DNA of 64,000 nucleotides from a virus, in IMG/VR virus record IMGVR_UViG_3300006931_000001, positions 53,395 to 117,394 of that record. One strand, 5' to 3'. The notes beneath the pieces were generated by a model, which made no database searches, had not been told where the DNA came from, and saw nothing but the letters and a program-made list of their open reading frames with translations. Positions 1 through 64,000 of the stretch are shown here, in pieces. The translations under genes were made by a program, and so were the position numbers. Position 1 is the stretch's first letter. The number at the start of each line of letters is the position of its first letter.

Positions 1-2136
1 AAGCTTTTTTCAATATTCACAGCTAAAGGTGTAGACCTAGATGAACGGATGCGAGATTTAGGCTCTGACATCTTTCCAGAAATGCGGCGTTTAGCTGCAA
101 ACACATCAATCGGGACAATTACTGTCGGTGATGGCGCACTGCTAGTATCCTCAGCCTTAGCCGCAGATACAACGCAGAATGCTCTTACATTTTCCTCTCT
201 AATCGGTGACGGTTCCAAATTTCCAATCAGTGGCGGAATCGTATTAGAGCAAGGCACTACACGGCAAGAGACTATAGTATATAAAAGATCTGGTGATGTA
301 TTTACTGTTTTGTATCCAACTACCGGATGTGTGAATTCACATCCTGTTGGAGGTACAATTCTGTCTATCGCTACACGATCTTTTCTTCAGGCTCCGGTTA
401 GTATCGGCGCGACGATTATTACTCTACCTACCGGAACAGGTGCAGCTTGGGCTAGTAGTGGTAGTGTGATCCTAGATCAAGGTACTGTTAGCGAAGAAAA
501 AAAGACGTTTACGAGATCTGTAGATACATTGACAGTAGCTGCACTAACATTTGGTCATAATGCAGGTACTAGTTTAATACAAAGCACATTTGGTTCGGAT
601 CGTAATATTCCATTTAGTCAGGTTTGTTATGTACCAGCAACCGACACGTCTAAAGAGATTGATTTTCGTGTATCACAAAGCAATGCAAAATTGCTTGATG
701 GTGCATTTGTATCAGATCCAATAACAATTGAAAGTATTCTTCCTGGATCTGCAACAAAAGTTGGCTCTAATATTATTACAAAATGGCAATCTCCTCCATT
801 TACGGGAGCTACCGTAACAAATCCTACAGCCGTTACGCGTGGTAGAGAACGAGAAGATGATAGTTCATATGTGCAGCGTGTTGTTAATTTTATTCAGAGT
901 CTCTCTAGAGGCACACCATTAGCAACTACAACGCTAACAAACGGTGTCACAGATCCGGTTACTGGAGCACAGGTAGCTTTTGCTCAAATTGTAGAGCCCG
1001 TAGCTCCCGGAATGAGTGTCCTTTACATATCTGACGGTACAGCGACTTTTGCACTTACGCAGATACAGTTTCAAGGTAGAGACGTATTAATTAGTGATGC
1101 TGAATCTGGAGATCGACGAGGTAAGCTTTCACAGTATGGTCCTTTTGTAGTCTCAGCAACTACGCCGACTAGTCCAAGAATATTTACAAGTTTTCAGCGT
1201 GGCACTGCTACAGCTGTCGCGGCGGGTTCACTTACCGATACTACCAAATCCTTAAGTATCAATTTCTATAACGGTGCCTATCTTAAAGCAGATGACAATA
1301 CGTTTTACAAAATCAACAGTAATACAGCAAATACATTTACGTTAGCTACGACGTCGACACCGTCTTTGGGTGTATACGCCATTGTAGATTTTGGAACGTT
1401 TCCGCAAATTAGTAGTACATCGACCAGCGTATCGGCTAATACATTAACTGATACTACACAGACGATGACCATAAATGCGCATGTTGGTAAGTGGGTTGTA
1501 GATTCAGCTGGGAAAGCCTGGCAGGTTACAGCAAATACAGCTACTGCTTTTACTCTTGCAGCGAGCGGTGCGACTCCTGCATCAGGAGCTTATACGCTGA
1601 CAGCTGGTAATCCGATTCCTCTTATACCTGGTACTGATTATTTATTTAACCAGACTAACGGTGATATTGAATTAGTGCTAAGCAAGGCTTTGCAGTTAAA
1701 TGATTGTATGTTAGCTGCATCCGATGGAGCGAATCCGTCGGTTGGTGCTTATACATATACGACTGGTTTAGGAGCTTACGTACAGCGTTTGGTAAATGGT
1801 GATCCTAGTGATTTTACGAATTTTCCAGGTATCCGCGCTGATGGTACTCAAGTCTTAGTAACTGCACCGATTACAGTGTCTACTACATTTACGTTACAAG
1901 TTATTGCTGCACGAGGATTCTCCGATCAAGATATTACAGCTGATGTACAGAGTGCAGTAGAGACATACGTAAATTCTCTTGGAATTGGTGAAGATGTTAT
2001 TATTTCTGAAATAATTCGTGTGGTGAAGAGTCTGGTAGGTGTTGCAGATGTCAAGATGATCGATCCGACGTCGAACGTGACAGTGCCTGCGGGCTCTATC
2101 ATGCGTATTACAGCGTCGAGTGTGGTGCCAGTATGA
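1..2136 (+). CDS. Baseplate J-like tail protein (5' partial)
   Basis: The reading frame is open from base 1, so the gene starts before the window; an ATG at 49 is only an internal methionine. The 711 visible residues begin with a VDLDERMRDLG stretch typical of the N-terminal part of baseplate J/gp47 proteins. A central segment (about residues 278-315) has the REREDDSSYVQRV type motif, followed by a C-terminal domain (about residues 620-711) of the form expected for baseplate wedge proteins, with repeated beta/alpha units and GVADV near the end. The middle carries two similar insertions (about 400-540), rich in Thr and Ser, that look like beta-sandwich decorations. The protein would sit in the baseplate wedge. 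The stop overlaps the next start by four bases (ATGA). Confidence 0.8.
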   Translation, partial: KLFSIFTAKGVDLDERMRDLGSDIFPEMRRLAANTSIGTITVGDGALLVSSALAADTTQNALTFSSLIGDGSKFPISGGIVLEQGTTRQETIVYKRSGDVFTVLYPTTGCVNSHPVGGTILSIATRSFLQAPVSIGATIITLPTGTGAAWASSGSVILDQGTVSEEKKTFTRSVDTLTVAALTFGHNAGTSLIQSTFGSDRNIPFSQVCYVPATDTSKEIDFRVSQSNAKLLDGAFVSDPITIESILPGSATKVGSNIITKWQSPPFTGATVTNPTAVTRGREREDDSSYVQRVVNFIQSLSRGTPLATTTLTNGVTDPVTGAQVAFAQIVEPVAPGMSVLYISDGTATFALTQIQFQGRDVLISDAESGDRRGKLSQYGPFVVSATTPTSPRIFTSFQRGTATAVAAGSLTDTTKSLSINFYNGAYLKADDNTFYKINSNTANTFTLATTSTPSLGVYAIVDFGTFPQISSTSTSVSANTLTDTTQTMTINAHVGKWVVDSAGKAWQVTANTATAFTLAASGATPASGAYTLTAGNPIPLIPGTDYLFNQTNGDIELVLSKALQLNDCMLAASDGANPSVGAYTYTTGLGAYVQRLVNGDPSDFTNFPGIRADGTQVLVTAPITVSTTFTLQVIAARGFSDQDITADVQSAVETYVNSLGIGEDVIISEIIRVVKSLVGVADVKMIDPTSNVTVPAGSIMRITASSVVPV

Positions 2137-2978
2137 TACTTCCACCATACAACGTACAATTTATTACATCTACATCTGTACTCAATTCTCGTAATAATAC
2201 ATTTATATTTTCGATGCCTACAACTGTAGATGTAGATGACACGGTGTTGTTATTTACATGGTCTGGTGAAACTAATGATTCAAAATTAAATACAGCAGCG
2301 CTGCCTAATAGTTGGTCTTTGCTTTCAGAAATTAACACACCAACACGTCAACAAGTATGTTTGCTTCGTCATACAGTGTTGACTGAAGAGACAGCTACAT
2401 ATACGTTTCCTGAAATTACCACAGGAGTCGGACTTCCCTTATTTGGTTTTAGCTTAGCTTATCGTGGTTTAGATCCGTCCACTGCTTTAATATCGGCAGG
2501 TGTAACGGATATTACTACTAATACTGTATTGTTTAATTGTCCAAGTACAACACTAGTGAAAAATTCTGATGTCTATTTAGGATTCACAGCTGGTTTGTCT
2601 TCGATACCGATATTCAGTACACCGCCAATTAACGCAACAGAGCGTGTAGATTCTAGTGGTACACTGATTTCAACATATCATGCATCTGCATTTGAATTAC
2701 TCACTCACAAGCTTGGTACTACAGGTGTACAAACTGTAACATTAGATACAGCATCAACTGGTGTAGCTGCATCTTATGCATTAAAGGCGATTTCAGGTAA
2801 CGTTGATAATTACAAAACTAAATTGATGCGTCAGATGATTCAGCGTTCGCCGCTCGATACGCGCCTGAGTTCGCCGCTTGGCGTATTACTGCATGTTGTA
2901 GGAACGCAAGACAACGTAATTGGTGGATTATTCGGTGATAGTGATTTTCTTCCAGATGATCCTGCAGGAGCATTTTGA
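2133..2978 (+). CDS. Tail-associated protein, unknown
   Basis: A 281-residue protein starting at ATGA overlap with the baseplate J gene. Composition is Thr/Ser/Val rich with predicted beta strands for the first 220 residues, then a charged helical C-terminus containing RQMIQRSPLDTRLSSPLG. I do not recognise a named family. Its place directly after baseplate J and before a tail-protein-I-like gene suggests a baseplate or tail-tip component translated together with them. Confidence 0.7.
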   Translation: MILPPYNVQFITSTSVLNSRNNTFIFSMPTTVDVDDTVLLFTWSGETNDSKLNTAALPNSWSLLSEINTPTRQQVCLLRHTVLTEETATYTFPEITTGVGLPLFGFSLAYRGLDPSTALISAGVTDITTNTVLFNCPSTTLVKNSDVYLGFTAGLSSIPIFSTPPINATERVDSSGTLISTYHASAFELLTHKLGTTGVQTVTLDTASTGVAASYALKAISGNVDNYKTKLMRQMIQRSPLDTRLSSPLGVLLHVVGTQDNVIGGLFGDSDFLPDDPAGAF

Positions 2979-4102
2979 TGGCGACGTCATGGCCTTCTGT
3001 AATTCCGATAGCTTCTACACAGCCTAGCGGTTCTGTAGAGCAAATTAGCGCGATCCAGTCAGCACGAGCTTCAATGCTATTAGCTTATGCAGAAGGTGCA
3101 TACCTAACAGCTATTGGTCAAAATTACGGTGTACCTCGTGCACCACAGTTAACATCGAGTGGTGATGACTTATATCGTCGGATCATCCCGGTACTTGCGT
3201 GGAGTCCGAAGATGATCAAACGGACGACGTACGTACTATTAGAGACATTATTTGGATCTCAACAGTCTCTAATTACTGCTGGTGTGCGTCCGTGGCGTAT
3301 TTTTGAAGTTTCTGTTAACGAAATTGTCTTTGAAATACCAGCAAATTTAATGGCTACCAGTAATGAAAATGCCAGCTACCTTCATGGCTGGGTTGGCTAC
3401 GCATTCAATGCCACGGGTAGTACTGCAAACTCATTCACAACACCTGGTGACGTACGAACCGCTGCAGCAAATTCACTAATAGGTGCAGCTGTATTTCGTT
3501 TATATCTCAGTGGAGCTTGGACTACCAACACAGCGACTGGTATAACATATGACGCAACTACGGATACAACTACTGTTACATTTGCGAGTCCTGTAATACC
3601 AAGTGGTGGGTGTCCGTTTTTTGTAGATGTCACAGGTAATGGAACTACTACGAGCTATCGTGGTGATTATCTAGCACCCAGTGTATATATCTCAGCATTC
3701 ACTACAGCGCCAGGAGTTGGTACGACATCGACAATTTCTGTACTAGGTGATGCTACCAAAGAATTAGTAGCTAATGGTTCTGTTCATTTATCATTTGGAG
3801 CCTCTACAGCTGATGTAATCTTGAGTGTAGATCCAACGTATGATCCTACTACGAATCTAAGTACGTTGACAATAACCACTACAATTTCATTAGGTTTGAG
3901 TGGGTTATTATTTAGAGCTCAAGAAGCTGCAGATGGCACTTCACCAGCAACCGCACCTCATAACGATCGTGTCTACCTAGCAGGTAATGGTTTATATGAA
4001 GTGTTTCAATATTACTATGATTTGCTTGTAAGAGCTGCTGGTATTATTGTTCGCTTGGAAGTCGTATCAGATTACACGCATACACATAGGAGTGTTCCAT
4101 GA
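2978..4102 (+). CDS. Tail protein, possibly P2 gpI-like
   Basis: A 374-residue protein. I start it at the ATG overlapping the upstream TGA (TGATG) rather than a TTG one codon earlier. Residues 1-100 contain a helix-rich segment with LLAYAEGAYLTAIGQNYGVPR, which resembles the start of tail protein I-type baseplate subunits, where a first-residues helix precedes a statement of position and orientation in the wedge. The rest is Thr-rich beta structure. Gene order (J, unknown, I-like, fibre) fits the usual baseplate-to-fibre order. The family assignment is an inference from order and weak resemblance. Confidence 0.6.
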   Translation: MATSWPSVIPIASTQPSGSVEQISAIQSARASMLLAYAEGAYLTAIGQNYGVPRAPQLTSSGDDLYRRIIPVLAWSPKMIKRTTYVLLETLFGSQQSLITAGVRPWRIFEVSVNEIVFEIPANLMATSNENASYLHGWVGYAFNATGSTANSFTTPGDVRTAAANSLIGAAVFRLYLSGAWTTNTATGITYDATTDTTTVTFASPVIPSGGCPFFVDVTGNGTTTSYRGDYLAPSVYISAFTTAPGVGTTSTISVLGDATKELVANGSVHLSFGASTADVILSVDPTYDPTTNLSTLTITTTISLGLSGLLFRAQEAADGTSPATAPHNDRVYLAGNGLYEVFQYYYDLLVRAAGIIVRLEVVSDYTHTHRSVP

Positions 4103-7100
4103 GTGCAGGAGATGTCACAAATCCAAAACGCGTTCGTGTGAGTGCTAACCAGCGTGTTGACGCTGTTGATGTAGATGCACTCAGCACTGAATTACTAGAA
4201 CATAATGACGCGCAAGCGAGAGCTGAATTATTTACACCTTTGAACGTTGGAGGCACATCACCTACCGGGATGATTCTGACAGGCTACAGTTTGACGCTAA
4301 ACCCTACTGGTGGAAGTGATGGCAAAGTTAGAATTAATCCAGCTCTCGGTGTCGCCGTGGACGCAGATGGTAGATTGATTGTCAAAGAAAATGGAACACA
4401 AATTGACGTATCGATTCCTAGCGGCACGAATCAATTATATATTTATTGGAATGAAACAGCCGTAGATGCGGCTACACGTCGTTTTATTTCTGTAACTTCG
4501 CCTTTTAGTGAGTCACCAAAAACCACTAATACACGTTTTCAATCGACATTTGGTACATGGGTTCGGTCTGGTAACGCTACTACGATAGTAGCGACAGATA
4601 ATGTGAACGGCCAAACAAAAGCGCTTGTGTGTATTGGTATTGTTACTAATACTGCAGGAGTTATCTCTGTAACAGGTTACGATACGATACTAGCGCCAAA
4701 TGGTACAACCATTACAAATAGATTGAGTACGATTACTCAGCCTACTACAGTACCAGCTAATAACTCAACGAGCGGCACGTTTCAGACATTACATGATTTG
4801 GTAAAATCTCTTGGTTATCTGTTAGGTAGAGCTATTTACAATAGCAGTACGTTTTTAACGCCAAGTGCAGCAAATAATTTTGGTGCTTATAGTCAACCTG
4901 TAATCGGCGTAGACAGAGCCGGACGTGAGATTTATGATACGGTGACTATCGGTGATGGAGTATCTGTTTTTGGTTCATACAATAGAAATCAATTTGCAAC
5001 TGATGACCAGATGCTTAATGCTGCGTTGGCTACATTGGCAACGCGAGCTACTTCGGGATTAGCGGTTGGCTATCTGCTAATCAAGCCAGGTGTTACATTA
5101 TCTACATTTACTGGAAACGTAACTGTACCAACTAACTGTCGTGTTGTGATTCAAGGCTCGGGTGATTTATCTGCATCACCTCAAATAATTATCAACAGTG
5201 CAGTTGGTTTTACACTCGCTAGCACAACGACCAGTTTTTTAGCATTCGAGAACATTTCTATTAGTAATATCGGTACAGCAGTTTTACACAGCATAACTAC
5301 AACATTTCGTGCGAAACGTTGTATTTTTACGAGAAACGGAAGTGCTGCAGTTTTACCGTTATTTACAACTAATACTGCTGTTACGACAATCTCTGACTGC
5401 ATATTTGATAGATGTACATTTATCGAGTCTGGTATTAATGCCTATGATGATACGAAATACATGTTCATAGACACAGGTACCAATAATACACAAGGTGTAC
5501 CAACACGTTTTGTATTATCGAGATGTATATTTACCAACACGACAAATTTCTCTCAACGAGGAATTCGTGTAGGGAACATTAATGAAGGTTTGAATATTGA
5601 TGATTGTAAATTCCAATGTACACAAACAGGAGCTGCTGCTCCTGTAAATATAACACCTTTTTGGGTGGAGTTGATTTCACAGTCTGGTACTTTTGCTTCT
5701 GGCATGGATCGTAGAATTCGAGGATGTATATTTAATGCTTGCGGTGATTGGAACTCCAAACCAATAATGTGTGGTATTTCACTTACAGACGTATGTGGAT
5801 TAACAATATCACACTGTGATTTCCAGCGTATTTTACGACCCGTCAATATTCCTTTAGGAACACAGGGTGGTAGTCAAGATGTAAAAATTTTAGGTTGTCG
5901 TTTCTTACAGCGAGCTAATGGTATTACGATTCAGACAAATACGAGTACATCAGGCGGCGGTGTAGCAACTGGACCTCTAAATCACATCGCAGCAATCAAT
6001 ACTACAAGCACATTAAAGAATTTCACAGTACAAGATTGTTATTTCGAGGCTTGGGTTTGTTATCATGCAGATAGTTCAGTAAGTACAAGTATCAATGTTA
6101 CTTATCGGGGTTGCACATTTATCGATAGTATGTTGTTATTTGGAGATCCATTCTCGCCTGTATCTTCTTTTCAAACAGTAGATGTAAATCACTGTACATT
6201 TCAACGTACATCATCCTCTATTACTGCATTTATTCCGGTTCGTATTCATGGACCGACACTTAAACAAATTTCTGTTTCAAGTTGTTTTTTTAGAGGTTAT
6301 GCATTTGCGAGTACGAATGTTACACCTCTGTGTATAGATCTTGGAAGTGGTTCACTTGTTACAACTTTAGACCAGATACACATTGATGGTTGTAGTTTTG
6401 CAGATTGTGATAATGAAACAATGAATTATTTAGGTAGTTCTACGACTACATTACATTCATTGATTTTCTTATACGCTACGACACTTATGGTTGATATTAC
6501 CGTAACGCGTTGTCGTGCATCTACGATTATGTCCTCTGCGGTTAGAGGTACTGCTAGTAATTTACAGCACGTTACATTTGTAGGTAGTTCATCATCTAAT
6601 GTTGGACCTACTACTGTTCAAAATATGCAAATTTCAAATAATGTTATAGGAGACATTAGTTCTCATTGTGGATTAGTAAATACTTTTGGTCTATCTAAAT
6701 TCGTTTTTAACTCTTTGTTGATCTCTGATAATCAGCATACAATTAAAATGAACGACGACATAGTTACTGGGGCTGGTTATGATGATCAGTGGTCTGGTAC
6801 CTATCTTAATATTCCGTCATCTTCTACAGAAATTTCTGGTGAATTGTCAGTTAGTGGAAATGTTTATTATATTGTTAATACAAATGGAGGCTCTGGATTA
6901 GGTAGTCCGATTTATAAAATGATATATCATCGTGATGACAGTGTAAGTGCAACATCAAGTCAGTGGGGATCAGTGCTTATAGCGAATAATGTATTAACTG
7001 TAGATATTAATGCTAGTTCAATCAATGCTGTAAACTTTATTGGTTTAGTTGGTGGACTTACTTTTGTAAATAATATAGCTCGACGCAAAGATCTTCGAAC

Positions 7101-7215
7101 AGGCACTGCTAACGTTGCTTTTACTAAATTTTTTAGTGGTGTTAGTAGTGCGGTTCCAGCAAAGCCCGGTGCTGGAGTTACTTGGACTAATAATAATTGC
7201 TGGGTAGATCAATAA
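4099..7215 (+). CDS. Large tail fibre/tailspike with beta-helix
   Basis: A 1038-residue protein, ATGA-coupled to the previous gene. Residues 1-250 form a probable attachment region with beta-rich segments. From about residue 300 to 980 there are many short strands with the spacing of a right-handed parallel beta-helix, including repeated C-x-F and DCxF-type turns (for example SDCIFDRCTF and VNHCTFQRT). Such folds are common in phage tailspikes that bind or cut surface polysaccharide. No catalytic residues can be assigned. It is the largest protein in the tail block and the best candidate for host recognition. Confidence 0.7.
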   Translation: MSAGDVTNPKRVRVSANQRVDAVDVDALSTELLEHNDAQARAELFTPLNVGGTSPTGMILTGYSLTLNPTGGSDGKVRINPALGVAVDADGRLIVKENGTQIDVSIPSGTNQLYIYWNETAVDAATRRFISVTSPFSESPKTTNTRFQSTFGTWVRSGNATTIVATDNVNGQTKALVCIGIVTNTAGVISVTGYDTILAPNGTTITNRLSTITQPTTVPANNSTSGTFQTLHDLVKSLGYLLGRAIYNSSTFLTPSAANNFGAYSQPVIGVDRAGREIYDTVTIGDGVSVFGSYNRNQFATDDQMLNAALATLATRATSGLAVGYLLIKPGVTLSTFTGNVTVPTNCRVVIQGSGDLSASPQIIINSAVGFTLASTTTSFLAFENISISNIGTAVLHSITTTFRAKRCIFTRNGSAAVLPLFTTNTAVTTISDCIFDRCTFIESGINAYDDTKYMFIDTGTNNTQGVPTRFVLSRCIFTNTTNFSQRGIRVGNINEGLNIDDCKFQCTQTGAAAPVNITPFWVELISQSGTFASGMDRRIRGCIFNACGDWNSKPIMCGISLTDVCGLTISHCDFQRILRPVNIPLGTQGGSQDVKILGCRFLQRANGITIQTNTSTSGGGVATGPLNHIAAINTTSTLKNFTVQDCYFEAWVCYHADSSVSTSINVTYRGCTFIDSMLLFGDPFSPVSSFQTVDVNHCTFQRTSSSITAFIPVRIHGPTLKQISVSSCFFRGYAFASTNVTPLCIDLGSGSLVTTLDQIHIDGCSFADCDNETMNYLGSSTTTLHSLIFLYATTLMVDITVTRCRASTIMSSAVRGTASNLQHVTFVGSSSSNVGPTTVQNMQISNNVIGDISSHCGLVNTFGLSKFVFNSLLISDNQHTIKMNDDIVTGAGYDDQWSGTYLNIPSSSTEISGELSVSGNVYYIVNTNGGSGLGSPIYKMIYHRDDSVSATSSQWGSVLIANNVLTVDINASSINAVNFIGLVGGLTFVNNIARRKDLRTGTANVAFTKFFSGVSSAVPAKPGAGVTWTNNNCWVDQ

Positions 7216-7227
7216 AAGGAAATAATT

Positions 7228-7569
7228 ATGTATCCACGTGGAACACCTGTAATTATTAATGGTCGAACTGGAGGAACTCCAGGACCAGCTACGACAACTG
7301 TAGCCCGTATCAGAATTCCTAATCCAGCGCGTAATCAAGGAAAATTAGATGCTGTCGCACCTGTAGCTTTTGCTCGACGTTTACAGATAACTAATTTGGA
7401 TGCTACAAATAATTTACTAGTGTATCTTGGTAACCAAGATGCGCCAGTTGATTTTTTGACTGTCAAGCCAAATACGCAGCTAACTTGGGACGTCCAGATG
7501 ACGGAATTTACGGTAGCATCTAGTGCTAGTACGGTTCAATGGGAAGCTTTAGCTATCGTAGCATCATAA
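7228..7569 (+). CDS. Small virion-type beta protein, unknown
   Basis: A 113-residue protein after an AAAGGAAAT Shine-Dalgarno site. It is predicted to be mostly beta strands, with NLDATNNLLVYLGNQDAP and a C-terminal strand rich in Ala and Ser. It has no signal peptide or catalytic motif. Placement after the fibre gene suggests a small structural or fibre-accessory protein. No family recognised. Confidence 0.6.
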   Translation: MYPRGTPVIINGRTGGTPGPATTTVARIRIPNPARNQGKLDAVAPVAFARRLQITNLDATNNLLVYLGNQDAPVDFLTVKPNTQLTWDVQMTEFTVASSASTVQWEALAIVAS

Positions 7570-7599
7570 TATATTATATTAATCATATAGGAGGAAACC

Positions 7600-8097
7600 A
7601 TGAACGGAGCGCAGTTGTCGCCACCAACGACTGTTGACTTAGCGCAACAGATGCCACAAATGTGGCAGTATGGCGTTCTGGGTGTGGTAGTAGTGGTGTT
7701 TGCTCTTGTTATTAAATTCTTATACAAAAGGAACGAAGAGAAAAATGCGTTATTGCTGTCTAAGGTGGAAGCCAAAGAGGCTGAAGTCAGCAAAGAACGT
7801 AGTGAATTTGGTAAAGAACGTGAAGGTTGGGCTGCAGAACGTGCACGCTGGGATGCACGAGAAGCCTCTATCAGACATGAATTTGAAGAGCGGCATACTG
7901 AATTAGTTAAGACGTATGCTACACAGATTCTTAAATTACAAGATGAATCAAGAATCCGTGAGGATGCTATCCGAAAGGAAGCATTAGATACGTCTAGACA
8001 AATCGGTGAAGCCGCGGCGAGAGCAAATGACTCACTTACGCAACTCCTCCAAAAATTCTACGAGAGAATGGTTTCTCACACACCACGTGGGTACTAG
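7600..8097 (+). CDS. Membrane-anchored coiled-coil protein
   Basis: A 165-residue protein with a strong AGGAGG site. Residues about 24-44 form one transmembrane helix (LGVVVVVFALVIKFLY), followed by more than 100 residues of charged heptad-like coiled coil rich in Glu, Lys and Arg. The arrangement resembles phage spanin or other lysis-cassette membrane proteins, but no lysin is adjacent. Function is unassigned; a membrane-tethered rod is what the sequence shows. Confidence 0.65.
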   Translation: MNGAQLSPPTTVDLAQQMPQMWQYGVLGVVVVVFALVIKFLYKRNEEKNALLLSKVEAKEAEVSKERSEFGKEREGWAAERARWDAREASIRHEFEERHTELVKTYATQILKLQDESRIREDAIRKEALDTSRQIGEAAARANDSLTQLLQKFYERMVSHTPRGY

Positions 8098-8106
8098 GAG
8101 GATTTA

Positions 8107-8391
8107 GTGGCGCTTCACAAAAAACTAGATCCATTAATGGATTCTGGTATTCGCAGGATTCGTAATCGTGCCTGTGAATCTTATGATCGTCTGGCAGCTG
8201 CAGCAAAACAGGTGTCAGAAGAAATGGATAATCCAGATGTAACTCACGGAATTCCTGTATGGCCTCTCGATGATGAAGACAGCTTGATTATATCTGTAGA
8301 ACAAGCTGTTAGTCGCCACAAATCAATCACTGAACCACCGCCAATTGTTCTAGATCCTGAATCTAAAGTGAAAGGTAATAAACATGAATGA
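8107..8391 (+). CDS. Small protein, unknown
   Basis: A 94-residue protein starting at GTG, chosen because an AGGAGG site lies 5 bases upstream. It is helical and charged with no membrane segment. Its 3' end overlaps the next gene by 8 bases, so it is part of the same transcript. No family recognised. Confidence 0.6.
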   Translation: MALHKKLDPLMDSGIRRIRNRACESYDRLAAAAKQVSEEMDNPDVTHGIPVWPLDDEDSLIISVEQAVSRHKSITEPPPIVLDPESKVKGNKHE

Positions 8392-9013
8392 CTACAATGA
8401 CTACGTTCGGCTCTCTGGTAATCTTATGACTGGCTTGGCATGCAGTACACAGCTGCATGAGAATATTGCAAATGGTAGTGCTAGTGCAATCTTCGTGCAC
8501 ATGCAGCCAAAAGATTGGAAACGTAACAAAAACACAGGATTATTGGAACCCGACTATCGATGGATTGATGACGCTGTTATGGGACGAACAGTGTCTGGTG
8601 ATAGTTGCATGATTTTGGATGTTCAGGAAATTCATAATCTAGTTACCAATACTGGACGTGTGTTTCTTCACACACAAGGTTATGCAACTACAGGTATTGG
8701 ATCGAACGGTCTAAATTATATTGCACTATCTAATGACGCAACTGCGCCAGCCGCTTCTGATACTACGTTAGCAGCTGAGATCGTGGCTAACGGATTATCG
8801 CGAGCTCAAGGTACAGTAACGCTGCCTACAGGGTCTGGTAACCAGACCACCGTTGCAAAAACTTTTACTGCAACTGGTACACAGGCTGCTCAAAAAGCAG
8901 CATTATTTACAGCATCATCTTCTGGTACTATGAATCACGAATTATTGTTTACTCAACGTTCGTTGATTGCTGGTGATACGCTGGCTGTTACTTTCACGAT
9001 TACATTAGGCTAA
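8384..9013 (+). CDS. Virion structural protein
   Basis: A 209-residue protein. Residues about 110-209 show a pattern I associate with phage virion decoration or structural proteins: LNYIALSNDATAPAASDTTL, then RAQGTVTLPTG, a TFTATGTQAAQKAALF strand block, and a closing GDTLAVTFTITLG. This is a beta-sandwich-like domain. The N-terminal 60 residues are unlike the rest. It lies between a small unknown gene and another structural-type gene. Confidence 0.65.
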   Translation: MNDYNDYVRLSGNLMTGLACSTQLHENIANGSASAIFVHMQPKDWKRNKNTGLLEPDYRWIDDAVMGRTVSGDSCMILDVQEIHNLVTNTGRVFLHTQGYATTGIGSNGLNYIALSNDATAPAASDTTLAAEIVANGLSRAQGTVTLPTGSGNQTTVAKTFTATGTQAAQKAALFTASSSGTMNHELLFTQRSLIAGDTLAVTFTITLG

Positions 9014-9015
9014 TT

Positions 9016-9447
9016 ATGGCGTTATATTCACTTGCACAACGTACTACAGCCACAGCCGCAGCATCGCCATCCTGGGAGATTCGTTCTACCTCTGGAAACA
9101 AGCCAAAGGTTCTACAGTTAGAGCTCACTCAAAACACGGCCGTAGCTGGCGTGTACGGCATCGGAAGGCCAGCGGCTATCGGAGTGACGCCTACCTCGCC
9201 ACAAACGTTTGTAGACGAAGCTGACGGCAACGGAGCAACGGCACAGACTACGGCAGCTGTTGCCTGGGGAACCGCTCCAACATCACCAACAAATTTTAAT
9301 CGCAGATATTCTGTGGTTAACACTGCCGGTGCTGGATTTATTGCTGTATTTCCAGGAGGATTAGGACTTCCAGTTTCCGGCTCTATTGTAGTTTGGATTA
9401 TCGCAACTGCACCTGTCTGCGATGTCGCAGCGGTTGTATCGGAGTAA
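9016..9447 (+). CDS. Virion structural/decoration-like protein
   Basis: A 143-residue Ala/Thr/Val-rich protein of predicted beta structure starting two bases after the preceding stop. It contains a VYGIGRPAAIGVTP segment and a hydrophobic end strand IVVWIIATAP. Its base composition is more GC rich than its neighbours over about 9120-9260. It looks like a repeating virion surface protein. No named family can be assigned. Confidence 0.6.
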   Translation: MALYSLAQRTTATAAASPSWEIRSTSGNKPKVLQLELTQNTAVAGVYGIGRPAAIGVTPTSPQTFVDEADGNGATAQTTAAVAWGTAPTSPTNFNRRYSVVNTAGAGFIAVFPGGLGLPVSGSIVVWIIATAPVCDVAAVVSE

Positions 9448-9451
9448 ATTC

Positions 9452-9700
9452 ATGCCAGATGTGCTCAAAGGTAATCGTGACACGTTGCCAGATCACGGAA
9501 CAACATCTGGTGATTTGGTGATTCATTCTTTGGTAATCAATATTCATGCCAGTGGAGCTCTTTCAATCCACGGTCCTCTTGAAAATAGAGAATGGGTTTT
9601 AGCTGTTCTCGAGAATGCAAAAGATGCTTTGAATAATTACCACGGACGTCGATCGTCTTTAATTGTTCCAAGTAAGGACGTATCGATTCAGGAAATGTGA
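9452..9700 (+). CDS. Small protein, unknown
   Basis: An 82-residue protein. I start at the ATG 7 bases after a GGAG site; a longer frame from 9422 would overlap the previous gene. It contains SLVINIHASGALSIHGPL and a helix near the C-terminus. No known family. It lies between structural genes and may be an accessory or scaffold component. Confidence 0.55.
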   Translation: MPDVLKGNRDTLPDHGTTSGDLVIHSLVINIHASGALSIHGPLENREWVLAVLENAKDALNNYHGRRSSLIVPSKDVSIQEM

Positions 9701-9707
9701 GCGTACA

Positions 9708-11981
9708 ATGCCGACCAGTTATGGATTATTCAATCTGCACTATTTCTACTCTCAAATCCAGAGTGTTTTAGATGCAGCTGATCCTAGAGAGTGCTTACTC
9801 TGGACTGATGATTTAGCCGCCGATACTCAGCAAATTCGGTGGCAGGAGGTGAGACTCGCTGGTCGTTCTCGTTTTCTTAACATGAATGGTTTGTCGCCAT
9901 CATCTGCAGCTCTTGGCTATTCTTACGTTAGTTATTCGCCACGAGTAGAGCGTGTTGGATCACAAACAGGTGAATATCCACATCTGTTACATAAAACAAC
10001 AGAGTGGATGTTCAACACGCTTTTAACGCCTCTGGCTACGAGTACAACATTAGGAGCAGCCACAACTTATACCAGTGAGAGTCAGACAATATACGTTCCT
10101 GAGACAAAAGAGCGTGTTTTTGAGAGTGTACGGTTTACTGTATTTGTGCGCTCAGAATTTACAGCATCTAATTCACTGACTGGTGTTAGGCTAAGTTTCA
10201 GTTTAGGCGGTGCAACTTCATTTTCTTATGATCAATTAGTGACGTTAGCTGGGACTGCTAGCAGAAATATTTCAACTGAGATTGATTTCGATCTAACTGA
10301 TTATTTCAATGCACGATTTGGTAGTGGTGCCAGTCAAACCGCTCAAGCTGTCGTTAGCGCATCTACAGGTACAGCTTCAAGCATTAATGGTTTATGTTTT
10401 AAGCTTACAATAACCTACGGTTTTGATCCGCTAGCAGCTACTACGCGAATCAAAACGATTCGTATTCCTATTCATTCACAGAGCACAAGTTTAACTAATG
10501 CGCAGCAAGAAATTGGCACGGATGGTGTAGCACCTGCACCCTCTGGTCAAATTCCAGCTCTAGATACATTTTTAGTTGAGCAGAGTAAGACATACAGGAA
10601 AATATTTCTGGATTTATATGCCAATGATGGAGCGACAACTGCAGGGACGAATTTCACGCCGCAAATCCAGATTGATGCTGTAGCAGAGGTAGCTCGAGCA
10701 ACAGTCGACACAACGATAGCGCCGGCGATGCCGTGGCGAGATTCTTATGATATTTCTGGTATCACTACAAACGCGACGCATACATTTAGTATGCGTTGTG
10801 ATACCACAGTAACTGGTAGATTGTTTTGTGTTGGTGGTTTTATTGTAGTTAATTATGAGTATGATCATGCTGCAACTGTTACCAACAATTTAGCTACCTA
10901 CGAAGCTATTGTACCGTTAACTCAATCTGCAGGTTACGGTGAGCAAGAATTAACACCATACGATGGATTAGTTTCTGTAAACTTACCAGCTAATTATCAA
11001 CGCTTATTGGCAATTTTTGATATACATGAGCCTGGTACAATCATATTAAAACAGAGTGGTGTATTTTCTGTAGTTTCTGTATCTACAGCCAGCACTGCAT
11101 TTACGAGACGTGTAGGTCAACAAATAGTGCGTTCTTTTACACCATTGAGCAGTATTGGTCCGATGTTTCTTGTTCAGCGCGTAGATACTACAGCTGGCTG
11201 GTCGATTGTACGTGGAACGAATCGACTGACTTTAGACATCTGGGGAAATGGTAGAACAGCACACAACGGAGCTTTCGCTGTTATTAATTATACAGCTGGA
11301 GTTAGACAAGATGTAGATCGTGGCGCACATCCTGTCAATTTCTTGCAACGTGTGTACGATTCTAATATTGTTACGTCTAGTATCGAAGTAACTCGTGAGA
11401 GTGGTGGGCAGCATCTACCGACACTTGGATTACCATACCGAATTATCGGAGCTTATATTGCCAGCCATATATTTACATCTGCTGCAATCGCAATTGGCAT
11501 TGCCTTGGAACAGCGAGATGGCGAATGGGAAGGTGATTTAGGCTACTCCATATGCATAGGTACTTCACCACACGTAGTTAGTTGTGGTGTTAATATGCTT
11601 TTGCCTATCACTATTCACATCACACAAGATAATTTGCATAATAATAAAATTGATCTGACACAAAGACGTCGGCAGATAATTGCAAGTCAGAATAGTACGA
11701 TGGCTGGTTGGTCTACATGGATTACATATCATCAGCACGCATTTACAGTATCTGGAACCGTAACATTATTTGGTGTACCAGCAAGTGATGGTGATGTTGT
11801 GGAAATCTACGCTGGTAACAATAGTGATCCAACTACACCCGTAGATTTGATAACACGAACCATAATTTCAGGCGGTAGTGGTGGATTTACAGCAACTGTA
11901 CCTGACAATATACGAACGTATTTTGCTAGTTATAATAATGGTGTAGTTTCAGGACGTAGTCTTGTGGGAGTTCCGGTGTAA
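9708..11981 (+). CDS. Large virion protein with C-terminal Ig/CNA-B-like domain
   Basis: A 757-residue protein. The ATG at 9708 is chosen over an upstream TTG that would overlap the previous gene. The body is beta-rich and has an N-terminal segment starting MPTSYGLFNLHYFYSQIQSV. Residues about 680-757 look like an added carboxypeptidase-regulatory or CNA-B-like beta domain (FTVSGTVTLFG, then DGDVVEIYAG). It is probably a tail or capsid-decorating fibre. Its stop overlaps the next start by one base (taATG), so the next gene is coupled. Confidence 0.6.
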   Translation: MPTSYGLFNLHYFYSQIQSVLDAADPRECLLWTDDLAADTQQIRWQEVRLAGRSRFLNMNGLSPSSAALGYSYVSYSPRVERVGSQTGEYPHLLHKTTEWMFNTLLTPLATSTTLGAATTYTSESQTIYVPETKERVFESVRFTVFVRSEFTASNSLTGVRLSFSLGGATSFSYDQLVTLAGTASRNISTEIDFDLTDYFNARFGSGASQTAQAVVSASTGTASSINGLCFKLTITYGFDPLAATTRIKTIRIPIHSQSTSLTNAQQEIGTDGVAPAPSGQIPALDTFLVEQSKTYRKIFLDLYANDGATTAGTNFTPQIQIDAVAEVARATVDTTIAPAMPWRDSYDISGITTNATHTFSMRCDTTVTGRLFCVGGFIVVNYEYDHAATVTNNLATYEAIVPLTQSAGYGEQELTPYDGLVSVNLPANYQRLLAIFDIHEPGTIILKQSGVFSVVSVSTASTAFTRRVGQQIVRSFTPLSSIGPMFLVQRVDTTAGWSIVRGTNRLTLDIWGNGRTAHNGAFAVINYTAGVRQDVDRGAHPVNFLQRVYDSNIVTSSIEVTRESGGQHLPTLGLPYRIIGAYIASHIFTSAAIAIGIALEQRDGEWEGDLGYSICIGTSPHVVSCGVNMLLPITIHITQDNLHNNKIDLTQRRRQIIASQNSTMAGWSTWITYHQHAFTVSGTVTLFGVPASDGDVVEIYAGNNSDPTTPVDLITRTIISGGSGGFTATVPDNIRTYFASYNNGVVSGRSLVGVPV

Positions 11982-12721
11982 TGGCGTTCGATATTAGAAT
12001 TGGTGTTGTACCTAGCAGCAATTTTAATATTAATGTAGGTTCACAGGTTATTGTAGGTCTGAATGAAACCATAGTTATATCTGATAGCATTGACACTCTT
12101 CAAAATCTAAATCTAGCGTTAGCAGACTCTGTTAGTGTAACTGACACATTTTCGACACTACAAGCTTTTGGTTTGTCATTATCTGAGTCTATTAGTGTAG
12201 TTGATAATGTTACTGTATTAAGTGGATTTATTGTTCCACTAGTTGACTCTATTTCTGTAACTGACGGTGTAGTCGTTTTACAAAGTTTGAACGTACTACT
12301 AACAGAAACTATTTCTTTACTTGATTCTTTAAGTACACAGACAATTCTACAATTGTCATTAGCAGAATCGATTTTTGCATCAGACACTCTATCGACAATT
12401 GGTAGTTTTTTCAGTAGTGTATTTGATACTATTTCTTTAAGCGATAGTGTAGTAATATTAGATTCGTCTTTAGTATTATTTGACATCTTGCTACTGAGTG
12501 ATTCAATTTTTTGTGTTAAGACATCAGTAATTCAGTTATTAGAGACTGTAAACTGCACAGAGAATTTTGTATTTTCTCTCACAGGTAATATCAATTTATA
12601 CGAAACACCAATTAGACTTCGAAACTCGATCGATCCGCATATACCTATTACTACGCCTAGTCTGACGGGTACATTAACAGCACTTGATGATCTCGTAGGA
12701 ACTTTGCGAAATCTGCAATAA
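11981..12721 (+). CDS. Repeat protein A (SES-I-DS repeats)
   Basis: A 246-residue protein made mostly of about eight copies of a 22-24 residue unit with the pattern L-x-(E/D)-(S/T)-I-S-(V/L)-x-D-(S/T), for example LSESISVVDNVTVLSG and LTETISLLDSLSTQ. It is acidic, Ser/Thr/Leu rich, and lacks Cys-based motifs apart from two near the end. The last 45 residues switch to a non-repeat tail ending in DLVGTLRNLQ. A paralogue follows directly. It looks like an extended fibrous virion surface protein; the role is inferred from location and repeats. Confidence 0.65.
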   Translation: MAFDIRIGVVPSSNFNINVGSQVIVGLNETIVISDSIDTLQNLNLALADSVSVTDTFSTLQAFGLSLSESISVVDNVTVLSGFIVPLVDSISVTDGVVVLQSLNVLLTETISLLDSLSTQTILQLSLAESIFASDTLSTIGSFFSSVFDTISLSDSVVILDSSLVLFDILLLSDSIFCVKTSVIQLLETVNCTENFVFSLTGNINLYETPIRLRNSIDPHIPITTPSLTGTLTALDDLVGTLRNLQ

Positions 12722-12735
12722 CTGGGAGAAATAGC

Positions 12736-13656
12736 ATGAGTGATTTAGCAGGCTTTCTCGCGATGTTCTTAGGTGGTCCATCTGCAATTGTTACACTAAA
12801 TGATGCAATTTCTATTACAGAGCAATTAACAGTACATTCTGGACCAAATGTTGGACTTGTAGAGGGAGCAATTACTGTAAGTGACGCATTTAATAATATC
12901 GCGCATTTTAATGTTATTCCGATTGAGGTTGTAACTCTTACGGATAGTGTACCTGTAATTGCTAACTTGATCTCAACGTTGAGTGATCAAATTTCATTGA
13001 TAGATAACTCAGTAGCATCTTCTGGTATATTTATTTCTATATCAGAAAGTGTAGGATTATCAGATTCTGTTATTACTATATTTACTACACCTATTGCGTA
13101 CACTGCGTCACTCAGTGAAACGGTAAATATTGCAGATGCGATATCACTGATGATTAATGCTGTCGTATTTCTAGCAGATACTGTACCTATAATAGACAAC
13201 ACAGTTTTATCGCAAGCTAGTAGTTTACTATTTAATGAATTATATTTTATTTCAGAAAGTATTAGTAACAGCTACGTATTTATAGCTAGCCTCGCTGATA
13301 CAATACTCAGTGCTGAAAATCTCGGTACACAAAAAACTGCAATTATTAATAACACTGAAAATATTACGCTATTAGAAGACTTAGCTATAACTTTTAATAA
13401 CGCAGTAAGCGGTCTAGAAAATGTAATACTTTCTGAAATTGTTAACGTATCTCGAAGTATGCAGTCAATTTTCGCAGATTCACTGATTATAACTGATTCA
13501 CTATCAGTAATAGCGCATAGAAATGTACAAATTTTTGAAATCCCAATAAAAATTAATACTACTATAGTAACGCCGAGAACGCTAGCACTCCTAGATTTTG
13601 TAGGAGAGTTGTCAACAGAAGATAATGAGTTAATAGGAACCTTGGAGGATGCATGA
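12736..13656 (+). CDS. Repeat protein B (paralogue of repeat protein A)
   Basis: A 306-residue protein after a GGGAG site, with the same type of repeat as the preceding gene (for example ISESVGLSDSVITI and LSETVNIADAISLM). The C-terminal segment also resembles that of its neighbour: both contain an IPI(K/R)-type strand and end with (L/V)(I/V)GTL. The pair therefore arose by duplication. Repeats are more divergent than in repeat protein A. It is ATGA-coupled to the next gene. Confidence 0.65.
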   Translation: MSDLAGFLAMFLGGPSAIVTLNDAISITEQLTVHSGPNVGLVEGAITVSDAFNNIAHFNVIPIEVVTLTDSVPVIANLISTLSDQISLIDNSVASSGIFISISESVGLSDSVITIFTTPIAYTASLSETVNIADAISLMINAVVFLADTVPIIDNTVLSQASSLLFNELYFISESISNSYVFIASLADTILSAENLGTQKTAIINNTENITLLEDLAITFNNAVSGLENVILSEIVNVSRSMQSIFADSLIITDSLSVIAHRNVQIFEIPIKINTTIVTPRTLALLDFVGELSTEDNELIGTLEDA

Positions 13657-14057
13657 CAGCTTGTTGTGATATTTTGGTATCACGAGATCCATATGAACTA
13701 TACCAAGGAGAAAGCCGTCACTGGGTATTAAGCGTAACACAACAAAATACAGGAATGCCACAATCAATTGCAGGAGCTAAGCTCTATCTAACAGTACGAG
13801 CTAGAATCGAAAATGTAGATACATTGATTTTACTACGCAATCAAGCGGCTGGCGGTAGTGATTCTCAAATACTCATCAGACCAGACACAGGAATCGATAT
13901 CGGTAAAGCTGATGTGTATACATCTGTTTCTGATTCATCTACTATAATTCCAGGAGATTATTGGATAGATGCATGGGTAGTGCTTACAACAGGTGAGCAT
14001 CGTCCAATTATTAGAACTCGAGCGTTCAAGATCAGGCCCGCGGTTACTAGATTTTAG
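13653..14057 (+). CDS. Tail/baseplate beta-domain protein (BppU-N-like)
   Basis: A 134-residue protein. The pattern 'YELYQGESRHWVLSV ... GAKLYLTVRA ... PGDYWIDAWVV ... RTRAFKIRPAVTRF' is like the N-terminal domain of phage baseplate-upper-protein/fibre-linker families, in which a strand pair is followed by a G-x-Y-x-(Y/W)-x-(I/V) strand and a terminal VTR. Start is the ATG of an ATGA overlap. It is probably an adaptor connecting receptor-binding parts to the tail. Confidence 0.55.
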   Translation: MTACCDILVSRDPYELYQGESRHWVLSVTQQNTGMPQSIAGAKLYLTVRARIENVDTLILLRNQAAGGSDSQILIRPDTGIDIGKADVYTSVSDSSTIIPGDYWIDAWVVLTTGEHRPIIRTRAFKIRPAVTRF

Positions 14058-14065
14058 GAGACATA

Positions 14066-14440
14066 ATGGATACTTTTAAATTAATAGGACATTCTTCTAT
14101 TAGACCGCCGATCACCAGCACGACTCTGTCGGGTGATATGTCGATAGAAGCTGATATTGATGAAGAATTAGCGCTTACACGAAAATACGCACAACTAATT
14201 CAGTTGGTTACTGATGGTGCTCAAGTTGTCAGTCTGGGTGGAATAACGCTAGCATCTTTAATTATCATTAAAACGGATAACCCTATAATTGCTACGTTTA
14301 CCTCTACTGCAGGTAGTGGTGTGGTTCCGATAGGCCGGTGGTTTAGTGTAATTACAGAAGATGTACCTGTTACTGCTATCTCATTGCAGAGACCATCAGG
14401 TATCCTTACAAACGTTCGGTTGACGCTAGGCCAGCTCTAG
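14066..14440 (+). CDS. Small protein ending the tail block, unknown
   Basis: A 124-residue protein after a TAGGAGA site. Predicted beta structure with helix near residues 30-50 (DEELALTRKYAQLIQLV). No family recognised. It is the last gene of the structural block; 152 bases without a gene follow. Confidence 0.55.
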   Translation: MDTFKLIGHSSIRPPITSTTLSGDMSIEADIDEELALTRKYAQLIQLVTDGAQVVSLGGITLASLIIIKTDNPIIATFTSTAGSGVVPIGRWFSVITEDVPVTAISLQRPSGILTNVRLTLGQL

Positions 14441-14515
14441 GTACCGTGTCATCGGCGCACGCGTGTCTGTATGGTGCACGGTGTGCGTTGCTGCTCGTCG
14501 AGAAATTCCGCAGAC

Positions 14516-14547
14516 TTGACAGGCTTGGTGTGCTCGTGAGATACACT
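14516..14547 (+). promoter_or_regulatory. Candidate sigma-70 type promoter
   Basis: The 152-base gap before the UvsW-like helicase holds an exact TTGACA at 14516-14521. Possible -10 elements are GATACA at 14540 (18-base spacing) or TACACT at 14542 (20-base spacing). The gap separates tail genes from replication genes, a natural place for a new transcription start. The -10 match is weak. Confidence 0.4.
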
Positions 14548-14592
14548 ATCTCCGATGCGGTCTGCGCTTACAAGACACACTAGAGGTGCGCG

Positions 14593-16011
14593 ATGAAGCA
14601 CACGGTTACCATACGGTTGCTAGACAATCGTCGGTGTTCCGTATTTGGTTTGGATTCTAAGATAACGCGATTGCTCGATGAGGCGTTAGCGATCGAAGTT
14701 CAAGGTGCACAATTTCAGGCATCAGTACGGCGTGGACTCTGGGATGGTAAGCGGCATTTATTTTCCAAAAAGACGAACACATTTCCACACGGCTTGCTTT
14801 CGCGAGTCGTTTCTTTTTTGGAAGATTTGAAGCTATACGTAAAGATTCGAGATAAACGAGCGAAACATATTCCTAAGCCAGATCTCTCGCTTGTGCATAA
14901 AAATATGCTCAAGGGAGATATTACGTTGCGTCCGTATCAACTCAAGGCGATACGTAGAGGCTTGAAGAGACAGCGTGGTATATTCTGGTTAGCTACGAAT
15001 TCCGGTAAAACTGAAGTATCTGCAGCTATCATTAAAACACTCATTAATCATAGAACTCTGTTTCTTGTTCATAAACAAGCTCTGCTAGATCAAGCACGAG
15101 CTCGCATAGCTCTCAGACTTGGGACGATAGAAGAGCATATTGGTGTAATAGGAGCTGGACGTTTTGATCCTAAGCATATAACAGTGGCAACAATTCAGAC
15201 GTTGTCACGCAAGATGCATCCGAAGAAACGAAGACTAATTCAAGCGTATTTTAATACTATTGGACAGCTACATATTGATGAAGGTCATCATAGTAAAGCT
15301 ACAACATGGTATAAACTAATAAATCGAATTGATGCACAATTTCGATTTATCTACAGTGGAACACCATTCGGTAGTGGTAACGGATTGATGGTAGAGGCGT
15401 GCACTGGTCCGATTATTCATCGAGTTACCAACGATGAACTCATCAAACTAGGTGTGAGCGCTAAACCTACGATTGAGATTATACAGTGTGAAAAACCTGT
15501 ATTAGCTAATGATTTGTCGTGGGTAGACGTGTATCAGCAAGGAATTGTTGAGAACGATGCTCGCAATGCTCTTATTGCTAAGCGTGCTCATAAATTTACT
15601 AAAGCGCGCCTGAAGACGATGATTTTGGTGACTCACCTTCGACATGGTGATCTCATAAATCAGCATCTAGATGCGCTAAGCATCGCTTACGAGTTCGCTC
15701 ATGGCCGGATGCCTCGGTCCGCACAGCGCGATGCTGTAGCGCGTTTTGAGCATGGAAACATTGATGTCTTGGTAGCTTCGCCGATCTTCGATGAAGGTGT
15801 CGACATGCCAGCTATACGAGCATTGATTGTTGCAGACGGAGGTAAGAGTGTACGTGCTGCACTGCAAAAGATCGGTCGTGGTTTGCGTAAGAAAGAAGGT
15901 GTAAATGCACTTGCTGTAGTAGATTTTGCCGATATGAGTCATAAATGGCTTGCTCGGCATTCGCAAGACCGAATTTCTATCTACGAAAATGAAGGCTTCA
16001 AGCTGAAATGA
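14593..16011 (+). CDS. DEAD/DEAH-type helicase, UvsW-like
   Basis: A 472-residue superfamily 2 helicase. Residues 1-105 form an N-terminal domain as in T4 UvsW. Q-motif region LRPYQLKAIRRG (about 114-126) is followed by Walker A ATNSGKT (about 134-140), motif II DEGHH (about 229-233) and motif III SGTP (about 255-258). Domain 2 contains ILVTHL, DVLVASPIFDEGVDMP and the arginine-finger motif VI QKIGRGLRKK (about 430-440). T4 UvsW unwinds R-loops and remodels stalled forks, helping switch to recombination-dependent replication. The genome also encodes RecA and an SbcCD-like pair, so that role is likely here. Confidence 0.85.
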   Translation: MKHTVTIRLLDNRRCSVFGLDSKITRLLDEALAIEVQGAQFQASVRRGLWDGKRHLFSKKTNTFPHGLLSRVVSFLEDLKLYVKIRDKRAKHIPKPDLSLVHKNMLKGDITLRPYQLKAIRRGLKRQRGIFWLATNSGKTEVSAAIIKTLINHRTLFLVHKQALLDQARARIALRLGTIEEHIGVIGAGRFDPKHITVATIQTLSRKMHPKKRRLIQAYFNTIGQLHIDEGHHSKATTWYKLINRIDAQFRFIYSGTPFGSGNGLMVEACTGPIIHRVTNDELIKLGVSAKPTIEIIQCEKPVLANDLSWVDVYQQGIVENDARNALIAKRAHKFTKARLKTMILVTHLRHGDLINQHLDALSIAYEFAHGRMPRSAQRDAVARFEHGNIDVLVASPIFDEGVDMPAIRALIVADGGKSVRAALQKIGRGLRKKEGVNALAVVDFADMSHKWLARHSQDRISIYENEGFKLK

Positions 16012-16017
16012 GGAACG

Positions 16018-16560
16018 ATGCCAAAAAAGCAGCGTAGAAAGCTTGCAGCACAACTAGCAGCTCTGTTTCATGATCATCTAATTGAGCGTAGTTTACTAAC
16101 CCTGCATAGAGGACGTAAAATGCGAACTCAGTTAGATGATTTATCTAAAACAGAACGTCAAGCCTTCCTTAAAGCCGCGGCTATCGTTTATTTGGTTGGA
16201 GCAGATCCTCGTGAATTTATCGCAGCACAATTCCAAGCTTGGGAAGCTTATTCTCAGGCATTCGGAAAGTACATACTACCTCACCCAACTACTCTTTCTA
16301 CTCTTGGAGCTCAAGCACGATATGCGCAGTACAAAAAACAGCAAGAGGCTAGAGCAAATCGCAAGTCACCTGTAAAAGAGAAAAGTCTCAAAGAGCACTA
16401 CAGAGAAGAAAGAAAATTGGCTGGTCTGGTACGTATTATGCGCAAGCCGCCAGAGGACATACTCACACAGCGGCCAGAAGAATTCACACCGGACTTCCTG
16501 CGAGTTCGTGGAGTGTGGAAGGTAGTCAAAGAGCTCTATCAAGAGCGTACAGCTGTATGA
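16018..16560 (+). CDS. Basic protein between helicases, unknown
   Basis: A 180-residue basic, helical protein after a GAGGAAC site. It has a Lys/Arg-rich N-terminus (MPKKQRRKL) and a charged second half. No motif recognised. It is ATGA-coupled to the replicative helicase, which suggests a helicase-associated role such as a loader, but no sequence motif supports this. Confidence 0.55.
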   Translation: MPKKQRRKLAAQLAALFHDHLIERSLLTLHRGRKMRTQLDDLSKTERQAFLKAAAIVYLVGADPREFIAAQFQAWEAYSQAFGKYILPHPTTLSTLGAQARYAQYKKQQEARANRKSPVKEKSLKEHYREERKLAGLVRIMRKPPEDILTQRPEEFTPDFLRVRGVWKVVKELYQERTAV

Positions 16561-17870
16561 GTACCAAAAAGAAGCCAGGTGTATTCGATTATGGTATTTC
16601 ATTTCAAAGCAAGCTTGTACGTGTACTCTATGACGACGTAGATTTTACTACAACATGTGGTGTCCATCTCAAAACTGATGCATTTGAGAAACGAATACAT
16701 CGCTGGTTTGCTGACAAAATAATCGAGTACGCAAAGAAACATGGGCATGGTGTTAGTATCGACGCTCTGAGGATTGGACTCAAGCGTGATGCTAAAATAG
16801 GCAAATTTCCAAAAGATAATCTTGAAGCTGCACATGCGATGCTCGAAAAACTCGAGCGTCCACTTAAGGAACGCTCTTTTATAAAGGAAGAGCTCTTCAA
16901 ATTCATCAAACATCAGGCGATTCGTAGCGCAATTCTCAATGCTGCACAGGCCGGTGGTCATCTCGATCACGGTGATTACGATGCTATTGATGAGGATTTT
17001 GCTAGAGTCACTGAGATCCAAGAGTCACTCACAGGTGGCTTAGGTACTTTTTTTGTACGTGATGTCAAAGCACGTACAACGAAACGTAAAAAATACACCA
17101 AAGATGGTATCAGCACGGGGACCAAAGCTGATGACTATCTAAAGCCAGGTGGAGTACCTCGAAAGAATCTGGCTGTAATTGTAGCTCCTTCAGGCAAAGG
17201 CAAGAGTCACAATTTAGTTCACATTGGTAAAAGCGCAATTGTTGAGAGTAATGTCAAAGTTTTGCATGTTACATTGGAATTGTCTGAAGATGCTATTTTA
17301 GATAGGTACGATGCGACGTTCAGTGATATTCCTGCACAGCGTCTAGAAGAAAAGCCTATAGCTGTCAAGCGTGCAATCAAACAACTTGGTGAGCAGTATG
17401 GTGAATTCTTGGTAGTGAAAGAATTTCCATCTGCGACACTTACTGTCCCTGCATTGCGTGCATACATTCGCCAGTTGGAGCGTATCGCATTTTATCCAGA
17501 TGTCGTAATTGTAGATTACGCGGATGAAATGCTGCCATCGTGGACATCTAAAAATGATGATCCGTATGAGGCTATGGGCCGCATTTATCGCGAATTACGC
17601 AAAATGGCTCATGAGCTACAAGTTGTAGTCTGGACAGCAAGTCAAACCAACAAAACAGCACTTAACAAAGAATTTTTTGACTGGAATGATATTGCAGACT
17701 CATCCAAAAAAGTGATGATAGCTGATTATGTAGTGTGTTTCCTACAGACACTTGCAGAGAAAAAGAAAAAAGAAGCACGTTGGATGGTAGCAAAGAGCAG
17801 ACTCGGTCCTGATAAATTTGATATTAAATTGCGTGTTGATTGGTCGCGTTCACAAATAAGGAGTGTGTAA
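16557..17870 (+). CDS. DnaB-like replicative helicase / RecA-fold ATPase
   Basis: A 437-residue protein starting at the ATG overlapping the upstream TGA. Residues 1-170 are a helical N-terminal region. A RecA-type core follows: Walker A-like APSGKGKSH (about 211-219), Walker B VVIVDYADEM (about 318-327) and the sensor-like VVWTASQTNK (about 359-368). This order matches phage gp41/DnaB-family helicases, which unwind DNA at the fork 5' to 3'. The Walker A has an unusual GKGKS form. The primase gene lies 1.4 kb downstream, consistent with a primosome pair. Confidence 0.8.
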   Translation: MSTKKKPGVFDYGISFQSKLVRVLYDDVDFTTTCGVHLKTDAFEKRIHRWFADKIIEYAKKHGHGVSIDALRIGLKRDAKIGKFPKDNLEAAHAMLEKLERPLKERSFIKEELFKFIKHQAIRSAILNAAQAGGHLDHGDYDAIDEDFARVTEIQESLTGGLGTFFVRDVKARTTKRKKYTKDGISTGTKADDYLKPGGVPRKNLAVIVAPSGKGKSHNLVHIGKSAIVESNVKVLHVTLELSEDAILDRYDATFSDIPAQRLEEKPIAVKRAIKQLGEQYGEFLVVKEFPSATLTVPALRAYIRQLERIAFYPDVVIVDYADEMLPSWTSKNDDPYEAMGRIYRELRKMAHELQVVVWTASQTNKTALNKEFFDWNDIADSSKKVMIADYVVCFLQTLAEKKKKEARWMVAKSRLGPDKFDIKLRVDWSRSQIRSV

Positions 17871-17889
17871 TATTAATCAGTAATCTAAT

Positions 17890-17895
17890 TATAAT
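17890..17895 (+). promoter_or_regulatory. Possible -10 box in AT-rich leader
   Basis: The 60-base gap before the collagen-like gene is almost pure A/T and contains an exact TATAAT. No good -35 box is visible at the expected distance, so activity is uncertain. A GGAG ribosome site sits at 17921-17924. A separate promoter would suit a gene whose product differs in kind from its replication neighbours. Confidence 0.3.
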
Positions 17896-17930
17896 AATTA
17901 ATAATTACTAACTTAGATTTGGAGATGACA

Positions 17931-18854
17931 ATGAAACAATTAGTTTCACAGATCATATTAGCAGCGTGTATAGCTATACCTACAGCAGATGCCAATACAG
18001 GATTCGGGCCTGTTACCACAATATCTCTGTTTGGAGGAAATAATAACGATTTGACTATTGGAACTAGTTTCGCACTGATCACACCACATGCGAATGGTAC
18101 GTCTGTTGTTACTGGTGTTAGTCGTAGTGGTTATTCGGCTAACGATATCGTTTGGATTTTTAATGCATCATCAACATTAAATTTGGTGATGACAGCAGAT
18201 GACAGTAATTCATCTGGAATTAATCAACTGCATTTGCTAGATCCAACTGTTACTGTATTACCTTGGCATTCAGTTGGAATTATTCTGGATTCGACAAATG
18301 GCTGGCGCGTGCTTGGTGGATCATCGCAAGCTGGACCTACAGGTCCAACAGGTGCACAAGGTCCAACTGGACCTACGGGTGCACAAGGCGCACAGGGACC
18401 TCAAGGCATCCAAGGAATTCAAGGCTCGCAAGGATCACAAGGTCCAATTGGTGATACAGGATCTACTGGTCCAACTGGATCTACAGGTCCTGCAGGACCT
18501 GGATTTGGTACAATTTCAAGTGCGAGTCCAGCACGTACATTAAATAGTGCCTCATTTACTCCAAGCACAACCAAGGTTACCTTGGTGCATTATTCTGTAC
18601 GTATTGCATCTAGCCTGACACTGACATCAGGTGCGGCTGGTCGTGTGCAATTGGTGGTTGATGGAACGGTGAGAGGTAGGTGTGCAGGTGGAAATACTGG
18701 AACTCTCACGGTTGGCTTGAGTTTGGTGACCACAACAGAGTGTATGTTGACATATTTAATACCAGCAAATAGTACGGTACAAATTAATACCGTAAATGAA
18801 ACTGGTACGCCGACATATACGTTGACGACGATCGACGAACAGACTCTGAATTAA
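17931..18854 (+). CDS. Collagen-like protein with N-terminal export signal
   Basis: A 307-residue protein. The start is the ATG 6 bases after GGAG; upstream TTG and ATG candidates lie inside the ribosome site. Residues 1-21 resemble a signal peptide ([21 protein letters not shown]). A first beta domain (about 25-133) precedes 19 uninterrupted Gly-X-Y triplets (about 135-191) rich in Gly-Pro-Thr and Gly-x-Gln, then a C-terminal domain of about 115 residues. Collagen triplets usually trimerise fibres. A cleavable signal is unexpected for a virion fibre, so the protein may instead be exported by the infected cell. It sits between helicase and primase genes. Confidence 0.75.
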
Positions 18855-18860
18855 CCAATC

Positions 18861-19247
18861 ATGGCACTCAAAAGCGAGAATGGCTTACTTCGATGTCCGC
18901 GATGTGAAGCGGACATTTACTTTGGGCGTTGCTCTTCTCGCGAGTGTGGTTGGCAAGCGCCGTGGCGCTTAGAGCAAGAGGCAAGGCGTAAAGCTAAAGT
19001 CAAACGTGGCTACGGAACACCGACTAAGCTTGCGCCTAAAGTTGGAGAATTTCCAAAACCTAAGCGTGTTGTAAAAACTGAGAGTGGTAAAATTATACGA
19101 CAAGAGTACAATTGTCCTATATGTAAAGGAAAAGGCTGGTTACTGAATCCGTGTACTAGTTGTGAATTGTGCTTTGGCAAGGGTATTATAGGTTATATGT
19201 TATTAATGCAATGGTGGAGTGTCGTAAAAAAGGATCAAGAGTCATGA
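18861..19247 (+). CDS. Zinc-ribbon protein with DnaJ-like CxxC pairs
   Basis: A 128-residue basic protein with two cysteine clusters. The N-terminal one is CPRCEADIYFGRCSSREC (about residues 11-28). The second is CPICKGKGW ... CTSCELCFGKG (about 95-118), the repeating CxxCxGxG style of DnaJ zinc fingers. The basic linker between them may contact nucleic acid. Its stop overlaps the primase start, so it may be a primase partner. Exact function unknown. Confidence 0.6.
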   Translation: MALKSENGLLRCPRCEADIYFGRCSSRECGWQAPWRLEQEARRKAKVKRGYGTPTKLAPKVGEFPKPKRVVKTESGKIIRQEYNCPICKGKGWLLNPCTSCELCFGKGIIGYMLLMQWWSVVKKDQES

Positions 19248-20308
19248 ATCTCGGAGCTCGTATGCGAGCGCTTGTCAGATTGTTTGACATCAGAACATAT
19301 TTGAAAAAATATGATCCTGACGCAAAAGATCACGGCAAAGAAATGTCCGTGGATTGTCCATACTGTATCGAAGAAGACAAGCTAAAAAAGCTCTGGGTAT
19401 TGTGCGAAGATCGAAACGGAAAACGTGCTGGACACTGGATTTGTTATTACTGTCAATCAGGCGGCACTGATGTTGTCTCACTCATACGATATATTGAGGA
19501 TTGTTCTCTCTTTCAAGTTTTCGAAATTCTCACAGCTGATCGTGCAGATGCACAGCATGTTGATTTACGGATTCTGATTCAAGACACACTTTTTGGTGTA
19601 GATGGTTCAATCGAAGCACATTGGGATGAAACACCAATCAAGCCTATTCCATTACCTGACAGTTTCAAACGTATTAGAGATGTTAATCAATATCCGTATT
19701 TAGCACGACGTGGTATTTCTCAAGAGCGTGTTGATTTATATGGTTTAGGCGTGTGCACAGTTGGTGCAGGCAAGGAAGCCAAATACACAAATCGGCTAAT
19801 AGTACCTGTAATATTGCACGGTCAACAAATATTTTATATCGCACGATATATGAAAAAGATACCTCCTAAAGGAGTGAAAAAATCACTGTATCCTGTAGGA
19901 GCTAAATCTGGTCGTACATTATTTAATTACGACACAGCGAAACAGTTTGAACGTGTGTACCTGGTAGAGGATGTATTTTCCGCGATGGCTATAGGCAAAC
20001 GTGCGATGGCTACATTTGGAACATCTTTTAGTCAGTACCAAATGGATTTATTGTTACGTAGTGCAGCGCAAGAAGTAGTCATCATCTGGGATAGAGATGA
20101 TGGAGCAAAAGCTGGCCAGAGTGGCTATGAGAAAGCGCAAAAGGTGGCAGAGCGTCTATCCGAATTCTGGCGTGTGAGGAATGTACGGCTACCAGACGCA
20201 CGAGATCCAGATGAGATCAAACGCTCTGAACTCCGACGCTTGGTGAAGGCTACGTCTGTACTCGATGAAAGCTCGGCGTGGCGAGCTACTGTGCTTTCTC
20301 GTTTGTGA
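19244..20308 (+). CDS. DNA primase (CHC2 zinc finger and Toprim)
   Basis: A 354-residue primase. The start is the ATG overlapping the upstream TGA, preceded by AAAAGGA; a longer frame from 19169 lacks this context. Zinc-binding cysteines are C38, C41, C67 and C70 (CPYC ... CYYC). The Toprim domain has LVED near residue 241 (catalytic Glu) and the acidic WDRDDGAKAGQ near 281, with a GTSFSQYQM segment between them. The protein makes RNA primers for lagging-strand synthesis with the DnaB-like helicase upstream. It is about half the length of bacterial DnaG and lacks the C-terminal helicase-binding domain. Confidence 0.85.
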   Translation: MNLGARMRALVRLFDIRTYLKKYDPDAKDHGKEMSVDCPYCIEEDKLKKLWVLCEDRNGKRAGHWICYYCQSGGTDVVSLIRYIEDCSLFQVFEILTADRADAQHVDLRILIQDTLFGVDGSIEAHWDETPIKPIPLPDSFKRIRDVNQYPYLARRGISQERVDLYGLGVCTVGAGKEAKYTNRLIVPVILHGQQIFYIARYMKKIPPKGVKKSLYPVGAKSGRTLFNYDTAKQFERVYLVEDVFSAMAIGKRAMATFGTSFSQYQMDLLLRSAAQEVVIIWDRDDGAKAGQSGYEKAQKVAERLSEFWRVRNVRLPDARDPDEIKRSELRRLVKATSVLDESSAWRATVLSRL

Positions 20309-20430
20309 GCTCTGCTAGCATCCTTGGAATGCTAGCAGCCGATGTAGGTGCAGGTAGCCTGCTGGCTAAGTTCCTGGCGGACCTCGTAGGAAATCGTGTA
20401 AGTGTGCGATTTTGCTACGAAAAAAGTTAG
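20309..20430 (+). other. Structured intergenic region with nested hairpins
   Basis: Directly after the primase stop there is a perfect inverted repeat, CTGCTAGCAT (20312-20321) and ATGCTAGCAG (20329-20338), around a 7-base loop. It is followed by GCAGG-tag-CCTGC (20349-20361) and an imperfect GTAG/AAATCG hairpin (about 20386-20418). No T-tract follows the first hairpin, so it is not a standard terminator. A 33-codon frame begins at ATG 20329 inside the hairpin arm, without a convincing ribosome site. The region could be an RNA processing or regulatory element. Confidence 0.45.
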
Positions 20431-20462
20431 CGCATAAAATATCCTGCATGCTCTGTATAGAC

Positions 20463-20762
20463 ATGGCGACCTCGAACGTAACGACCGCGAGCAAGCAAGC
20501 TAACAGCTGGCAATTTACGTGTAATTACACATACAGCTCTGGTCGTAAGTGTGATGATGAAAATCTCCATCGTCGATACAAAGATCCGCATAATCATACT
20601 GCAGAAACTAGTCTCTGTTGTGACCGCACTGGTTGTGATCTAGCTGCTAGATCTGATCAGATATACATCACCATAAGAGCGATAGATCTCTACAAAAAAT
20701 TTTGTGATAAGCACTGGCTTGAAGAGTCTTACGCTCAGCGCATGTATAATATTGGTCTTTGA
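20463..20762 (+). CDS. Cys-rich small protein, unknown
   Basis: A 99-residue protein with 6 cysteines spread as CNYTYSSGRKC, CCDRTGC and FCDKHW, suggesting a metal-binding fold. The start is uncertain: ATG at 20448 or a TTG at 20412 are also in frame, and none has a clear ribosome site. No family recognised. Confidence 0.5.
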   Translation: MATSNVTTASKQANSWQFTCNYTYSSGRKCDDENLHRRYKDPHNHTAETSLCCDRTGCDLAARSDQIYITIRAIDLYKKFCDKHWLEESYAQRMYNIGL

Positions 20763-20786
20763 ACAGAGCTCGAAAGGAGAGGGAAA

Positions 20787-21245
20787 ATGGACACGAAAAT
20801 TCATAGCGTGGCAGTATTCGGCTCTAATGGATCTTATCTAATAGGCGTAGAAACAACAGAGGTCTCTCCAAATCTGATAGCTTTGGTACGTCGTCCAATC
20901 AGGAAGACGGAAGTTCTCGGTTACGCAGCATCAGAAGGTACTCAAGATATATTTTATGGTGTTGTCGTTTTGCGTGAGACAAATGGTAAATTATCACAGT
21001 GGCGTATCTCACGTTCCGGAAGCAGTGAATTTACACCTACTGAGCCTCCGTATTATGTGCCTTATCTGAATTTACCAGATGAAGAGCATGGATGGAGATG
21101 GCAGGAAACACCTGTAGATTTGCCGGGGCCGGCTGATCGATTTTTCATCGGTACCAAAGAAGTAACCTCAGAAGAGGCACATGCACAATGTGCTGCTTTT
21201 GAAAAAATGAGAGATGCTGAGATCAACAAACTCAAGCTCTATTAA
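20787..21245 (+). CDS. Hypothetical protein
   Basis: A 152-residue protein with a strong AAAGGAGAG site. It has a predicted mixed alpha/beta fold, with IHSVAVFGSNGSYLIGVE at the N-terminus and a helix at the C-terminus (EEAHAQCAAFEKMRDAE). No family recognised. It starts a run of small genes to about 22.9 kb. Confidence 0.6.
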   Translation: MDTKIHSVAVFGSNGSYLIGVETTEVSPNLIALVRRPIRKTEVLGYAASEGTQDIFYGVVVLRETNGKLSQWRISRSGSSEFTPTEPPYYVPYLNLPDEEHGWRWQETPVDLPGPADRFFIGTKEVTSEEAHAQCAAFEKMRDAEINKLKLY

Positions 21246-21252
21246 ATAAATC

Positions 21253-21486
21253 ATGATCATTATTGATTTTTCGCAATCAGTGGAGTTGGATAATACAACA
21301 ATTCTGTTTCGACGAGTCGCACTTGAGAGGCTTAAGGAATATGGTGCGGCGATTTATGCTAAATATATCCTTCCAATGGTTGAAGACTGTAACGCAGCTC
21401 TTACGGGTGATGTGGTAGCTCGTCAACGCGTTATTGAAACTCTGAGAAGTGAGCTCGCACCATTTAGCGGAGGCGTACTGTGTTGA
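21253..21486 (+). CDS. Small hypothetical protein
   Basis: A 77-residue, mostly helical protein following the previous stop by seven bases. It contains a potential amphipathic helix (VALERLKEYGAAIYAKYIL). No family recognised. It overlaps the next gene by seven bases. Confidence 0.55.
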   Translation: MIIIDFSQSVELDNTTILFRRVALERLKEYGAAIYAKYILPMVEDCNAALTGDVVARQRVIETLRSELAPFSGGVLC

Positions 21487-21725
21487 TGACGCAAGAGTAT
21501 TTTGATTTTGTGAGCATCGCACGTGCAATAGTCGTTAAGAAATTGGCAAACAAATTGAACACGTGGACAACAGGTCCGCGTGCTGGACAAATGTTTCACA
21601 AGAATTTTAGCGATCATCGTGCATTCAAACGCATGGTAGATGCGCATGTTCGAAATGAGTTTCAAAAGTATCTCCATATCGGTGCTAGGATACGCGCTCT
21701 AGCAGATGAGGATTTGATTAAATAA
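21480..21725 (+). CDS. Small basic hypothetical protein
   Basis: An 81-residue protein. The GTG start at 21480 is favoured because GGAG lies seven bases upstream; an ATG at 21486 is the alternative. It is rich in Lys, Arg and His and predicted helical. No family recognised. Confidence 0.5.
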   Translation: MLMTQEYFDFVSIARAIVVKKLANKLNTWTTGPRAGQMFHKNFSDHRAFKRMVDAHVRNEFQKYLHIGARIRALADEDLIK

Positions 21726-21752
21726 CTCCTAACGAACGAGTAGTACAAAAAA

Positions 21753-21914
21753 ATGACGTTATATGCGAAGCCTCTTACGCTTGCGCAACTTGCCGCAACG
21801 CTTAGACCGATGTATCGAACGCGACAGCCGAATTCACCTCAATTGGTGTATATCGGTGAAGTTGTGTTAGATATGAAAACCGCTGTATTCATCTCAGGAG
21901 ATTCTCATGTGTGA
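21753..21914 (+). CDS. Short ORF, 53 residues, unknown
   Basis: A 53-codon frame fills the gap between two neighbouring genes and overlaps the next start by eight bases. The product begins MTLYAKPLTLAQLAATLRP and ends with a beta-strand segment (QLVYIGEVVLDMKTAVFI). There is no good ribosome site. The tight fit into the gap and the protein-like composition favour a real gene. Confidence 0.45.
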   Translation: MTLYAKPLTLAQLAATLRPMYRTRQPNSPQLVYIGEVVLDMKTAVFISGDSHV

Positions 21915-22152
21915 TCGGTGCAGAGAAAAGATTATAGCGATCAATACTTTTCTGGACAGACTCAAGGAAGTACACGGTCAGATCGAAATCATCGGTTTCG
22001 TGAGAGATACTGACGGCGAACCTATGCCGATTATGTTGATCGAGGCTCCACCTGAACATCTGATCGAAATCCACCAACTTGGTCGTGCTGCAGGTATTCA
22101 AATGCCCGAGTCTCCAATTGCCGTTAAGGCAAGAGAGTTTGGTGCTTCGTGA
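21907..22152 (+). CDS. Small hypothetical protein
   Basis: An 81-residue acidic protein with an N-terminal CDRC pair and a predicted alpha/beta fold (IEIIGFVRDTDGEPMPIML). AGGAG lies six bases upstream. Its stop overlaps the following GTG start (GTGA). No family recognised. Confidence 0.55.
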   Translation: MCDRCREKIIAINTFLDRLKEVHGQIEIIGFVRDTDGEPMPIMLIEAPPEHLIEIHQLGRAAGIQMPESPIAVKAREFGAS

Positions 22153-22367
22153 TCACTCAGAACTCGTCAAATCAAATATCAACAATTCCACTGAGCGAAC
22201 AAAGACGCATTCACGAAGATGATGAAGTCCGTTGCGGAGATATCATGTATCTTCGTGATGACGGATCGCCATCACGGCGACTGTGTGGAGGTTGCAGCTC
22301 GCTGACTGATACCGGGATGCAAAATCCAGACGGCTGCATGGAATTACTGGAGTCAACTTTAAGATGA
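22149..22367 (+). CDS. Small hypothetical protein
   Basis: A 72-residue protein starting at the GTG of a GTGA overlap. It has three cysteines in the second half (RLCGGCSSL, then PDGC), suggesting metal binding or a disulfide. Its stop overlaps the next ATG. No family recognised. Confidence 0.5.
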   Translation: MITQNSSNQISTIPLSEQRRIHEDDEVRCGDIMYLRDDGSPSRRLCGGCSSLTDTGMQNPDGCMELLESTLR

Positions 22368-22558
22368 TGTGGTTCGCGTATGCAGTTATTTGGCTCGCAA
22401 CAAGTGGAGCTGTTTGTTTTGGAATTTACCGTACAGGCGATATCAGTTGCTTGTGGGCATTATTGATTCCTGGTTTATTAAGTTTTTCTTCTAACAGATC
22501 CGATAAGTCCGTCAATGCAAACTCTCAAAGGAAAGAAACTGACAATGACGAAGACTGA
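22364..22558 (+). CDS. Small two-helix membrane protein
   Basis: A 64-residue protein with two hydrophobic segments, about residues 2-22 and 29-43, joined by a short loop, then a charged acidic tail ending DNDED. It is ATGA-coupled upstream. It could be a holin-like or other membrane-active protein, but no lysis gene is nearby. Confidence 0.5.
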   Translation: MMWFAYAVIWLATSGAVCFGIYRTGDISCLWALLIPGLLSFSSNRSDKSVNANSQRKETDNDED

Positions 22559-22916
22559 TGATAATGGCAAGACGCTTCCTATGCTTGTTTCCATGCGCGT
22601 CAATGTAAATACTTTATGCAGTAATGGCGGCAAAAATAAAAAATTAATTCCTGGAGAACTAGTCACACAAAATCCAGGTGAATCTATAAATGCTTTCGCA
22701 CTTCGACTTGTCACGTATATTACTGCAGAACATGATCGTATTACTAACAGTATTATGAATATTGATATGGTGAAAGACAAACTGATATCACTAGCTACAG
22801 AACTTAAGGACATCGGATTCACTAATATTGCTGATGGACTTATGAGAGAAGCCAAGTATTTATATCCGTCATCTATTGGTGAATATAAAGACGATGACGA
22901 AGATGATGAAGATTAA
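22545..22916 (+). CDS. Hypothetical protein with acidic tail
   Basis: A 123-residue protein. I start at ATG 22545, 12 bases after AAGGAAA; an upstream ATG at 22515 would overlap the membrane gene by 44 bases. It is helical in its centre (about residues 45-90) and ends in DDDEDDED. No family recognised. Confidence 0.5.
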   Translation: MTKTDDNGKTLPMLVSMRVNVNTLCSNGGKNKKLIPGELVTQNPGESINAFALRLVTYITAEHDRITNSIMNIDMVKDKLISLATELKDIGFTNIADGLMREAKYLYPSSIGEYKDDDEDDED

Positions 22917-22956
22917 AAACTAAAATCCATTACACACGAAAGAGAAAGGCAGCTCT

Positions 22957-23433
22957 ATGGAACAACGTCAAGACCGTCCTCAGTGGAAACTTGCAAAACT
23001 CTTCACTCACGATGAACAGCTTTTGCTGAGTGGACCACGTTATGCGGTTCGTGTGAGCAAGCTCGATCAAGGATACCCACGCTACTCCATCATGGTGGGA
23101 GCCTTGGTTCCACCTCGAATCGAAGCTGAACACAATGGTGTCGCTCGACCAGCCGCAATTCCATTTGATGTCAATACGTGGCGATTCGTAAATCACATCA
23201 ATCTGGTTTATACCACGAACAATGGTGTCGCTATGCCAGATAACGCGATTGAGAAGATCAACGCGTTACTGGTATTGGCACGTGGTTGGATCACCTCAGA
23301 GGTGCAGCGCCACACCGATGAATTTATCGAGAGAAAGCAGTCACGCGAAATGCGTGATATCAGTCGTGGTGCACCTGTCACGGCACACACCGGAAAGACC
23401 GCCAAGGCTAAGGCCAAGGCAGCGTCCAAGTAA
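22957..23433 (+). CDS. Basic-tailed hypothetical protein
   Basis: A 158-residue protein with a GAAAGG site. The first 130 residues look folded and alpha/beta. The last 20 are a Lys/Ala tail (KTAKAKAKAASK) like histone-tail or nucleic-acid-binding extensions. Base composition is more GC rich than surrounding genes. It may bind DNA together with the next gene. Confidence 0.55.
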   Translation: MEQRQDRPQWKLAKLFTHDEQLLLSGPRYAVRVSKLDQGYPRYSIMVGALVPPRIEAEHNGVARPAAIPFDVNTWRFVNHINLVYTTNNGVAMPDNAIEKINALLVLARGWITSEVQRHTDEFIERKQSREMRDISRGAPVTAHTGKTAKAKAKAASK

Positions 23434-23474
23434 CTTACTCAAGCGTTAAATGCAATAGCAGCAAGGAGAGACAT

Positions 23475-23783
23475 ATGGCAAAGAATGCAAAGAGCAAAGA
23501 AAAGCAAGATTACGGATACTCGGCAGACAAAGATGTTGTTCTGAAAGATTTAGGCACAATCGAAGGTGGAGGGCGCGGCGGTGATCTTTCTCTTCGAATT
23601 GTGAGCTACGCTGGCGGTGCAGCCAAGCTCGCAATCACGCGCACTGGAGTCAACGCGGACACGAGCGAAACATGGCATTCTCCTAAACTCGGTCGGTTGA
23701 ACTTCAAGGAATTGGAAAGTCTGATGCCACTCATGGAGAAAGCATTGCGGTATCTGGAAAAGAAAAATAAGAAGAGCGAATAA
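23475..23783 (+). CDS. Small basic protein, possible PC4-like
   Basis: A 102-residue protein with AAGGAGAG upstream. Residues about 35-95 give a strand-strand-strand-helix order (DLSLRIVSYAGGAAKLAITR, then LNFKELESLMPLMEKAL), which is like the single-stranded-DNA-binding PC4 fold. Both ends are Lys rich. The assignment is a structural guess and not based on a specific motif. Confidence 0.5.
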   Translation: MAKNAKSKEKQDYGYSADKDVVLKDLGTIEGGGRGGDLSLRIVSYAGGAAKLAITRTGVNADTSETWHSPKLGRLNFKELESLMPLMEKALRYLEKKNKKSE

Positions 23784-23859
23784 CTAGATTCGCGTTTTCG
23801 TAGACGGCGTGTGCAAGACACACGCTGTGTGCGAGAATAAAAACCTTGGAGGTAGATGC

Positions 23860-24252
23860 ATGCGTGATGTTACTGTAACGTTTCTTGGTGTTGGTGATCG
23901 TGAGTCAATTATCGAAATGTTTCCATTCGCTGAGCAAGCCGACGATGATGTTGGTAGTACAGTAACTCAGCATCTAAGTTGTCTACAGCTTGTAGAGGGA
24001 GCGGACTTGGAAACAGACCAATGTTTTTCATCCTTCATGGATGCTGTAGTCTTGCAGTTTTCCAGAGAAGTTCCTTCTGATGTTGACTTGGATGTTTTAA
24101 TTAGAAGCATCCAACATGAAGTTACGTTAATACGCACGCTTTGGCCTATGCTTAATGAGCGTAGAAAATCCATACAAGACGACAGAGATAAATTCTGGTT
24201 CATGTTGTCGTGGTCTACATCAGATGAGGAGGAATGCGATGCAATTCACTGA
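23860..24252 (+). CDS. Hypothetical acidic protein
   Basis: A 130-residue acidic protein. The ATG at 23860 is chosen because GGAGG lies 7 bases upstream; the frame remains open back to 23809. It is predicted alpha/beta with Asp/Glu clusters. It overlaps the following gene's start. No family recognised. Confidence 0.55.
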   Translation: MRDVTVTFLGVGDRESIIEMFPFAEQADDDVGSTVTQHLSCLQLVEGADLETDQCFSSFMDAVVLQFSREVPSDVDLDVLIRSIQHEVTLIRTLWPMLNERRKSIQDDRDKFWFMLSWSTSDEEECDAIH

Positions 24253-24511
24253 GTGCAAGTGCGGTAATGCTGCGCGCTATATCAACGCGCGTGGTGAATT
24301 GTGTTGTGGCATTTGCCCTCTAAAAGAGCGCATCGATTCGATTCAGCTACGAAATGTAGCTCCACTATTAGCATGGGTACGCAAATACCAAGATAATGTT
24401 TATCGCATGCAGAATACATACATGGATCACGCTTCTGCACATGAGTGCAGGAAAACAAGACAAGCACTTGATCTAGAGCTAGCTGATATCGTACAAAACA
24501 AACCGGAGTAG
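24239..24511 (+). CDS. Small zinc-binding protein, unknown
   Basis: A 90-residue protein. The ATG at 24239 follows GAGGAGG, so the longer frame from 24155 is unlikely. Cysteines in CKCGN and CCGICPLKER near the N-terminus form a possible zinc knuckle. The rest is helical. No family recognised. Confidence 0.55.
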   Translation: MQFTECKCGNAARYINARGELCCGICPLKERIDSIQLRNVAPLLAWVRKYQDNVYRMQNTYMDHASAHECRKTRQALDLELADIVQNKPE

Positions 24512-24513
24512 CT

Positions 24514-25623
24514 GTGGATAAGCACCAACATATATGGGTGCGAGTCGAGAGGCGTGATACGGTTCGTGTTGTTTGCGAAATTTGTAATATATCACCGCCA
24601 ATTAGTAAGGCAGTGGTGCGTTTAGTTGTTCAGAACAAAATGGTGCGGTGTCCGTACGGATTTACGGATCACATGCTCACCGTCATGCCAGACGGCAAAC
24701 GCGTACGAAAAAAACAACCGTTGCATGATTGTTATCTCGACAGCTTGACGCCTGGTCATCGTTGCCGTGATCCAGAAAATACTGGCGCAGGACGTTGTCC
24801 TCACGTCAGAAAATTGATGAAAGAGCATGGCCTACGAACGTACGATCGCGTGCTGGTAGCGACGCGTGCGCGGCGTGGCGTGCTTCATCAGGAGTGGCCG
24901 CTAAACGTCGTTTACGCGCCGCTGGACGACGCTGGACGCACGTGGACGGCCGTCAACACGTTCACCGGCCAGCGTCATCCGGTGAGTTTACATGCCGAGC
25001 AACCGCATCGGCGAACGTTAGCCGGCGCTGACATTTGCCAGGAGTACGAGCGCTCAGTGGTCACGGTTAACGGAATGATGGTGCAAACGCAAAAAATAGG
25101 CTTGCCGTGGAACGGCGTACCGCCACGCGATAAGTGGCGGTGTACATGCAAAAATTGCGTGAAAGGAGTAGTAGTGGCGCGAACGCAGAACAAGAGCAAG
25201 AAACCAAAAAATGAACAGCCTATTGACAAACCTCCATCATCGGATGCGGCTCCATATGTTCCAGCACTTCACAGCATGTGGAAGCGTGATGAAAAAGGCA
25301 TGGTCTATGCTGGACCAAAAAAACCAACTGGTCGTCGCTTCAAGAATCAAAAGGATTTTGAAGACTATCAAACAAAACACGTGACACCTCCGCAGCCGGC
25401 AGAAGATAAAGCATTAACGATCGGCGAAGCCTTAACCACAAGACTTCGTACGATCGCAGCTGGTAACGCCGCTGCTGATAAGAGAATTGCAGCATATCGT
25501 GCACGACCTTGTGTTTTATCGAAAGACAAAACATGGTGCACAGCGCACGATCGGCCTGCAGTCAAAAAACTGTGCGATATCGGAAGAGATAACAAGCGCA
25601 AGAAACTCAAGAAAAAAAAGTAA
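24514..25623 (+). CDS. Cys-rich hypothetical protein
   Basis: A 369-residue basic protein starting at GTG. It has scattered Cys pairs in the first 230 residues (VCEIC, RCPHV, CTCKNC) and Lys-rich ends, especially the C-terminal KRKKLKKKK. The segment at about 24830-25110 is markedly more GC rich than its surroundings, which may mark acquired or differently constrained DNA. No family recognised. A nucleic-acid-binding role is plausible from charge. Confidence 0.55.
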   Translation: MDKHQHIWVRVERRDTVRVVCEICNISPPISKAVVRLVVQNKMVRCPYGFTDHMLTVMPDGKRVRKKQPLHDCYLDSLTPGHRCRDPENTGAGRCPHVRKLMKEHGLRTYDRVLVATRARRGVLHQEWPLNVVYAPLDDAGRTWTAVNTFTGQRHPVSLHAEQPHRRTLAGADICQEYERSVVTVNGMMVQTQKIGLPWNGVPPRDKWRCTCKNCVKGVVVARTQNKSKKPKNEQPIDKPPSSDAAPYVPALHSMWKRDEKGMVYAGPKKPTGRRFKNQKDFEDYQTKHVTPPQPAEDKALTIGEALTTRLRTIAAGNAAADKRIAAYRARPCVLSKDKTWCTAHDRPAVKKLCDIGRDNKRKKLKKKK

Positions 25624-25631
25624 CAAAATTG

Positions 25632-25808
25632 ATGTCGATTGTATGTGAGGTTTTGCAGGCTGTTGGATTGGGGTCCATTATAGGACACACATTCTATTGG
25701 CTTGGTGTATGGCGACGTCAGAGACAACATAAGAAGCTGTACCTGAAGCAGCGACAGAAAATGCTATCAGGTGATTACGAAGAAATCAGAATTGAGAAAA
25801 TTAAATGA
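25632..25808 (+). CDS. Small single-span membrane protein
   Basis: A 58-residue frame fits the gap between two genes and ends with ATGA overlap onto the AAA ATPase start. Residues about 8-27 form a hydrophobic helix (LQAVGLGSIIGHTFYWLGVW), followed by a basic coiled stretch (RRQRQHKKLYLKQRQK). The coupling suggests co-expression with the AAA/VWA module. No family recognised. Confidence 0.5.
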   Translation: MSIVCEVLQAVGLGSIIGHTFYWLGVWRRQRQHKKLYLKQRQKMLSGDYEEIRIEKIK

Positions 25809-26983
25809 AAAAAGATGCAAAGTATTGTAAGGTGACATGTCTCGAGTGTAATGAGTATGAGGATCATATTCTTGTGCCTCATATTCGCAAAAAGCATGAA
25901 ATGGATCCTGTGGTCTATCTGGAGAAACACGGAGGCTTGGATAAAGCGCCGCTTTGGTCCAGCTTTGGTTATTCTTACATAGCTAAATTACATTCTAACG
26001 CGAATGTTCCGATCGCCAGACCGAGGCGACGAATACAGGTGAGTAAACTCTTTCCAGATTTTGGAAAGCGCACCAATACGATACCCAGAGGCAAAGTTTC
26101 TGTATTCGATACACCAGGTCCGCTCACGCCAATATTCAATGAGCATTATATTTTTCCTGAAGAGCAAACTCTGGACCTGATTGTGCTCTTGGAAAAGCCT
26201 CAGCGTAATCGCGCGTGGATTCAAGGATGGAGCGGTACCGGCAAGACGGATCTTGTTCGGAATCTTGCGGCGCTGGTCGGTGCTGAGCTCTTGCTGTGGA
26301 ACCTCGATGCGTTTCAGCAGCGTAGCCATATTGTCGGCCACTGGACGGTAAAAGACGGCGCTACGGTGTGGCAAGATGGAGTGCTACCACGCGCCATGAA
26401 GCAAGGTTATTGGTGTTTGTGTAATGAGCTGGATACCAGCAATCCGGACGCCATGAATATCCTCAAGCCTGTGTTAGAGGATCCGCCGTATCTGATGATC
26501 GAAGAAACAGGTGAAATCATCAGTGAAGGTCATGGCTTGCATCCTGATTTTAGAATTATTGCTACAGCCAATACTTGGGGTCGCGGTGACACCACAGGAT
26601 TGTTCGTTAATACGAACACACAGAGCGATGCCGATTTGAGACGATGGAGTGGTAGACTTCTTTTGGATTACATGCCAAAAGAAGATGAACACAATATGCT
26701 CGAAAAATATTTCCCAGATAAACTCGACAAAGACGAAATAATCAAATTCGTGAGTGTCGCGAATAAAGTTCGCGATGCATTCAAAGCAGGTAAGATTGAC
26801 AAGACGTTTTCACCAGCTGAGTTGATTAATTGGTGTGAAAACTTTCTTGCCTTTGGTAAGACCGTGCATCATGCAGCACGTGTCAGTTTCCTACAATCAT
26901 GTACGCCAGATGTTGGATTGGCTATTGGTGAAATGATTAACGCAGTGTTTGGTGTGGAGAGTGGCACCGCGAAAGCGGAATAA
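25805..26983 (+). CDS. CobS/MoxR-like AAA ATPase with N-terminal zinc finger
   Basis: A 392-residue protein. Residues 9-35 hold a C-x-x-C ... H-x(3)-H set (CLEC ... HIRKKH) that looks like a zinc finger. The AAA core has Walker A GWSGTGKT (about 141-148), an Asn-Glu-Leu-Asp Walker B segment (CLCNELD, about 201-207), sensor 1 ATANTWG and an arginine-rich sensor region (LRRWSGRLLLDYMP). Such ATPases in the CobS/MoxR group work with VWA-domain partners to remodel protein complexes, as in cobalt chelatase. The CobT-like partner is encoded 500 bases downstream. In phages the substrate is unknown. Confidence 0.75.
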   Translation: MKKDAKYCKVTCLECNEYEDHILVPHIRKKHEMDPVVYLEKHGGLDKAPLWSSFGYSYIAKLHSNANVPIARPRRRIQVSKLFPDFGKRTNTIPRGKVSVFDTPGPLTPIFNEHYIFPEEQTLDLIVLLEKPQRNRAWIQGWSGTGKTDLVRNLAALVGAELLLWNLDAFQQRSHIVGHWTVKDGATVWQDGVLPRAMKQGYWCLCNELDTSNPDAMNILKPVLEDPPYLMIEETGEIISEGHGLHPDFRIIATANTWGRGDTTGLFVNTNTQSDADLRRWSGRLLLDYMPKEDEHNMLEKYFPDKLDKDEIIKFVSVANKVRDAFKAGKIDKTFSPAELINWCENFLAFGKTVHHAARVSFLQSCTPDVGLAIGEMINAVFGVESGTAKAE

Positions 26984-26984
26984 T

Positions 26985-27539
26985 ATGTACGCAGCATATT
27001 TGCTCTGCACAAAATTCTCTAAATACACTGGAATATTTTTAGGACAATTTGACTCGCCACCACAGGTAGTATTGAGCGTAGGAAAAATCGGACACATCCG
27101 TGAAACGCTCAAATATACTTCCACAAAAAGCGGTCCTTTTGCAGATGCAAAGCACGCTTTTAGGTACGCAAAGAAGATTGAAGCGTCACGCTTAGATATG
27201 GATGACTACTTCGTAGCCTGGTCATTGACATCATCGAACCAATGGCCAAGGCTCGATGTAGAATTTGAAGCGCCTAACGGACGACTGAGTAATGTATACG
27301 CAGGAGATGTACCCGCATGGTGGTATGATTTACTAACTTCTGCAGCTGGTAGTGCAGCACTACCAAAAACTGCCAAAGCTGTTCTAGCTGCGCGTAAGGA
27401 GCGCCATAGAGAGCTCAAAAGTAGATTCAAGACGCTGGCAAAAGAGACAGACGAATCAGTAGAGCCAGAAGAGAAAGAAGATAACAGTGAGCAAGTCATC
27501 AAAAGAAAACCGCGATTCAGGTATGTCCCACGGAAGTGA
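26985..27539 (+). CDS. Hypothetical protein between AAA and VWA genes
   Basis: A 184-residue protein starting two bases after the ATPase stop. It is alpha/beta in the first 100 residues (LLCTKFSKYTGIFLGQF) and ends with a charged low-complexity tail, including acidic ESVEPEEKEDNSEQV and basic RKPRFRYVPRK. No family recognised. Position between CobS-like and CobT-like genes suggests a role in the same complex. Confidence 0.55.
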   Translation: MYAAYLLCTKFSKYTGIFLGQFDSPPQVVLSVGKIGHIRETLKYTSTKSGPFADAKHAFRYAKKIEASRLDMDDYFVAWSLTSSNQWPRLDVEFEAPNGRLSNVYAGDVPAWWYDLLTSAAGSAALPKTAKAVLAARKERHRELKSRFKTLAKETDESVEPEEKEDNSEQVIKRKPRFRYVPRK

Positions 27540-29640
27540 GTTGTCTATCGCGATTGAAGACTACAAGAGTGGCCTTGAAAAATTCGTAGCCATGTTTGCG
27601 AATAACTATGGCTTGAAGCTCGTTTTTCGTGGCGCTAAGGCATACACGAACGGCAAGATCATTGTGGTTCCAGAGTTGAGCATGCTCGAGCGGCCACGCA
27701 TGAGTAAGCAAGACGTAAAAGACGCGCTTGATTTTCTCATGTGTACACGTGGCTTCGTGTATCATGAAGGAAGCCACATCATTTACAGTGAATTCGAAAC
27801 GGTCAAGGATCGGATCGATAAAGTTGGCGGCAAGAAATACCACCAACTGGCGAATGTGTTGGAGGATGATCGGATCGAGTATCTGGTATCTGGAGTGTAC
27901 CCAGGCGCCAAAGAAGTTTTGATCTTTACACGAGATTTTGTGTATGATCAGGCAATCAAAGCCTTTGATGACAAAGCTAATAAAATCTCGAAATATACAT
28001 ATTTGATGTATGCGATAGGACTGATCGGTGCACTGTCGTCAACGCGACATGCTCTGTGGTCGCATATACCAAAGGACATAAGAACACTAGCCGAGGAGTT
28101 GAGACCTCTCATCTTGAAGGCCACGCGAGCATCGGCATCAACATCTAAGATGCTCGATATTGCAGAAGAAATTTGGCGACGACTGATCAGTGAAGATGAA
28201 CAAAAGGAGACAGAAAAGGAGAATAAAAAAGACAGCAAGAAAAAGAAAAACAAGAAAAATAACAAAAAGAAAAACAAGAAAAATGAACGTAGCAAAGGAG
28301 ACAAAGATGATAGATCTGATGGACAAGATGATGATGGAGAAAATAGTGATGAATCTGGAAATGTTGGTGGAGATGATGACAGTGCTGATGAGAGTGGAGA
28401 CGACGAAAACGAAGATAATAGCGATGGAGCTACAAGACAGCGACATGGACAACGAGACGAAGACGAAGACAACGGAGGAGACGAGACTGGAGACAGCGAA
28501 GATAAAAGTGAGAGTGATGAAACGGGTGATAGCGAAACTGAAGACAACAATATTGGAAACGGAGACGGAAATGAAGAAACTCCAGGATGCGATAGTAGCC
28601 GAGGAAAAACTTCGGCGCTAACTGATGACGATGATGTCGATGATCTTATCAACACAGAAGGCGTACTCACGAAGAAAGCGATAGAAAATATCGCGCATCA
28701 GTCTACGGGTGTATATCGAGTATACACCACGGAATATGATCAAATTCAGCATCTGAATTTACCAGAAAATAAAGATGGCCGTGAATTTGTGGCACGTCTA
28801 GACTCAGAGACGCGAAGTCACTATGGACCTCTGGCTCGTAATTTTGAAAACCTACTCAAGGCGCGTTCGCGTCAACGCTATGTATATGGTTTGAGTGAAG
28901 GTGACCTAGACGAGGCTAGTTTGTATCGTCTGGCGCAAAGCAATTCGGTCAAGAGCGCCGCGTTGCAGAAACAAAGCAGAGCTGTTTTCAAGCAACGCAC
29001 AGAGGTGCGCTCTTTGGATGATACCGTGGTTGCCTTGACAGTAGACCGATCCGGTAGCATGTCCCACAGAGGTAGTGGAAGTAACAGCCGCAAGGATAGG
29101 CTGGCTATGCAGTGCACTGATATCCTAGGTCAAGCATTGCATGCGGTAGGAGTTCCGTTCGAGGTTACAACTTGGACCACGAATAGTGGAATACCTAGCG
29201 CTGACATCGACCGTACTATTTCTAATCTGTACACAAGATTCTGTGGCTTAGATTTTTTGATCCTCAAGTCTTTTGATGATGACTGGAAGCTTAAGAGATC
29301 TAATTTACAGTATCTAGCAGCACAGCGCTGCAATGTTGACGGAGAAAGTATTTGGATTGCAGCATCACGACTAATGCAGCGTCGTGAGAAACGTAAAGTC
29401 ATGTACGTCATAAGTGACGGCCAGCCAGCCGGAGAAAACTATGACGTGATCCTAGCATTATATAAGCATCTCAAGGATACTGTGATTCGCATCAGACAGG
29501 CTGGTGTAGAAATTCACGGTGTAGGAGTAGGAGCACCTGAAGTTGAACAATTCTATAGGCCACATTTCATCAATGTGATCTCAGCTTCAGAGCTCTCGAC
29601 CATGGTAATTACACATCTCAAGCAAATGTTGCATTTGTGA
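27487..29640 (+). CDS. CobT-like VWA protein with acidic spacer
   Basis: A 717-residue protein starting at GTG; an ATG at 27523 is a possible alternative start. The N-terminal domain (about 1-235) contains HEGSH (about 93-97) and NVLEDDRIEYLV, as in CobT-like proteins. Residues about 238-385 are a Lys-rich then strongly Asp/Glu/Ser/Gly-rich spacer. The C-terminal VWA domain has the MIDAS motif DRSGSM (about 520-525) and DGQPAG. CobT/VWA proteins bind the CobS-type ring through the VWA domain and carry the substrate. Here the pair probably remodels a phage or host complex; metal chelation is not supported because no large CobN is visible. Confidence 0.75.
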   Translation: MSKSSKENRDSGMSHGSELSIAIEDYKSGLEKFVAMFANNYGLKLVFRGAKAYTNGKIIVVPELSMLERPRMSKQDVKDALDFLMCTRGFVYHEGSHIIYSEFETVKDRIDKVGGKKYHQLANVLEDDRIEYLVSGVYPGAKEVLIFTRDFVYDQAIKAFDDKANKISKYTYLMYAIGLIGALSSTRHALWSHIPKDIRTLAEELRPLILKATRASASTSKMLDIAEEIWRRLISEDEQKETEKENKKDSKKKKNKKNNKKKNKKNERSKGDKDDRSDGQDDDGENSDESGNVGGDDDSADESGDDENEDNSDGATRQRHGQRDEDEDNGGDETGDSEDKSESDETGDSETEDNNIGNGDGNEETPGCDSSRGKTSALTDDDDVDDLINTEGVLTKKAIENIAHQSTGVYRVYTTEYDQIQHLNLPENKDGREFVARLDSETRSHYGPLARNFENLLKARSRQRYVYGLSEGDLDEASLYRLAQSNSVKSAALQKQSRAVFKQRTEVRSLDDTVVALTVDRSGSMSHRGSGSNSRKDRLAMQCTDILGQALHAVGVPFEVTTWTTNSGIPSADIDRTISNLYTRFCGLDFLILKSFDDDWKLKRSNLQYLAAQRCNVDGESIWIAASRLMQRREKRKVMYVISDGQPAGENYDVILALYKHLKDTVIRIRQAGVEIHGVGVGAPEVEQFYRPHFINVISASELSTMVITHLKQMLHL

Positions 29641-29650
29641 GGAGGTATTT

Positions 29651-30616
29651 GTGAGCAAGAAAACAACGAATCTGAAAAAGAAAGCCGTGCAGTATTACCA
29701 CGAGCACTATGCTCAATATAAACTTCCCGCAAATAAAGTCACTGCATTAAAAGACGTGATATTCGCTGCGCTCAGCAGCGATGGTGATGTAAAGAAGCTG
29801 GTTAATAAATGGGCAGCGCGCAAAGGTGTGACGCTGTCTTCGTCAGATGTGACACGCACGGAGCCTACGCTTCTCGATAAGAAGAGCCTGAAAGAAGTGC
29901 TCACGGTTTTGAACGACGCGAATGTACCAAACACGACATATGAAAAAAGTGAGAGCAAAGAAGAGCTGGCGCAGCGCGCAACAGCTGCACTTAGCAATTT
30001 GCCATCACCTAAGTTGATACAGAAGCTCGGATCAATTGACCCTGAAAAACTCAAAATGCTTCAAGGTGATGGAGCGTGTCTCGGTCTGTTTGTGGATCTG
30101 AAACAGCCCGAATGCCAGGTCTGTACAGATAAGACCGCTTGTGTGTCTGCTTATATAACTAACTTGAATGATAATTTGTCTTCATTCAAGGATGCGTTGA
30201 TAAATCTGAAGACAGATGTACATGCATCTGAAGTGTCTGGAGAAGACATGAAGAAAATCAAAGAGAAGAGCAAAGAGAAAAAAGTCAAACATGTCAGTAA
30301 GCGATTGGCATATAATGCTGAGACAGCCGTATATGTGATGGACATCGCAAATCCGCTGAAAGCTTCCAAGGAACCGGAAGCTCATGCGGTGATCGCTTCG
30401 GTCCTTAAGCGTGTACCGACGACGTTAGGAGAAATCCGTTCGCTACTTGAAAAGCAACACCAGTTGGTGTATGACTCTGACCGTGAATTTATGGAGGAGA
30501 TGATCGAACAGCTGCGTGACTACGGTGTAGTATTGCTATGGACTGACCTCACAAAAACTCAACGTCAACAGTATAAGAAAGATTATAGTTCGGATGATGA
30601 GGATGATGATGAATAG
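29651..30616 (+). CDS. Hypothetical protein after CobT-like gene
   Basis: A 321-residue protein with an ideal AGGAGG site six bases before its GTG. It is helix-rich and Lys/Glu rich with a possible Cys cluster (CLGLFVDLKQPECQVC and DKTAC, about residues 141-163). The C-terminus is acidic (SSDDEDDDE). No family recognised. Its place directly after the CobT-like gene suggests it belongs to that module. Confidence 0.55.
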   Translation: MSKKTTNLKKKAVQYYHEHYAQYKLPANKVTALKDVIFAALSSDGDVKKLVNKWAARKGVTLSSSDVTRTEPTLLDKKSLKEVLTVLNDANVPNTTYEKSESKEELAQRATAALSNLPSPKLIQKLGSIDPEKLKMLQGDGACLGLFVDLKQPECQVCTDKTACVSAYITNLNDNLSSFKDALINLKTDVHASEVSGEDMKKIKEKSKEKKVKHVSKRLAYNAETAVYVMDIANPLKASKEPEAHAVIASVLKRVPTTLGEIRSLLEKQHQLVYDSDREFMEEMIEQLRDYGVVLLWTDLTKTQRQQYKKDYSSDDEDDDE

Positions 30617-30695
30617 CAGCTAACTATGTGAATGACTAAGAGTAGATTTTATTTTACCGTTTGTGTCTCTGACTTGAAAATCAAAGGAAACTACA

Positions 30696-31163
30696 ATGGC
30701 CAAGGTTCAGATTTCACCAGAACTCGCTCAGATTCTTCTCGCTCTTGCCAAGGATGGACTCAGCAAGGAACAGCTCAAGCTCCTTAAGGCTGCAGCCAAG
30801 GCCAAGGCGTCGTCTGACGACGATGATGACGATGATGACGATGATGATGACGATGATGACGACGATGATGATGATGATGACGATGATGATGACGACGACG
30901 ATGACGATGATGATGACGATGATGATGATGACGACGATGATGACGACGATGATGACGATGATGATGATGATGACGACGATGATGATGACGATGATGATGA
31001 CGACGACGACGAACCGAAGGTGAAGGTTAAGAAGCGTGGACCAGGTCGTCCGCCTGGCAGCGGTAAGAAGGCCGCTGGCAAGCGTGGACCAGGTCGTCCG
31101 CCTGGTTCCGGAAAGAAGCGTGGACCTGGACGTCCGCCAGGCTCCAAGAACAAAAAGAAGTAG
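30696..31163 (+). CDS. Poly-aspartate protein with three AT-hooks
   Basis: A 155-residue protein after AAAGGAAA. Residues 1-40 are a helical Lys/Leu/Ala segment, residues 41-105 are 65 consecutive aspartates, and residues 106-150 contain three AT-hook motifs of RGPGRPPGS form (GRP cores at about 117, 133 and 145) with Lys linkers. AT-hooks bind the minor groove of AT-rich DNA. The Asp tract is coded by mixed GAC and GAT codons, so it is a maintained protein feature and not a simple triplet repeat. It could organise the phage nucleoid, act as a histone-mimic or DNA-mimic, or recruit basic proteins. I know no characterised protein of this architecture. Confidence 0.7.
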   Translation: MAKVQISPELAQILLALAKDGLSKEQLKLLKAAAKAKASSDDDDDDDDDDDDDDDDDDDDDDDDDDDDDDDDDDDDDDDDDDDDDDDDDDDDDDDDDDDDDDDDDEPKVKVKKRGPGRPPGSGKKAAGKRGPGRPPGSGKKRGPGRPPGSKNKKK

Positions 31164-31257
31164 CCTCACGTAGGCTACGAGCATTCTCCTAAAATCGGAG
31201 AGTAGGTACTTGCGGTGAAGTAATGGCAGATGTGAATAATTTCCTTCTGCCGTTACT
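31160..31257 (+). other. Hairpin-rich leader upstream of tRNA genes
   Basis: Three inverted repeats lie in this gap: GTAGCCT-cacgt-AGGCTAC (31160-31178, including the stop codon of the poly-Asp gene), TCTCC/GGAGA (31185-31201), and GTAATGGCAGA/TCTGCCGTTAC (about 31219-31257, with one G-U type pair). None has a long T-tract. They may shape tRNA-precursor processing or weakly terminate upstream transcription. Confidence 0.4.
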
Positions 31258-31262
31258 TGTTT

Positions 31263-31343
31263 GCGCGAATGGTGGAACGGTAGACACGGCAGACTTAAAA
31301 TCTGTTGCCTCACGGCGTACGAGTTCGAGTCTCGTTTCGCGCA
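31263..31343 (+). tRNA. tRNA-Leu (UAA)
   Basis: An 81-base gene folds as a class II tRNA. The acceptor arm pairs GCGCGAA with TTCGCGC and leaves discriminator A. The anticodon loop CTTAAAA gives anticodon TAA, reading TTA leucine codons. There is a long variable arm (TGCCTCACGGCGT) and a T-arm ACGAG-TTCGAGT-CTCGT. CCA is not encoded. TTA codons are common in this AT-leaning genome, which explains the phage-borne copy. Confidence 0.9.
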
Positions 31344-31350
31344 CGGTTTA

Positions 31351-31422
31351 GGATCTGTAGCTCAATGGTAGAGCGTGCGTCTCATAAACGCTTGGCCGCT
31401 GGTTCGATCCCAGCCAGATCCA
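31351..31422 (+). tRNA. tRNA with CAU anticodon (Met or Ile2)
   Basis: A 72-base gene with acceptor GGATCTG paired to CAGATCC, D-arm GCTC/GAGC, anticodon loop CTCATAA giving CAT, and T-arm GCTGG-TTCGATC-CCAGC. CCA is not encoded. CAU can be elongator Met or, when lysidine-modified, tRNA-Ile2 reading ATA. The two cannot be told apart from the anticodon alone. It begins seven bases after the Leu tRNA. Confidence 0.85.
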
Positions 31423-31442
31423 CGTAAATGTGAAAGGATATT

Positions 31443-31658
31443 ATGTATAATATGTATTTAAGATTCTGTATTTGCATCAGTGCACAACAGCAATATGAAT
31501 GTGCACGCTGTCAGCGAACATTTTGTATGTCATGTGACAGACCATCGGAACGTAAAGAGACTAAAACTGTTGTTCGTTATTGTCCCGACTGGAGATGCCA
31601 ACGTGAGAAACAAATTGAAGAAGGTTTGCTCACAGTAACTCCAAAGAAAAAATCATGA
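31443..31658 (+). CDS. Small zinc-binding protein
   Basis: A 71-residue protein after GAAAGGA. CARCQRTFCMSC (about residues 20-31) and a later CPDWRC form a possible zinc finger, followed by a Lys tail. No family recognised. Its stop overlaps the next start (ATGA). Confidence 0.55.
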   Translation: MYNMYLRFCICISAQQQYECARCQRTFCMSCDRPSERKETKTVVRYCPDWRCQREKQIEEGLLTVTPKKKS

Positions 31659-31852
31659 ATATCCTGACACTCATTGGAATAATTTACACAGCAGTTGGTT
31701 TGGTACACGTTGGTTATTGGCGGTTTCAAGGAATAATCGGTGGTTCAGATATCTGTTCTGATGATGTTATTGACATTGTGTTCGCACTTTGTTTCTGGCC
31801 GCTCGCTGACATAATTCTTCTGTGGTTATTATTAAAAAGGAAGAGTAATTAA
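31655..31852 (+). CDS. Small two-helix membrane protein
   Basis: A 65-residue protein with hydrophobic helices at about residues 3-21 and 40-60, followed by KRKSN. It is ATGA-coupled upstream and ends just before the DNA polymerase gene. No family recognised. Confidence 0.5.
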   Translation: MNILTLIGIIYTAVGLVHVGYWRFQGIIGGSDICSDDVIDIVFALCFWPLADIILLWLLLKRKSN

Positions 31853-31855
31853 TCC

Positions 31856-34123
31856 ATGCGTGCTCCTGTAACATTCGTAGACACGCCTAAAAAAGCCCGC
31901 ACGGCGATGGATAGGTGGTACAGAGAAGCGCGAAAGTTGCCAACGGCATCAGATACTGAATTCGAGAGTGATGGCTCGATGACATTGATGTCGCTATCGT
32001 GGGATAGCTACAAGGTTAGAATCGTTGTAGAAGGCTACTTAGTGAAGGATTTTTTTGGTGAGCATCTAACCGATCCTAAAACTAAGTTAGTGTTTCAGAA
32101 TTATGATGCAGATGCACGTACGTTTCGATCAGAACGTATGAACCTCGATGCAGCTTTTCACGCTGATACGCTTGTGCTCGGATGGCTGCATGATGAAACA
32201 TTGAGGAACCATGGATTGAAGCCTCAATCCATGCATTTTCTTCACTGGCCTCGGAAAGAATACCAAAATTTATTTGCCTACGTTCCTGTAGGTAAACGCA
32301 AGCCTGTGATCTTGTCTCCTGCAGAATGTATGTACAAGTTGCCGCAAGAGGCTCTCGATGCAGGCGCAGATCAGGAAGTGCTTCGTGAGTTGATGATCAA
32401 CTACAACGGAGATGATAGCGCCAGCACAGTAGCGCTATACTGGAAGCATCGGCGGTACCTGACAGAGATCGGCTACTGGAAAAATTACCTGGAAATTGAT
32501 CGGCCGTTCACGTTGACGTTGATGCAGTGCCAGGATCGCGGCGTGCTGATTGACCTGACACGCATCGCGACCATCCGTCGTCTGGTCGGTCAGCGCATCA
32601 TGCGCAGCGTACACGCGTTCCGAGCGCTCTCAGGCAAGCCTGACATCAACCTGAACAGCGGTCCGCAGCTTCACAAGCTCCTGATCGAAGAGCTTGAATG
32701 GCCGATAAAAACCATGGTGGATCCTCGCACTGGAAAAACCGTACTGGATCCGATGGCCATGACCAAAGGTGGTAAGACCTCAAAGCCGCGGCCTAAGCTC
32801 GGTGCAGAATCTTTACATTGGTGGGCAGAAGAACATGGCTTTCCACTTGCACAAATTAAACTAAATTATAATCGCGAGGTCACCAAAGAACGTACCTTCC
32901 TGAAAGGTATCATTCATGGTGTAAGCGATGACGGCCGATTACGTTCACGATTTAATCAGATAGGTGCAGATACTGGCCGCATCAGTAGTCGCAAGCAAGA
33001 CAAGAAAATTGTCATTACCTTCACCAACCGTCGCGGTGAAGTAAAGCTCAAAGAAAAGAAGGTTAAGGTCGGTGCTAATCTTCAGAATATTCCATCGCGT
33101 AAGGAAAAAGACCCCGATGGTATTCGTGGTGCTTTTATCGCTCCAAGTGAGCATCGTATCACAGCACGTGGCTTTGTTGCTCGTGAGCTCTTTAACCTGG
33201 TAGTAGCTGACTACTCTGGTTTTGAGCTCTGCATGATGATCTACTGGACATATGCCATTAGAACGAAAAATAAGCGTATGCTCGGTATCATGCAGAAGTA
33301 CAAAAGTCCGTCTGCATGTCATGCGTTTACTGCTATTAACATGTACGCTCCATCTACATGTAGAGTAGAAACACCACAGGCAGAAAAAGCCGCTAAGTTA
33401 GGTTTCAAGCTCAAAGCTGGACGTTTAGAGAAACTTGGCGATATTCCAATGGACCATTGGAAATTAGCTAAAATTCTTTTTCCAGATCAATACACGCTAA
33501 GTAAGAACAATAATTTCAACCTGCTCTATGGTGGTAGCGCGCAGATGATGGCGCGCTTACGTGGTTTGAATTATCGTGACCGCAAAGTGTTGCGAGAGTG
33601 TGAGCAGCAAATGGAAGCGTGGAACGACACGTATCCAGAAGTCGTAGAATATCAACATTACATGGTACAGCATGGTTACGAACATGGTTGGGTACCTACG
33701 ATTTCTGGTCGTAGAGCTAATGTTCGTGACTTGCTGGAAGATGAGTCACAGAAAGGTCACGGTGAGCGTAAATGCATGAATACACCGTGCCAAGGCTCAG
33801 CGGCTGATATTGTCAAAGTAGCAATGAATCTCATCGAAAATGATGAGGAGTTAAATAGCTACACTACTAAGGCAAAAGTCGAGAGTCGTAAATCACGTCA
33901 ATTTCGTGATGCGCTCAAAAAAGCTGAGCTCGCGCTAGTGCCAGCTGTATCATTGTTGTTTCCTGTCCACGATGAAATCATCGTGGAAGCTCCTGTAAGG
34001 ATTATAGACCCCGTGACTCAACGTGTGGTCTATTGCATGAAACAGCCATTTAAGGAAAAATTACCGTTCGAGCTAGACGTCGAAGCCAAAGCTGCGTTTG
34101 ATTGGTTGTCTGCCAAAGGATAA
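31856..34123 (+). CDS. DNA polymerase, family A
   Basis: A 755-residue polymerase. The 3'-5' exonuclease domain begins with SDTEFES near residues 32-38 (D33 and E35 would bind metal). The polymerase has motif A VVADYSGFEL with D452 and E457, motif B SKNNNFNLLYGG (about 548-560) and motif C FPVHDEIIVE (about 702-711). A TGRISS element and LQNIPSR precede motif A as in Pol I-type enzymes. No 5'-3' nuclease domain is present, as in T7-like polymerases. The insertion around residues 500-545 is longer than usual. It is the replicative polymerase of this genome. Confidence 0.92.
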   Translation: MRAPVTFVDTPKKARTAMDRWYREARKLPTASDTEFESDGSMTLMSLSWDSYKVRIVVEGYLVKDFFGEHLTDPKTKLVFQNYDADARTFRSERMNLDAAFHADTLVLGWLHDETLRNHGLKPQSMHFLHWPRKEYQNLFAYVPVGKRKPVILSPAECMYKLPQEALDAGADQEVLRELMINYNGDDSASTVALYWKHRRYLTEIGYWKNYLEIDRPFTLTLMQCQDRGVLIDLTRIATIRRLVGQRIMRSVHAFRALSGKPDINLNSGPQLHKLLIEELEWPIKTMVDPRTGKTVLDPMAMTKGGKTSKPRPKLGAESLHWWAEEHGFPLAQIKLNYNREVTKERTFLKGIIHGVSDDGRLRSRFNQIGADTGRISSRKQDKKIVITFTNRRGEVKLKEKKVKVGANLQNIPSRKEKDPDGIRGAFIAPSEHRITARGFVARELFNLVVADYSGFELCMMIYWTYAIRTKNKRMLGIMQKYKSPSACHAFTAINMYAPSTCRVETPQAEKAAKLGFKLKAGRLEKLGDIPMDHWKLAKILFPDQYTLSKNNNFNLLYGGSAQMMARLRGLNYRDRKVLRECEQQMEAWNDTYPEVVEYQHYMVQHGYEHGWVPTISGRRANVRDLLEDESQKGHGERKCMNTPCQGSAADIVKVAMNLIENDEELNSYTTKAKVESRKSRQFRDALKKAELALVPAVSLLFPVHDEIIVEAPVRIIDPVTQRVVYCMKQPFKEKLPFELDVEAKAAFDWLSAKG

Positions 34124-34127
34124 AATC

Positions 34128-34475
34128 ATGTACATTTGCGATTTTTGTAGTGTTTGTCAAAATCCTCGTACGACTGCAATTAAGGTGGTTACTCAAGTAA
34201 GGACATATGATTTGAAGGATCGTTTGGGTTATGATATTACACAAGAGATTAATGCGTGTTTTCAGTGCGCTGTGCGTGCATCGCAACTCAGGCCAGAAGC
34301 TGTTAAGGCACGTAGTACGATTATGCTGAATACTTTGCGTATGCAGTTGGTGAGCCTCGGCCTGTCACAACCGGATCCTGATATTCTGCCAGATTGGCAG
34401 GTGGAATTAGCCTTGCGAGATATGTTGCGTAAGCCAAATCCACAGCCGATGCCGCTTGCTCAGTTGTTTGCTTAA
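34128..34475 (+). CDS. Small zinc-finger protein, unknown
   Basis: A 115-residue protein. The ATG four bases after the polymerase stop is preferred to a longer frame. The N-terminal CDFCSVC and a downstream CFQC (about residues 4-10 and 43-46) may bind zinc. The C-terminal half is helical. No family recognised. Confidence 0.55.
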   Translation: MYICDFCSVCQNPRTTAIKVVTQVRTYDLKDRLGYDITQEINACFQCAVRASQLRPEAVKARSTIMLNTLRMQLVSLGLSQPDPDILPDWQVELALRDMLRKPNPQPMPLAQLFA

Positions 34476-34497
34476 TTTACGAATAAGGATAATGATT

Positions 34498-34773
34498 ATG
34501 GATGATATCAATGACAACAAGCACGAGAGTAGAGCCGTGAGTGACAAGCGAGTTGATTATGTACCACGTGGATTTCATGACATATATTATTGTCATGTAG
34601 TTAATGAGCCCGAAATTCTCTAATATCGTGATAATTTGCCTATATGTCTTCACTGTGGTGAAAATCCCGTCGAGAGTGAACACAAGGACGGACTTCACAC
34701 ATTCATATGCCATATCCATAAAACACCAAATTATGGACCATGGATTATAGACGACGTTGCCAAAAATAGTTGA
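34498..34773 (+). pseudogene. Small zinc-ribbon gene split by an in-frame TAA
   Basis: An AAGGAT site precedes ATG 34498. Forty-one codons run to TAA at 34621-34623 (...VVNEPEIL). The same frame then stays open for another 49 codons (YRDNLPICLHCGENP...) to TGA at 34773, and holds a CLHC ... CHIH metal-binding set. The post-stop half has no start or ribosome site of its own. The simplest reading is a CAA-to-TAA nonsense mutation in a 91-residue gene, or a sequencing error. TAA is used as a normal stop elsewhere, so genome-wide recoding is not supported. Confidence 0.55.
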
Positions 34774-34788
34774 AGAAAGAAAAAGATC

Positions 34789-37089
34789 ATGAAGATCACT
34801 GCATGCAAGCTTGGCAAATATTTTCTTGTTCATCAAACCATGTCTACCACTGAGGCATTGCCTTATTCAAATAAACGCGCTGTGAATCACGTTGTGGTAC
34901 TTGATTGTAGTGGGAGTATGACTTGTGATCTTCCAAAATTGCGAGAGAATCTCAAGGCTCGCTTGCCGCAACTCATCGGTGAAGATGATACGCTTTCTCT
35001 CGTGTGGTTCAGTGGACGTTCTGAATTTGGTGTTATTGTCGAAGCTTTGAAAGTCAGCACTCTGAAAGATTTGGCGTCTGTCAATAAGATTATTGACCGC
35101 TGGCTGCGACCGATCGGCATGACTGGATTTGTCGAGCCTATTGCAGAAGTTTCGAAATTGATCGAGCGTGTCAAAAAGAATAATACCAACGTATTTTCTT
35201 TGTTTTTCATGAGTGATGGTTGTGACAATCAATTTTCACAATCGCAAATTCTAAGCGAGTTGACCAAATTGGATGGTCAGTTAGCGAGCGCCACGTTTGT
35301 GGAATATGGCTACTATGCTGATCGTCAACTGCTGTCCAAAATGGCGGAAACGGTTGGCGGTACACATATCCATTCAGATAGTTTTGAATCATATGAACCT
35401 GTATTTACCAAGGCTCTGTCTCAGACAGGTCTTTCACCTGTCAAGCAAATTACTGTGGAATTACAAGCTCAACCTATTGGTGATTTTGTATTCTACATAC
35501 ATAATAATGAAGTAATCACACATAGTGCGAAAGAATCACGTGCCACGATTAACGATGGTACTCAAGACATATTTTATGTGTGTAGTGAGATCATGCATGC
35601 TGGCGTTGGTGTTAGTGATTCATCACTGTATGCAGCATTAGGTTTATATGCTGTACGCATGAAATCAGACGTAGTTATGGAAATTCTTCGATACACAGGA
35701 GATGTAAAATTCATTGATATGTTTGCCTCTTGTTTTGGCAAACAAAAATATAGTGAATTTGTCAAGGCAGTTTACGCTGCAGCATTTTCGCCTGATTGTC
35801 GATATACACAAGGTCAAGACTACAATCGTGTACCCGCAGATAATGCGACCACACTATTGGATGTTTTAGATATTTTGGTGAAGAGCGATGCTTATGTCTT
35901 GCTCGATCATCCTGCATTTCAGTATAATCGTATTTCACGTGGCACATTAAGTGCAGATGAGAATCTGTCAGCTGCAGAGCAAGACACTATCCGTGACATC
36001 CAAGCCAAGATGTCAACGGAAAAGAACGCAAAGAAACTGAAGGCATATCAGGCTCAAATTGACGATATTCTAAACACCAAAAAAGATGCCTTGGTATTTG
36101 AGCCAAAAGCAATGCCTGGCGGTTACAGCATTTCCAGCCTTACCTACAATGAAGAACGTCCCAATGTTTCTATTCTTGTGAGAAAGGCTGGTACTGTAAA
36201 TCTGTCATCTCGTGCTGATACTGCACCAACCGGCAGTCCTGCATTTATGAGTTTGATGAAATCAGAAGGTGCAGTAATTCACACCTTCATTTATCGTAAT
36301 TATGCCATCATCAAAGATGGTCTGGTCAACGTTGATAAATTGCCCGTGCGAGTAGATCAGACAACACAATTGATGCTTACGGCATCTGGCGTAAAGATGG
36401 AGCCACTGTTTTCAGAAAAAGCCGATGAGTGGTTACTGGATTTCAAAAATTTGCCAATTGTTAATCGCAAAATGGTCAAAGATGTATCTGCCGAGGAAAT
36501 GGCCAAACTGGAATTTAGTCTGATCAAGGCACAAGCTCGTGCCAAGGTGATAAAGCACATTAGGAACGAGCGTTATCCTGATGTGAAAATTGAAGGTTGG
36601 AAGAGTGTGTATGGTGACGAAGCCACACACTGGCTAGCAGAGCAAGGTCTGACAGAATACAAAGGATATTCGCCAAAGACAGTACAAGCACCGGCCAAGG
36701 ATGTGTACAGAGGCAAAGCTCTTGAAGTCAAGCTTGCCGGGTATTCTGCACTGCCACCTGTCGATAAAGTCAGAGAAATGCTTCGTGATAGTAAAGCACT
36801 CAACGGTCCAAGCACGTTGATGGCAGAAGCAATCAAAGATGTTGAAACTTGGCTGTTCAAAAATCCTGAAAAGCTTCACAAGAATTGGCTTACTGAATTG
36901 GAGAAAGTCGAAGTGTCCAACGTGCGTAGCCTACAATTTCAGGCTGCACTAATTCGTTTCAGCATTATTGTTGGTCAGACCTGGTTCCAAGAGTTTTCTT
37001 CGCTTGAAGAGAATACGTATTCTTGTGTATGCGATAAAACAAAAGTGAAAGCAACATTTGTGTTGAGTGAAGTAGATATTCCGATCTGA
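34789..37089 (+). CDS. Large VWA-domain protein
   Basis: A 766-residue protein. A VWA domain occupies about residues 30-215, with MIDAS motif DCSGSM (D39, S41, S43) and the later TGF and SDGCDN loops. About 550 residues without a recognised family follow. Repetitive low-complexity segments are absent. VWA proteins bind partners through the metal site, often together with AAA ATPases. This is the second VWA protein in the window, after the CobT-like one, and might share the CobS-like ATPase. It lies between the polymerase and SSB/RecA genes. Confidence 0.65.
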   Translation: MKITACKLGKYFLVHQTMSTTEALPYSNKRAVNHVVVLDCSGSMTCDLPKLRENLKARLPQLIGEDDTLSLVWFSGRSEFGVIVEALKVSTLKDLASVNKIIDRWLRPIGMTGFVEPIAEVSKLIERVKKNNTNVFSLFFMSDGCDNQFSQSQILSELTKLDGQLASATFVEYGYYADRQLLSKMAETVGGTHIHSDSFESYEPVFTKALSQTGLSPVKQITVELQAQPIGDFVFYIHNNEVITHSAKESRATINDGTQDIFYVCSEIMHAGVGVSDSSLYAALGLYAVRMKSDVVMEILRYTGDVKFIDMFASCFGKQKYSEFVKAVYAAAFSPDCRYTQGQDYNRVPADNATTLLDVLDILVKSDAYVLLDHPAFQYNRISRGTLSADENLSAAEQDTIRDIQAKMSTEKNAKKLKAYQAQIDDILNTKKDALVFEPKAMPGGYSISSLTYNEERPNVSILVRKAGTVNLSSRADTAPTGSPAFMSLMKSEGAVIHTFIYRNYAIIKDGLVNVDKLPVRVDQTTQLMLTASGVKMEPLFSEKADEWLLDFKNLPIVNRKMVKDVSAEEMAKLEFSLIKAQARAKVIKHIRNERYPDVKIEGWKSVYGDEATHWLAEQGLTEYKGYSPKTVQAPAKDVYRGKALEVKLAGYSALPPVDKVREMLRDSKALNGPSTLMAEAIKDVETWLFKNPEKLHKNWLTELEKVEVSNVRSLQFQAALIRFSIIVGQTWFQEFSSLEENTYSCVCDKTKVKATFVLSEVDIPI

Positions 37090-37097
37090 AAAATACT

Positions 37098-37310
37098 ATG
37101 CTAACTGAGAGACATAGCGACATCCTGAAAAAGCTAGTATTGGATTTGCACGCTAATAATGAAATCACTGTAATGGCTTGTGATACATTATTAGCAACAA
37201 TTCATCAACTTACATTTCAAAAAGAACATGAACAGTGGTTGTGGGATTTTCTTCTGCGCAGTGATGACAATTTAGCTACGCAACTGCTTAAGCAGTTGCT
37301 TAAACAGTGA
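37098..37310 (+). CDS. Small helical protein, unknown
   Basis: A 70-residue protein nine bases after the VWA gene. It is all helical (SDILKKLVLDLHANNEITVM) and ends with a short repeat of QLLKQLLKQ. No family recognised. Confidence 0.5.
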   Translation: MLTERHSDILKKLVLDLHANNEITVMACDTLLATIHQLTFQKEHEQWLWDFLLRSDDNLATQLLKQLLKQ

Positions 37311-37311
37311 G

Positions 37312-37791
37312 ATGAGTAAACGACGCAAGAAATTTTTTGCTACACGTGAGTGTGCAGCTATCATAGCGCGTCACCCTACCACAGGTAAGGAAATCATAGT
37401 TAATTACCAAAAAGACGCAATGATAGGACCAAATATCGATGAAGAATTAACACGATTTCCTGGTCTGTTAGCGTGGTGGTTGCAACTACGTGACATCGCC
37501 AAAGATGATCTAGACGATGCACGACACAGAGAACATAATATTGAGGAAGATCTCGGCATCAAAATCCGAGACATGACGGAAAAACGAGGTGAACGGCCGA
37601 CAGAAACTTTGATTAAGACTCGAGTTCGTGCACATCCTAAAATGCGCTCAGCCTTTCGTAAGCGCATGTTGGCTGAGCGCAGATGGCGACAGCTCAATTC
37701 AGCTGTCGAAGCAATGATTGAAAAAAAATGGGCGATGCGTTCTATGATAGAACATAAACGCATCGATTTTGTATCTAAAGACTCCTACTAG
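37312..37791 (+). CDS. Basic helical protein, unknown
   Basis: A 159-residue protein with charged helices, including about residues 64-100 and 105-140, and many Arg/Lys. The start ATG follows directly on the previous stop. No motif identifies it. Position before SSB suggests a replication-accessory role such as helicase loading, by analogy with T4 gene order only. Confidence 0.5.
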   Translation: MSKRRKKFFATRECAAIIARHPTTGKEIIVNYQKDAMIGPNIDEELTRFPGLLAWWLQLRDIAKDDLDDARHREHNIEEDLGIKIRDMTEKRGERPTETLIKTRVRAHPKMRSAFRKRMLAERRWRQLNSAVEAMIEKKWAMRSMIEHKRIDFVSKDSY

Positions 37792-37801
37792 GAAAAGACA
37801 C

Positions 37802-38830
37802 ATGAAGATAAACAAAGGCAGAAAAGTCAAACGTCATTCTGACAAGAGTGAAGATGACGATGATGACTTAGCAAACATGCGTGAGAAGTATCGGAAGTAT
37901 CAGGCACGTGAGGAGGGAGGTGGTGGAGATCGTGGTGATTTCGATGTCTTGAAAGAAGGCAGTAATAATCGACGATTTTTGCCTATTAAAGGCACAAGAG
38001 AATTCTATTTTGAAGCGCCTGTTCACTGGAGTGTTGGACCGACAGCTCAGAAGGTGCGATGTATTGGTGCTTTCAATGAGAAAGGCTATATTCTCCCTAC
38101 CACGAAATGTCCTGTTTGTCGACGGTTTTTGGTAGAGCAGCAGAAAGTTAATAAGAAGTATAAGAGAGGTACAGAGGAAGGTAAGAAAGCGTATTTCGAG
38201 GTCAAGAATGCTTACCATCCTAAAGTGCGTTATTTCAGTAACGTTCTGAATGAGGAAGGCGAAGTTAAGATCTTAGAGTACGGAGAACAGATTTTTGGTC
38301 AGTTGCTTAGTCACTGGTTCGAAGATGGCTCCAAGGTCGGTGATTTTACGGATATTCATGATGGCAGGTGGATGAATATCCGTAAGATTATCCCAAAAGG
38401 AAATACGAACAAGACTAACTATAAAGTCCAGCCTGATGATGAAACATCAGAAGTCGAAGATTGGAAAAAGATTCGTAAGCAGTTGCACGATCTCAACAAA
38501 GCAGCAGGTGAGCTGACAAAGCCAAAGGAGATCAAAGCCATGCTAGATGGTGATGACTTGGATGACGATGACAATGATGACGATGACAATGATGACGAAA
38601 GTGATGATACAAGCGAAGACGATGATGAGAGTGACGACGATGATGAGAGTGACGACGATGATGAGAGTGACGACGATGATAGCGATAGTGGTAGTAATGA
38701 TGATGACGACGATGATGAAGAAGACGACGATGATGAAGAAGACGACGATAATGATGATGATACTGATGATGACGATGAAGATGATGAGCCTGTGAAACGT
38801 AAGAAATCCAAAAAGCATCGTCGTCATTAA
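37802..38830 (+). CDS. ssb: Single-stranded DNA-binding protein, gp32-like
   Basis: A 342-residue protein. ATG 37802 follows AGGAAAAG. The central part (about residues 48-215) has features of phage gp32-type [13 protein letters not shown], a Cys pair CPVC (about 101-104), an aromatic-rich [13 protein letters not shown] and a binding segment around [13 protein letters not shown]. Residues about 255-330 are a very acidic Asp/Glu/Ser tail, the usual protein-interaction tail of SSB. Unusually, the final residues are basic ([11 protein letters not shown]). It would coat ssDNA and recruit RecA and polymerase; the next gene is RecA. Confidence 0.75.
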
Positions 38831-39834
38831 TGCGTAAGAAAAAAGCACCTAAAATTATATACAAAGATACTGGAATTTACGCACAAGACGATAATCATAT
38901 TGTGCGTATATCCAAAAAAGAACGAAAGAAAATTGAGGCCAATCTCGCAAAAGAAGTTGCGAGGCTTCACAAGAAATATGGCGCAGAGAGCATCGTACCC
39001 GTTGTAGGCAAGCGAGGCGTTAAGGTAGATACATTTTCTACTCTAATGCCAGAGCTCAATGATTTATTAACAGGAGAATCTGACGACGATAACAACACCA
39101 TTGCCGGCTCTGGTACCGGCATGCCTAAAGGTCGGATCATCGAAATCTACGGCCCAGAATCGTCAGGAAAAACAACGCTCACACTTCACCTTATTGCAGC
39201 TGCACAGCGACAAGGTGGAGTGTGCGCGTTTATTGACGCTGAACACGCGCTAGATACGGCATATGCGGCGAAGCTACACGTCAAGCTACGACGACTCTTG
39301 CTTAGCCAGCCTGATTCAGGTGAACAGGCTGGTGATATTCTGAAAGACATGGTCAAGAGCGGTGTCTACACCTTGATCGTCGTCGACTCTGTAGCGGCGC
39401 TCGTACCGCAAGCGGAGTTTCTCAGCAAGAAATCTGACGGTGAGCGACGCACAGGTGAGACAGTGATGGGTGGTCAGGCTCGGTTGATGAGTCAGCTACT
39501 TCGTAGATTGACACGCCTATGTGCCAAGAGTGGAACCACTGTAATATTCACCAATCAAATTCGTATGAAGATTGGTGTTATGTGGGGAAACCCTGAAACC
39601 ACTCCAGGTGGCAATGCGCTGAAATTCTATGCATCGATACGGCTCGATGTGCGAAAGGTCAAGACACTCAAAAAAGGCACAAGCGTCACAGGCCATCGTG
39701 CACGTATCAAGTGTGTAAAGAATAAAGTTGCGCCTCCATTTAGAGAACTTTACGGAGATATTAAGCCAAATCGCGGTATCGTGCAGCTCTACGCAGATCC
39801 ACATTTTGGCAAGAAAGGAGCCACTGATGATTGA
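38830..39834 (+). CDS. recA: RecA/UvsX-type recombinase
   Basis: A 334-residue RecA-fold protein. Walker A GPESSGKT lies at residues 108-115, then [13 protein letters not shown], a Walker [13 protein letters not shown] (about 177-188) and the L2-type region [13 protein letters not shown] (about 237-249). It has a longer charged N-terminal extension than bacterial RecA (about 70 residues before the core). It makes strand exchange during recombination-dependent replication and repair. The start ATG overlaps the SSB stop (taATG). Confidence 0.92.
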
Positions 39835-40201
39835 TTCAACACAAATGATCGAGCTTGACAAGCGCCTATCAGAGCATGAGCGCGCAATTGAGCGTGCTAT
39901 GACTGCCGAATTTCACATGCAGACACTGTCTCGAGAGATCGAGCGTGTTCGTGTAGAGATGACATCTGCACGACAGCAAGTATCAAGCACGAGAGCTCTA
40001 CTGCTCGCGTGCATCGAAGAATTGAGTCCTACAGCAATCTTGGCTGAAGGTCCAGATGGGTTGTATCTAGAAAAAGAACAAACAACATCGCCTATGCCGA
40101 ATATAGGAGAACCGTGCAACTGTGCGGTTGCTGGTGTCAGAGAATGTAAGCGTCATGGAGTTTTGATAAACGAAGTAGCAAAAAGAGGAACAAACACATG
40201 A
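39827..40201 (+). CDS. Coiled-coil protein, unknown
   Basis: A 124-residue protein. ATG 39827 has AAGGAG six bases upstream, so the longer frame is rejected. Residues about 5-60 are a coiled coil rich in Glu/Arg. A Cys-containing segment ([11 protein letters not shown]) lies near the C-terminus. It is coupled to RecA by an eight-base overlap and may act with it. Confidence 0.55.
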
Positions 40202-40413
40202 GTGAATTTAAACAATATAGACGTAGTCAAATTGCAGAATTACGTCCGTGGATGCCTGAAGATGATCTAAGTAATGTCGCAATCTCGGTACCTGATCGTA
40301 ATAACGGAAGTCCAAAACAAGGAGACATGATCGCACGAAATCCCAAAAATCACGAAGATCAATGGCTTGTATCAGCACAATATTTTGCTGATAATTTTGA
40401 ACCTCTTGTCTGA
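40198..40413 (+). CDS. Small hypothetical protein
   Basis: A 71-residue protein, ATGA-coupled to the preceding gene. Mixed charge, no membrane segment or metal motif. No family recognised. It directly precedes the RiPP-like precursor gene. Confidence 0.5.
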   Translation: MSEFKQYRRSQIAELRPWMPEDDLSNVAISVPDRNNGSPKQGDMIARNPKNHEDQWLVSAQYFADNFEPLV

Positions 40414-40439
40414 ATTCACACGTTACAAAGGAATAAATC

Positions 40440-40607
40440 ATGGAAAAGAAAAACAAGTCTGACAAGATTAGCATCCGTCGTGAGTCAATTCGTGAGCTGA
40501 ATCCCGTCACGGAACTACCGACCGTGAATGGTGGCGGTATGTGTAGCACTGCCGCACCGACAGGTATGTGCTGCACGCAAAGCAAGACGTGCACTAAAAC
40601 GCTCTGA
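40440..40607 (+). CDS. Lanthipeptide-like RiPP precursor peptide
   Basis: A 55-residue peptide after an AAAGGA ribosome site seven bases upstream. The N-terminal part looks like a class I lanthipeptide leader: KISIRRESIRELNPVTEL followed by a Gly-rich cleavage region (V-N-G-G-G, residues 29-33). The presumed core (34-55) has four Cys (35, 44, 45, 51), six Thr (37, 41, 46, 50, 52, 54) and two Ser (36, 48), exactly the residue set that LanB/LanC-type enzymes dehydrate and cyclise. No LanB, LanC, protease or transporter gene is visible here, so modification would need host enzymes or genes elsewhere in the phage. Alternative readings are a small Cys-rich metal peptide or toxin, but the leader-core division argues for a RiPP. 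Confidence 0.65.
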   Translation: MEKKNKSDKISIRRESIRELNPVTELPTVNGGGMCSTAAPTGMCCTQSKTCTKTL

Positions 40608-40613
40608 CTTGTA

Positions 40614-40628
40614 ACTAAATAATTTAGT
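40614..40628 (+). promoter_or_regulatory. Palindrome downstream of RiPP-like gene
   Basis: ACTAAAT-a-ATTTAGT is a perfect 7-base inverted repeat with one central base in the 61-base gap after the precursor gene. A weak TTGTAA/TTAATC promoter-like pair brackets it. It could be an operator controlling the next gene or a small terminator stem. There is no T-tract. Confidence 0.35.
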
Positions 40629-40668
40629 CTAGCTTAATCTGTAGCATTATGCGAAGATAAGGAGCGAT

Positions 40669-41268
40669 ATGAAAAAACGAGACAAATCTCTCAAAGTCAA
40701 AAAGCGCAGAATTCGTAAGGATATTGATAGGCGAGAAGAATGCATCAAACGATGCACACGTTTGTTATTTCGTCTTGATCGTCTGAATCGTCGTTATTTT
40801 AGAGGTGATTCAGCTGATATCAGACTTTGCAATGAATCGCTAGCACGCATTGTGGAGTACGTAAAAACGATGCCTGCGTCGTGGAATCCGCGTTCTAAAG
40901 GAAAGAACGCAATGATTCCTGGAATGAAGATTAGAATACGTGACGGTATTGAAAAATCACGTATGGCTACGATTAAGCATCTTGGAGGTCCAAAGCGTTT
41001 CTATGGAGCGCTGATTGTATCAGAAGACACACCCAAGACATTCATTGTCAAGCTAACCGACGGTGTGAAGACAGTTGCTTGGAAGCGCGACATTGAACCA
41101 ATTTGTGAAGGCGGACCAGAGCCTGTGGTGATTGATGATACACCTGAACCTGTGGTTCGTGAGGTAACGCCAGTAGATCCATTACAGAAGAAAGCTATTG
41201 AAAACAAGCACATCGAGCATGCACTGGCCGCACAGGCGGAAGAGAGCAAGAAAACAGGTGCGTCTTGA
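40669..41268 (+). CDS. Basic hypothetical protein
   Basis: A 199-residue protein with AAGGAG upstream. The first 60 residues are very basic (KKRDKSLKVKKRRIRKDIDR). A small beta region (about 75-140) follows, then a Pro/Glu/Val-rich linker and a helical end. Basic N-terminus suggests nucleic-acid binding. No family recognised. Confidence 0.55.
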   Translation: MKKRDKSLKVKKRRIRKDIDRREECIKRCTRLLFRLDRLNRRYFRGDSADIRLCNESLARIVEYVKTMPASWNPRSKGKNAMIPGMKIRIRDGIEKSRMATIKHLGGPKRFYGALIVSEDTPKTFIVKLTDGVKTVAWKRDIEPICEGGPEPVVIDDTPEPVVREVTPVDPLQKKAIENKHIEHALAAQAEESKKTGAS

Positions 41269-41525
41269 ATCATTTTGTGGTTACTGATAGCACCATGATC
41301 CTGTGCATCGGTTACGACAAACACCAGATGCAACTAGAAGTTGTGTTTTCAACGTCGCTTGACTACGTGTATGAGTATAAGAATGTACCGCTACAGACTG
41401 TTAACGGTTTGATGTTTAGTGAGAGCATCGGTAGTTATTTTGCAGCCAACATCAAATCGCACTATCACTTCACCAAGAAACCTATCTCTGCTACTCTGAA
41501 ACGAAAGCTTCACATCAAAGGATAA
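41265..41525 (+). CDS. KTSC-domain-like protein
   Basis: An 86-residue protein. It has the pattern of KTSC domains: IGYDKHQMQLEVVFS, YVYEYKNVP, then FSESIGSYFAANIKSHYHF. Such small domains occur in phage and bacterial proteins and have no clear biochemical role. The TTG start overlaps the upstream TGA; ATG 41295 would remove part of the first strand. Confidence 0.6.
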   Translation: MNHFVVTDSTMILCIGYDKHQMQLEVVFSTSLDYVYEYKNVPLQTVNGLMFSESIGSYFAANIKSHYHFTKKPISATLKRKLHIKG

Positions 41526-41531
41526 ATGACT

Positions 41532-41765
41532 ATGAAGAAAGATAAGAAGAGCAAGAAAGCTGACAAGGCGACAAAGAAGTCTAAGAAGGCCAAGCGCAAG
41601 ATGCCCAAGGGTGATGCACATCCTGCATCCAAGATCACGGACGCCAAGATCGAGAAGATGCGAGCGAAGTACGAGACAGGCAAGTATACACAGGCAGACC
41701 TGGCTAAGACCTTCGGTTTGTCTTTGCCGTATACTAATCGAATCCTCAAAGGACACGCACGGTAA
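41532..41765 (+). CDS. Lys-rich HTH protein
   Basis: A 77-residue protein; ATG 41532 is spaced properly from AAAGGA. The first 30 residues are Lys-rich and histone-tail-like. Residues about 35-75 fit a helix-turn-helix of Hin/resolvase style (EKMRAKYETGKYTQADLAKT, then LSLPYTNRILKG). It is probably a small DNA-binding regulator or nucleoid protein. Confidence 0.6.
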   Translation: MKKDKKSKKADKATKKSKKAKRKMPKGDAHPASKITDAKIEKMRAKYETGKYTQADLAKTFGLSLPYTNRILKGHAR

Positions 41766-41768
41766 GTC

Positions 41769-42032
41769 ATGCCTCGAATTTTCGTTGCTGTGAGCGATAA
41801 GAAGGATGACGTACCACGTCGTCTGGTGACAGGTGGCCTAGCAAATCTCAAGAAAGAGATGAAGGAGTATCCTGATACACGGTGGGTGGTATCGCTGTAC
41901 AATTTTAAACCAAGTGTGGATAATATCTGCACATTGATTAAAGGCATCACTTCAAAGAAAGCCATGAAACTCGTAACAGAGAATTATGAGTTTGAGGTGA
42001 ACAGCGGAGGTCGCCTGCGTCAAGTCAGTTAA
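41769..42032 (+). CDS. Small hypothetical protein
   Basis: An 87-residue protein starting three bases after the HTH gene. Basic alpha/beta composition (RIFVAVSDKKDDVPRRLV). No family recognised. It is the last gene before the intrinsic terminator. Confidence 0.55.
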   Translation: MPRIFVAVSDKKDDVPRRLVTGGLANLKKEMKEYPDTRWVVSLYNFKPSVDNICTLIKGITSKKAMKLVTENYEFEVNSGGRLRQVS

Positions 42033-42059
42033 TTGCCACCACAAACGCTCGACAGATTT

Positions 42060-42093
42060 AAGGCTCTACGTTGAATGCGTAGAGCCTTTTTCT
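42060..42093 (+). terminator. Rho-independent terminator
   Basis: GGCTCTACG (42062-42070) and CGTAGAGCC (42078-42086) form a perfect nine-pair stem with a seven-base loop, extended by AA/TT pairs, and are followed directly by TTTTT. It closes the transcript that contains the polymerase, RecA and RiPP-like genes. It is the clearest terminator in the window. Confidence 0.9.
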
Positions 42094-42120
42094 ATTCTCA
42101 TTTAAAGGATAATTTGGCTT

Positions 42121-42453
42121 ATGCCTCGTTTTCTCGTGACATATGTAATTCCTGAACAACACCACAAGCGAATTGTAGAATTACCATCTCCAGAAATTGC
42201 TGCAAAATTTGTGACAGATACGACACTTAATGCAATTAATATTAAAGTAGAGGAGCTTGGTAATAATGATGAGTGCACATCCAATCTAGAAGTATATCAA
42301 TGGTGTTCAGAGTGTGATCTTCCGATTTGGACATCAGATCCCGATGATTCTTATATAGGATGTAACGATCCTAGAAATCCATTCGTGCATACTGCATGTG
42401 CAAAAGCTCGCAAGAATATACTAGAATATACTAGAATGTGCAGAAAGCCATAA
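42121..42453 (+). CDS. Hypothetical protein with Cys pair
   Basis: A 110-residue protein after AAAGGAT. The N-terminal half is alpha/beta (RFLVTYVIPEQHHKRIV), the second contains CSECDLPI and later Cys residues, possibly a zinc site. It begins a new transcript after the terminator. No family recognised. Confidence 0.5.
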   Translation: MPRFLVTYVIPEQHHKRIVELPSPEIAAKFVTDTTLNAINIKVEELGNNDECTSNLEVYQWCSECDLPIWTSDPDDSYIGCNDPRNPFVHTACAKARKNILEYTRMCRKP

Positions 42454-42476
42454 GAAAATATGAAAGCATATATAGG

Positions 42477-43607
42477 ATGGATCGTATCAAAATGCATGTA
42501 GTCCTTGTATCGGATATTCATATCCATCCGTGGCAAGAGCATTCGTCTTTAAGACACGATGGTCCTAGCCGCTTACTGGATTGTGTTACTGTACTAGATG
42601 ACGTGCTTAGATACTGTCTAAATCATAGTATAGAGCACGTAATTGTAGGCGGTGATTTATTTCACAAGCGTGGAATTGTATACACGCAAGCTTACAATTT
42701 GATCGTGGAAAGATTAGCTGCGTTCAAGAAACATAGAATATCCGTGTATATGGTTGACGGAAACCACGATCATGCAAATAAGACAGGTACAGTGCACTGT
42801 GTGCAAGCCTTAATTGCAGCTAATTTGGTTTTTGGCATACCAGCATTTAGAGGCTACACGCTGTGGGACTTTAGAGAGCCTAAAGAAGCTGGTACTGAAC
42901 TCATCGTAAGTGCGTTGTCTTACTGCGATGATAAACATCAATTTGATAAACGACTAACACGTGTTTTGAATCAGTACGAGCATACTAGTAAAGGCTATCC
43001 TCATATTTTGGTGTGTCATCATGGATTCAAAAATGCACGTGTCGGTACAGCTCTTGAGTACCAAGTAAAAGAAGAAATTGATCCTGAAATACTCAGAGGC
43101 CATTTTGACCATATTTTCAGTGGTCACTATCATACGAGACAAAAAATTGGTGCATTAGATAACGCAATTTACATCGGCTCACCTTTGGAAAATACCAGAG
43201 GAGAAGGAGGAACACGTAAAGGATTTATTGACTACAACACGAAGACACATGATTGGAAATTAGTACCTATCAAGCGTCCGAAATTTATTGTGTTATCACA
43301 AGAAAGCATCAATGATAAAAATTATGACGACGTGGAAGGTAACTACGTTGATGTGGTTTACACTAAACTGAAAAATCCAGATGCATTTAGAGAACGACTG
43401 TTCAAACTCGGAGCGGCTGGTGTGAAGTTAGTACCACGAGCTCAAAAACGCGTGTCAGATGCGCCAGAAACGCGTTTGGATGTGAACCTCGGCATGGATG
43501 GCCGAACGCTCTTGAAGCGCTACCTGGCGCATTGTAAAGCATCTAAAACTCAACGTACGACATTACTTGAACTTGGTATTGAGCTCTTAGAAAAAGCACA
43601 ACAATGA
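42477..43607 (+). CDS. SbcD/Mre11-like nuclease subunit
   Basis: A 376-residue metallophosphoesterase. ATG 42477 is chosen since the previous gene ends at 42453; ATG 42492 is an alternative. Motifs in order: LVSDIHIH (about 10-17), GGDLFHKR (about 59-66), GNHDHA (about 96-101), VCHHG (about 180-184) and FSGHYHT (about 213-219). These provide the two-metal site. The C-terminal cap ends near 376. The partner SbcC-like ATPase is encoded at 45230. Together they trim or open DNA ends like T4 gp47/gp46, feeding RecA-mediated recombination. Confidence 0.85.
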   Translation: MDRIKMHVVLVSDIHIHPWQEHSSLRHDGPSRLLDCVTVLDDVLRYCLNHSIEHVIVGGDLFHKRGIVYTQAYNLIVERLAAFKKHRISVYMVDGNHDHANKTGTVHCVQALIAANLVFGIPAFRGYTLWDFREPKEAGTELIVSALSYCDDKHQFDKRLTRVLNQYEHTSKGYPHILVCHHGFKNARVGTALEYQVKEEIDPEILRGHFDHIFSGHYHTRQKIGALDNAIYIGSPLENTRGEGGTRKGFIDYNTKTHDWKLVPIKRPKFIVLSQESINDKNYDDVEGNYVDVVYTKLKNPDAFRERLFKLGAAGVKLVPRAQKRVSDAPETRLDVNLGMDGRTLLKRYLAHCKASKTQRTTLLELGIELLEKAQQ

Positions 43608-43930
43608 TATTAAAGCAATTTCTGACTGTCTACAGAGGCGCAAGTGTGGATACAGGAGGACTTTTATATTTTAACAATGCATATTATGATACATTAAAAC
43701 AGGCTATTGCTGATTCTAAAGACATTCCTCATCAATATAATTGGAGACCAGAGCCACAACCTGCTATAGAACTCACAGGAGGAGAAATATACATACTAAC
43801 TAAAATAATATTACATAAATACGATGATGATGCTAAACGCATTAAAGCGCTGGCTAAATTAACTGACGAAGAAAAAATATTATTAGGTTTGAAAAAGATA
43901 ATAGATTTGAAAAGTGAATCCAACAAATGA
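43604..43930 (+). CDS. Small hypothetical protein
   Basis: A 108-residue protein in an ATGA overlap after the SbcD-like gene and ATGA-coupled to the ligase. It has a mixed fold with a basic helix near the C-terminus (DDAKRIKALAKLTDEEKIL). No family recognised. Tight coupling with recombination genes suggests an accessory role. Confidence 0.55.
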   Translation: MILKQFLTVYRGASVDTGGLLYFNNAYYDTLKQAIADSKDIPHQYNWRPEPQPAIELTGGEIYILTKIILHKYDDDAKRIKALAKLTDEEKILLGLKKIIDLKSESNK

Positions 43931-44916
43931 TTCAACAGATAGAGCCAGCTGGAGCCAAGGCCAAAGAGTGGGACAAACTAAATCCACTTTTTGCGGATCC
44001 GCAGTGGACTATAGAACCTAAATTGGATGGATGGCGTTTTCTGTTACACGTTGGAAATAAACTTCCACGCGTTTATTTGACAGGACGACATATTACCAAA
44101 AAGACAGGTACGTACAGCGAGAAAGGAGAATGTGCACCTCACTTACTTCCAATTGGTAACACACGTCGAAAGATGCTTGATAAGTTTGGATATACAGTAA
44201 TTGACGGTGAAATTATGCCGCCGCTAGGCGCTGGATTTAGAGATTTAGCTGGCATAATGAATGTAACGCCAGACAAAGCACACGCACGGATTGAGGAGAT
44301 TGGGTATCCTGAATATCATGCGTTTGATTTATTATATTACGATGGTAAAGATGTACGATCAAGACCACAATCGTGGCGCTATGCTACGCTCCACGAGCTA
44401 ATTTGTACTATGTGGGAAGAGCATACTTACGTATATGGAGTACAAGGCTTCAGTAAAGATAAACTCTTGCGATACAATAATTGGGTGGCTGGTGGAGGTG
44501 AAGGCGCCATCCTCAAAGACTCTAACGCCGAATACGGCAAAGGATGGGTGAAGGTAAAAAAGAGCGTCACATTAGATGTTGTAATTACGGGCTTTACGGA
44601 AGCCAATGAAGGCGTTACTGGAAAATATAAAGGCCAGATCGGTGCAGCTCTCATCAGCGTATACGACCAAAATAAATTAGTCGAAGTTGGTCAAGTGAGT
44701 GGCATGACTGATGAGATTCGACTTGACATGTCAAGTCAACCAAAGAACTACATTGGTAAAGTCGTAGAGGTACAAGCGCAAGAGATGGCAAAAGATCGAC
44801 TCAGGCATCCGCGGTTCAAGCGTATGCGTCCTGAAACAGCTGCAAAGCATGCAACGATGAGGAAGCTGTTAATTGATTTATCTAGTATGGCTGTGAAGAA
44901 AGAAAAAATGCCATGA
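43927..44916 (+). CDS. ATP-dependent DNA ligase
   Basis: A 329-residue ligase. Motif I is EPKLDGWRF with nucleotidyl-accepting K32. Further ligase motifs are VIDGEIMP (motif III region), YHAFDLLYYDGKD (IIIa), EGAILKD (motif IV, about 196-202) and WVKVKK (motif V, about 212-217). The remaining C-terminal region is the OB-fold. It seals nicks in Okazaki fragments and recombination products. It is coupled to both neighbours by ATGA. Confidence 0.88.
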   Translation: MIQQIEPAGAKAKEWDKLNPLFADPQWTIEPKLDGWRFLLHVGNKLPRVYLTGRHITKKTGTYSEKGECAPHLLPIGNTRRKMLDKFGYTVIDGEIMPPLGAGFRDLAGIMNVTPDKAHARIEEIGYPEYHAFDLLYYDGKDVRSRPQSWRYATLHELICTMWEEHTYVYGVQGFSKDKLLRYNNWVAGGGEGAILKDSNAEYGKGWVKVKKSVTLDVVITGFTEANEGVTGKYKGQIGAALISVYDQNKLVEVGQVSGMTDEIRLDMSSQPKNYIGKVVEVQAQEMAKDRLRHPRFKRMRPETAAKHATMRKLLIDLSSMAVKKEKMP

Positions 44917-45239
44917 TAAAATGTCCGCGTTGTAGTTTGAATCTACTCAAGCCTGCAGATGTTGTTTACTACAAATGTCCATGTGGTTGGACAGGCACGT
45001 ACGGAGCAAATTTTATTTCTTCTGCTGTTAAAAAAGAAGAAGCAGAATTTGAAACATTCGAATTCGATGAAGACTTGGCGTTTGCAAAGCTCGTACTCAA
45101 TTCACCACTGTACAGTGATGTGACCAAGAGTCTCGCGCGACACGTTATAAAGCAAAACGAAATCGTACGTAATTATATCAAAAATAAGGATGATCCTAAA
45201 ACTTTTGAAGTAATCAAAAGAGCATTTTCGTGCGACTGA
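44913..45239 (+). CDS. Zinc-ribbon protein
   Basis: A 108-residue protein with an N-terminal CPRC ... CPCG set (about residues 4-27) typical of a zinc ribbon, then an acidic/helical second half. ATGA-coupled to the ligase and overlapping the SbcC-like gene. It may be a nucleic-acid-binding accessory of recombination; no family recognised. Confidence 0.55.
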   Translation: MIKCPRCSLNLLKPADVVYYKCPCGWTGTYGANFISSAVKKEEAEFETFEFDEDLAFAKLVLNSPLYSDVTKSLARHVIKQNEIVRNYIKNKDDPKTFEVIKRAFSCD

Positions 45240-47080
45240 TTACAGTTAGTGCTGAGAATTTTATCAGCATAGGACCGCGTATTACGCTCAATCTACGAAA
45301 ACGTGGGTTGGTGTGTGTGGAAGGTGAGAATCATGACGATCCATCTACTAAGAGTAATGGATCTGGAAAAACTACTGTATGTCTAGATACTGTTAGTTGG
45401 TGTTTGTGGGGTGTAACCACGCGTGGCTACGAAGGTGATGATGTAGTAAACAGACATGTAGGTAAGAATTGTCTTGTGCGTGTGCATCTATCTATACACA
45501 ATCAAGATGTGATCGTAATCCGTGCACGTAGTCACGATAAATACAAACACCAGCTGCGTCTGAAGATAGATGGCCATGATATGACTGGCGCGTCTACAAA
45601 AGAAACGCAAACAGCAATTGAGCGTTTGTCTGGAATGAACGCACAGACATTTCTGAACAGCGTCATGTTCGGTGCAACGCCGGGATATCGATTCAGTGCG
45701 CTTACAGACAAACAGCAAAAGGACGTATTTGATGATGCTCTTGGTATGTCTCAGTACACGCGAGCTCATGCGGTAGCTCGTGAGGAATTGCGAAATGAAC
45801 AGGCTGCGTTTGACAGCCTAGAGCTCATTGCAGCCAATGTTCGGTCTTCATACCACGAAGTACGCCGACGATTGAAGACGCTAATACGTAAAGATAAGCA
45901 TCATACTAATAAACAGCGACAAAAATTAGTCCATAGGAAAAAGAAATTAGCTCACGAAATCACAAAACTCAAAAGTCAAGAGCTGTCTAAAAATAATGTA
46001 TCATCTAGAATTAAAAAACTAGATGTACAAACAGCAAAGCTTGATACAAGACGTCTAGCACTGCATGGAAGAATTTCTTTATTTCGTACAAGATTATCCG
46101 TACATCAGAACAAAATCAAACAGCAAAACAGAGCGCTAGCACGTAGTGCGATCAAAGAAGAATCATACACTTGCGAAGAATGTGGTTCCGTAATTACAGC
46201 AGCTATGCGTCAAGTCCATGAGGATAAGCTTACACAGGACAGAGCAGCAACTCTGGATTTAATAGCTAAGGTAGAATTACGAATCAACAAATTAGAACAA
46301 CAGGAGACGAATATTGAAAAACAAATACAAGTTTTGTCAGAAGAGAAAAACAAGTTTCAAAAGAAATATGTGAATGCAAAAATCCTTCTAAGCAAATTAG
46401 AGGATAAGCGTGATGAGTGGCGACGCATAATACAAGAAATCAGAGATTTAGTAGATCAGGTAAGTCCGTATTGTTCACTCATTGACACAGCGAAACTAGA
46501 GTTGCGCAATTTCAAAAAAGAAATCAGCAAGACAGCACAGCAACTCAAAAAACACAAACGTGCAATTAGTAAGTTGGAATTTTGGATTGAAGCATTTGGA
46601 CCTAAAGGTTTACGATCCTACTTGATAGATACAGCATTGCCGTATCTCAACGAGCGTGCTGCTTACTATACGCAGATGCTTACTGACAGTGCTATAGACA
46701 TAGAATTTCGAACACAGAGCAAACTCAAAAACGGTGCTCTTGCTGAGAAATTCGAAGTAGCTGTGCGCAACAATCATGGCGCTGCTACCTACCGAGGTAA
46801 TAGTGGTGGAGAAAAAGCCAAGGTTGATCTCTGTGTCGGACTAGCGCTGCAGGATTTGGTGATGTCACGTGCTGTCACGCGTACTAACGTGGCTTTCTTC
46901 GATGAGGTCTTTGATAAGATGGATGAGGCTGGTGTAGAGCGCGCTGTGAACGTGCTCATGGAGGTAGCTAAGGAGCGTGAAAGCGTGTTCGTAGTGACGC
47001 ACCTAGAAGCTCTGCGAGATTATTTCCCGACATCTATCACAGTGGTTAAGCAAGCTAAAATGTCAAGATTGGAAGAGTAA
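45230..47080 (+). CDS. SbcC/Rad50-like ATPase (gp46-like)
   Basis: A 616-residue SMC-like ATPase starting at GTG. Walker A is SNGSGKTT (about 42-49), followed by a long coiled coil. The zinc hook CEEC lies near residues 314-317. Walker B NVAFFDEVFDKMDE (about 554-567) follows the ABC signature region YRGNSGGEKAKVDL. The VFVVTH H-loop is near 585. It pairs with the SbcD-like nuclease at 42477 to process DNA ends. It is shorter than bacterial SbcC, as usual for phage gp46. Confidence 0.88.
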   Translation: MRLITVSAENFISIGPRITLNLRKRGLVCVEGENHDDPSTKSNGSGKTTVCLDTVSWCLWGVTTRGYEGDDVVNRHVGKNCLVRVHLSIHNQDVIVIRARSHDKYKHQLRLKIDGHDMTGASTKETQTAIERLSGMNAQTFLNSVMFGATPGYRFSALTDKQQKDVFDDALGMSQYTRAHAVAREELRNEQAAFDSLELIAANVRSSYHEVRRRLKTLIRKDKHHTNKQRQKLVHRKKKLAHEITKLKSQELSKNNVSSRIKKLDVQTAKLDTRRLALHGRISLFRTRLSVHQNKIKQQNRALARSAIKEESYTCEECGSVITAAMRQVHEDKLTQDRAATLDLIAKVELRINKLEQQETNIEKQIQVLSEEKNKFQKKYVNAKILLSKLEDKRDEWRRIIQEIRDLVDQVSPYCSLIDTAKLELRNFKKEISKTAQQLKKHKRAISKLEFWIEAFGPKGLRSYLIDTALPYLNERAAYYTQMLTDSAIDIEFRTQSKLKNGALAEKFEVAVRNNHGAATYRGNSGGEKAKVDLCVGLALQDLVMSRAVTRTNVAFFDEVFDKMDEAGVERAVNVLMEVAKERESVFVVTHLEALRDYFPTSITVVKQAKMSRLEE

Positions 47081-47081
47081 G

Positions 47082-47384
47082 ATGCAGATTAATAAAGGTT
47101 TGATGATGCGAGATAATCCGATTATCGGTAAACGTTGTCACATTTATCCCGTCAAGCATGAAGAATCTCACGATCATGTAGAATATGTAGTATTAGATGT
47201 TACGACACTATACGAACCCATATGGGAAAATAGAGCTATAAATAATCAAATTCAACGTATCTTAATTGATAGTAAAATATCAACATATTTTACTGTGATG
47301 ACACCTACAGGCTATGTTCAACGATTTGAACTCTTTGGTGGTGACTGGGAAGCTAGAGTTCTTGGCGTAGGAGATGATAAGTGA
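47082..47384 (+). CDS. Hypothetical beta protein
   Basis: A 100-residue beta-rich protein immediately after the SbcC-like gene. It has no signal or Cys pair. The stop overlaps the GTG of the uracil-DNA glycosylase gene (GTGA). No family recognised. Confidence 0.5.
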   Translation: MQINKGLMMRDNPIIGKRCHIYPVKHEESHDHVEYVVLDVTTLYEPIWENRAINNQIQRILIDSKISTYFTVMTPTGYVQRFELFGGDWEARVLGVGDDK

Positions 47385-47998
47385 CACGAGAAGCACGACT
47401 TACTGTTTGGCAAAATCGTGCGAATAGCTGCAAAAGATGTGATTTTGCAATCACACGTACTAGAGCTGTGTTTGGTGAAGGCTCTCACAAAGCTAAAATT
47501 ATGTTAATAGGTGAAGCTCCTGGCGAACAAGAGGATTTGTCTGGTAGACCTTTTGTTGGTCGTAGTGGTAAACTACTTGATTTTTTATTATCCAAAGCTA
47601 AGCTAAATAGGACAGAAATATACATTGCCAATACAGTAAAATGCAGACCACCAAATAATAGACAACCTACGAGTTTCGAATTAGATGCATGCAAGAGATT
47701 TCTCGTAAATCAAATACGCATAATTAAGCCTGCAGTAATCGTAGCGCTTGGCCGTACCGCATACGATGCACTCACACAGCCTGAATATGAAGAGCCCGTA
47801 TCAAGCCTACGTGGTATAGCTATGAATGGTCGGATACTGCTTAATGGCATAGGCAAAGATGATGGTGTAACAAAAGAGTTTGCAGAGAGCTGTCACGTAG
47901 TTGTCACGTATCATCCGTCTTATGTGCTACGAACGCCCAGAGCGGCTAAACTCGTCGTGAAAGACCTGAAGCTTGCAAGCAAACTCGCGATGCGATAA
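47381..47998 (+). CDS. Uracil-DNA glycosylase, family 4-like
   Basis: A 205-residue protein starting at GTG. N-terminal CKRC (C17, C20) and two later cysteines (about 87 and 103) match the iron-sulfur ligands of family 4. GEAPGEQEDLSGRPFVG (about 43-59) forms the active-site loop, and YHPSYVL (about 177-183) is the second motif. The enzyme removes uracil from DNA. The gene shows that this phage keeps thymine DNA repaired; it would conflict with a uracil-containing genome. Confidence 0.88.
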   Translation: MTREARLTVWQNRANSCKRCDFAITRTRAVFGEGSHKAKIMLIGEAPGEQEDLSGRPFVGRSGKLLDFLLSKAKLNRTEIYIANTVKCRPPNNRQPTSFELDACKRFLVNQIRIIKPAVIVALGRTAYDALTQPEYEEPVSSLRGIAMNGRILLNGIGKDDGVTKEFAESCHVVVTYHPSYVLRTPRAAKLVVKDLKLASKLAMR

Positions 47999-48018
47999 GC
48001 TCGTATCGAGGTCAATGT

Positions 48019-48789
48019 ATGAAGCGCGATAAATTGATACGGCGAATGAGAAGAGCACATATAGCTGCGCAGAGAGAACACACGTCTACAATCTCTAAAA
48101 TGAAGACAGCTCTGGCCAAGAGCATGGTCAGTGGTTTTGACGACGAGACATTCACGACGACCAAATCTCGTAGCCTCAAAAAACTGCGTAATTATACGTT
48201 CGCAGGTTGGGCGCGCTATAGCGTAAAAGCACGAGAGCGCTGCAAGCATAAGCGCAAAATCAAGGTTAATAAACACTGGCGCCAGTGTCGACGATGCAGA
48301 CTGTGCATACCGAGACTCGGTAAGCCACCAAAATTCATCAAATTACCGCCGATTCTTAAGGACGTAATACTTCCACCACGCTACGAAGATGATCAGAGAG
48401 CAGACCTTCGTGGCATGCTGACTGAGTCAGGAATTGCACTTAACAAATTTATTAGACTGAATGTAATCCAATACAATTGGAAAACAGATCCGTTCATTGA
48501 TCGATTCAGTGTGGAATTACGCTTTGGAAAACTTGGATGGAAGACAGTAGCAGTGGTATATGAAACGCACTGGTACAAAATATTGCCGCTTGTACAAGCA
48601 GCGAATCCAAAGAAACCCAAAAAGCTGTTCTATAAACTACAAAAGAAATTAGGCACTCAATGGCCGGAGCCCTGGCTTCCTTCTCCATGGAAGCGGAAAG
48701 GTTCCTGGCGTTTATATTGGGACAAGAGCACGATAGCCACAGTCAAGAATGGAACCGTAATTTACGGCAAAGCTAAGGAAAAAGTATGA
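48019..48789 (+). CDS. Basic hypothetical protein with Cys cluster
   Basis: A 256-residue basic protein. A CKHKRKIKVNKHWRQCRRCR cluster (about residues 74-93) could be a zinc finger. The first 70 residues are basic and helical; the last 120 contain Trp-rich beta structure. No family recognised. A nucleic-acid role is plausible given its neighbours. Confidence 0.5.
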   Translation: MKRDKLIRRMRRAHIAAQREHTSTISKMKTALAKSMVSGFDDETFTTTKSRSLKKLRNYTFAGWARYSVKARERCKHKRKIKVNKHWRQCRRCRLCIPRLGKPPKFIKLPPILKDVILPPRYEDDQRADLRGMLTESGIALNKFIRLNVIQYNWKTDPFIDRFSVELRFGKLGWKTVAVVYETHWYKILPLVQAANPKKPKKLFYKLQKKLGTQWPEPWLPSPWKRKGSWRLYWDKSTIATVKNGTVIYGKAKEKV

Positions 48790-48863
48790 CTTTCTGGTGT
48801 GGAATTATCATAGCTGTAATAATATTTGTTGCGCTTTCCTTTGAACCGCAAAGGAAGCCATAA
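48786..48863 (+). CDS. 25-residue membrane peptide
   Basis: A 25-codon frame has its ATG overlapping the previous stop and its TAA overlapping the next ATG. It encodes one hydrophobic helix (CGIIIAVIIFVALSF) with a basic end. The two exact overlaps support translation, but its length makes it uncertain. Confidence 0.4.
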   Translation: MTFWCGIIIAVIIFVALSFEPQRKP

Positions 48864-49432
48864 TGCGAGGTAAAGGAAAACGCAATAGATTAGCTGTGCA
48901 TATGAGTAGCGCTAAAATGACATGGCGTTCTCCCACACCTCTAATTAAGAGACTCAAAAAAGCATGGAAAAAGCATGGAGGTATTGGTCTTGATCCATGC
49001 GCTAGCAGCAAACGCAAGCATTGGTTTGCGTCACACAATCTCACAGGTGATGGCACATCAAAAGACGATGGCTTGGATGCTAGCTGGCGTGGATATGGAT
49101 TGGTCTATGCCAATCCTGTGTATGGTTACAAATTGAAAACCTGGATCATGAAAGCAGTCTACGAGTTTAGACACAAAGAGTGGACTGCAAAAGAAGCACT
49201 GCGATGTGAAAATGATGAATTAATACTTCTTACACCTGCACGAACCGATACTAGATGGTTTCACGATCACTTACTTCCTTACGTTGACGCTGTGTGCTTC
49301 ATCAAAGGACGGTTACACTTCGACGACAAGAAACATCCTGCACCATTTCCATCCATGTTGACGTATATCGGAACACGTAAAAAACTATTTAAGCAAGTCT
49401 GCAAACGCTTAGGATTGGTGATAATGCAATGA
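48863..49432 (+). CDS. Phage DNA N6-adenine methyltransferase (Dam family)
   Basis: A 189-residue protein. It contains an early GIGLDPCASSKRKHWF segment (about 40-55), the catalytic tetrapeptide-like YANPVYG (about 82-88, in place of NPPY) and LLTPARTDTRWFHDHLL (about 121-137), the pattern of the phage Dam family. It would methylate adenines to protect phage DNA from host restriction or to regulate it. The Pro-to-Val change in the NPPY motif is worth noting. It lies among recombination genes. Confidence 0.75.
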   Translation: MRGKGKRNRLAVHMSSAKMTWRSPTPLIKRLKKAWKKHGGIGLDPCASSKRKHWFASHNLTGDGTSKDDGLDASWRGYGLVYANPVYGYKLKTWIMKAVYEFRHKEWTAKEALRCENDELILLTPARTDTRWFHDHLLPYVDAVCFIKGRLHFDDKKHPAPFPSMLTYIGTRKKLFKQVCKRLGLVIMQ

Positions 49433-49824
49433 AAGGTCGAGTAAGACTGACTGACGAGCAAGCGCTGAAAATGAGCGCTGAGTACAATCTCCTGCTAGAG
49501 CAAGCTGCAACACAGCTTTCAGACCATAAAGACTGGTTGGTCCAGCAGATTTATCTCGTCTCTCAAGAGAATTGGGAAGAGATTTTGCTGAGCAAAGGTG
49601 GTGCTAGTTGCTCTCTTACGGAATATACGGCTAGGATACTCATTGATATTTACCAGCTTAAAATCGCTCAAGTCATCGTAGAGCCGCATGCTAGAGATAA
49701 TAAAGGAGAACTCACATTATCTATTATGTATGAATATCCTTTGGAATTGTATGCATTCTTGCGAAACGAAAAAACACCTAAAGCTCTGAGAGATACACTA
49801 GCAGGCGGCATCGATATTGATTGA
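49429..49824 (+). CDS. Hypothetical protein
   Basis: A 131-residue protein, ATGA-coupled to the methyltransferase. Helical first half with a beta second half (KIAQVIVEPHARDNKGELTL). No family recognised. Confidence 0.5.
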   Translation: MKGRVRLTDEQALKMSAEYNLLLEQAATQLSDHKDWLVQQIYLVSQENWEEILLSKGGASCSLTEYTARILIDIYQLKIAQVIVEPHARDNKGELTLSIMYEYPLELYAFLRNEKTPKALRDTLAGGIDID

Positions 49825-49829
49825 AAGGT

Positions 49830-49885
49830 ATGTTATGCGTAAACTTATTAAATTTATATGTTATGCGTAAACTTATTAAATTTAT
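49830..49885 (+). repeat. Perfect 28-bp tandem duplication
   Basis: Two identical 28-base units (49830-49857 and 49858-49885) contain the start region of the next gene. The first unit's ATG (49835) has a GAAAGG ribosome site but runs into TAA after 11 codons (MRKLIKFICYA). The second unit's ATG (49863) restarts the frame that gives the full protein. Because 28 is not a multiple of three, the duplication shifts frame. Confidence 0.9.
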
Positions 49886-50462
49886 ATGTCCTATTGGACA
49901 CGAAGAGGATCGTTTAGTTAACATTGATATAACTAACGATTGTTGGCCTCTATCACAAGAGGTAGAACGATGCACTATGAAGCCACAAAATCCAAATCCT
50001 GAATATATTTCTGATTTCATCAAGTCTGAAGTTAAAATGCCACCCGTATCTTCAGTTTTCAAATCAGAAGCTGAAATACCAGCTGAAATGTCACTGTGGC
50101 AAGTACATCGTTGTGATTTAGCACCCGTTGCGAAAGCTTGTGAAATTCACATAATTGATACGTTGAGAACATTTAGTGGTTGGATTATTCGTGATATGTA
50201 TAGTGGTGGATGTAGCCATGGCCTACGTCGCTCTGATGCTGAGCATATTGTCGCGCTTCATAATGCGTCGATTTCGCTCAGTGATACTAGTGAAAATTCA
50301 ACAGATAAAGAAGCAGAGGAAGTTGATCCACTATTCAATCTAGAAATTGATACACTCAAAAAACTATTGCATCGAATTGCGTCATATACTACAGCTGTTG
50401 ATGATGTTTCTGCGCTGGTAAAAGCATTTCTTGACTTAAAAGAAAACGTGTACGGAAGCTAA
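49863..50462 (+). CDS. Hypothetical protein with CPxGHE motif
   Basis: A 199-residue protein begins MRKLIKFICPIGHEEDRL at the second copy of the tandem duplication. No ribosome site precedes this ATG, but it lies 8 bases before the end of the 11-codon leader peptide from the first copy, so it may start by coupled re-initiation. The N-terminus resembles the small protein at 62807. The C-terminal half is helical and acidic. No family recognised. Confidence 0.5.
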   Translation: MRKLIKFICPIGHEEDRLVNIDITNDCWPLSQEVERCTMKPQNPNPEYISDFIKSEVKMPPVSSVFKSEAEIPAEMSLWQVHRCDLAPVAKACEIHIIDTLRTFSGWIIRDMYSGGCSHGLRRSDAEHIVALHNASISLSDTSENSTDKEAEEVDPLFNLEIDTLKKLLHRIASYTTAVDDVSALVKAFLDLKENVYGS

Positions 50463-50466
50463 AATT

Positions 50467-51177
50467 ATGAAGCGTGATGACTCCGACCTTGAATGCATGA
50501 AAAAACAGCTACGCAGGCTGTCTAGTAGAGGTCCAGTGCGTGACACGCACAAGGAGCCAGACACGTCACTAAAACGCGTCCAGAGCAAGCGGAAGCGCCA
50601 AAACAGCAAGACCAAAGGCAACTCCTACGAGAACAGAATTGCAAAGAAATTTGCACATTGGAGTGGTCTAGAGATTAAGCGTACGCCTAGTAGCGGTGGA
50701 TGGGGAACAGCCGCATTTGGAGTTACTGGTGATTTAGTATGTACCAGTAAGAAATTTCCATTTCACGTAGAGTGTAAAAAGCGTGAAGGCTGGACATTGG
50801 ATGATCTAATCATTGGAGTTCGCAAGCGCGATACACGCTCTATCATTGCATGGTGGCTGCAATGTATAAATTCGTGTCCAAAGAATAAAATTCCAGCGTT
50901 GGTGTTTGCTAGAAATCATTTACCTGATTTGCTCATGCTCAAGCGCACGGATTATGGCTCTCTGTTCAAAGTCGGTGACTTCACACGTGATCTGATTCCG
51001 CACTTTGTATTCAATATGGACGAATATGAAGTGGTGATAATAGCACTAGATGATTTCTTTTTGCGAGTCAGACCACCGAAAGGTTGTAAACATCGCAAAA
51101 AATGGGTGGCTGGTAGTGCAGGTGATTTAATAAAAATAGCCAGAGACAAAAACGACAACACGTCATCGGAGGATTGA
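50467..51177 (+). CDS. PD-(D/E)XK nuclease, putative Holliday junction resolvase
   Basis: A 236-residue protein. The first 50 residues are charged. Then come GNSYENRIAKKFA (about 49-61), a basic RTPSSGGWG, TGDLVCTS (metal-binding Asp about 90) and FHVECKKREGW (E-x-K near residues 102-104). This order of E, D and E-x-K is the PD-(D/E)XK fold used by phage resolvases and RecU-like enzymes. It would cut recombination intermediates before packaging. Confidence 0.7.
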   Translation: MKRDDSDLECMKKQLRRLSSRGPVRDTHKEPDTSLKRVQSKRKRQNSKTKGNSYENRIAKKFAHWSGLEIKRTPSSGGWGTAAFGVTGDLVCTSKKFPFHVECKKREGWTLDDLIIGVRKRDTRSIIAWWLQCINSCPKNKIPALVFARNHLPDLLMLKRTDYGSLFKVGDFTRDLIPHFVFNMDEYEVVIIALDDFFLRVRPPKGCKHRKKWVAGSAGDLIKIARDKNDNTSSED

Positions 51178-51179
51178 AA

Positions 51180-51659
51180 ATGTCTACGACAATTGTTACT
51201 GAAATCACGACGCTTTTCCAGGATATGACAATGGCCGTGTCGCAACGCATCGGTGCACACGTAATTGCTATGGTCAATCATGCATTTAGTACCGTAAAAG
51301 ATATTAACCACGTATTTAGTTTATTAAATAATGTAGATACAATTTCAGTACGACGCAGCAAGAAACAGCGTGCTGTTAGTCATGCGAAGAAAAAAACAGA
51401 GAAACAGCAATCGACAGAAACTGCTGATACGTCACAATCAGCAGATAAGAAAAAGATCCAAAAGAAGTTCAAGAAGCGAGAAAAGAAGAATAAGGATAAA
51501 ATGTATCGTCTGCGTAAATTGGTTGCATCTGGTGTCGGCCTAAAGCCAGACGACGTCGAATTTGTGAAGGAGTATGAACGCAAGCACAGTGTGAAGGTTT
51601 CGCTTTTGGCGCAATTGAAAAGCGAAGCGAAAGAGACAGAGAGTCATGCCCAAGAGTAA
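51180..51659 (+). CDS. Basic low-complexity hypothetical protein
   Basis: A 159-residue protein; ATG 51180 follows GGAGG with good spacing. A helical N-terminal half is followed by a highly charged Lys/Glu/Gln region (about 60-105) and a helical end. No family recognised. It overlaps the next gene by 14 bases. Confidence 0.5.
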   Translation: MSTTIVTEITTLFQDMTMAVSQRIGAHVIAMVNHAFSTVKDINHVFSLLNNVDTISVRRSKKQRAVSHAKKKTEKQQSTETADTSQSADKKKIQKKFKKREKKNKDKMYRLRKLVASGVGLKPDDVEFVKEYERKHSVKVSLLAQLKSEAKETESHAQE

Positions 51660-51825
51660 AAATCGTCGTAGTGTCAGCATTACAGCTGAGACTTACGATA
51701 GATTAACAGTGTATTGCACTCACAAGAATAAGAAGCGCTCTCCGATCGTTGAGCAATTACTGCTCCAATTTCTCGATCGAGAGGCTCAATTTACTGTACC
51801 TAACGAAAATCAAGAAGATGGCTAA
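51646..51825 (+). CDS. Ribbon-helix-helix-like regulator
   Basis: A 59-residue protein begins MPKSKNRRSVSITAETYDRL. A basic strand (RRSVSIT) is followed by two helices (AETYDRLTVYCTHKNK and SPIVEQLLLQFLDRE), as in Arc/CopG-type ribbon-helix-helix proteins. Such proteins bind operators as dimers. It overlaps the following start. Confidence 0.6.
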   Translation: MPKSKNRRSVSITAETYDRLTVYCTHKNKKRSPIVEQLLLQFLDREAQFTVPNENQEDG

Positions 51826-52189
51826 GTACAGATTTATCGATTTTGAGTGTCCACACTGTGGTCATCAAGAAGAACGTTTTTTACACTTTGAAGGCGACAC
51901 ACCACCCGAGCAAGTATGCGGAGCGCTGATATATGATCCAAACCTGCATATCGTAGGTCAAACTGTTTGGGGAGTCCTAGAGACTGGTGTCCATTTTCAA
52001 GTATGCAATAATGTAATGCATGCTCTTGACTCATGTGCACGGATCAAGACAATCGTAAAAGGAAATTCTGATTATAACGATCGTGAACGACATCGCCTAG
52101 AAAAGCGTTCGAATGAGCACTGGCTCAAAAAAGGACGTGACGAAGCCATCGACAGACAGCGTTTGATGAATAAGAAACTTGAACTCTGA
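51818..52189 (+). CDS. Zinc-ribbon protein
   Basis: A 123-residue protein begins MAKYRFIDFECPHCGHQEER, a FmdB-like zinc-ribbon start, with later Cys residues (about 33, 64 and 75). The C-terminal 45 residues are charged and helical. The RHH gene upstream overlaps this start. Likely nucleic-acid-related, function unknown. Confidence 0.55.
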   Translation: MAKYRFIDFECPHCGHQEERFLHFEGDTPPEQVCGALIYDPNLHIVGQTVWGVLETGVHFQVCNNVMHALDSCARIKTIVKGNSDYNDRERHRLEKRSNEHWLKKGRDEAIDRQRLMNKKLEL

Positions 52190-52198
52190 AGGAATATT

Positions 52199-52516
52199 AT
52201 GAGATCGAAAGTACCAAATAAGATTACGAGCGAACATGTGGATGAGATTGTGAATCTGGTAGAAACAATCGTCTGCATGATTGTTGACAACGCAGAGACA
52301 GTCACAATCACACCAACCGTGTCCGAGAATAAAACTGGCATGATCATCGAGATCAACGTGGATCCTGATGACATGCCATTCCTTCTCGGACGCGACGGCC
52401 AGAACATCGGAGCCATCGACAGGCTCACGCGTGCGGCGTGCGCTCGGCTCGGCGTGGATTGTCACGTCAACGTACTGGAGCGGCACGACATGACCGAGCG
52501 TCGAACGGATGGGTGA
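52199..52516 (+). CDS. KhpA-like KH-domain RNA-binding protein
   Basis: A 105-residue protein after AAGGAAT. The order is a helix (VDEIVNLVETIVCMIVDN), a beta strand segment, then the KH signature FLLGRDGQNIGAIDRL (GRDG loop at about 64-67), as in bacterial KhpA/YlqC. KhpA binds RNA and pairs with KhpB in the cell. A phage-encoded copy could steer host or phage RNA. No KhpB-type gene is seen. Confidence 0.75.
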   Translation: MRSKVPNKITSEHVDEIVNLVETIVCMIVDNAETVTITPTVSENKTGMIIEINVDPDDMPFLLGRDGQNIGAIDRLTRAACARLGVDCHVNVLERHDMTERRTDG

Positions 52517-52544
52517 ACGCACGTTCCGGTATCTCCAGTGAGGT

Positions 52545-52558
52545 CTGTGACATCACAG
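52545..52558 (+). promoter_or_regulatory. Palindrome upstream of terminase block
   Basis: CTGTGA-ca-TCACAG is a perfect six-base inverted repeat in the 136-base gap after the KhpA-like gene. The spacing and symmetry suit a protein-binding operator, possibly for the RHH protein nearby. No clear -10/-35 pair was found in the gap. Confidence 0.4.
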
Positions 52559-52652
52559 GCTTTCGACGAGAGCTAACTGATTCTGGCCTCTAGGTTGATG
52601 CTCCCTTTGTGATGTGGTTGCGCTGTGACAAATCTTGGCTTACGCTGTCCTG

Positions 52653-52925
52653 ATGAGAAAAACAGGACGACGACGCAAGAGGAGCATCAAACTGCAGGTA
52701 CAGCATCGTAAGGCGATGTGGTACATGAGCCGCGGCTACCCCGCTCGGTACGCCGCCTGGAAGCTCGGCGTTCACTATAAAACGGTGGAAGCCTGGCATC
52801 GGAAAGCAGGCACGGACGGTCGCGCTTACCGTCGGTTATTGGCTCGTGTAATGGCACTTGAGCCTATGCGTCAAAAGCAGTTTGCAGAGAAACTCAATAG
52901 CACTCTCTACGGGAGTGCCAAATGA
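52653..52925 (+). CDS. HTH protein related to terminase small subunit
   Basis: A 90-residue basic protein. It contains an HTH segment (MWYMSRGYPARYAAWKLGVHYKTVEAWHRKAG) matching, in spacing and in the VHY-x-T turn, a segment in the small terminase directly downstream. The ATG at 52653 is used over a TTG at 52635; neither has a ribosome site. It could be a second small terminase or a regulator of packaging. Confidence 0.55.
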   Translation: MRKTGRRRKRSIKLQVQHRKAMWYMSRGYPARYAAWKLGVHYKTVEAWHRKAGTDGRAYRRLLARVMALEPMRQKQFAEKLNSTLYGSAK

Positions 52926-53668
52926 GCAAGAATAAGAAGCCAAAAGAAAAGAAGTCAAATGGAGCTGTACATACTCGTAGTGGTAATCGTGATTCTGCTG
53001 TTATTGCAGATACAAATTCTGCTGTTAGCAAAACATCTGGTAAAGAAGAAATAGAAGATAGCTCTTGGACGTGGACTCCACAGCGTGAAATGTGCCTGGA
53101 TATGATGTTTAAAGGAGCATCACAGCGCGCGATCGCTCTGGAAACTGGAGTTCATTATAACACGATAGGTAACTGGATTCGACGTCCAGAATTTATGCAA
53201 CGGTTGGCTGAGCTCGGAGCACAGCAGGCTCAGCAGGTGCGGTTAATACGCATACAGCAAACTAATGCATTCACGTCACGTATCAGCAAACTTGCTGATA
53301 TTACATTAAAATCAGCAGAAGAAAATCCACGAAATTCTGTAGCTGCAGAAAAAGCTATTGTATGGCTTGAGCAATTTAAGAGTTTCAGAGAAGAGGAGCG
53401 AGTCAATGCTGGTGAAAATGTTCACCGCGTTCAAATGTCTGGTGTGGTTGGTCATGTGCACGGCGTACGCCAAGCCAGCTTCAGGAGTTTCCTCACAGAG
53501 GCTGTAGAGAAGAATATTATCGATGTGGAAGCCATCGAGGCATCTGGTGACAGCGCTGGTGATATAATCATAGCGATCGTGCAAGCTGCACTCAGAGAAG
53601 GTGATGTGCTAGATACCATCACTGAAGAGGATAAACAGCTTGCGCTGGCGGAAGGAACTCCGCAGTGA
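52922..53668 (+). CDS. terS: Terminase small subunit
   Basis: A 248-residue protein, ATGA-coupled upstream. After a basic, low-complexity N-terminus, residues about 60-95 form an HTH (MFKGASQRAIALETGVHY, then TIGNWIRRPEF). A helical region follows. It lies directly before the large subunit, the usual order of a packaging pair. The HTH would bind the phage pac or cos site; the helices drive ring formation. Confidence 0.7.
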   Translation: MSKNKKPKEKKSNGAVHTRSGNRDSAVIADTNSAVSKTSGKEEIEDSSWTWTPQREMCLDMMFKGASQRAIALETGVHYNTIGNWIRRPEFMQRLAELGAQQAQQVRLIRIQQTNAFTSRISKLADITLKSAEENPRNSVAAEKAIVWLEQFKSFREEERVNAGENVHRVQMSGVVGHVHGVRQASFRSFLTEAVEKNIIDVEAIEASGDSAGDIIIAIVQAALREGDVLDTITEEDKQLALAEGTPQ

Positions 53669-55467
53669 AGATCGTCAAAGGCTCACATATCAGCAGTGTG
53701 GATGCAGCTGAGATAAAACGTATTCTTGGCAAAATTCCAGACGGCTCCATCGGTGATGTGCTTGAACAGTTATCTAGAGAAGATCCTCTCATTTTCTGTA
53801 ATTACTACAGAAAACTACGAGGTTATCCTCTAACATATGATGCTCGTAAGGCACTCAGTGACACAGCGATTGCTGAACTCAGGAAGAAATATCCAGACGA
53901 TCCTGATGATCAAAAATCACCATTTAAATTACAGCTTCTAACCACACAATTACGACATCGACCATTTCTGATCCAGCCATTGCGAGACAAGCATCGGCAT
54001 AAAGTTTATCAGAAGGCTCGCCAGGTTGGTGTAAGTGAGCTGTCCATTACGGAGACAGCTCATTTTTTGTGGGCTAATCCTAATAAAAAGTGGATATATA
54101 CATTTCCTCGTGATACACAGCTAAAGGAATTTAGCGTCACACGTATCTCAGAAATGTTCAATGAGACAGCGCGCACCAAGAGCATGCTCACTGCGCCGCC
54201 TGCTACCTATGTGCGCAAGATTGGTAGCAGCTATCTCATCCTGCGTAGCGCTTGGGAAAGCCAGTTAGGTGAAGGTGTTGACGCCGATGGTGTCACGTTC
54301 GATGAGAAAGATCGAATGAAGGAAGGCGTGGAGCTGGCCTTCATTGAGTCGATGAAATCTTCACCGTATAGCCTACTACGCGAGGTGAGCACACCGACCA
54401 TACCAGGACGCGGCGTCAATAAATCATTCATGCACAGCGATCAGCAAAACTGGCTAGTACGCTGCATGAAATGCACACTCGAGCAAGAGATCGAGTATCC
54501 AGATAACATCCTACAATTAATTAATATTCCAACAGGTGTACGAGAAATACCACCGAACAGCTACGATTTTCGATGTCGTAAAACGAAATGTCGAGGTCCG
54601 CTGAATCGGATGGAAGGTCGCTGGGTACCTAAATATACACAAAACAAAGATATTCGTGGATATTTTATACCACAAGCCATAGCTCCGTGGATCAGTGCCA
54701 CAGGCATGATGGCTGAGCGACTGATAAAATACCAAGGATTCTGGCAATTATGGACTAACTATGTCCTAGGATTGCCAGCGATGGGTGAAAACATCCTCGT
54801 AAGTGAGGATGATTTTAAGCGTGCCTGCGCTGGTCATGGATTACTCGCACATCGTACAAGTGATTGGGATTGTGTGAGTGTTGGCATCGATTGGGGAAAT
54901 CTCAATTGGTGCGTGGTGATGGCACGCAACGTACACAATAATAGACCATATCTCATAGGACTGTATATTGCTCAAGACAACGACGCAAAGGAGCTAGATG
55001 CAGCTAAAGCGATCGAGCGATACATCGGACCATTTCAGCCGGATATTATCATCCCTGACGCAGGTTACGGTAAGGATCGCAATGCTTATTTGCTTCGTAA
55101 GTTTGGTCAAGGCAGGCTGTATGCATGCTGGTACAACCCCAGCACTAAGGCATCGCGTACATTCCAGCCTGTATGGAGTGCACCTGAACAAGCACGCCTA
55201 TTGGTGGACAGAACGATGACGCTGAAACGCACATGCCAAGCGTTGCAGGAAGCTGAATTTGGTCTACCTGATCTTGATCTTCAGGATATGCAGACATTTC
55301 AAAAGCATTTTCTCAATCTCGCGCCTTTACGTGTAGAAGAAGGCGGCGAGATATTTGAAGAGGTTACGAGCAAAGGTGATGACCACTTTGTACATGCCTG
55401 TGGTTATGCATTTATTGGATTAGATCATCTCATGAAAGGTGGAGCATTTAACTATGATTTCTTGTGA
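53665..55467 (+). CDS. terL: Terminase large subunit
   Basis: A 600-residue protein starting at the GTG of a GTGA overlap. The ATPase has a Walker A-like YQKARQVGVSELS (about 115-127) and Walker B VTFDEKDRM (about 211-219), with a coupling segment. The nuclease domain begins VGIDWGNLNWCVVMAR (about 409-424, metal Asp), then IIPDAGYGKDRN (about 466-477) and DDHFVHACGYAFIGLDH near the end. The CxxC pairs (CMKC, CRKTKC, about 271-312) suggest a zinc element between the domains. It drives DNA packaging into the procapsid. Confidence 0.88.
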   Translation: MKIVKGSHISSVDAAEIKRILGKIPDGSIGDVLEQLSREDPLIFCNYYRKLRGYPLTYDARKALSDTAIAELRKKYPDDPDDQKSPFKLQLLTTQLRHRPFLIQPLRDKHRHKVYQKARQVGVSELSITETAHFLWANPNKKWIYTFPRDTQLKEFSVTRISEMFNETARTKSMLTAPPATYVRKIGSSYLILRSAWESQLGEGVDADGVTFDEKDRMKEGVELAFIESMKSSPYSLLREVSTPTIPGRGVNKSFMHSDQQNWLVRCMKCTLEQEIEYPDNILQLINIPTGVREIPPNSYDFRCRKTKCRGPLNRMEGRWVPKYTQNKDIRGYFIPQAIAPWISATGMMAERLIKYQGFWQLWTNYVLGLPAMGENILVSEDDFKRACAGHGLLAHRTSDWDCVSVGIDWGNLNWCVVMARNVHNNRPYLIGLYIAQDNDAKELDAAKAIERYIGPFQPDIIIPDAGYGKDRNAYLLRKFGQGRLYACWYNPSTKASRTFQPVWSAPEQARLLVDRTMTLKRTCQALQEAEFGLPDLDLQDMQTFQKHFLNLAPLRVEEGGEIFEEVTSKGDDHFVHACGYAFIGLDHLMKGGAFNYDFL

Positions 55468-55672
55468 GTGCTTGAATGTGGTTGAAAATCAAGGTCTAGA
55501 TATTACACCAGTGCTGGATAAAGACGGTACCATCTTATGGTGGTCTGTCGGTAAACGCTGTGTGGACGTCAAAACAGGTAGAAACTTTACAGTTAATACT
55601 GTGGAAGGTTCATCTATCTGTGAAGGCGTTTACAATTTCATGAGCAAATATCCATTATGTCGTTCCGACTAA
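55454..55672 (+). CDS. Small hypothetical protein
   Basis: A 72-residue protein; ATG 55454 lies about nine bases after GGTGGAG. It has three Cys and a short beta-strand pattern (GTILWWSVGKRCVDVK). It overlaps the terminase end by 14 bases. No family recognised. Confidence 0.5.
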   Translation: MISCECLNVVENQGLDITPVLDKDGTILWWSVGKRCVDVKTGRNFTVNTVEGSSICEGVYNFMSKYPLCRSD

Positions 55673-55905
55673 ACAATAATTTATGTATTGGTGTGGCTAA
55701 GCCGGACGGCGGACGCGTTCATTATACTGAAAGAATCGTTACTCGTATCGTGCTGAGTGAACCTATGACATTAATTCCCGGACGCATTATGCGTTTTGAG
55801 GTTGGTATATGTGAGATATGTTACGACTACATGAATCCTCCTGATGATGAGGATAAAGAAGACTCCACAGTTACGGAAGTAGATCCTCCAAAAGAGATAG
55901 GATAA
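55657..55905 (+). CDS. Small hypothetical protein
   Basis: An 82-residue protein overlapping the previous gene by 16 bases. It contains a Cys pair (VGICEICYDY) near the middle and an acidic end. No family recognised. Confidence 0.5.
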   Translation: MSFRLNNNLCIGVAKPDGGRVHYTERIVTRIVLSEPMTLIPGRIMRFEVGICEICYDYMNPPDDEDKEDSTVTEVDPPKEIG

Positions 55906-55911
55906 TGATCA

Positions 55912-56127
55912 ATGACTGAACAAGAAATCACAGAATCAGCTATTACTATTCAAAACGAGATTATAAGAATTGTAGACAGTAATGCTGAAATTGGTCTTAT
56001 AGTTTTAGCTATAATAGTAGACAAACTCATACGACTTGTATGTCAAACACCTGAAAAAATCTTATCATTTAATCAAGAGATACTAACTAAACTCAAAGCT
56101 AAAATTCTAGAACTAAATCAAAACTAA
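55912..56127 (+). CDS. Small helical protein
   Basis: A 71-residue protein made of two helices separated near residues 35-45, with a hydrophobic segment (IGLIVLAIIVDKLIRLV) that may touch membrane. A near-repeat (AAAATTCTAGAACTAA and AAAATTCTCGAACTAA, about 56101 and 56127) lies across its stop. No family recognised. Confidence 0.5.
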   Translation: MTEQEITESAITIQNEIIRIVDSNAEIGLIVLAIIVDKLIRLVCQTPEKILSFNQEILTKLKAKILELNQN

Positions 56128-56156
56128 AATTCTCGAACTAACAAAGGAAAAACAAA

Positions 56157-57599
56157 ATGAATCGTCATGCTTTGCTTATTCTGCCATTCATCATCGCTTG
56201 TCACAGCTCTTGTCGCTCTGAATTTCAAACCAAAACACAAAATGCAACACAAGCTGTCAGCGCAGGATGTCCATCTCCTGTTCCCAATGACGGACAAGAC
56301 GACACCGCTCTACTGCAACAAGCTATCGATAATCGCTGCTGCCTAGATCCTGGCATCTATGACGTGATAACACCTACACCAATTCCTGGGCAGCGTCGGC
56401 GTTACGATATGCTCAAGATTACACCGAGCGGACAGCTCTGTGGTTCCAACGCAGAATCCACAATTATCGTATTTCATGGTGACGCTGGAAATCAGGACTG
56501 GCGTGGCGTGGAGATGACAGGTTCATCCATCTCTGACATCACGCTACGCACAGACAGTGCGATGATTAACACGGTGGAGCAGACGCATCTTGTGCACAGC
56601 ACAGGTCCAAGCGTCATTACTGTTGAGAGAACAGTCTTGGATCATCCAATTCGAGGCACGCTGCCAGGCGGTGATTGTCTGGACCTAGTAGGATATTCAC
56701 CAGACCAAATCATCACAGCTGTGGTGAGGAATAATAATTTTCTTCATTGTGATCGTGGCGGTCTGCAGGTTCACAGTGGCGCTTATGATCTGATCGTAGA
56801 TAGTAATGTATTTAACGATACAGGTGACGTCGACATCAACAGTGAAGGCTCTGGCGGGTCTGGTCGATGGACAATCACACGCAATAAATTCAAGAAATCC
56901 GCGAATAATCAAGGTGCATACGCCATAGCTCTTGATTTGGTTGATGACGTTGTGGTGGCAAATAATACCATGGAACGTGGTATGTATCTATATTCTGCTA
57001 CACGAGTAGCCATCACACACAACGTGATTGACGCGTCGAGCGGCAACAGTGCTGCTAGTGGCGCTGTGGAACTCACCAAAGCGAGCAATCAATGCCAGAT
57101 TATGGATAACGTCATCACGAGACGTGCAGCATTGCCAGCTGGACCTGTGGTGCACGTAGGTCCGCACGGTACAGAACAGGCTCAAGATGTTGCTATCACG
57201 CGAAATGTGATGCACCAAGAAACCACCAATGATGTGATTTTCTTGGAAGGTACAGCGAATATATCCATGTTCGATAACACAATTTCATACGAAGGTGGCA
57301 CATCTACATCAGTTGCTGGACTGCGTTTGCTCGGTAGCGGTGGAGCATCTGGCACGATGACATCTTATATTTCTCTCATTCACAACACATTCAATGGAGC
57401 TCTGGCTCAAGCTATTCTCACCGGAGGCGCCAATGGACGTCAGAATATAGGTTCACTACTTGCGGCATGGAATACAGCATCTGTCAAAGGTTTGCAATGT
57501 GTAAATCTTAGCGGAATCACAGGACCAATTATGCTTGTGTACAATCAATGGTTAGCTACTAGCTGCGGCGTACCGTCGATTGCTGTAACTATCCCATAG
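56157..57599 (+). CDS. Predicted lipoprotein with right-handed beta-helix
   Basis: A 480-residue protein after AAAGGAAA. Residues 1-15 look like a lipoprotein signal (MNRHALLILPFIIAC) with Cys15 in lipobox position. Residues about 35-70 match the NDGQDDTALLQQAIDN start of many pectate-lyase-type beta-helix proteins, and the rest gives repeated NNxF/NxxF turns of a parallel beta-helix. These folds usually bind or cleave polysaccharide. Lipid anchoring means it would sit on the infected cell surface rather than in the virion. It might alter the host envelope or block superinfecting phages. Confidence 0.65.
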   Translation: MNRHALLILPFIIACHSSCRSEFQTKTQNATQAVSAGCPSPVPNDGQDDTALLQQAIDNRCCLDPGIYDVITPTPIPGQRRRYDMLKITPSGQLCGSNAESTIIVFHGDAGNQDWRGVEMTGSSISDITLRTDSAMINTVEQTHLVHSTGPSVITVERTVLDHPIRGTLPGGDCLDLVGYSPDQIITAVVRNNNFLHCDRGGLQVHSGAYDLIVDSNVFNDTGDVDINSEGSGGSGRWTITRNKFKKSANNQGAYAIALDLVDDVVVANNTMERGMYLYSATRVAITHNVIDASSGNSAASGAVELTKASNQCQIMDNVITRRAALPAGPVVHVGPHGTEQAQDVAITRNVMHQETTNDVIFLEGTANISMFDNTISYEGGTSTSVAGLRLLGSGGASGTMTSYISLIHNTFNGALAQAILTGGANGRQNIGSLLAAWNTASVKGLQCVNLSGITGPIMLVYNQWLATSCGVPSIAVTIP

Positions 57600-57634
57600 A
57601 CATCATTTGCATTTATGCAGACTAGAGGTTCAGC

Positions 57635-57865
57635 ATGTTGTCATTTATTCAGGATTTTGAAAGTCAAGTTAGTAAACTAATTACTTGTTTATATGCACAC
57701 ACAGGTAAGAACGCACTTATTAGTGTAAAACTAGCATCACCTGCGTTTGATACAATTCGCGATTATTATGTAAGTCGTGCAATTGTACTTAGCATGACAA
57801 TTAAGGATTCGTACTTCACCATAATGATATTTGGTGGTTTAGTGAAAATCGAACGAGAGGAGTAA
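57635..57865 (+). CDS. Small hypothetical protein
   Basis: A 76-residue protein after AGAGG. It has a helical first part and a beta pair at the end (ITMIFGG-type hydrophobic strand). No metal motif. No family recognised. Confidence 0.5.
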   Translation: MLSFIQDFESQVSKLITCLYAHTGKNALISVKLASPAFDTIRDYYVSRAIVLSMTIKDSYFTIMIFGGLVKIEREE

Positions 57866-57870
57866 TCTAA

Positions 57871-58107
57871 GTGAGCTGTCCACATGGTTCGATGTCAGAC
57901 CCTAAGACGTGTAGTCAATGTCTTGGCATTGTTGCGAAACGCATTACCGTACATAATGGTGAAGTACGTATTAATGCAGTACCACTAGACGTAGAAAACA
58001 AACCGCGAGGTCGTGAACTAATTAAAAAGTACAACACAGCAGCGTTTCGTACTGCCAGAGACTCTAAGAAGCAACGCGCTGCAGCTGTACACCGGAAGCA
58101 GAAGTAA
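57871..58107 (+). CDS. Small Cys/Lys protein
   Basis: A 78-residue protein starting at GTG after AGAGGAG. The first part, SCPHGSMSDPKTCSQC, holds three Cys and a His as a possible zinc site. The C-terminus is basic and helical (RTARDSKKQRAAAVHRKQK). Probably nucleic-acid binding. Confidence 0.55.
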   Translation: MSCPHGSMSDPKTCSQCLGIVAKRITVHNGEVRINAVPLDVENKPRGRELIKKYNTAAFRTARDSKKQRAAAVHRKQK

Positions 58108-58124
58108 ATCAGAGATTAGCAGTC

Positions 58125-58391
58125 ATGAAGCCATCTGAGCGTTCTGCAAATAGATTCTTGTATCTTCAAAAGCTGAAGGAACAGCGTACAGCTAATAAGG
58201 AACTCATCAACAGGAAAAACGCTTGGAAAGAAGCGCAAAGGCGACAGCAACATATATTCACAACTGAAGAAAAAGTGCAAATATTATATTCTCTACGTCG
58301 TCTTGCTGCAAATCTAGAGATGTACTGTGCTTTGCTAATAACAGAAGATGTCAACTGGAGAAGTAAATATGCAGATAAAAAAGGCTCGTAG
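58125..58391 (+). CDS. Small basic helical protein
   Basis: An 88-residue protein with a long Lys/Arg/Glu-rich helix (QKLKEQRTANKELINRK). It overlaps the next gene by 23 bases. No family recognised. Confidence 0.5.
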   Translation: MKPSERSANRFLYLQKLKEQRTANKELINRKNAWKEAQRRQQHIFTTEEKVQILYSLRRLAANLEMYCALLITEDVNWRSKYADKKGS

Positions 58392-58563
58392 AATTTATAA
58401 TACACAAAATTATCAAACACTTATTGATACTATAAGACATATAGTTGAAGAACACGCAATAATTATAAATGTTCCCTTGAGCTCAAGTTACGAAACAACA
58501 TCATCTATATCTATTCCGTTTTCGTCTTATTCTTACTGGTTCAGCCAACGCAACGTACAGTGA
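58369..58563 (+). CDS. Small hypothetical protein
   Basis: A 64-residue protein. ATG 58369 is about ten bases after GGAG; an ATG at 58348 lies deeper in the upstream gene. It ends in an aromatic- and Ser-rich segment. Its stop overlaps the next GTG. Confidence 0.5.
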   Translation: MQIKKARRIYNTQNYQTLIDTIRHIVEEHAIIINVPLSSSYETTSSISIPFSSYSYWFSQRNVQ

Positions 58564-58748
58564 CAAGATCCAAAACATCAAAACCAAAGAGCAGTGATCT
58601 ATTACGAGCACGTCATGCGCAATGTATTGGTGAGATGGTTGGTCTGTACCTTCAAATTGCGTACAAAACTGAGCCGTGGTGGCGCTGGACATGCTCACTC
58701 GCCATAGCTCTGCAGCTACAGAAAGCTATTATATGCTCAAAGACGTAA
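58560..58748 (+). CDS. Small hypothetical protein
   Basis: A 62-residue protein starting at the GTG of a GTGA overlap. It has a basic N-terminus, three Cys and a possible hydrophobic helix (WWRWTCSLAIALQL). No family recognised. Confidence 0.45.
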   Translation: MTRSKTSKPKSSDLLRARHAQCIGEMVGLYLQIAYKTEPWWRWTCSLAIALQLQKAIICSKT

Positions 58749-58906
58749 GCATATATAAAGAATTGGCACGCTATCCAATTAATAGATGGCGCTCACAACT
58801 CGGAAAACATATGCACATACCAGCACGCTACTGCTCTAAGCTCGCATGTGAGATTCAAGATCCTGACACGCTAGTAAACTACAAAGATGCACATCGTCAA
58901 GGGTAG
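58733..58906 (+). CDS. Small basic hypothetical protein
   Basis: A 57-residue protein. ATG 58733 gives a 16-base overlap with the previous gene; upstream starts in frame would overlap more. It is basic with two Cys (YCSKLAC). It overlaps the next gene by 20 bases. No family recognised. Confidence 0.4.
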   Translation: MLKDVSIYKELARYPINRWRSQLGKHMHIPARYCSKLACEIQDPDTLVNYKDAHRQG

Positions 58907-59450
58907 ACGTAATCACTCACTGTGTTTAAGCATTACATCACAAAAATATATTATTACATATTTTGGTGCAAGGTTCGGATTTGATCTTAAATCTACTGTG
59001 TTTGAATTCATAGTAGATTTAGTCAAACCACGTCATGAAATGAGGGCACCATACATCGATTATGATGCTTTTAATTCTGTATTTAACCATCAGTTACATA
59101 TAAATCGAGCTCAATATTCAGATATGTGGATTTTTACATGTACGTGTCTTCCACATGTAAAATACGAAATACCATTAATTGATCTGGCGAATAGAATTAC
59201 TTACGGAAACGTCGGTGGTCCGAAGAGCGTCTATATGCAAGACACAATTACTATATCACCAAAATTAATTGAACAGCTCACAAACAAACTGGAATCTTAC
59301 ACTGGATTATCTCGGCTGAATGGTCGAAATTTCGTACTGTATTGTTGTCTCTGTTCGTGGATTGGTGAAGTTAACGCAGCACACGCATTTACAATGACAT
59401 GTCCTGACTGTAAAAAACAATCTATTAGAATTTGGGATTCCGCCAAATGA
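58887..59450 (+). CDS. Hypothetical protein with zinc ribbon
   Basis: A 187-residue protein. The body is alpha/beta; the C-terminus has YCCLCSW ... CPDCKK (about residues 152-179), typical of a zinc ribbon. It is ATGA-coupled to the HTH protein that follows. No family recognised. Confidence 0.55.
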   Translation: MHIVKGRRNHSLCLSITSQKYIITYFGARFGFDLKSTVFEFIVDLVKPRHEMRAPYIDYDAFNSVFNHQLHINRAQYSDMWIFTCTCLPHVKYEIPLIDLANRITYGNVGGPKSVYMQDTITISPKLIEQLTNKLESYTGLSRLNGRNFVLYCCLCSWIGEVNAAHAFTMTCPDCKKQSIRIWDSAK

Positions 59451-59788
59451 CTCAAGAATATGTCGAAACCTGGTACAGCATCTCACAGCATGTTGGCAAG
59501 TCCGAGCGTGCTGTGCGGTACATGGCAAAATCCAAAGAGCCTCTACCTGTGATCAAGATTGGAGGTGTGACTCGGATGTATCTCAAAGATTACGATGCCT
59601 GGCTAGAAGCACGACGCCTTAGAGTAAAGCCAAAATTAACAGCTTCAGAAAGAGAAGACATAAAAATTATTCTAGATAAGGCTGGTGTTCCGAGTCTCGA
59701 TGAGACTATTGGATTTAGTAGTATTATTGATAGAATTCAATGGCTGGTAGACCGAGTGGAGAATGCGCAGATCTCAGAGGTCAGATAA
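59447..59788 (+). CDS. Excisionase/MerR-like HTH protein
   Basis: A 113-residue protein. ATG 59447 overlaps the preceding stop. Residues about 8-55 fit the HTH_17 (excisionase) pattern: WYSISQHVGKSERAVRYMAK, VIKIGGVTRMYLKDYDAWLE. This fold binds DNA; it may be a transcription regulator, since no integrase is visible here. The remaining part is helical. Confidence 0.65.
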   Translation: MTQEYVETWYSISQHVGKSERAVRYMAKSKEPLPVIKIGGVTRMYLKDYDAWLEARRLRVKPKLTASEREDIKIILDKAGVPSLDETIGFSSIIDRIQWLVDRVENAQISEVR

Positions 59789-60040
59789 ATGCCGACACGT
59801 CAAGAGCTGGAGCAAGAATTGCCGTATATGATTCGTGCACTTGAGAATTTCTTGCAGAATAAATTTGGCGTACGTATGGGGCTTACATTGTTCTTATTCG
59901 AGCTCAATAAAGAACCAAGCAGCGTTGCGTACATCTCGAACGCGCAGCGCGCTGATATGATCGAAACAATCAAAGAGTGGATCGCGCGTCAGGAAGTCGG
60001 AATGATGACCGACCCGGCCGGTCCGCTTGGAAGAGCATGA
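59789..60040 (+). CDS. Small helical hypothetical protein
   Basis: An 83-residue helical protein after AGAGG (MIRALENFLQNKFGVRM). No metal or membrane motif. The stop overlaps the next start (ATGA). Confidence 0.5.
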   Translation: MPTRQELEQELPYMIRALENFLQNKFGVRMGLTLFLFELNKEPSSVAYISNAQRADMIETIKEWIARQEVGMMTDPAGPLGRA

Positions 60041-60282
60041 TGCGCAAGCTCAAATTGAAGATCGATGCGCTCTTACTTATTTGGATCACAGCTCTCGTTA
60101 TGCTAATCATAATGTGTGTTATGGCAGAGCAGCAACATGAGATCTGTGAAGACACGGGTGGACATATTGAACAACGCGATTGTGTCGTAGTACCAAGCTA
60201 CATGTCGTGTGGTGATGGATGTTCGACAATCATATCAACTCCAATCTGCAATTTTGTATGTGTGAAACATGAAAGTCCATAA
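60037..60282 (+). CDS. Single-span membrane protein with Cys-rich outer domain
   Basis: An 81-residue protein; ATG 60037 gives an ATGA overlap. Residues about 10-29 form a transmembrane helix (LLLIWITALVMLIIMCVMA). The following 50 residues contain six Cys (ICED, RDC, SCGDGC, PIC, VCV), consistent with disulfides in the periplasm. No family recognised. Confidence 0.55.
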   Translation: MMRKLKLKIDALLLIWITALVMLIIMCVMAEQQHEICEDTGGHIEQRDCVVVPSYMSCGDGCSTIISTPICNFVCVKHESP

Positions 60283-60601
60283 AATCATCACAATAGCAGA
60301 GGCTCAAGTAGGCATGCATGTTACAAAAGTTTATAAGTCTACAGGCTTGTCTGTTAATCCTAACTCAGAATTAGTACGTAAAACATTACTTAACCGGAAT
60401 AATCCGCATTATATAGTATGCTTCAAAGATTTTGAACCTGATTTTGTACATATATACAAAGAAAAAACTCTATTGGAAATTGAAATCGAAGATACTACTA
60501 TCTACAGAAGCACGTATCCACACGTATGTCCTAGATGTGGTAAGCCAGCATATGTGGGACTTAATAACGTAGATTGTTCAAATAACTGTGAGATAAAATG
60601 A
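60269..60601 (+). CDS. Hypothetical protein with zinc ribbon
   Basis: A 110-residue protein overlapping the previous gene by 14 bases. The C-terminus has CPRCGKPAY ... CSNNC, a zinc ribbon. The rest is alpha/beta. No family recognised. Confidence 0.5.
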   Translation: MKVHKIITIAEAQVGMHVTKVYKSTGLSVNPNSELVRKTLLNRNNPHYIVCFKDFEPDFVHIYKEKTLLEIEIEDTTIYRSTYPHVCPRCGKPAYVGLNNVDCSNNCEIK

Positions 60602-60744
60602 GCAAAGATAAACCGTCACCAGAGTTAGTTATAGCAGTTATTGTTACATTTATTCTTTTCTTCTTAGCTACCAAAATTATGATTGCAAATGTCATATACA
60701 ATGAATGGACATGTGCATTTGCGCACTGTACCAAAGTAAAGTGA
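60598..60744 (+). CDS. 48-residue membrane protein
   Basis: A 48-codon frame, ATGA-coupled upstream. Residues about 10-28 are hydrophobic (LVIAVIVTFILFFLATKIM) with a short Cys/His end. One of several tiny membrane proteins in this region. Confidence 0.45.
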   Translation: MSKDKPSPELVIAVIVTFILFFLATKIMIANVIYNEWTCAFAHCTKVK

Positions 60745-60757
60745 AGAGGAAAGCAAA

Positions 60758-61048
60758 ATGAGCGATTGTGAACATCTAAATTTTAGTGCAGATGTAAAAG
60801 TTGGACGCCTTACCGAGAATGAAGGTGGATCAGTAAATAATTTCGTAGCAGATATTAGCATCAAATGTATTGAGTGTGGTGTACCTTTCCATTTCCTTGG
60901 AATCAACGCTGGATTTAGCTACTTAAATCCAACACGAGATGTCGATGGGACCACACTGCACGCACCTATTGCTCCCGGCGAAGTGCCATGGCCAGCAGTC
61001 GGACGGTTGGTCTTTGATTTGAGAGGCGGCGGGAAAGGTCAACAATGA
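60758..61048 (+). CDS. Phage hypothetical protein (CxxCG)
   Basis: A 96-residue protein after AGAGGAAA. It begins MSDCEHLNFSADVKVGRL and includes IKCIECGVPFHFLG, a layout I recognise from a conserved phage hypothetical family with a Cys pair. Residues 70-80 (APIAPGEVPWP) are also typical. Function unknown. Confidence 0.6.
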   Translation: MSDCEHLNFSADVKVGRLTENEGGSVNNFVADISIKCIECGVPFHFLGINAGFSYLNPTRDVDGTTLHAPIAPGEVPWPAVGRLVFDLRGGGKGQQ

Positions 61049-61239
61049 GCGATGATGTCATGACTGATAGAGCGCATGCAGCTGATCAACGAAACAGCAC
61101 AGCTGTCAAGATAGTGGAAGAATCTGAGCGCATGCTCACGAGCCTATTAATGAATACTGGACCAGAACGAATGGCTCTCAATGATCGTCGAGTAATCATT
61201 AAAGTGGTTGAACGCTTGCGTCGCATTCGCAGACTATAA
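61045..61239 (+). CDS. Small hypothetical protein
   Basis: A 64-residue protein with two helices, ATGA-coupled to the previous gene. No metal or membrane motif. No family recognised. Confidence 0.5.
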   Translation: MSDDVMTDRAHAADQRNSTAVKIVEESERMLTSLLMNTGPERMALNDRRVIIKVVERLRRIRRL

Positions 61240-61259
61240 CGAAAATAGGAGAAACGCAG

Positions 61260-61655
61260 ATGTCAGACAAAGATATTGCATTTTTCGTGATAATTCTATT
61301 TGCATTAATAATGCTAGGTATGATTCAGCTACTATTGAGACAACGCAAAACTCAGACAAACACAGAAGAAATCTCCTACGATCTACACAGCTCAGAAACA
61401 ACTCCAGTGCCTTGCTCAGCTTGTGGCAAAGCACCACGGCTAAAGGAACGTTGGTGGCGAAACACACCAACTGGACCTCTTCTAGTCACCAAATGGTACG
61501 AATGCAGGCGCTGGTTTGGATTGCGTCTGTGTAACATTGGACCAAATCACACCAACGAAAAAGCCTGGGGAGATTTAGCATCAAAGTGCGCACTGTATAA
61601 ATGGAATAACACTATGCGGAATGAAGTGCAAATTAATGGAAATAAAGAAGGCTAA
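61260..61655 (+). CDS. Membrane-anchored zinc-ribbon protein
   Basis: A 131-residue protein after AGGAGAAA. Residues about 5-23 are a transmembrane helix (IAFFVIILFALIMLGMI). A CSACGKAPR ... ECRRWFGLRLC set follows, probably a zinc ribbon. It overlaps the next gene by 20 bases. Confidence 0.55.
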   Translation: MSDKDIAFFVIILFALIMLGMIQLLLRQRKTQTNTEEISYDLHSSETTPVPCSACGKAPRLKERWWRNTPTGPLLVTKWYECRRWFGLRLCNIGPNHTNEKAWGDLASKCALYKWNNTMRNEVQINGNKEG

Positions 61656-61968
61656 AAGACTAAATGCTATTATCAATTACTTAGTATTATACAATAACAA
61701 ACCTGCCTGTCTGCCAAGAAATGATGTAAATTTCCACATACTAGATCCACAACACAATACTTGGGATAAAGCGAGTTTCTGGGAACTAGATAATGCACAA
61801 GAATATGCCAAGAGGTGGCTCGCAATAGTATTAGCTGATACATCATTTTTTCCTTGGCCTCTAGTGCCAAATACAGTATATAGGCATATACCAGAGAGAT
61901 CTCACGTTTTCACAATGGAAATTAGACAAATTGATATGCAGTGCGTGCGGAAGGATTATATTCTTTGA
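61636..61968 (+). CDS. Hypothetical protein (paralogue of part of 62376)
   Basis: A 110-residue protein. ATG 61636 is preferred; ATG 61621 is in frame upstream. The core pattern (Y-x-V-L-x-N-N-K-x-A-C-x-P-x-x-D-V, then W-x-x-A-x-F, then AQEY-x-K-x-WL) also occurs in residues about 55-115 of the protein at 62376. No function known. The stop overlaps the next ATG (TGATG). Confidence 0.55.
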   Translation: MEIKKAKRLNAIINYLVLYNNKPACLPRNDVNFHILDPQHNTWDKASFWELDNAQEYAKRWLAIVLADTSFFPWPLVPNTVYRHIPERSHVFTMEIRQIDMQCVRKDYIL

Positions 61969-62123
61969 TGGATTTAATTGAACGATTTTTAGTTGGCTTA
62001 ATTCTTGGAGCAGCTTGGGAACAATGTCTCAAGAATTGCCATCTCGTACAAGATCCACTACTGTGGAATTACGATCTGGCAACTCAACATGTATTTCAGA
62101 GATGGCCAATCACTGACAATTAG
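61968..62123 (+). CDS. Small hydrophobic protein
   Basis: A 51-residue protein using the ATG that overlaps the upstream TGA. A hydrophobic helix (FLVGLILGAAWEQCLKN) lies at about 7-21. No family recognised. Confidence 0.45.
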   Translation: MDLIERFLVGLILGAAWEQCLKNCHLVQDPLLWNYDLATQHVFQRWPITDN

Positions 62124-62130
62124 AGATAAA

Positions 62131-62373
62131 ATGAGCACTCTATTAATATTTCTGGCTACTTTTGCATCTGTCGGTCTTGGATGTTTCCAGACAATAAATA
62201 TTGTCAATGGTTATAAATGGCGTACCGCATTAACTTCAACTGTGCAAAGCATCGCAGCATTAACACTGTACAAATATGCACCACATGTAAGCACTATTGA
62301 CGCAGCATCTGCATTTATTTTGGGCGCTGTTTGTGGCGGTCAATTATCCTTGTATGTTACAACTAGAGAGTAA
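62131..62373 (+). CDS. Membrane protein with two to three helices
   Basis: An 80-residue protein; ATG 62131 is preferred since longer frames overlap other genes. Hydrophobic helices lie near residues 3-22, about 30-45 and 55-72. It could be a holin-like or other membrane component. No family recognised. Confidence 0.5.
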   Translation: MSTLLIFLATFASVGLGCFQTINIVNGYKWRTALTSTVQSIAALTLYKYAPHVSTIDAASAFILGAVCGGQLSLYVTTRE

Positions 62374-62375
62374 TC

Positions 62376-62810
62376 ATGAGCAGAATCGAAGATGCAGCTA
62401 TCGCATTACGACGTGCCGATGAGGATGTCAAGCTGACACTCTCCAGACACAACGAAGCTCTACAACGCCGTGATGCAGCTCAACAATTTCTCAATGAAAT
62501 TGTTGATAAAGAAATTCGACGACGCAATGAAAATGGAATTACTAAAACAAAATATCAAGTATTGGATAATAACAAGCTCGCATGTTATCCGCACCATGAC
62601 GTAGACGAATCTTGGAATAATGCGGAATTCGACACAATTAAAGAGGCACAAGAATATGTCAAGAAATGGCTTTTTATTTCTTGGAATGACTACCTTCCAG
62701 AAAATATAGAATTGAATAAAAAATATAAGTGTTCAGCATACGGTGACATAATAGAAATCAAAGAAATGGAGTATTGGTACGACACTACAGAAGGAGAGAA
62801 ATCCAAATGA
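62376..62810 (+). CDS. Coiled-coil plus paralogous domain
   Basis: A 144-residue protein. Residues 1-50 form a charged coiled coil; the rest contains the NNK-x-AC-x-P-x-x-DV and AQEYVKKWL motifs shared with the gene at 61636. It therefore fuses a helical region to a duplicated domain. It is ATGA-coupled to the next gene. No function known. Confidence 0.55.
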   Translation: MSRIEDAAIALRRADEDVKLTLSRHNEALQRRDAAQQFLNEIVDKEIRRRNENGITKTKYQVLDNNKLACYPHHDVDESWNNAEFDTIKEAQEYVKKWLFISWNDYLPENIELNKKYKCSAYGDIIEIKEMEYWYDTTEGEKSK

Positions 62811-62944
62811 AGCAATTATTTACATTTATGTGTCTTAGAGGACACCAAAAAGAGTGGATGTTGGAGGCTAATGAAGACGGATCTCCAATCTATGAAATAC
62901 TGCATGGTCGAGAAATCAAACCATTGTGCTTGCCATTTAGATAA
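62807..62944 (+). CDS. 45-residue CxRGH-type protein
   Basis: A 45-residue protein after AAGGAG. It begins MKQLFTFMCLRGHQKEWML, similar to the N-terminus of the gene at 49863 (MRKLIKFICPIGHEEDRL). It overlaps an alternative frame (62871-63101). It may be truncated relative to the larger paralogue. Confidence 0.45.
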   Translation: MKQLFTFMCLRGHQKEWMLEANEDGSPIYEILHGREIKPLCLPFR

Positions 62945-63101
62945 TAGACAATCTCATGGGATTAATATAGAATCTGAGAGCATGGCTTATCTTGAGAAAG
63001 ACAAGGACAGCCTAACAGAATCACAGTGTGCACAATTACGAAATTCTGGCGAATTTCAAACCAAATGGCAGCATCCTTCCACTAAGGAAATCTCAAAATG
63101 A
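62871..63101 (+). CDS. Small hypothetical protein (start uncertain)
   Basis: A 76-residue frame whose stop overlaps the next ATG. Its first part overlaps the end of the 45-residue gene by 74 bases, so later ATGs (62892, 62904) are possible starts, or the two frames may be halves of one gene split by a frameshift. It has a CACH-type cluster (NHCACHLDN). Confidence 0.4.
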   Translation: MKTDLQSMKYCMVEKSNHCACHLDNRQSHGINIESESMAYLEKDKDSLTESQCAQLRNSGEFQTKWQHPSTKEISK

Positions 63102-63559
63102 ACATGTCACCAGAAGTGCTAAGAGGTCTAGAGCTCCTACGCCGTCACTTAGATGAAGGTGGCCACGATTGGACCGAAGGAACTCAAATGCAAGATGTGC
63201 AAGCCGCAAAAGACTGGCTCATGCAAACCACGCACACGCAAAAAATCACGTACAACTTCAGTACCAAGAATCTACAAAAACACATGTGCACAGGAATAGT
63301 CACCGGACCACAATCGGAGAGATTCTTCACACTGACGCTAGAAACAAAAAGAAATGCAATATCTACATCTACTAAAGCTATCTGGGACAGCGAACGCCTA
63401 GAAATCCGTACAGCTCTAGAATCCATCTTCCAGGAAGTAGAGAAGGAAGAGGCGAGAGACTTCTCAGGAGGAGACGTAGTACCTACACATTTTCCATCTA
63501 ATGCATTCGGTCTGTGCAGATGTCCACGCTGTGTAGCTGATGGAAAGAATAGGAAGTAG
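63098..63559 (+). CDS. Hypothetical protein with C-terminal Cys pair
   Basis: A 153-residue protein. Start is ATGA-coupled (ATG 63098; ATG 63104 also in frame). It is alpha/beta with a helix at about 5-20, and ends with CRCPRCVADGKNRK, a small zinc site. No family recognised. It is the last substantial gene in the window. Confidence 0.55.
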   Translation: MNMSPEVLRGLELLRRHLDEGGHDWTEGTQMQDVQAAKDWLMQTTHTQKITYNFSTKNLQKHMCTGIVTGPQSERFFTLTLETKRNAISTSTKAIWDSERLEIRTALESIFQEVEKEEARDFSGGDVVPTHFPSNAFGLCRCPRCVADGKNRK

Positions 63560-63569
63560 AGTAGAGAAC

Positions 63570-63650
63570 ATGGAGATATTTTGGTTCGTGCTTAAGCTGA
63601 CAACGCTCGCTACACTTGGTATAGATCTTGGTTTTGAGATTGGAATTTAG
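63570..63650 (+). CDS. 26-residue hydrophobic peptide
   Basis: A 26-codon frame beginning MEIFWFVLKLTTLATLG, mostly hydrophobic. Purine-rich sequence precedes it (GGAAGTAGAGTAGAG). It is too short for firm support. Confidence 0.3.
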   Translation: MEIFWFVLKLTTLATLGIDLGFEIGI

Positions 63651-64000
63651 AGTAAGAGGAGAGAAAAGAGGAATAAGTAGAGAATTACAGCAAAATAGAA
63701 GTCAGGAACTCGGAGTAATGGAGGAGTTTAATCAGTAGTTACAGCGCAAGACGACGGTATTATCCCACTATGCGTGTTCCACCTGGAGATGAGGGAACTA
63801 AATTGGCATTTATTTATTATTTGATATTTCTCTGAATCTAACATCAGAGTAACGAGATAGCCAGCACCACCCGGTACTATCGCAGTGGTGAGTTGTGTGT
63901 CCCTTCTCTAGTACGCACTGGTCTTTTCGTCCATTGTGCTCCCAGACTTCTTGACAGAGATTAGTTCTCTTAGCTTTATTTATCTGCATTTTTCCATATC
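63651..64000 (+). other. Non-coding right end
   Basis: I see no gene in these 350 bases. The first 75 are almost pure purine on this strand. A CACCAC/GTGGTG inverted repeat with a 14-base loop lies at about 63866-63891, and an exact TTGACA at 63951-63956 is followed 18 bases later by TTTATT, a possible promoter reading rightward. This may mark a boundary between transcription units. Confidence 0.4.

What the first reader, a model, noticed from the sequence alone, without database searches (positions are those of the whole stretch)
25632..30616. CobS/CobT-like AAA-VWA module of unknown target
An AAA ATPase with N-terminal zinc finger, a small protein, a CobT-like VWA protein (HEGSH, MIDAS DRSGSM) with a large Lys/acidic spacer, and another protein are adjacent, with a tiny membrane protein coupled upstream. 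CobS/CobT-type pairs normally work with a CobN chelatase, which is not visible. The phage module therefore likely remodels a different complex.
Basis: partly seen in the sequence, partly recalled or inferred. Interest (0 to 1): 0.6.

Follow-up and report, generated by a model that had tools for sequence, protein, structure and literature searches.

The report
Phage AAA/VWA pair beside replication genes
This phage carries a motor protein and a docking protein that look like two thirds of a vitamin-B12 enzyme, but their position among DNA-copying genes, their extra domains and the missing third part suggest that they remodel the phage's DNA-copying machinery instead.

Summary
In detail: 25632-30616 encodes a tiny membrane protein, an AAA+ ATPase, a small protein, a CobT-like VWA protein and a further protein. 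Only the ATPase and the VWA protein have relatives; the pair is known in tailed viruses, where one paper proposes that it hijacks host CobN. No CobN is encoded here or in 8 related phages, and both proteins score far below NCBI's CobS/CobT cut-offs. E. coli phage-plasmids carry the pair, yet E. coli does not ring in the CobN search. Three facts that I did not find in print point away from cobalt: (1) the pair keeps one slot in the replication module (helicase, primase, pair, polymerase, SSB) although the polymerase family differs; (2) the VWA protein has a zincin-like HExxH (34 of 37 full-length viral relatives, 0 of 16 cellular CobT-like proteins); (3) the ATPase begins with a Ros-type zinc finger. 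Best reading: an AAA+/VWA remodeller of the replication machinery (0.5), target unknown. This copy lacks the Walker-B Asp and the sensor-2 Arg, so it may hydrolyse ATP poorly. Support for proximity to the polymerase is moderate.

The parts
25632..25808 (+). tiny membrane-like protein (58 aa), translationally coupled to the ATPase (ATGA overlap)
   Evidence: ORF and sequence; weak LapA_dom hit E 0.0079, below cut-off; not part of the conserved module
25805..26983 (+). AAA+ ATPase, CobS-like (MoxR type), 392 aa
   Evidence: AAA_5 1.2e-21, phrog_249 8.4e-50, PDB CobS 8.4e-37, model pLDDT 82.7 closest to CbbQ/NorQ
25838..25942 (+). Ros/MucR-like zinc finger of the ATPase (residues 12-46)
   Evidence: profile of 21 N-termini hits Ros 2jsp E 6.8e-5; PF05443 in 14 of 21 members, best 8e-5; in the window itself only E 0.011
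26225..26248 (+). Walker A GWSGTGKT (residues 141-148)
   Evidence: alignments A4, A1
26423..26428 (+). Walker B N207-E208: Asp replaced by Asn, catalytic Glu kept
   Evidence: D in 20 of 20 (A4) and 8 of 8 (A1) relatives; N also in 1 of 6 remoter relatives
26816..26818 (+). sensor-2 position: Ala338 in place of Arg
   Evidence: R in 20 of 20 (A4) and 8 of 8 (A1) relatives; not R in 1 of 6 remoter relatives
26985..27539 (+). small protein, 184 aa, no relatives found
   Evidence: 0 families in Pfam and PHROGs
27523..29640 (+). CobT-like VWA protein, 705 aa (alternative start 27487)
   Evidence: CobT_C 6e-23, phrog_1576 2.2e-81, PDB CobT 4.7e-25, model VWA part like NorD and Rea1-MIDAS
27763..27777 (+). 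HEGSH zincin-like motif (residues 81-85)
   Evidence: HExxH in 34 of 37 full-length IMG/VR relatives, 0 of 16 dereplicated cellular ones
27862..27879 (+). E114...E119 of the NxLEDxxIE helix, candidate third metal ligand
   Evidence: invariant in 32 of 32 aligned sequences, cellular ones included
28228..28710 (+). charged, disordered tether (residues 236-396)
   Evidence: pLDDT below 50; 52 D/E, 24 K/R of 161
29044..29061 (+). MIDAS DRSGSM (residues 508-513)
29651..30616 (+). 321-aa protein, no convincing relatives
   Evidence: best tblastn E 0.02 over 27%; phrog_13400 E 0.004
16515..17870 (+). DnaB-like helicase of the same replication module
   Evidence: phrog_19 1e-59; best blastp in SSU5/Rhizobium-type loci 2e-40
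19169..20308 (+). primase of the same module
   Evidence: phrog_47 1.6e-40; blastp in 11 loci
31856..34123 (+). family A DNA polymerase, 2.2 kb downstream of the VWA gene
   Evidence: DNA_pol_A 3e-43
37769..38830 (+). single-strand DNA-binding protein
   Evidence: phrog_1192 5.3e-20

Best explanation
The ATPase and the VWA protein form a two-part protein-remodelling machine of the viral CobS/CobT-like family. It serves the phage's DNA replication/recombination machinery and is not a cobaltochelatase. Proposed mechanism: (1) the ATPase assembles into a MoxR-type ring (inferred from NorQ, CbbQ and CobS); (2) its Ros-type zinc finger holds the ring near DNA (inferred); (3) the MIDAS of the VWA protein, on a long charged tether, grips a client protein, as NorD and the midasin MIDAS do (inferred from fold); (4) ATP turnover pulls on or re-seats the client, most likely a replisome protein such as the polymerase, helicase-primase or SSB (inferred from gene position); (5) the zincin-like N-domain cuts or only docks the client (unknown). 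Shown here: homology, the pairing, the slot in the replication module, the two extra domains at sequence level, and the absence of CobN. In this copy ATP hydrolysis may be weak (N207, A338).
For: Slot: in 37 of 43 IMG/VR loci with the ATPase, a PolIII-alpha gene starts 589-1915 bases after it; the other 6 loci end within 3.5 kb. The window has the same order, helicase-primase-pair-polymerase-phrog_1069-SSB, but with a family A polymerase. Elsewhere: next to primase/helicase/PolA (ICP2), sliding clamp and clamp loader, polymerase, and around ssb-bet in a genomic island with conjugation genes. Polymerase gap, worst member of each of 7 lineages: Fisher p 0.004. No CobN in 9 of 9 records. E. coli is a control genome that does not ring for CobN, yet 219 of 5,426 E. 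coli genomes carry the pair of PhiR41_1, all on plasmids. HExxH 34 of 37 viral, 0 of 16 cellular; the solved CobT has SMALR there. Ros finger. VWA part matches Rea1-MIDAS (Z 23.4, rmsd 2.6, 212 aligned) and NorD (Z 20.2, rmsd 7.4, 271 aligned); ATPase matches CbbQ/NorQ.
Against: If only the non-structural half of each genome is allowed, the polymerase-gap test weakens to p 0.075, and the test was designed after the pattern was seen. CRP-810 has the pair 9 kb from its primase-polymerase; Listeria LP-125 is 13.5 kb from PolA and no VWA partner was found; HHTV-2 shows no named replication gene nearby. Phage early genes cluster anyway, so position alone does not give a function. The Ros finger is missing in the S-CAM3, Mosig, CRP-810 and T5S1 proteins. 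HExxH is lost in nickie, BUCTxx99 and L047-L049. The window ATPase lacks two residues expected for normal hydrolysis. No client is identified, and no third gene is conserved across all lineages.
Confidence: 0.5

Rival explanations
1. Viral CobS and CobT borrow the host's CobN and raise cobalamin production, for example for a B12-dependent ribonucleotide reductase (the published proposal).
For: Proposed by Liu et al. 2021 (PMC8651126, passages); both proteins are true relatives of CobS and CobT; related phages often encode a ribonucleotide reductase (7 of 9 records).
Against: E. coli, the recorded host of PhiR41_1, does not ring for CobN; the window record and CRP-810 have no RNR large-subunit match; scores are far below the CobS/CobT equivalog cut-offs (126.6 vs 558.55; 107.9 vs 759.05); cellular CobT-like proteins have lost the HExxH that viruses keep.
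Confidence: 0.12
2. The pair is an activase or metal-insertion machine for a phage or host metalloenzyme other than CobN, like NorQD or CbbQO (for example ribonucleotide reductase).
For: Closest folds are NorQ, CbbQ and NorD.
Against: No metalloenzyme gene is consistently adjacent; RNR is farther from the polymerase than the pair in 6 of 7 records and absent in the window record.
Confidence: 0.13
3. The pair is a chaperone for virion assembly, as proposed for AAA/VWA proteins of Acidianus two-tailed virus.
For: The idea is cited for archaeal viruses in PMC7911831 (passages).
Against: The pair lies among early or replication genes, not structural genes, in the fully tabulated records ICP2 and CRP-810 and in the window; a genomic island with conjugation genes also has it.
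Confidence: 0.08
4. The VWA protein is a replication-stage metalloprotease (HExxH zincin) to which the ATPase feeds clients, so that client degradation is the function.
For: HExxH plus a downstream Glu-bearing helix conserved among remote viral members, including a cyanophage protein named 'peptidase'; HExxH lost in cellular CobT-like proteins.
Against: HExxH is lost in 3 of 37 IMG/VR relatives and in nickie and BUCTxx99 although the pair persists; no zincin fold was tested; E114/E119 are also invariant where HExxH is lost, so they may be structural.
Confidence: 0.17

Closest known systems
Viral cobST gene pair (phrog_249 with phrog_1576 / phrog_17276), as in SSU5, RHEph10, nickie, ICP2 and cyanophages
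   Same: Same two proteins next to each other, no CobN, tailed viruses, replication region
   Different: About 22-31% identity only; order ATPase-small-VWA; family A polymerase next door; Walker-B Asp and sensor-2 Arg both replaced
Aerobic cobaltochelatase CobN-CobS-CobT
   Same: ATPase and VWA domains homologous to CobS and CobT; N-domains of viral and cellular T proteins homologous, hhalign E 4.2e-7, probability 92.7
   Different: No CobN; below both equivalog cut-offs; Ros finger added; HExxH present where solved CobT has SMALR
Midasin (Rea1/MDN1)
   Same: AAA of the same broad kind; charged tether followed by a MIDAS, best structural match of the VWA part
   Different: Midasin has six AAA domains in one chain (recalled); here the ATPase and the MIDAS are separate proteins, with a zincin-like N-domain
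NorQ-NorD and CbbQ-CbbO
   Same: MoxR-type ATPase with a VWA adaptor; top Foldseek matches
   Different: Those act on respiratory or carbon-fixation enzymes (recalled); no such enzyme was seen nearby

Membership tests
Aerobic cobaltochelatase CobNST | CobN partner encoded with the pair | tested here: not met
   PF02514 absent at E<=1 in the own record and in 8 other phage records; control rings in 7 of 14 genomes. The record may be incomplete
Aerobic cobaltochelatase CobNST | CobS equivalog TIGR01650 above cut-off | tested here: not met
   126.6 bits against 558.55
Aerobic cobaltochelatase CobNST | CobT equivalog TIGR01651 above cut-off | tested here: not met
   107.9 bits against 759.05; the cellular Burkholderia protein L068 also falls below, 281
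Aerobic cobaltochelatase CobNST | Cobalt insertion activity | not testable with these tools
   needs protein
Viral CobS/CobT-like pair | ATPase in phrog_249 and VWA protein in phrog_1576, encoded together | tested here: met
   8.4e-50 and 2.2e-81; 504 bases apart by the ORF bounds used
Viral CobS/CobT-like pair | HExxH in the N-domain of the VWA protein | tested here: met
   HEGSH 81-85; 34 of 37 full-length IMG/VR relatives
Viral CobS/CobT-like pair | Canonical Walker B DE and sensor-2 Arg | tested here: not met
   N207 and A338; D and R in all 28 relatives of A4 and A1; of 6 remoter ones the island protein has NE and HHTV-2 lacks the Arg. Not defining for descent, but for normal ATP turnover
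MoxR-type AAA+ with VWA adaptor | AAA_5 ATPase plus MIDAS VWA partner | tested here: met
   AAA_5 77.6 bits, cut-off 22; CobT_C 82 bits, cut-off 21; MIDAS intact; Foldseek NorQ/CbbQ and NorD
MoxR-type AAA+ with VWA adaptor | Hexameric ring, VWA binding, ATPase activity | not testable with these tools
   needs protein
Ros/MucR zinc finger | Profile match and zinc ligands | tested here: met
   family profile to Ros 2jsp E 6.8e-5; PF05443 in 14 of 21 members; window alone E 0.011, below cut-off
Ros/MucR zinc finger | DNA binding | not testable with these tools
   needs protein
Zincin metallopeptidase | HExxH motif on a helix | tested here: met
   predicted helix 62-88 carries HEGSH
Zincin metallopeptidase | Third metal ligand and zincin fold | tested here: inconclusive
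   E114/E119 on helix 104-125, but also invariant in proteins without HExxH; N-domain not covered by the fold search
Midasin | Tandem AAA domains and MIDAS in one chain | tested here: not met
   one AAA domain; MIDAS on another protein

The most novel reading that the evidence does not exclude
The viral 'cobS/cobT' genes, counted as vitamin-B12 auxiliary genes, among them the cobS of the cyanophage core genome, are not metabolic genes. They encode an old AAA+/zincin-VWA machine that services viral replisomes, and cellular CobT is a derived side branch that lost the zinc site when it was recruited to cobalt insertion.
Probability: 0.25. Interest if true: 0.78.

Novelty: new variant of a known kind. 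Interest (0 to 1): 0.52.

Why it matters
cobS is reported as a cyanophage core gene and cobS/cobT are counted among auxiliary metabolic genes (PMC3037559, PMC7029224; passages), and viral cobST has been explained as a hijacker of host CobN (PMC8651126). If the pair instead remodels replication proteins, a widely counted 'metabolic' marker of marine viruses is misread, and a new class of replisome-servicing AAA+ machines becomes testable in an easy system: phage-plasmids of E. coli carry the pair next to PolIII-alpha, in a host that did not ring for CobN.

Tried and rejected
Near-DNA search of the region in phage records: no match. Searches for close relatives of the window ATPase and VWA protein in viral contigs and of the ATPase in genome contigs: none, so the window is an orphan lineage. 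The T5S1 VWA query gave no viral contig either.

B12-for-RNR idea: no RNR large subunit in the own record; rejected for this phage.

Anti-phage-defence idea: no PADLOC model at E<=0.01 for 6 proteins.

Five-gene module: the accessory proteins have no convincing relatives; rejected.

Promoters/terminators: counts no higher than in shuffles; uninformative.

Fold search with the VWA model: the VWA domain filled the list; the N-domain stays untested.

Tree of ATPases: the 10 cellular sequences form one group (support 100) on one branch among deep viral branches. The cellular sample is narrow, so no direction of transfer is claimed, and the window's place is not resolved.

Papers: passages only, by term search, from PMC8651126, PMC11288001, PMC11705849, PMC3037559, PMC9964418, PMC7029224, PMC4447125, PMC7911831, PMC9600943; the rest only as search listings. 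'Not found in print' rests on searches of the held open-access library; the pair CobT + HExxH gave 0 papers.
Full report
WHAT IS THERE. The window is bases 53395-117394 of a 117,394-base viral record. On the + strand, 25632-30616 holds five tightly packed genes: a 58-aa membrane-like protein, a 392-aa AAA+ ATPase, a 184-aa protein, a CobT-like VWA protein (705 aa from ATG 27523) and a 321-aa protein. The ATPase matches AAA_5 (1.2e-21) and phrog_249 (8.4e-50); the VWA protein matches CobT_C (6e-23) and phrog_1576 (2.2e-81). The other three have no convincing relatives.

HOW COMMON. tblastn of the ATPase finds 528 of 50,697 phage records at 1e-5, and of the VWA protein 32, all under 60% identity. 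In plasmids the VWA protein finds 946 of 72,556 records. The pair is known: Liu et al. [quoted passage not shown] Hardycor1 authors placed an AAA/vWA pair in the replication/accessory module and suggested a chaperone role (PMC7911831, passages). Authors of a Rhizobium-phage-like plasmid noted the missing CobN (PMC4447125, passages).

NOT A COBALTOCHELATASE, AS FAR AS SEQUENCE CAN TELL. CobN (PF02514) is absent from the own record and from 8 phage records searched whole, 0 of 9 at E<=1; the control rings in 7 of 14 genomes, and E. coli, which is among the 14 (it rings for other families), does not ring. Escherichia phage PhiR41_1, recorded host MG1655, carries the pair 181 bases before PolIII-alpha; 219 of 5,426 complete E. 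coli genomes hold that pair at 95-99% identity, all on plasmids and none on a chromosome. Only one E. coli genome was tested for CobN here; that E. coli does not make B12 de novo is recalled. Both window proteins fall far below NCBI's equivalog cut-offs: CobS 126.6 of 558.55 bits, CobT 107.9 of 759.05.

A SLOT IN THE REPLICATION MODULE. I fetched the surroundings of the pair in phage records chosen for diversity, not at random, and in two plasmids. It lies beside PolIII-alpha in SSU5, nickie, Rhizobium N1_10, BUCTxx99, PhiR41_1 and the Acinetobacter and Methylobacterium plasmids; beside primase, helicase and PolA in ICP2; beside polymerase and primase-helicase in T5S1; beside sliding clamp and clamp loader in Mosig, S-CAM3 and OC; near PolA in BS162P1; and around ssb and bet in a Salmonella genomic island with conjugation genes. 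CRP-810, LP-125 and HHTV-2 do not fit. In 43 IMG/VR loci with the ATPase (L041 and L054 are one contig), 42 have the VWA gene as well, and 37 have PolIII-alpha 589-1915 bases downstream; the other 6 end within 3.5 kb. The window keeps the same order: DnaB-like helicase 16515, primase 19169, pair, polymerase 31856, phrog_1069 37312, SSB 37769. Its helicase and primase match those of these same loci (best E 2e-40 and 3e-11), but its polymerase is family A and matches only that of BS162P1 in this set. The pair has thus stayed in place while the polymerase family differs. A placement test over 7 lineages, using the least favourable member of each, gives Fisher p 0.004; if only half of each genome is allowed it is 0.075; the pair is nearer the polymerase than RNR is in 6 of 7 records, Mosig being the exception. 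The test was made after the pattern was seen.

TWO EXTRA DOMAINS. (a) The N-domain of the viral VWA proteins carries HExxH followed by an N-x-L/V-E-D-x-x-I/x-E helix. HExxH is present in 34 of 37 full-length IMG/VR relatives and in 11 of 14 named records, the window included (lost in nickie and BUCTxx99; not found in the split HHTV-2 gene). Of 32 cellular CobT-like frames found in bacterial genomes, 16 remained after dereplication; 0 of 16 have HExxH. The solved cobaltochelatase CobT has GLGDSMALRQARHN at the aligned place; the direct phage alignment there is not significant (0.3 bits), but the cellular bridge aligns to it at 2.6e-7, and viral and cellular N-domains match by profile at E 4.2e-7, probability 92.7, over 193 columns. 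The cellular sample is narrow (mostly Burkholderia and relatives, few Alphaproteobacteria). So 'peptidase' for the cyanophage protein has a sequence basis, although activity is unproven. (b) The ATPase starts with a Ros/MucR-like finger: the profile of 21 N-termini finds Ros 2jsp best (6.8e-5), and 14 of 21 members match PF05443. The S-CAM3, Mosig, CRP-810 and T5S1 proteins lack it.

FOLD AND MECHANISM. The ATPase model (pLDDT 82.7) is closest to CbbQ and NorQ; midasin follows. The VWA model (pLDDT 67.9, residues 236-396 disordered) matches Rea1-MIDAS (Z 23.4, rmsd 2.6, 212 aligned) and NorD (Z 20.2, rmsd 7.4, 271 aligned) in its C-terminal part only. The architecture, ring ATPase plus MIDAS on a charged tether, is that of a client-remodelling machine. 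I infer that it acts on a replication protein held near DNA by the finger; the client is unknown.

ODDITY OF THIS COPY. Walker B reads NE (codon AAT) and the sensor-2 Arg is Ala (codon GCT). All 20 relatives in A4 and all 8 in A1 have D and R; the catalytic Glu208, sensor-1 Asn256 and Arg280 are kept. Of 6 remoter relatives aligned separately, the island protein also has NE but keeps the Arg, and HHTV-2 has DE but no Arg, so each loss occurs elsewhere, but both together were seen only here. An Arg-to-Ala change needs at least two base changes, so a single read error does not explain it. The motor may be slow or act as an ATP-binding switch.

VERDICT. A divergent member of a known viral family, with good grounds to move that family from B12 metabolism to DNA replication; the target and the role of the zincin-like domain are open.

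Noticed in passing
window 34789-37089: A second VWA protein (766 aa, phrog_2426, E 5e-171) lies downstream of the polymerase; 499 phage records hold relatives, many of them enterobacterial phages of about 150-160 kb, all under 60% identity, function unknown.
   Followed up: partly
window 30696-31163: A 155-aa protein made mostly of a long poly-aspartate run followed by AT-hook-like RGPGRPPGS repeats.
   Followed up: no
window 31263-31423: Two tRNA genes (Leu TAA, Met CAT) between the module and the polymerase.
   Followed up: no
window 17919-18854: A protein with collagen-like tail-fibre matches sits between helicase and primase.
   Followed up: no
L018 (AB571791) 9016-17009: In a Salmonella genomic island with conjugation genes, ATPase and VWA protein flank ssb and bet, 5.2 kb apart, so the pair is not confined to tailed viruses.
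   Followed up: partly
L067 4839-8059 and L068-L101: Chromosomal CobS/CobT-like pairs of Burkholderia and relatives; in B. arboris a neighbour looks like a sulfoacetaldehyde metabolism gene (recalled from its sequence, not searched). CobN nearby was not checked.
   Followed up: no
L047, L048, L049, L008, L012: VWA proteins that have lost HExxH although the pair and its slot persist: natural mutants for asking what the zincin-like domain does.
   Followed up: partly

What the first reader, a model, noticed from the sequence alone, without database searches (positions are those of the whole stretch)
40440..40607. Phage gene for a lanthipeptide-like precursor peptide without its enzymes
A 55-residue gene between a RecA operon and small basic genes has a leader resembling class I lanthipeptide precursors (RRESIREL, Gly-Gly-Gly at 31-33) and a 22-residue tail with four Cys and eight Ser/Thr. 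Known lanthipeptides come from bacterial clusters with LanB/LanC enzymes; I see none in this window. A lytic-type phage carrying only the substrate would borrow host enzymes to make a peptide product, for example against competing cells or phages, or as a decoy substrate that blocks host RiPP production. The leader assignment rests on pattern recognition.
Basis: partly seen in the sequence, partly recalled or inferred. Interest (0 to 1): 0.92.

Follow-up and report, generated by a model that had tools for sequence, protein, structure and literature searches.

The report
Phage-borne orphan modified-peptide precursor gene
An uncultured phage carries a small gene that looks like the raw material for a bacterial modified peptide (a leader, a Gly-Gly cut site and a cysteine-rich end) but no matching enzymes, and a second, distantly related phage carries the same end-piece, letter for letter, behind a very different leader, which suggests that phages supply their own peptide to enzymes of the host.

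Summary
The 55-codon ORF at 40440-40607 (+) is real and as described, with a good ribosome site. A homologue sits in another phage, held as two overlapping IMG/VR contigs (68% GC; the window contig is 43%). The two phages share about 50 genes at 47% amino-acid identity. In the peptide, a 22-residue block starting exactly at Gly-Gly-Gly is identical (9 DNA differences, all third-position and synonymous), while the leader keeps 6 of 29 residues.

The leader fits the IxIxR-x5-L...GG form of Bacteroidota-type GG leaders. Both leaders hit RiPP leader models: lant_leader_L1a E=0.05 for each, and TIGR04149 (rSAM-modified RiPP) E=3e-5 for the homologue. All these scores are below the curated cut-offs. 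No leader-shuffled version (0 of 60) hits either model.

Pfam scans of nearly all 117 kb of the contig found no RiPP enzyme. The gene is a lone insert: 16 related contigs lack it, and it occupies different sites in its two phages.

Best reading: an orphan RiPP precursor processed by host enzymes, with the core as the active part. The enzyme class (lanthionine or radical-SAM), the host and the function are unproven. A decoy role fits poorly, because the core is conserved and the leader is not.

The parts
40428..40432 (+). ribosome-binding site AAGGA, 7 nt before the ATG
   Evidence: sequence
40440..40607 (+). gene for the 55-aa precursor-like peptide
   Evidence: homologue
40440..40538 (+). predicted leader (M1-G33), ending GGG
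   Evidence: weak NF038153 hit over residues 1-22, E 0.048; 0 of 60 leader shuffles of the two peptides hit
40467..40499 (+). I10-x-I12-x-R14-x5-L20, conservative form of the LxLxKx5L leader motif
   Evidence: sequence; motif from PMC7268733; rarity
40530..40595 (+). 22-codon block GGGMCSTAAPTGMCCTQSKTCT, identical in protein to the homologue in G001/G002
   Evidence: 9 of 66 nt differ, all third positions, 0 amino-acid changes
40539..40604 (+). predicted core (M34-L55), four Cys, eight Ser/Thr; T41xxC44 and S48xxC51 have ring-type spacing
   Evidence: sequence; spacing interpretation is inference
38830..39834 (+). RecA/UvsX-like recombinase, left border of the variable slot
   Evidence: Pfam RecA 8.9e-96, phrog_97 1e-69
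42492..43607 (+). metallophosphoesterase gene (SbcD-like by inference), right border of the slot; RecA and this gene stay close together, without the peptide, in G002, G004 and G007
   Evidence: Pfam Metallophos 6.9e-10 for one window protein of the set; synteny

Best explanation
The gene is an accessory ('moron') phage gene for a RiPP-type precursor that carries no enzymes of its own. Shown: a leader with a GG-type RiPP pattern, a GGG junction, a Cys/Ser/Thr-rich core, no recognisable RiPP enzyme in the contig, lateral mobility, and strict conservation of the core with a divergent leader. Inferred: on infection the leader docks to a leader-binding enzyme of the host (a LanB-type dehydratase or a radical-SAM enzyme), the core is cross-linked through its cysteines, and a host GG-protease (C39 type) releases a peptide of about 22 residues. 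The leader varies because each phage must fit its own host's enzymes; the core is fixed because the mature peptide is the active part. Most likely it acts within the infected cell against a conserved host or rival-phage process, rather than as a slow-acting secreted antibiotic.
For: Leader hits: NF038153 for both peptides (E 0.048 and 0.045) and TIGR04149 for the homologue (E 3.3e-5); 0 of 60 leader-shuffled controls hit either. Motif I-x-I-x-R-x5-L...GG matches the LxLxKx5L/GG leaders of Bacteroidetes class I LanA (PMC7268733) and is unique with a Cys tail among 5970 ORFs. The core is invariant from GGG to T52 while the leader keeps 6 of 29 residues (Fisher p 2.5e-9); the backbone of the two phages is 47% identical. 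Core codon identity is 11/20 against 24% genome-wide (p 0.003), and the sites are non-syntenic: lateral movement with selection on the core. No RiPP enzyme family in Pfam scans of most genes of G000 or of a large part of G001/G002; no LanC in any of the three.
Against: All leader hits are below the curated cut-offs (13.8 vs 22; 23.7 vs 25 bits). Only two distinct sequences are known. No bacterial homologue was found in the GTDB species scan (two short patterns) or in 379 + 395 genomes of the phyla of two MAGs that carry a related capsid gene (the two hits there are chance). The host is unknown, so no candidate enzyme can be named. All contigs are fragments or unclosed, so enzymes could lie in missing parts. 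Expression and modification are untested.
Confidence: 0.55

Rival explanations
1. Unmodified small Cys-rich phage protein: the core (C-x8-CC-x5-C) binds metal or forms disulfides, and the leader resemblance is convergence of a Lys-rich, flexible N-terminus with a glycine linker.
For: No curated cut-off reached; no enzyme near; no bacterial homologue found. A few shuffles that keep the core hit a metallochaperone model weakly (2 of 60).
Against: The leader order matters: shuffles lose the RiPP hits. The non-Cys core residues, including all Ser/Thr, are as invariant as Cys, and the invariant block begins exactly at GGG. The natural core alone hits nothing.
Confidence: 0.22
2. Decoy or competitor substrate: the phage floods the host's RiPP enzymes, protease or exporter with a dummy precursor to stop a host peptide, for example an anti-phage lanthipeptide.
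For: Intracellular anti-phage lanthipeptides are reported in Streptomyces (review PMC12360287), so a motive exists; the gene has substrate features and no enzymes.
Against: A leader decoy needs a conserved leader and a free core; the data show the reverse. A mechanism-based inhibitor core is not excluded.
Confidence: 0.1
3. The phage does encode its own modifying enzyme, either in a part missing from the contig or as an unrecognised family.
For: The records are linear and unclosed; many phage proteins have no family.
Against: In neither phage is the peptide beside a recognisable enzyme, although the 117-kb contig was scanned for nearly all genes of 75 aa or more. RiPP genes are usually clustered.
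Confidence: 0.1
4. Spurious ORF or antisense artefact.
For: An antisense ORF (40208-40594) overlaps, and one antisense frame is also nearly unchanged in the core (2 changes).
Against: The sense frame has zero changes, similar lengths (55/54 aa) and ribosome sites in both phages; the antisense ORFs differ in length (128 vs 58 aa) and hit nothing.
Confidence: 0.03

Closest known systems
Bacteroidetes-type class I lanthipeptide precursors (LxLxKx5L...GG leaders; NCBIfam NF038153 lant_leader_L1a)
   Same: Leader motif in conservative form, GG junction, short core with Ser/Thr upstream of Cys
   Different: Score below cut-off; no LanB/LanC/C39 genes; phage-borne; core fixed and leader variable
TIGR04149 GG-leader radical-SAM-modified RiPP precursors
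   Same: The homologue P0002 aligns over residues 5-35 at E 3e-5, 23.7 bits (cut-off 25)
   Different: The window peptide itself does not match; no radical-SAM gene found; the phages use Shine-Dalgarno sites and one is 68% GC, unlike typical Bacteroidota phages (general knowledge)
Prophage-borne bacteriocin gene clusters (Dragos et al. 2021, cited in PMC7616364; sublancin in SPbeta, general knowledge)
   Same: A RiPP-type precursor travels in a phage
   Different: Those are whole clusters in temperate prophages; here a lone precursor in a phage with virulent-type replication genes and no integrase seen
Anti-phage intracellular lanthipeptides of Streptomyces (reviewed in PMC12360287)
   Same: Link between lanthipeptides and phage infection
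   Different: There the bacterium makes the peptide against phage; here the phage carries the precursor

Membership tests
Class I lanthipeptide precursor (LanA) | Leader motif: FxLD, or LxLxKx5L ending in GG | tested here: inconclusive
   P0001 has IxIxRx5L...GGG (conservative match); P0002 has TxLxSx5L...GGG (motif)
Class I lanthipeptide precursor (LanA) | Curated score of NF038153 | tested here: not met
   13.8 and 13.9 bits, cut-off 22
Class I lanthipeptide precursor (LanA) | LanB and LanC encoded nearby | tested here: not met
   No LanC in three contigs; no Lant_dehydr, LanC or C39 family in Pfam scans
Class I lanthipeptide precursor (LanA) | Core with Ser/Thr and Cys at ring-forming spacing | tested here: met
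   T41xxC44, S48xxC51; all Ser/Thr and Cys of the core identical in both phages
Class I lanthipeptide precursor (LanA) | Thioether rings in the product | not testable with these tools
   needs mass spectrometry
TIGR04149 rSAM-modified RiPP precursor | Curated score of the model | tested here: not met
   P0002 23.7 bits, cut-off 25; no match for P0001
TIGR04149 rSAM-modified RiPP precursor | Radical-SAM/SPASM maturase nearby | tested here: not met
   none among Pfam families found in the contigs
RiPP precursor in general | Leader and core with different evolutionary rates and a cleavage site between | tested here: met
   Core 22/22, leader 6/29, boundary at GGG

The most novel reading that the evidence does not exclude
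Phages hijack host RiPP factories by bringing only a precursor: a leader tailored to each host's enzymes fused to one universal core, possibly recombined at the GG junction, so that very different hosts make the same modified peptide during infection.
Probability: 0.35. Interest if true: 0.87.

Novelty: new variant of a known kind. Interest (0 to 1): 0.66.

Why it matters
Phage-carried RiPP genes are known as whole clusters in prophages. A lone precursor with a fixed core and an exchangeable leader would be a new way for a phage to use host secondary metabolism, and would tie peptide natural products directly to infection. It would also give a ready-made, evolution-tested core sequence whose target must be conserved across very different hosts.

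Tried and rejected
(1) Phage hit MT836203: chance; the frame has stops and the contig is bacterial ATP-synthase DNA. (2) Pattern hits L007 and L009-L012, L014-L017: other proteins. (3) Plasmid hits at E 0.5-8: Edwardsiella hit antisense to a gene, all ignored. (4) G009, L091 and L103 hits: spurious or stop-containing frames. (5) Looser core patterns in 2.9 million viral contigs: only the same two contigs. (6) Host inference: capsid relatives in Myxococcales, Desulfobacterales and an archaeal MAG are only 36-45% identical and the nearest cultured phages share 2-9 genes with G000 or G002; not usable. NF038153 does not ring in 284 genomes of the Myxococcales MAG's phylum and LanB is rare there (3 of 189). 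(7) The LanB loci of that phylum gave no comparable precursor. (8) PDB search: chance hits only. (9) PHROGs and Pfam: no match for the peptide.

Full report
What is there. The window is the right-hand 64 kb of a 117,394-base IMG/VR record. It lies downstream of a RecA/UvsX-like gene and two small genes, on the same strand, with AAGGA 7 nt before its ATG.

It is conserved in an unusual way. A scan of 2.9 million viral contigs found relatives in two others, which are overlapping pieces of one phage: 40.4 kb at 99.99% identity. That phage has 68% GC against 43% here. The two phages share about 50 genes with a mean amino-acid identity of 47%, so they are remote members of one myovirus-like lineage with an SPO1-type capsid protein. 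In the peptide, the block GGGMCSTAAPTGMCCTQSKTCT is identical. Nine of 66 bases differ, all at third codon positions and all synonymous. The longest identical run among the 49 other aligned gene pairs is 19 residues. The leader keeps only 6 of 29 aligned residues, and the last three residues differ at two positions. The conserved block therefore starts at the predicted cleavage site.

The gene is mobile. Among core residues with a choice of codons, 11 of 20 codons are identical, against 24% for conserved residues genome-wide (p 0.003). The RecA to metallophosphoesterase neighbourhood is kept in three relatives, none with the peptide there. In the second phage it lies elsewhere, on the strand opposite its near neighbours, by genes with few relatives. 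Sixteen other contigs with a related capsid gene lack it, though many are short. The core thus moved between phages later than their backbones split, and has since changed only silently. The leader is as different as, or more different than, freely evolving sites would be (47.6% DNA identity against 59% at core third positions), so it was either replaced or pushed to change. That last step is inference from one pair of sequences.

RiPP resemblance. Against NCBIfam, the two peptides hit only RiPP leader models: lant_leader_L1a at E 0.048 and 0.045, and for the homologue TIGR04149 at E 3.3e-5. All are below the curated cut-offs. As a control, 60 versions with shuffled leaders and intact GGG-core gave no hit to either model, and the antisense ORFs and the core alone gave none. 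Published mining describes class I precursors of Bacteroidetes with LxLxKx5L leaders ending in GG, cut by C39 proteases (PMC7268733). The window peptide has I-x-I-x-R-x5-L followed by GGG, and is the only one of 5970 ORFs of 35-80 aa in the 19 contigs with this pattern plus a Cys-rich tail. The homologue has the weaker T-x-L-x-S-x5-L at the same positions. The evidence for 'GG-leader RiPP precursor' is good; the evidence for 'lanthipeptide' rather than 'radical-SAM product' is not.

No enzymes. LanC is absent from all three contigs. Pfam scans of nearly all predicted genes of 75 aa or more in the window's contig (two very long genes and one crossing a fragment boundary were left out) and of 73 genes of the other phage found only replication, recombination, nucleotide and structural families. 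The records are not closed, so absence is not proof.

How it most likely works. The pattern of fixed core and free leader points to a mature peptide with a demanding structure or target, made by whichever host enzyme reads the leader. A decoy that only occupies host enzymes predicts the opposite. A lytic cycle is short, so an effect inside the infected cell or against a co-infecting phage seems more useful to the phage than a secreted antibiotic; intracellular lanthipeptides that block phage late genes are known from Streptomyces (PMC12360287). This last part is inference.

Limits. Two sequences, unknown host, no bacterial source found, no expression data. The literature searches found whole RiPP clusters in prophages but no report of a phage-borne lone precursor; most subscription journals are not in that library.

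Noticed in passing
window 37802-38830: Phage single-strand DNA-binding protein (phrog_1192) with a very long acidic Asp/Glu/Ser tail of roughly 90 residues encoded by simple GAT/GAC-type repeats.
   Followed up: no
window 34789-37089 and neighbouring genes: von Willebrand-type (CobT-like) protein and a CobS-like AAA ATPase in a phage; which window gene gives which hit was not resolved.
   Followed up: no
window 31263-31423: Two tRNA genes, Leu-TAA and Met-CAT; possible clue to host codon use.
   Followed up: no
window 20463-63559 (protein set A4): Two proteins match the DS8 anti-phage model weakly (best E 0.0017); not identified further.
   Followed up: no
window 41526-41765: Lys-rich small protein with a weak repressor/helix-turn-helix match (phrog_4583, E 2e-4); the second phage has a similar-looking Lys-rich small protein near ThyX (G002_018).
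   Followed up: partly
G000 contig outside the window (locus L020:681-2084): Major capsid protein related at 34-38% to SPO1-like phages of Bacillota, with 55-60% relatives only in environmental contigs, mostly of 56-70% GC: an uncultured lineage.
   Followed up: partly
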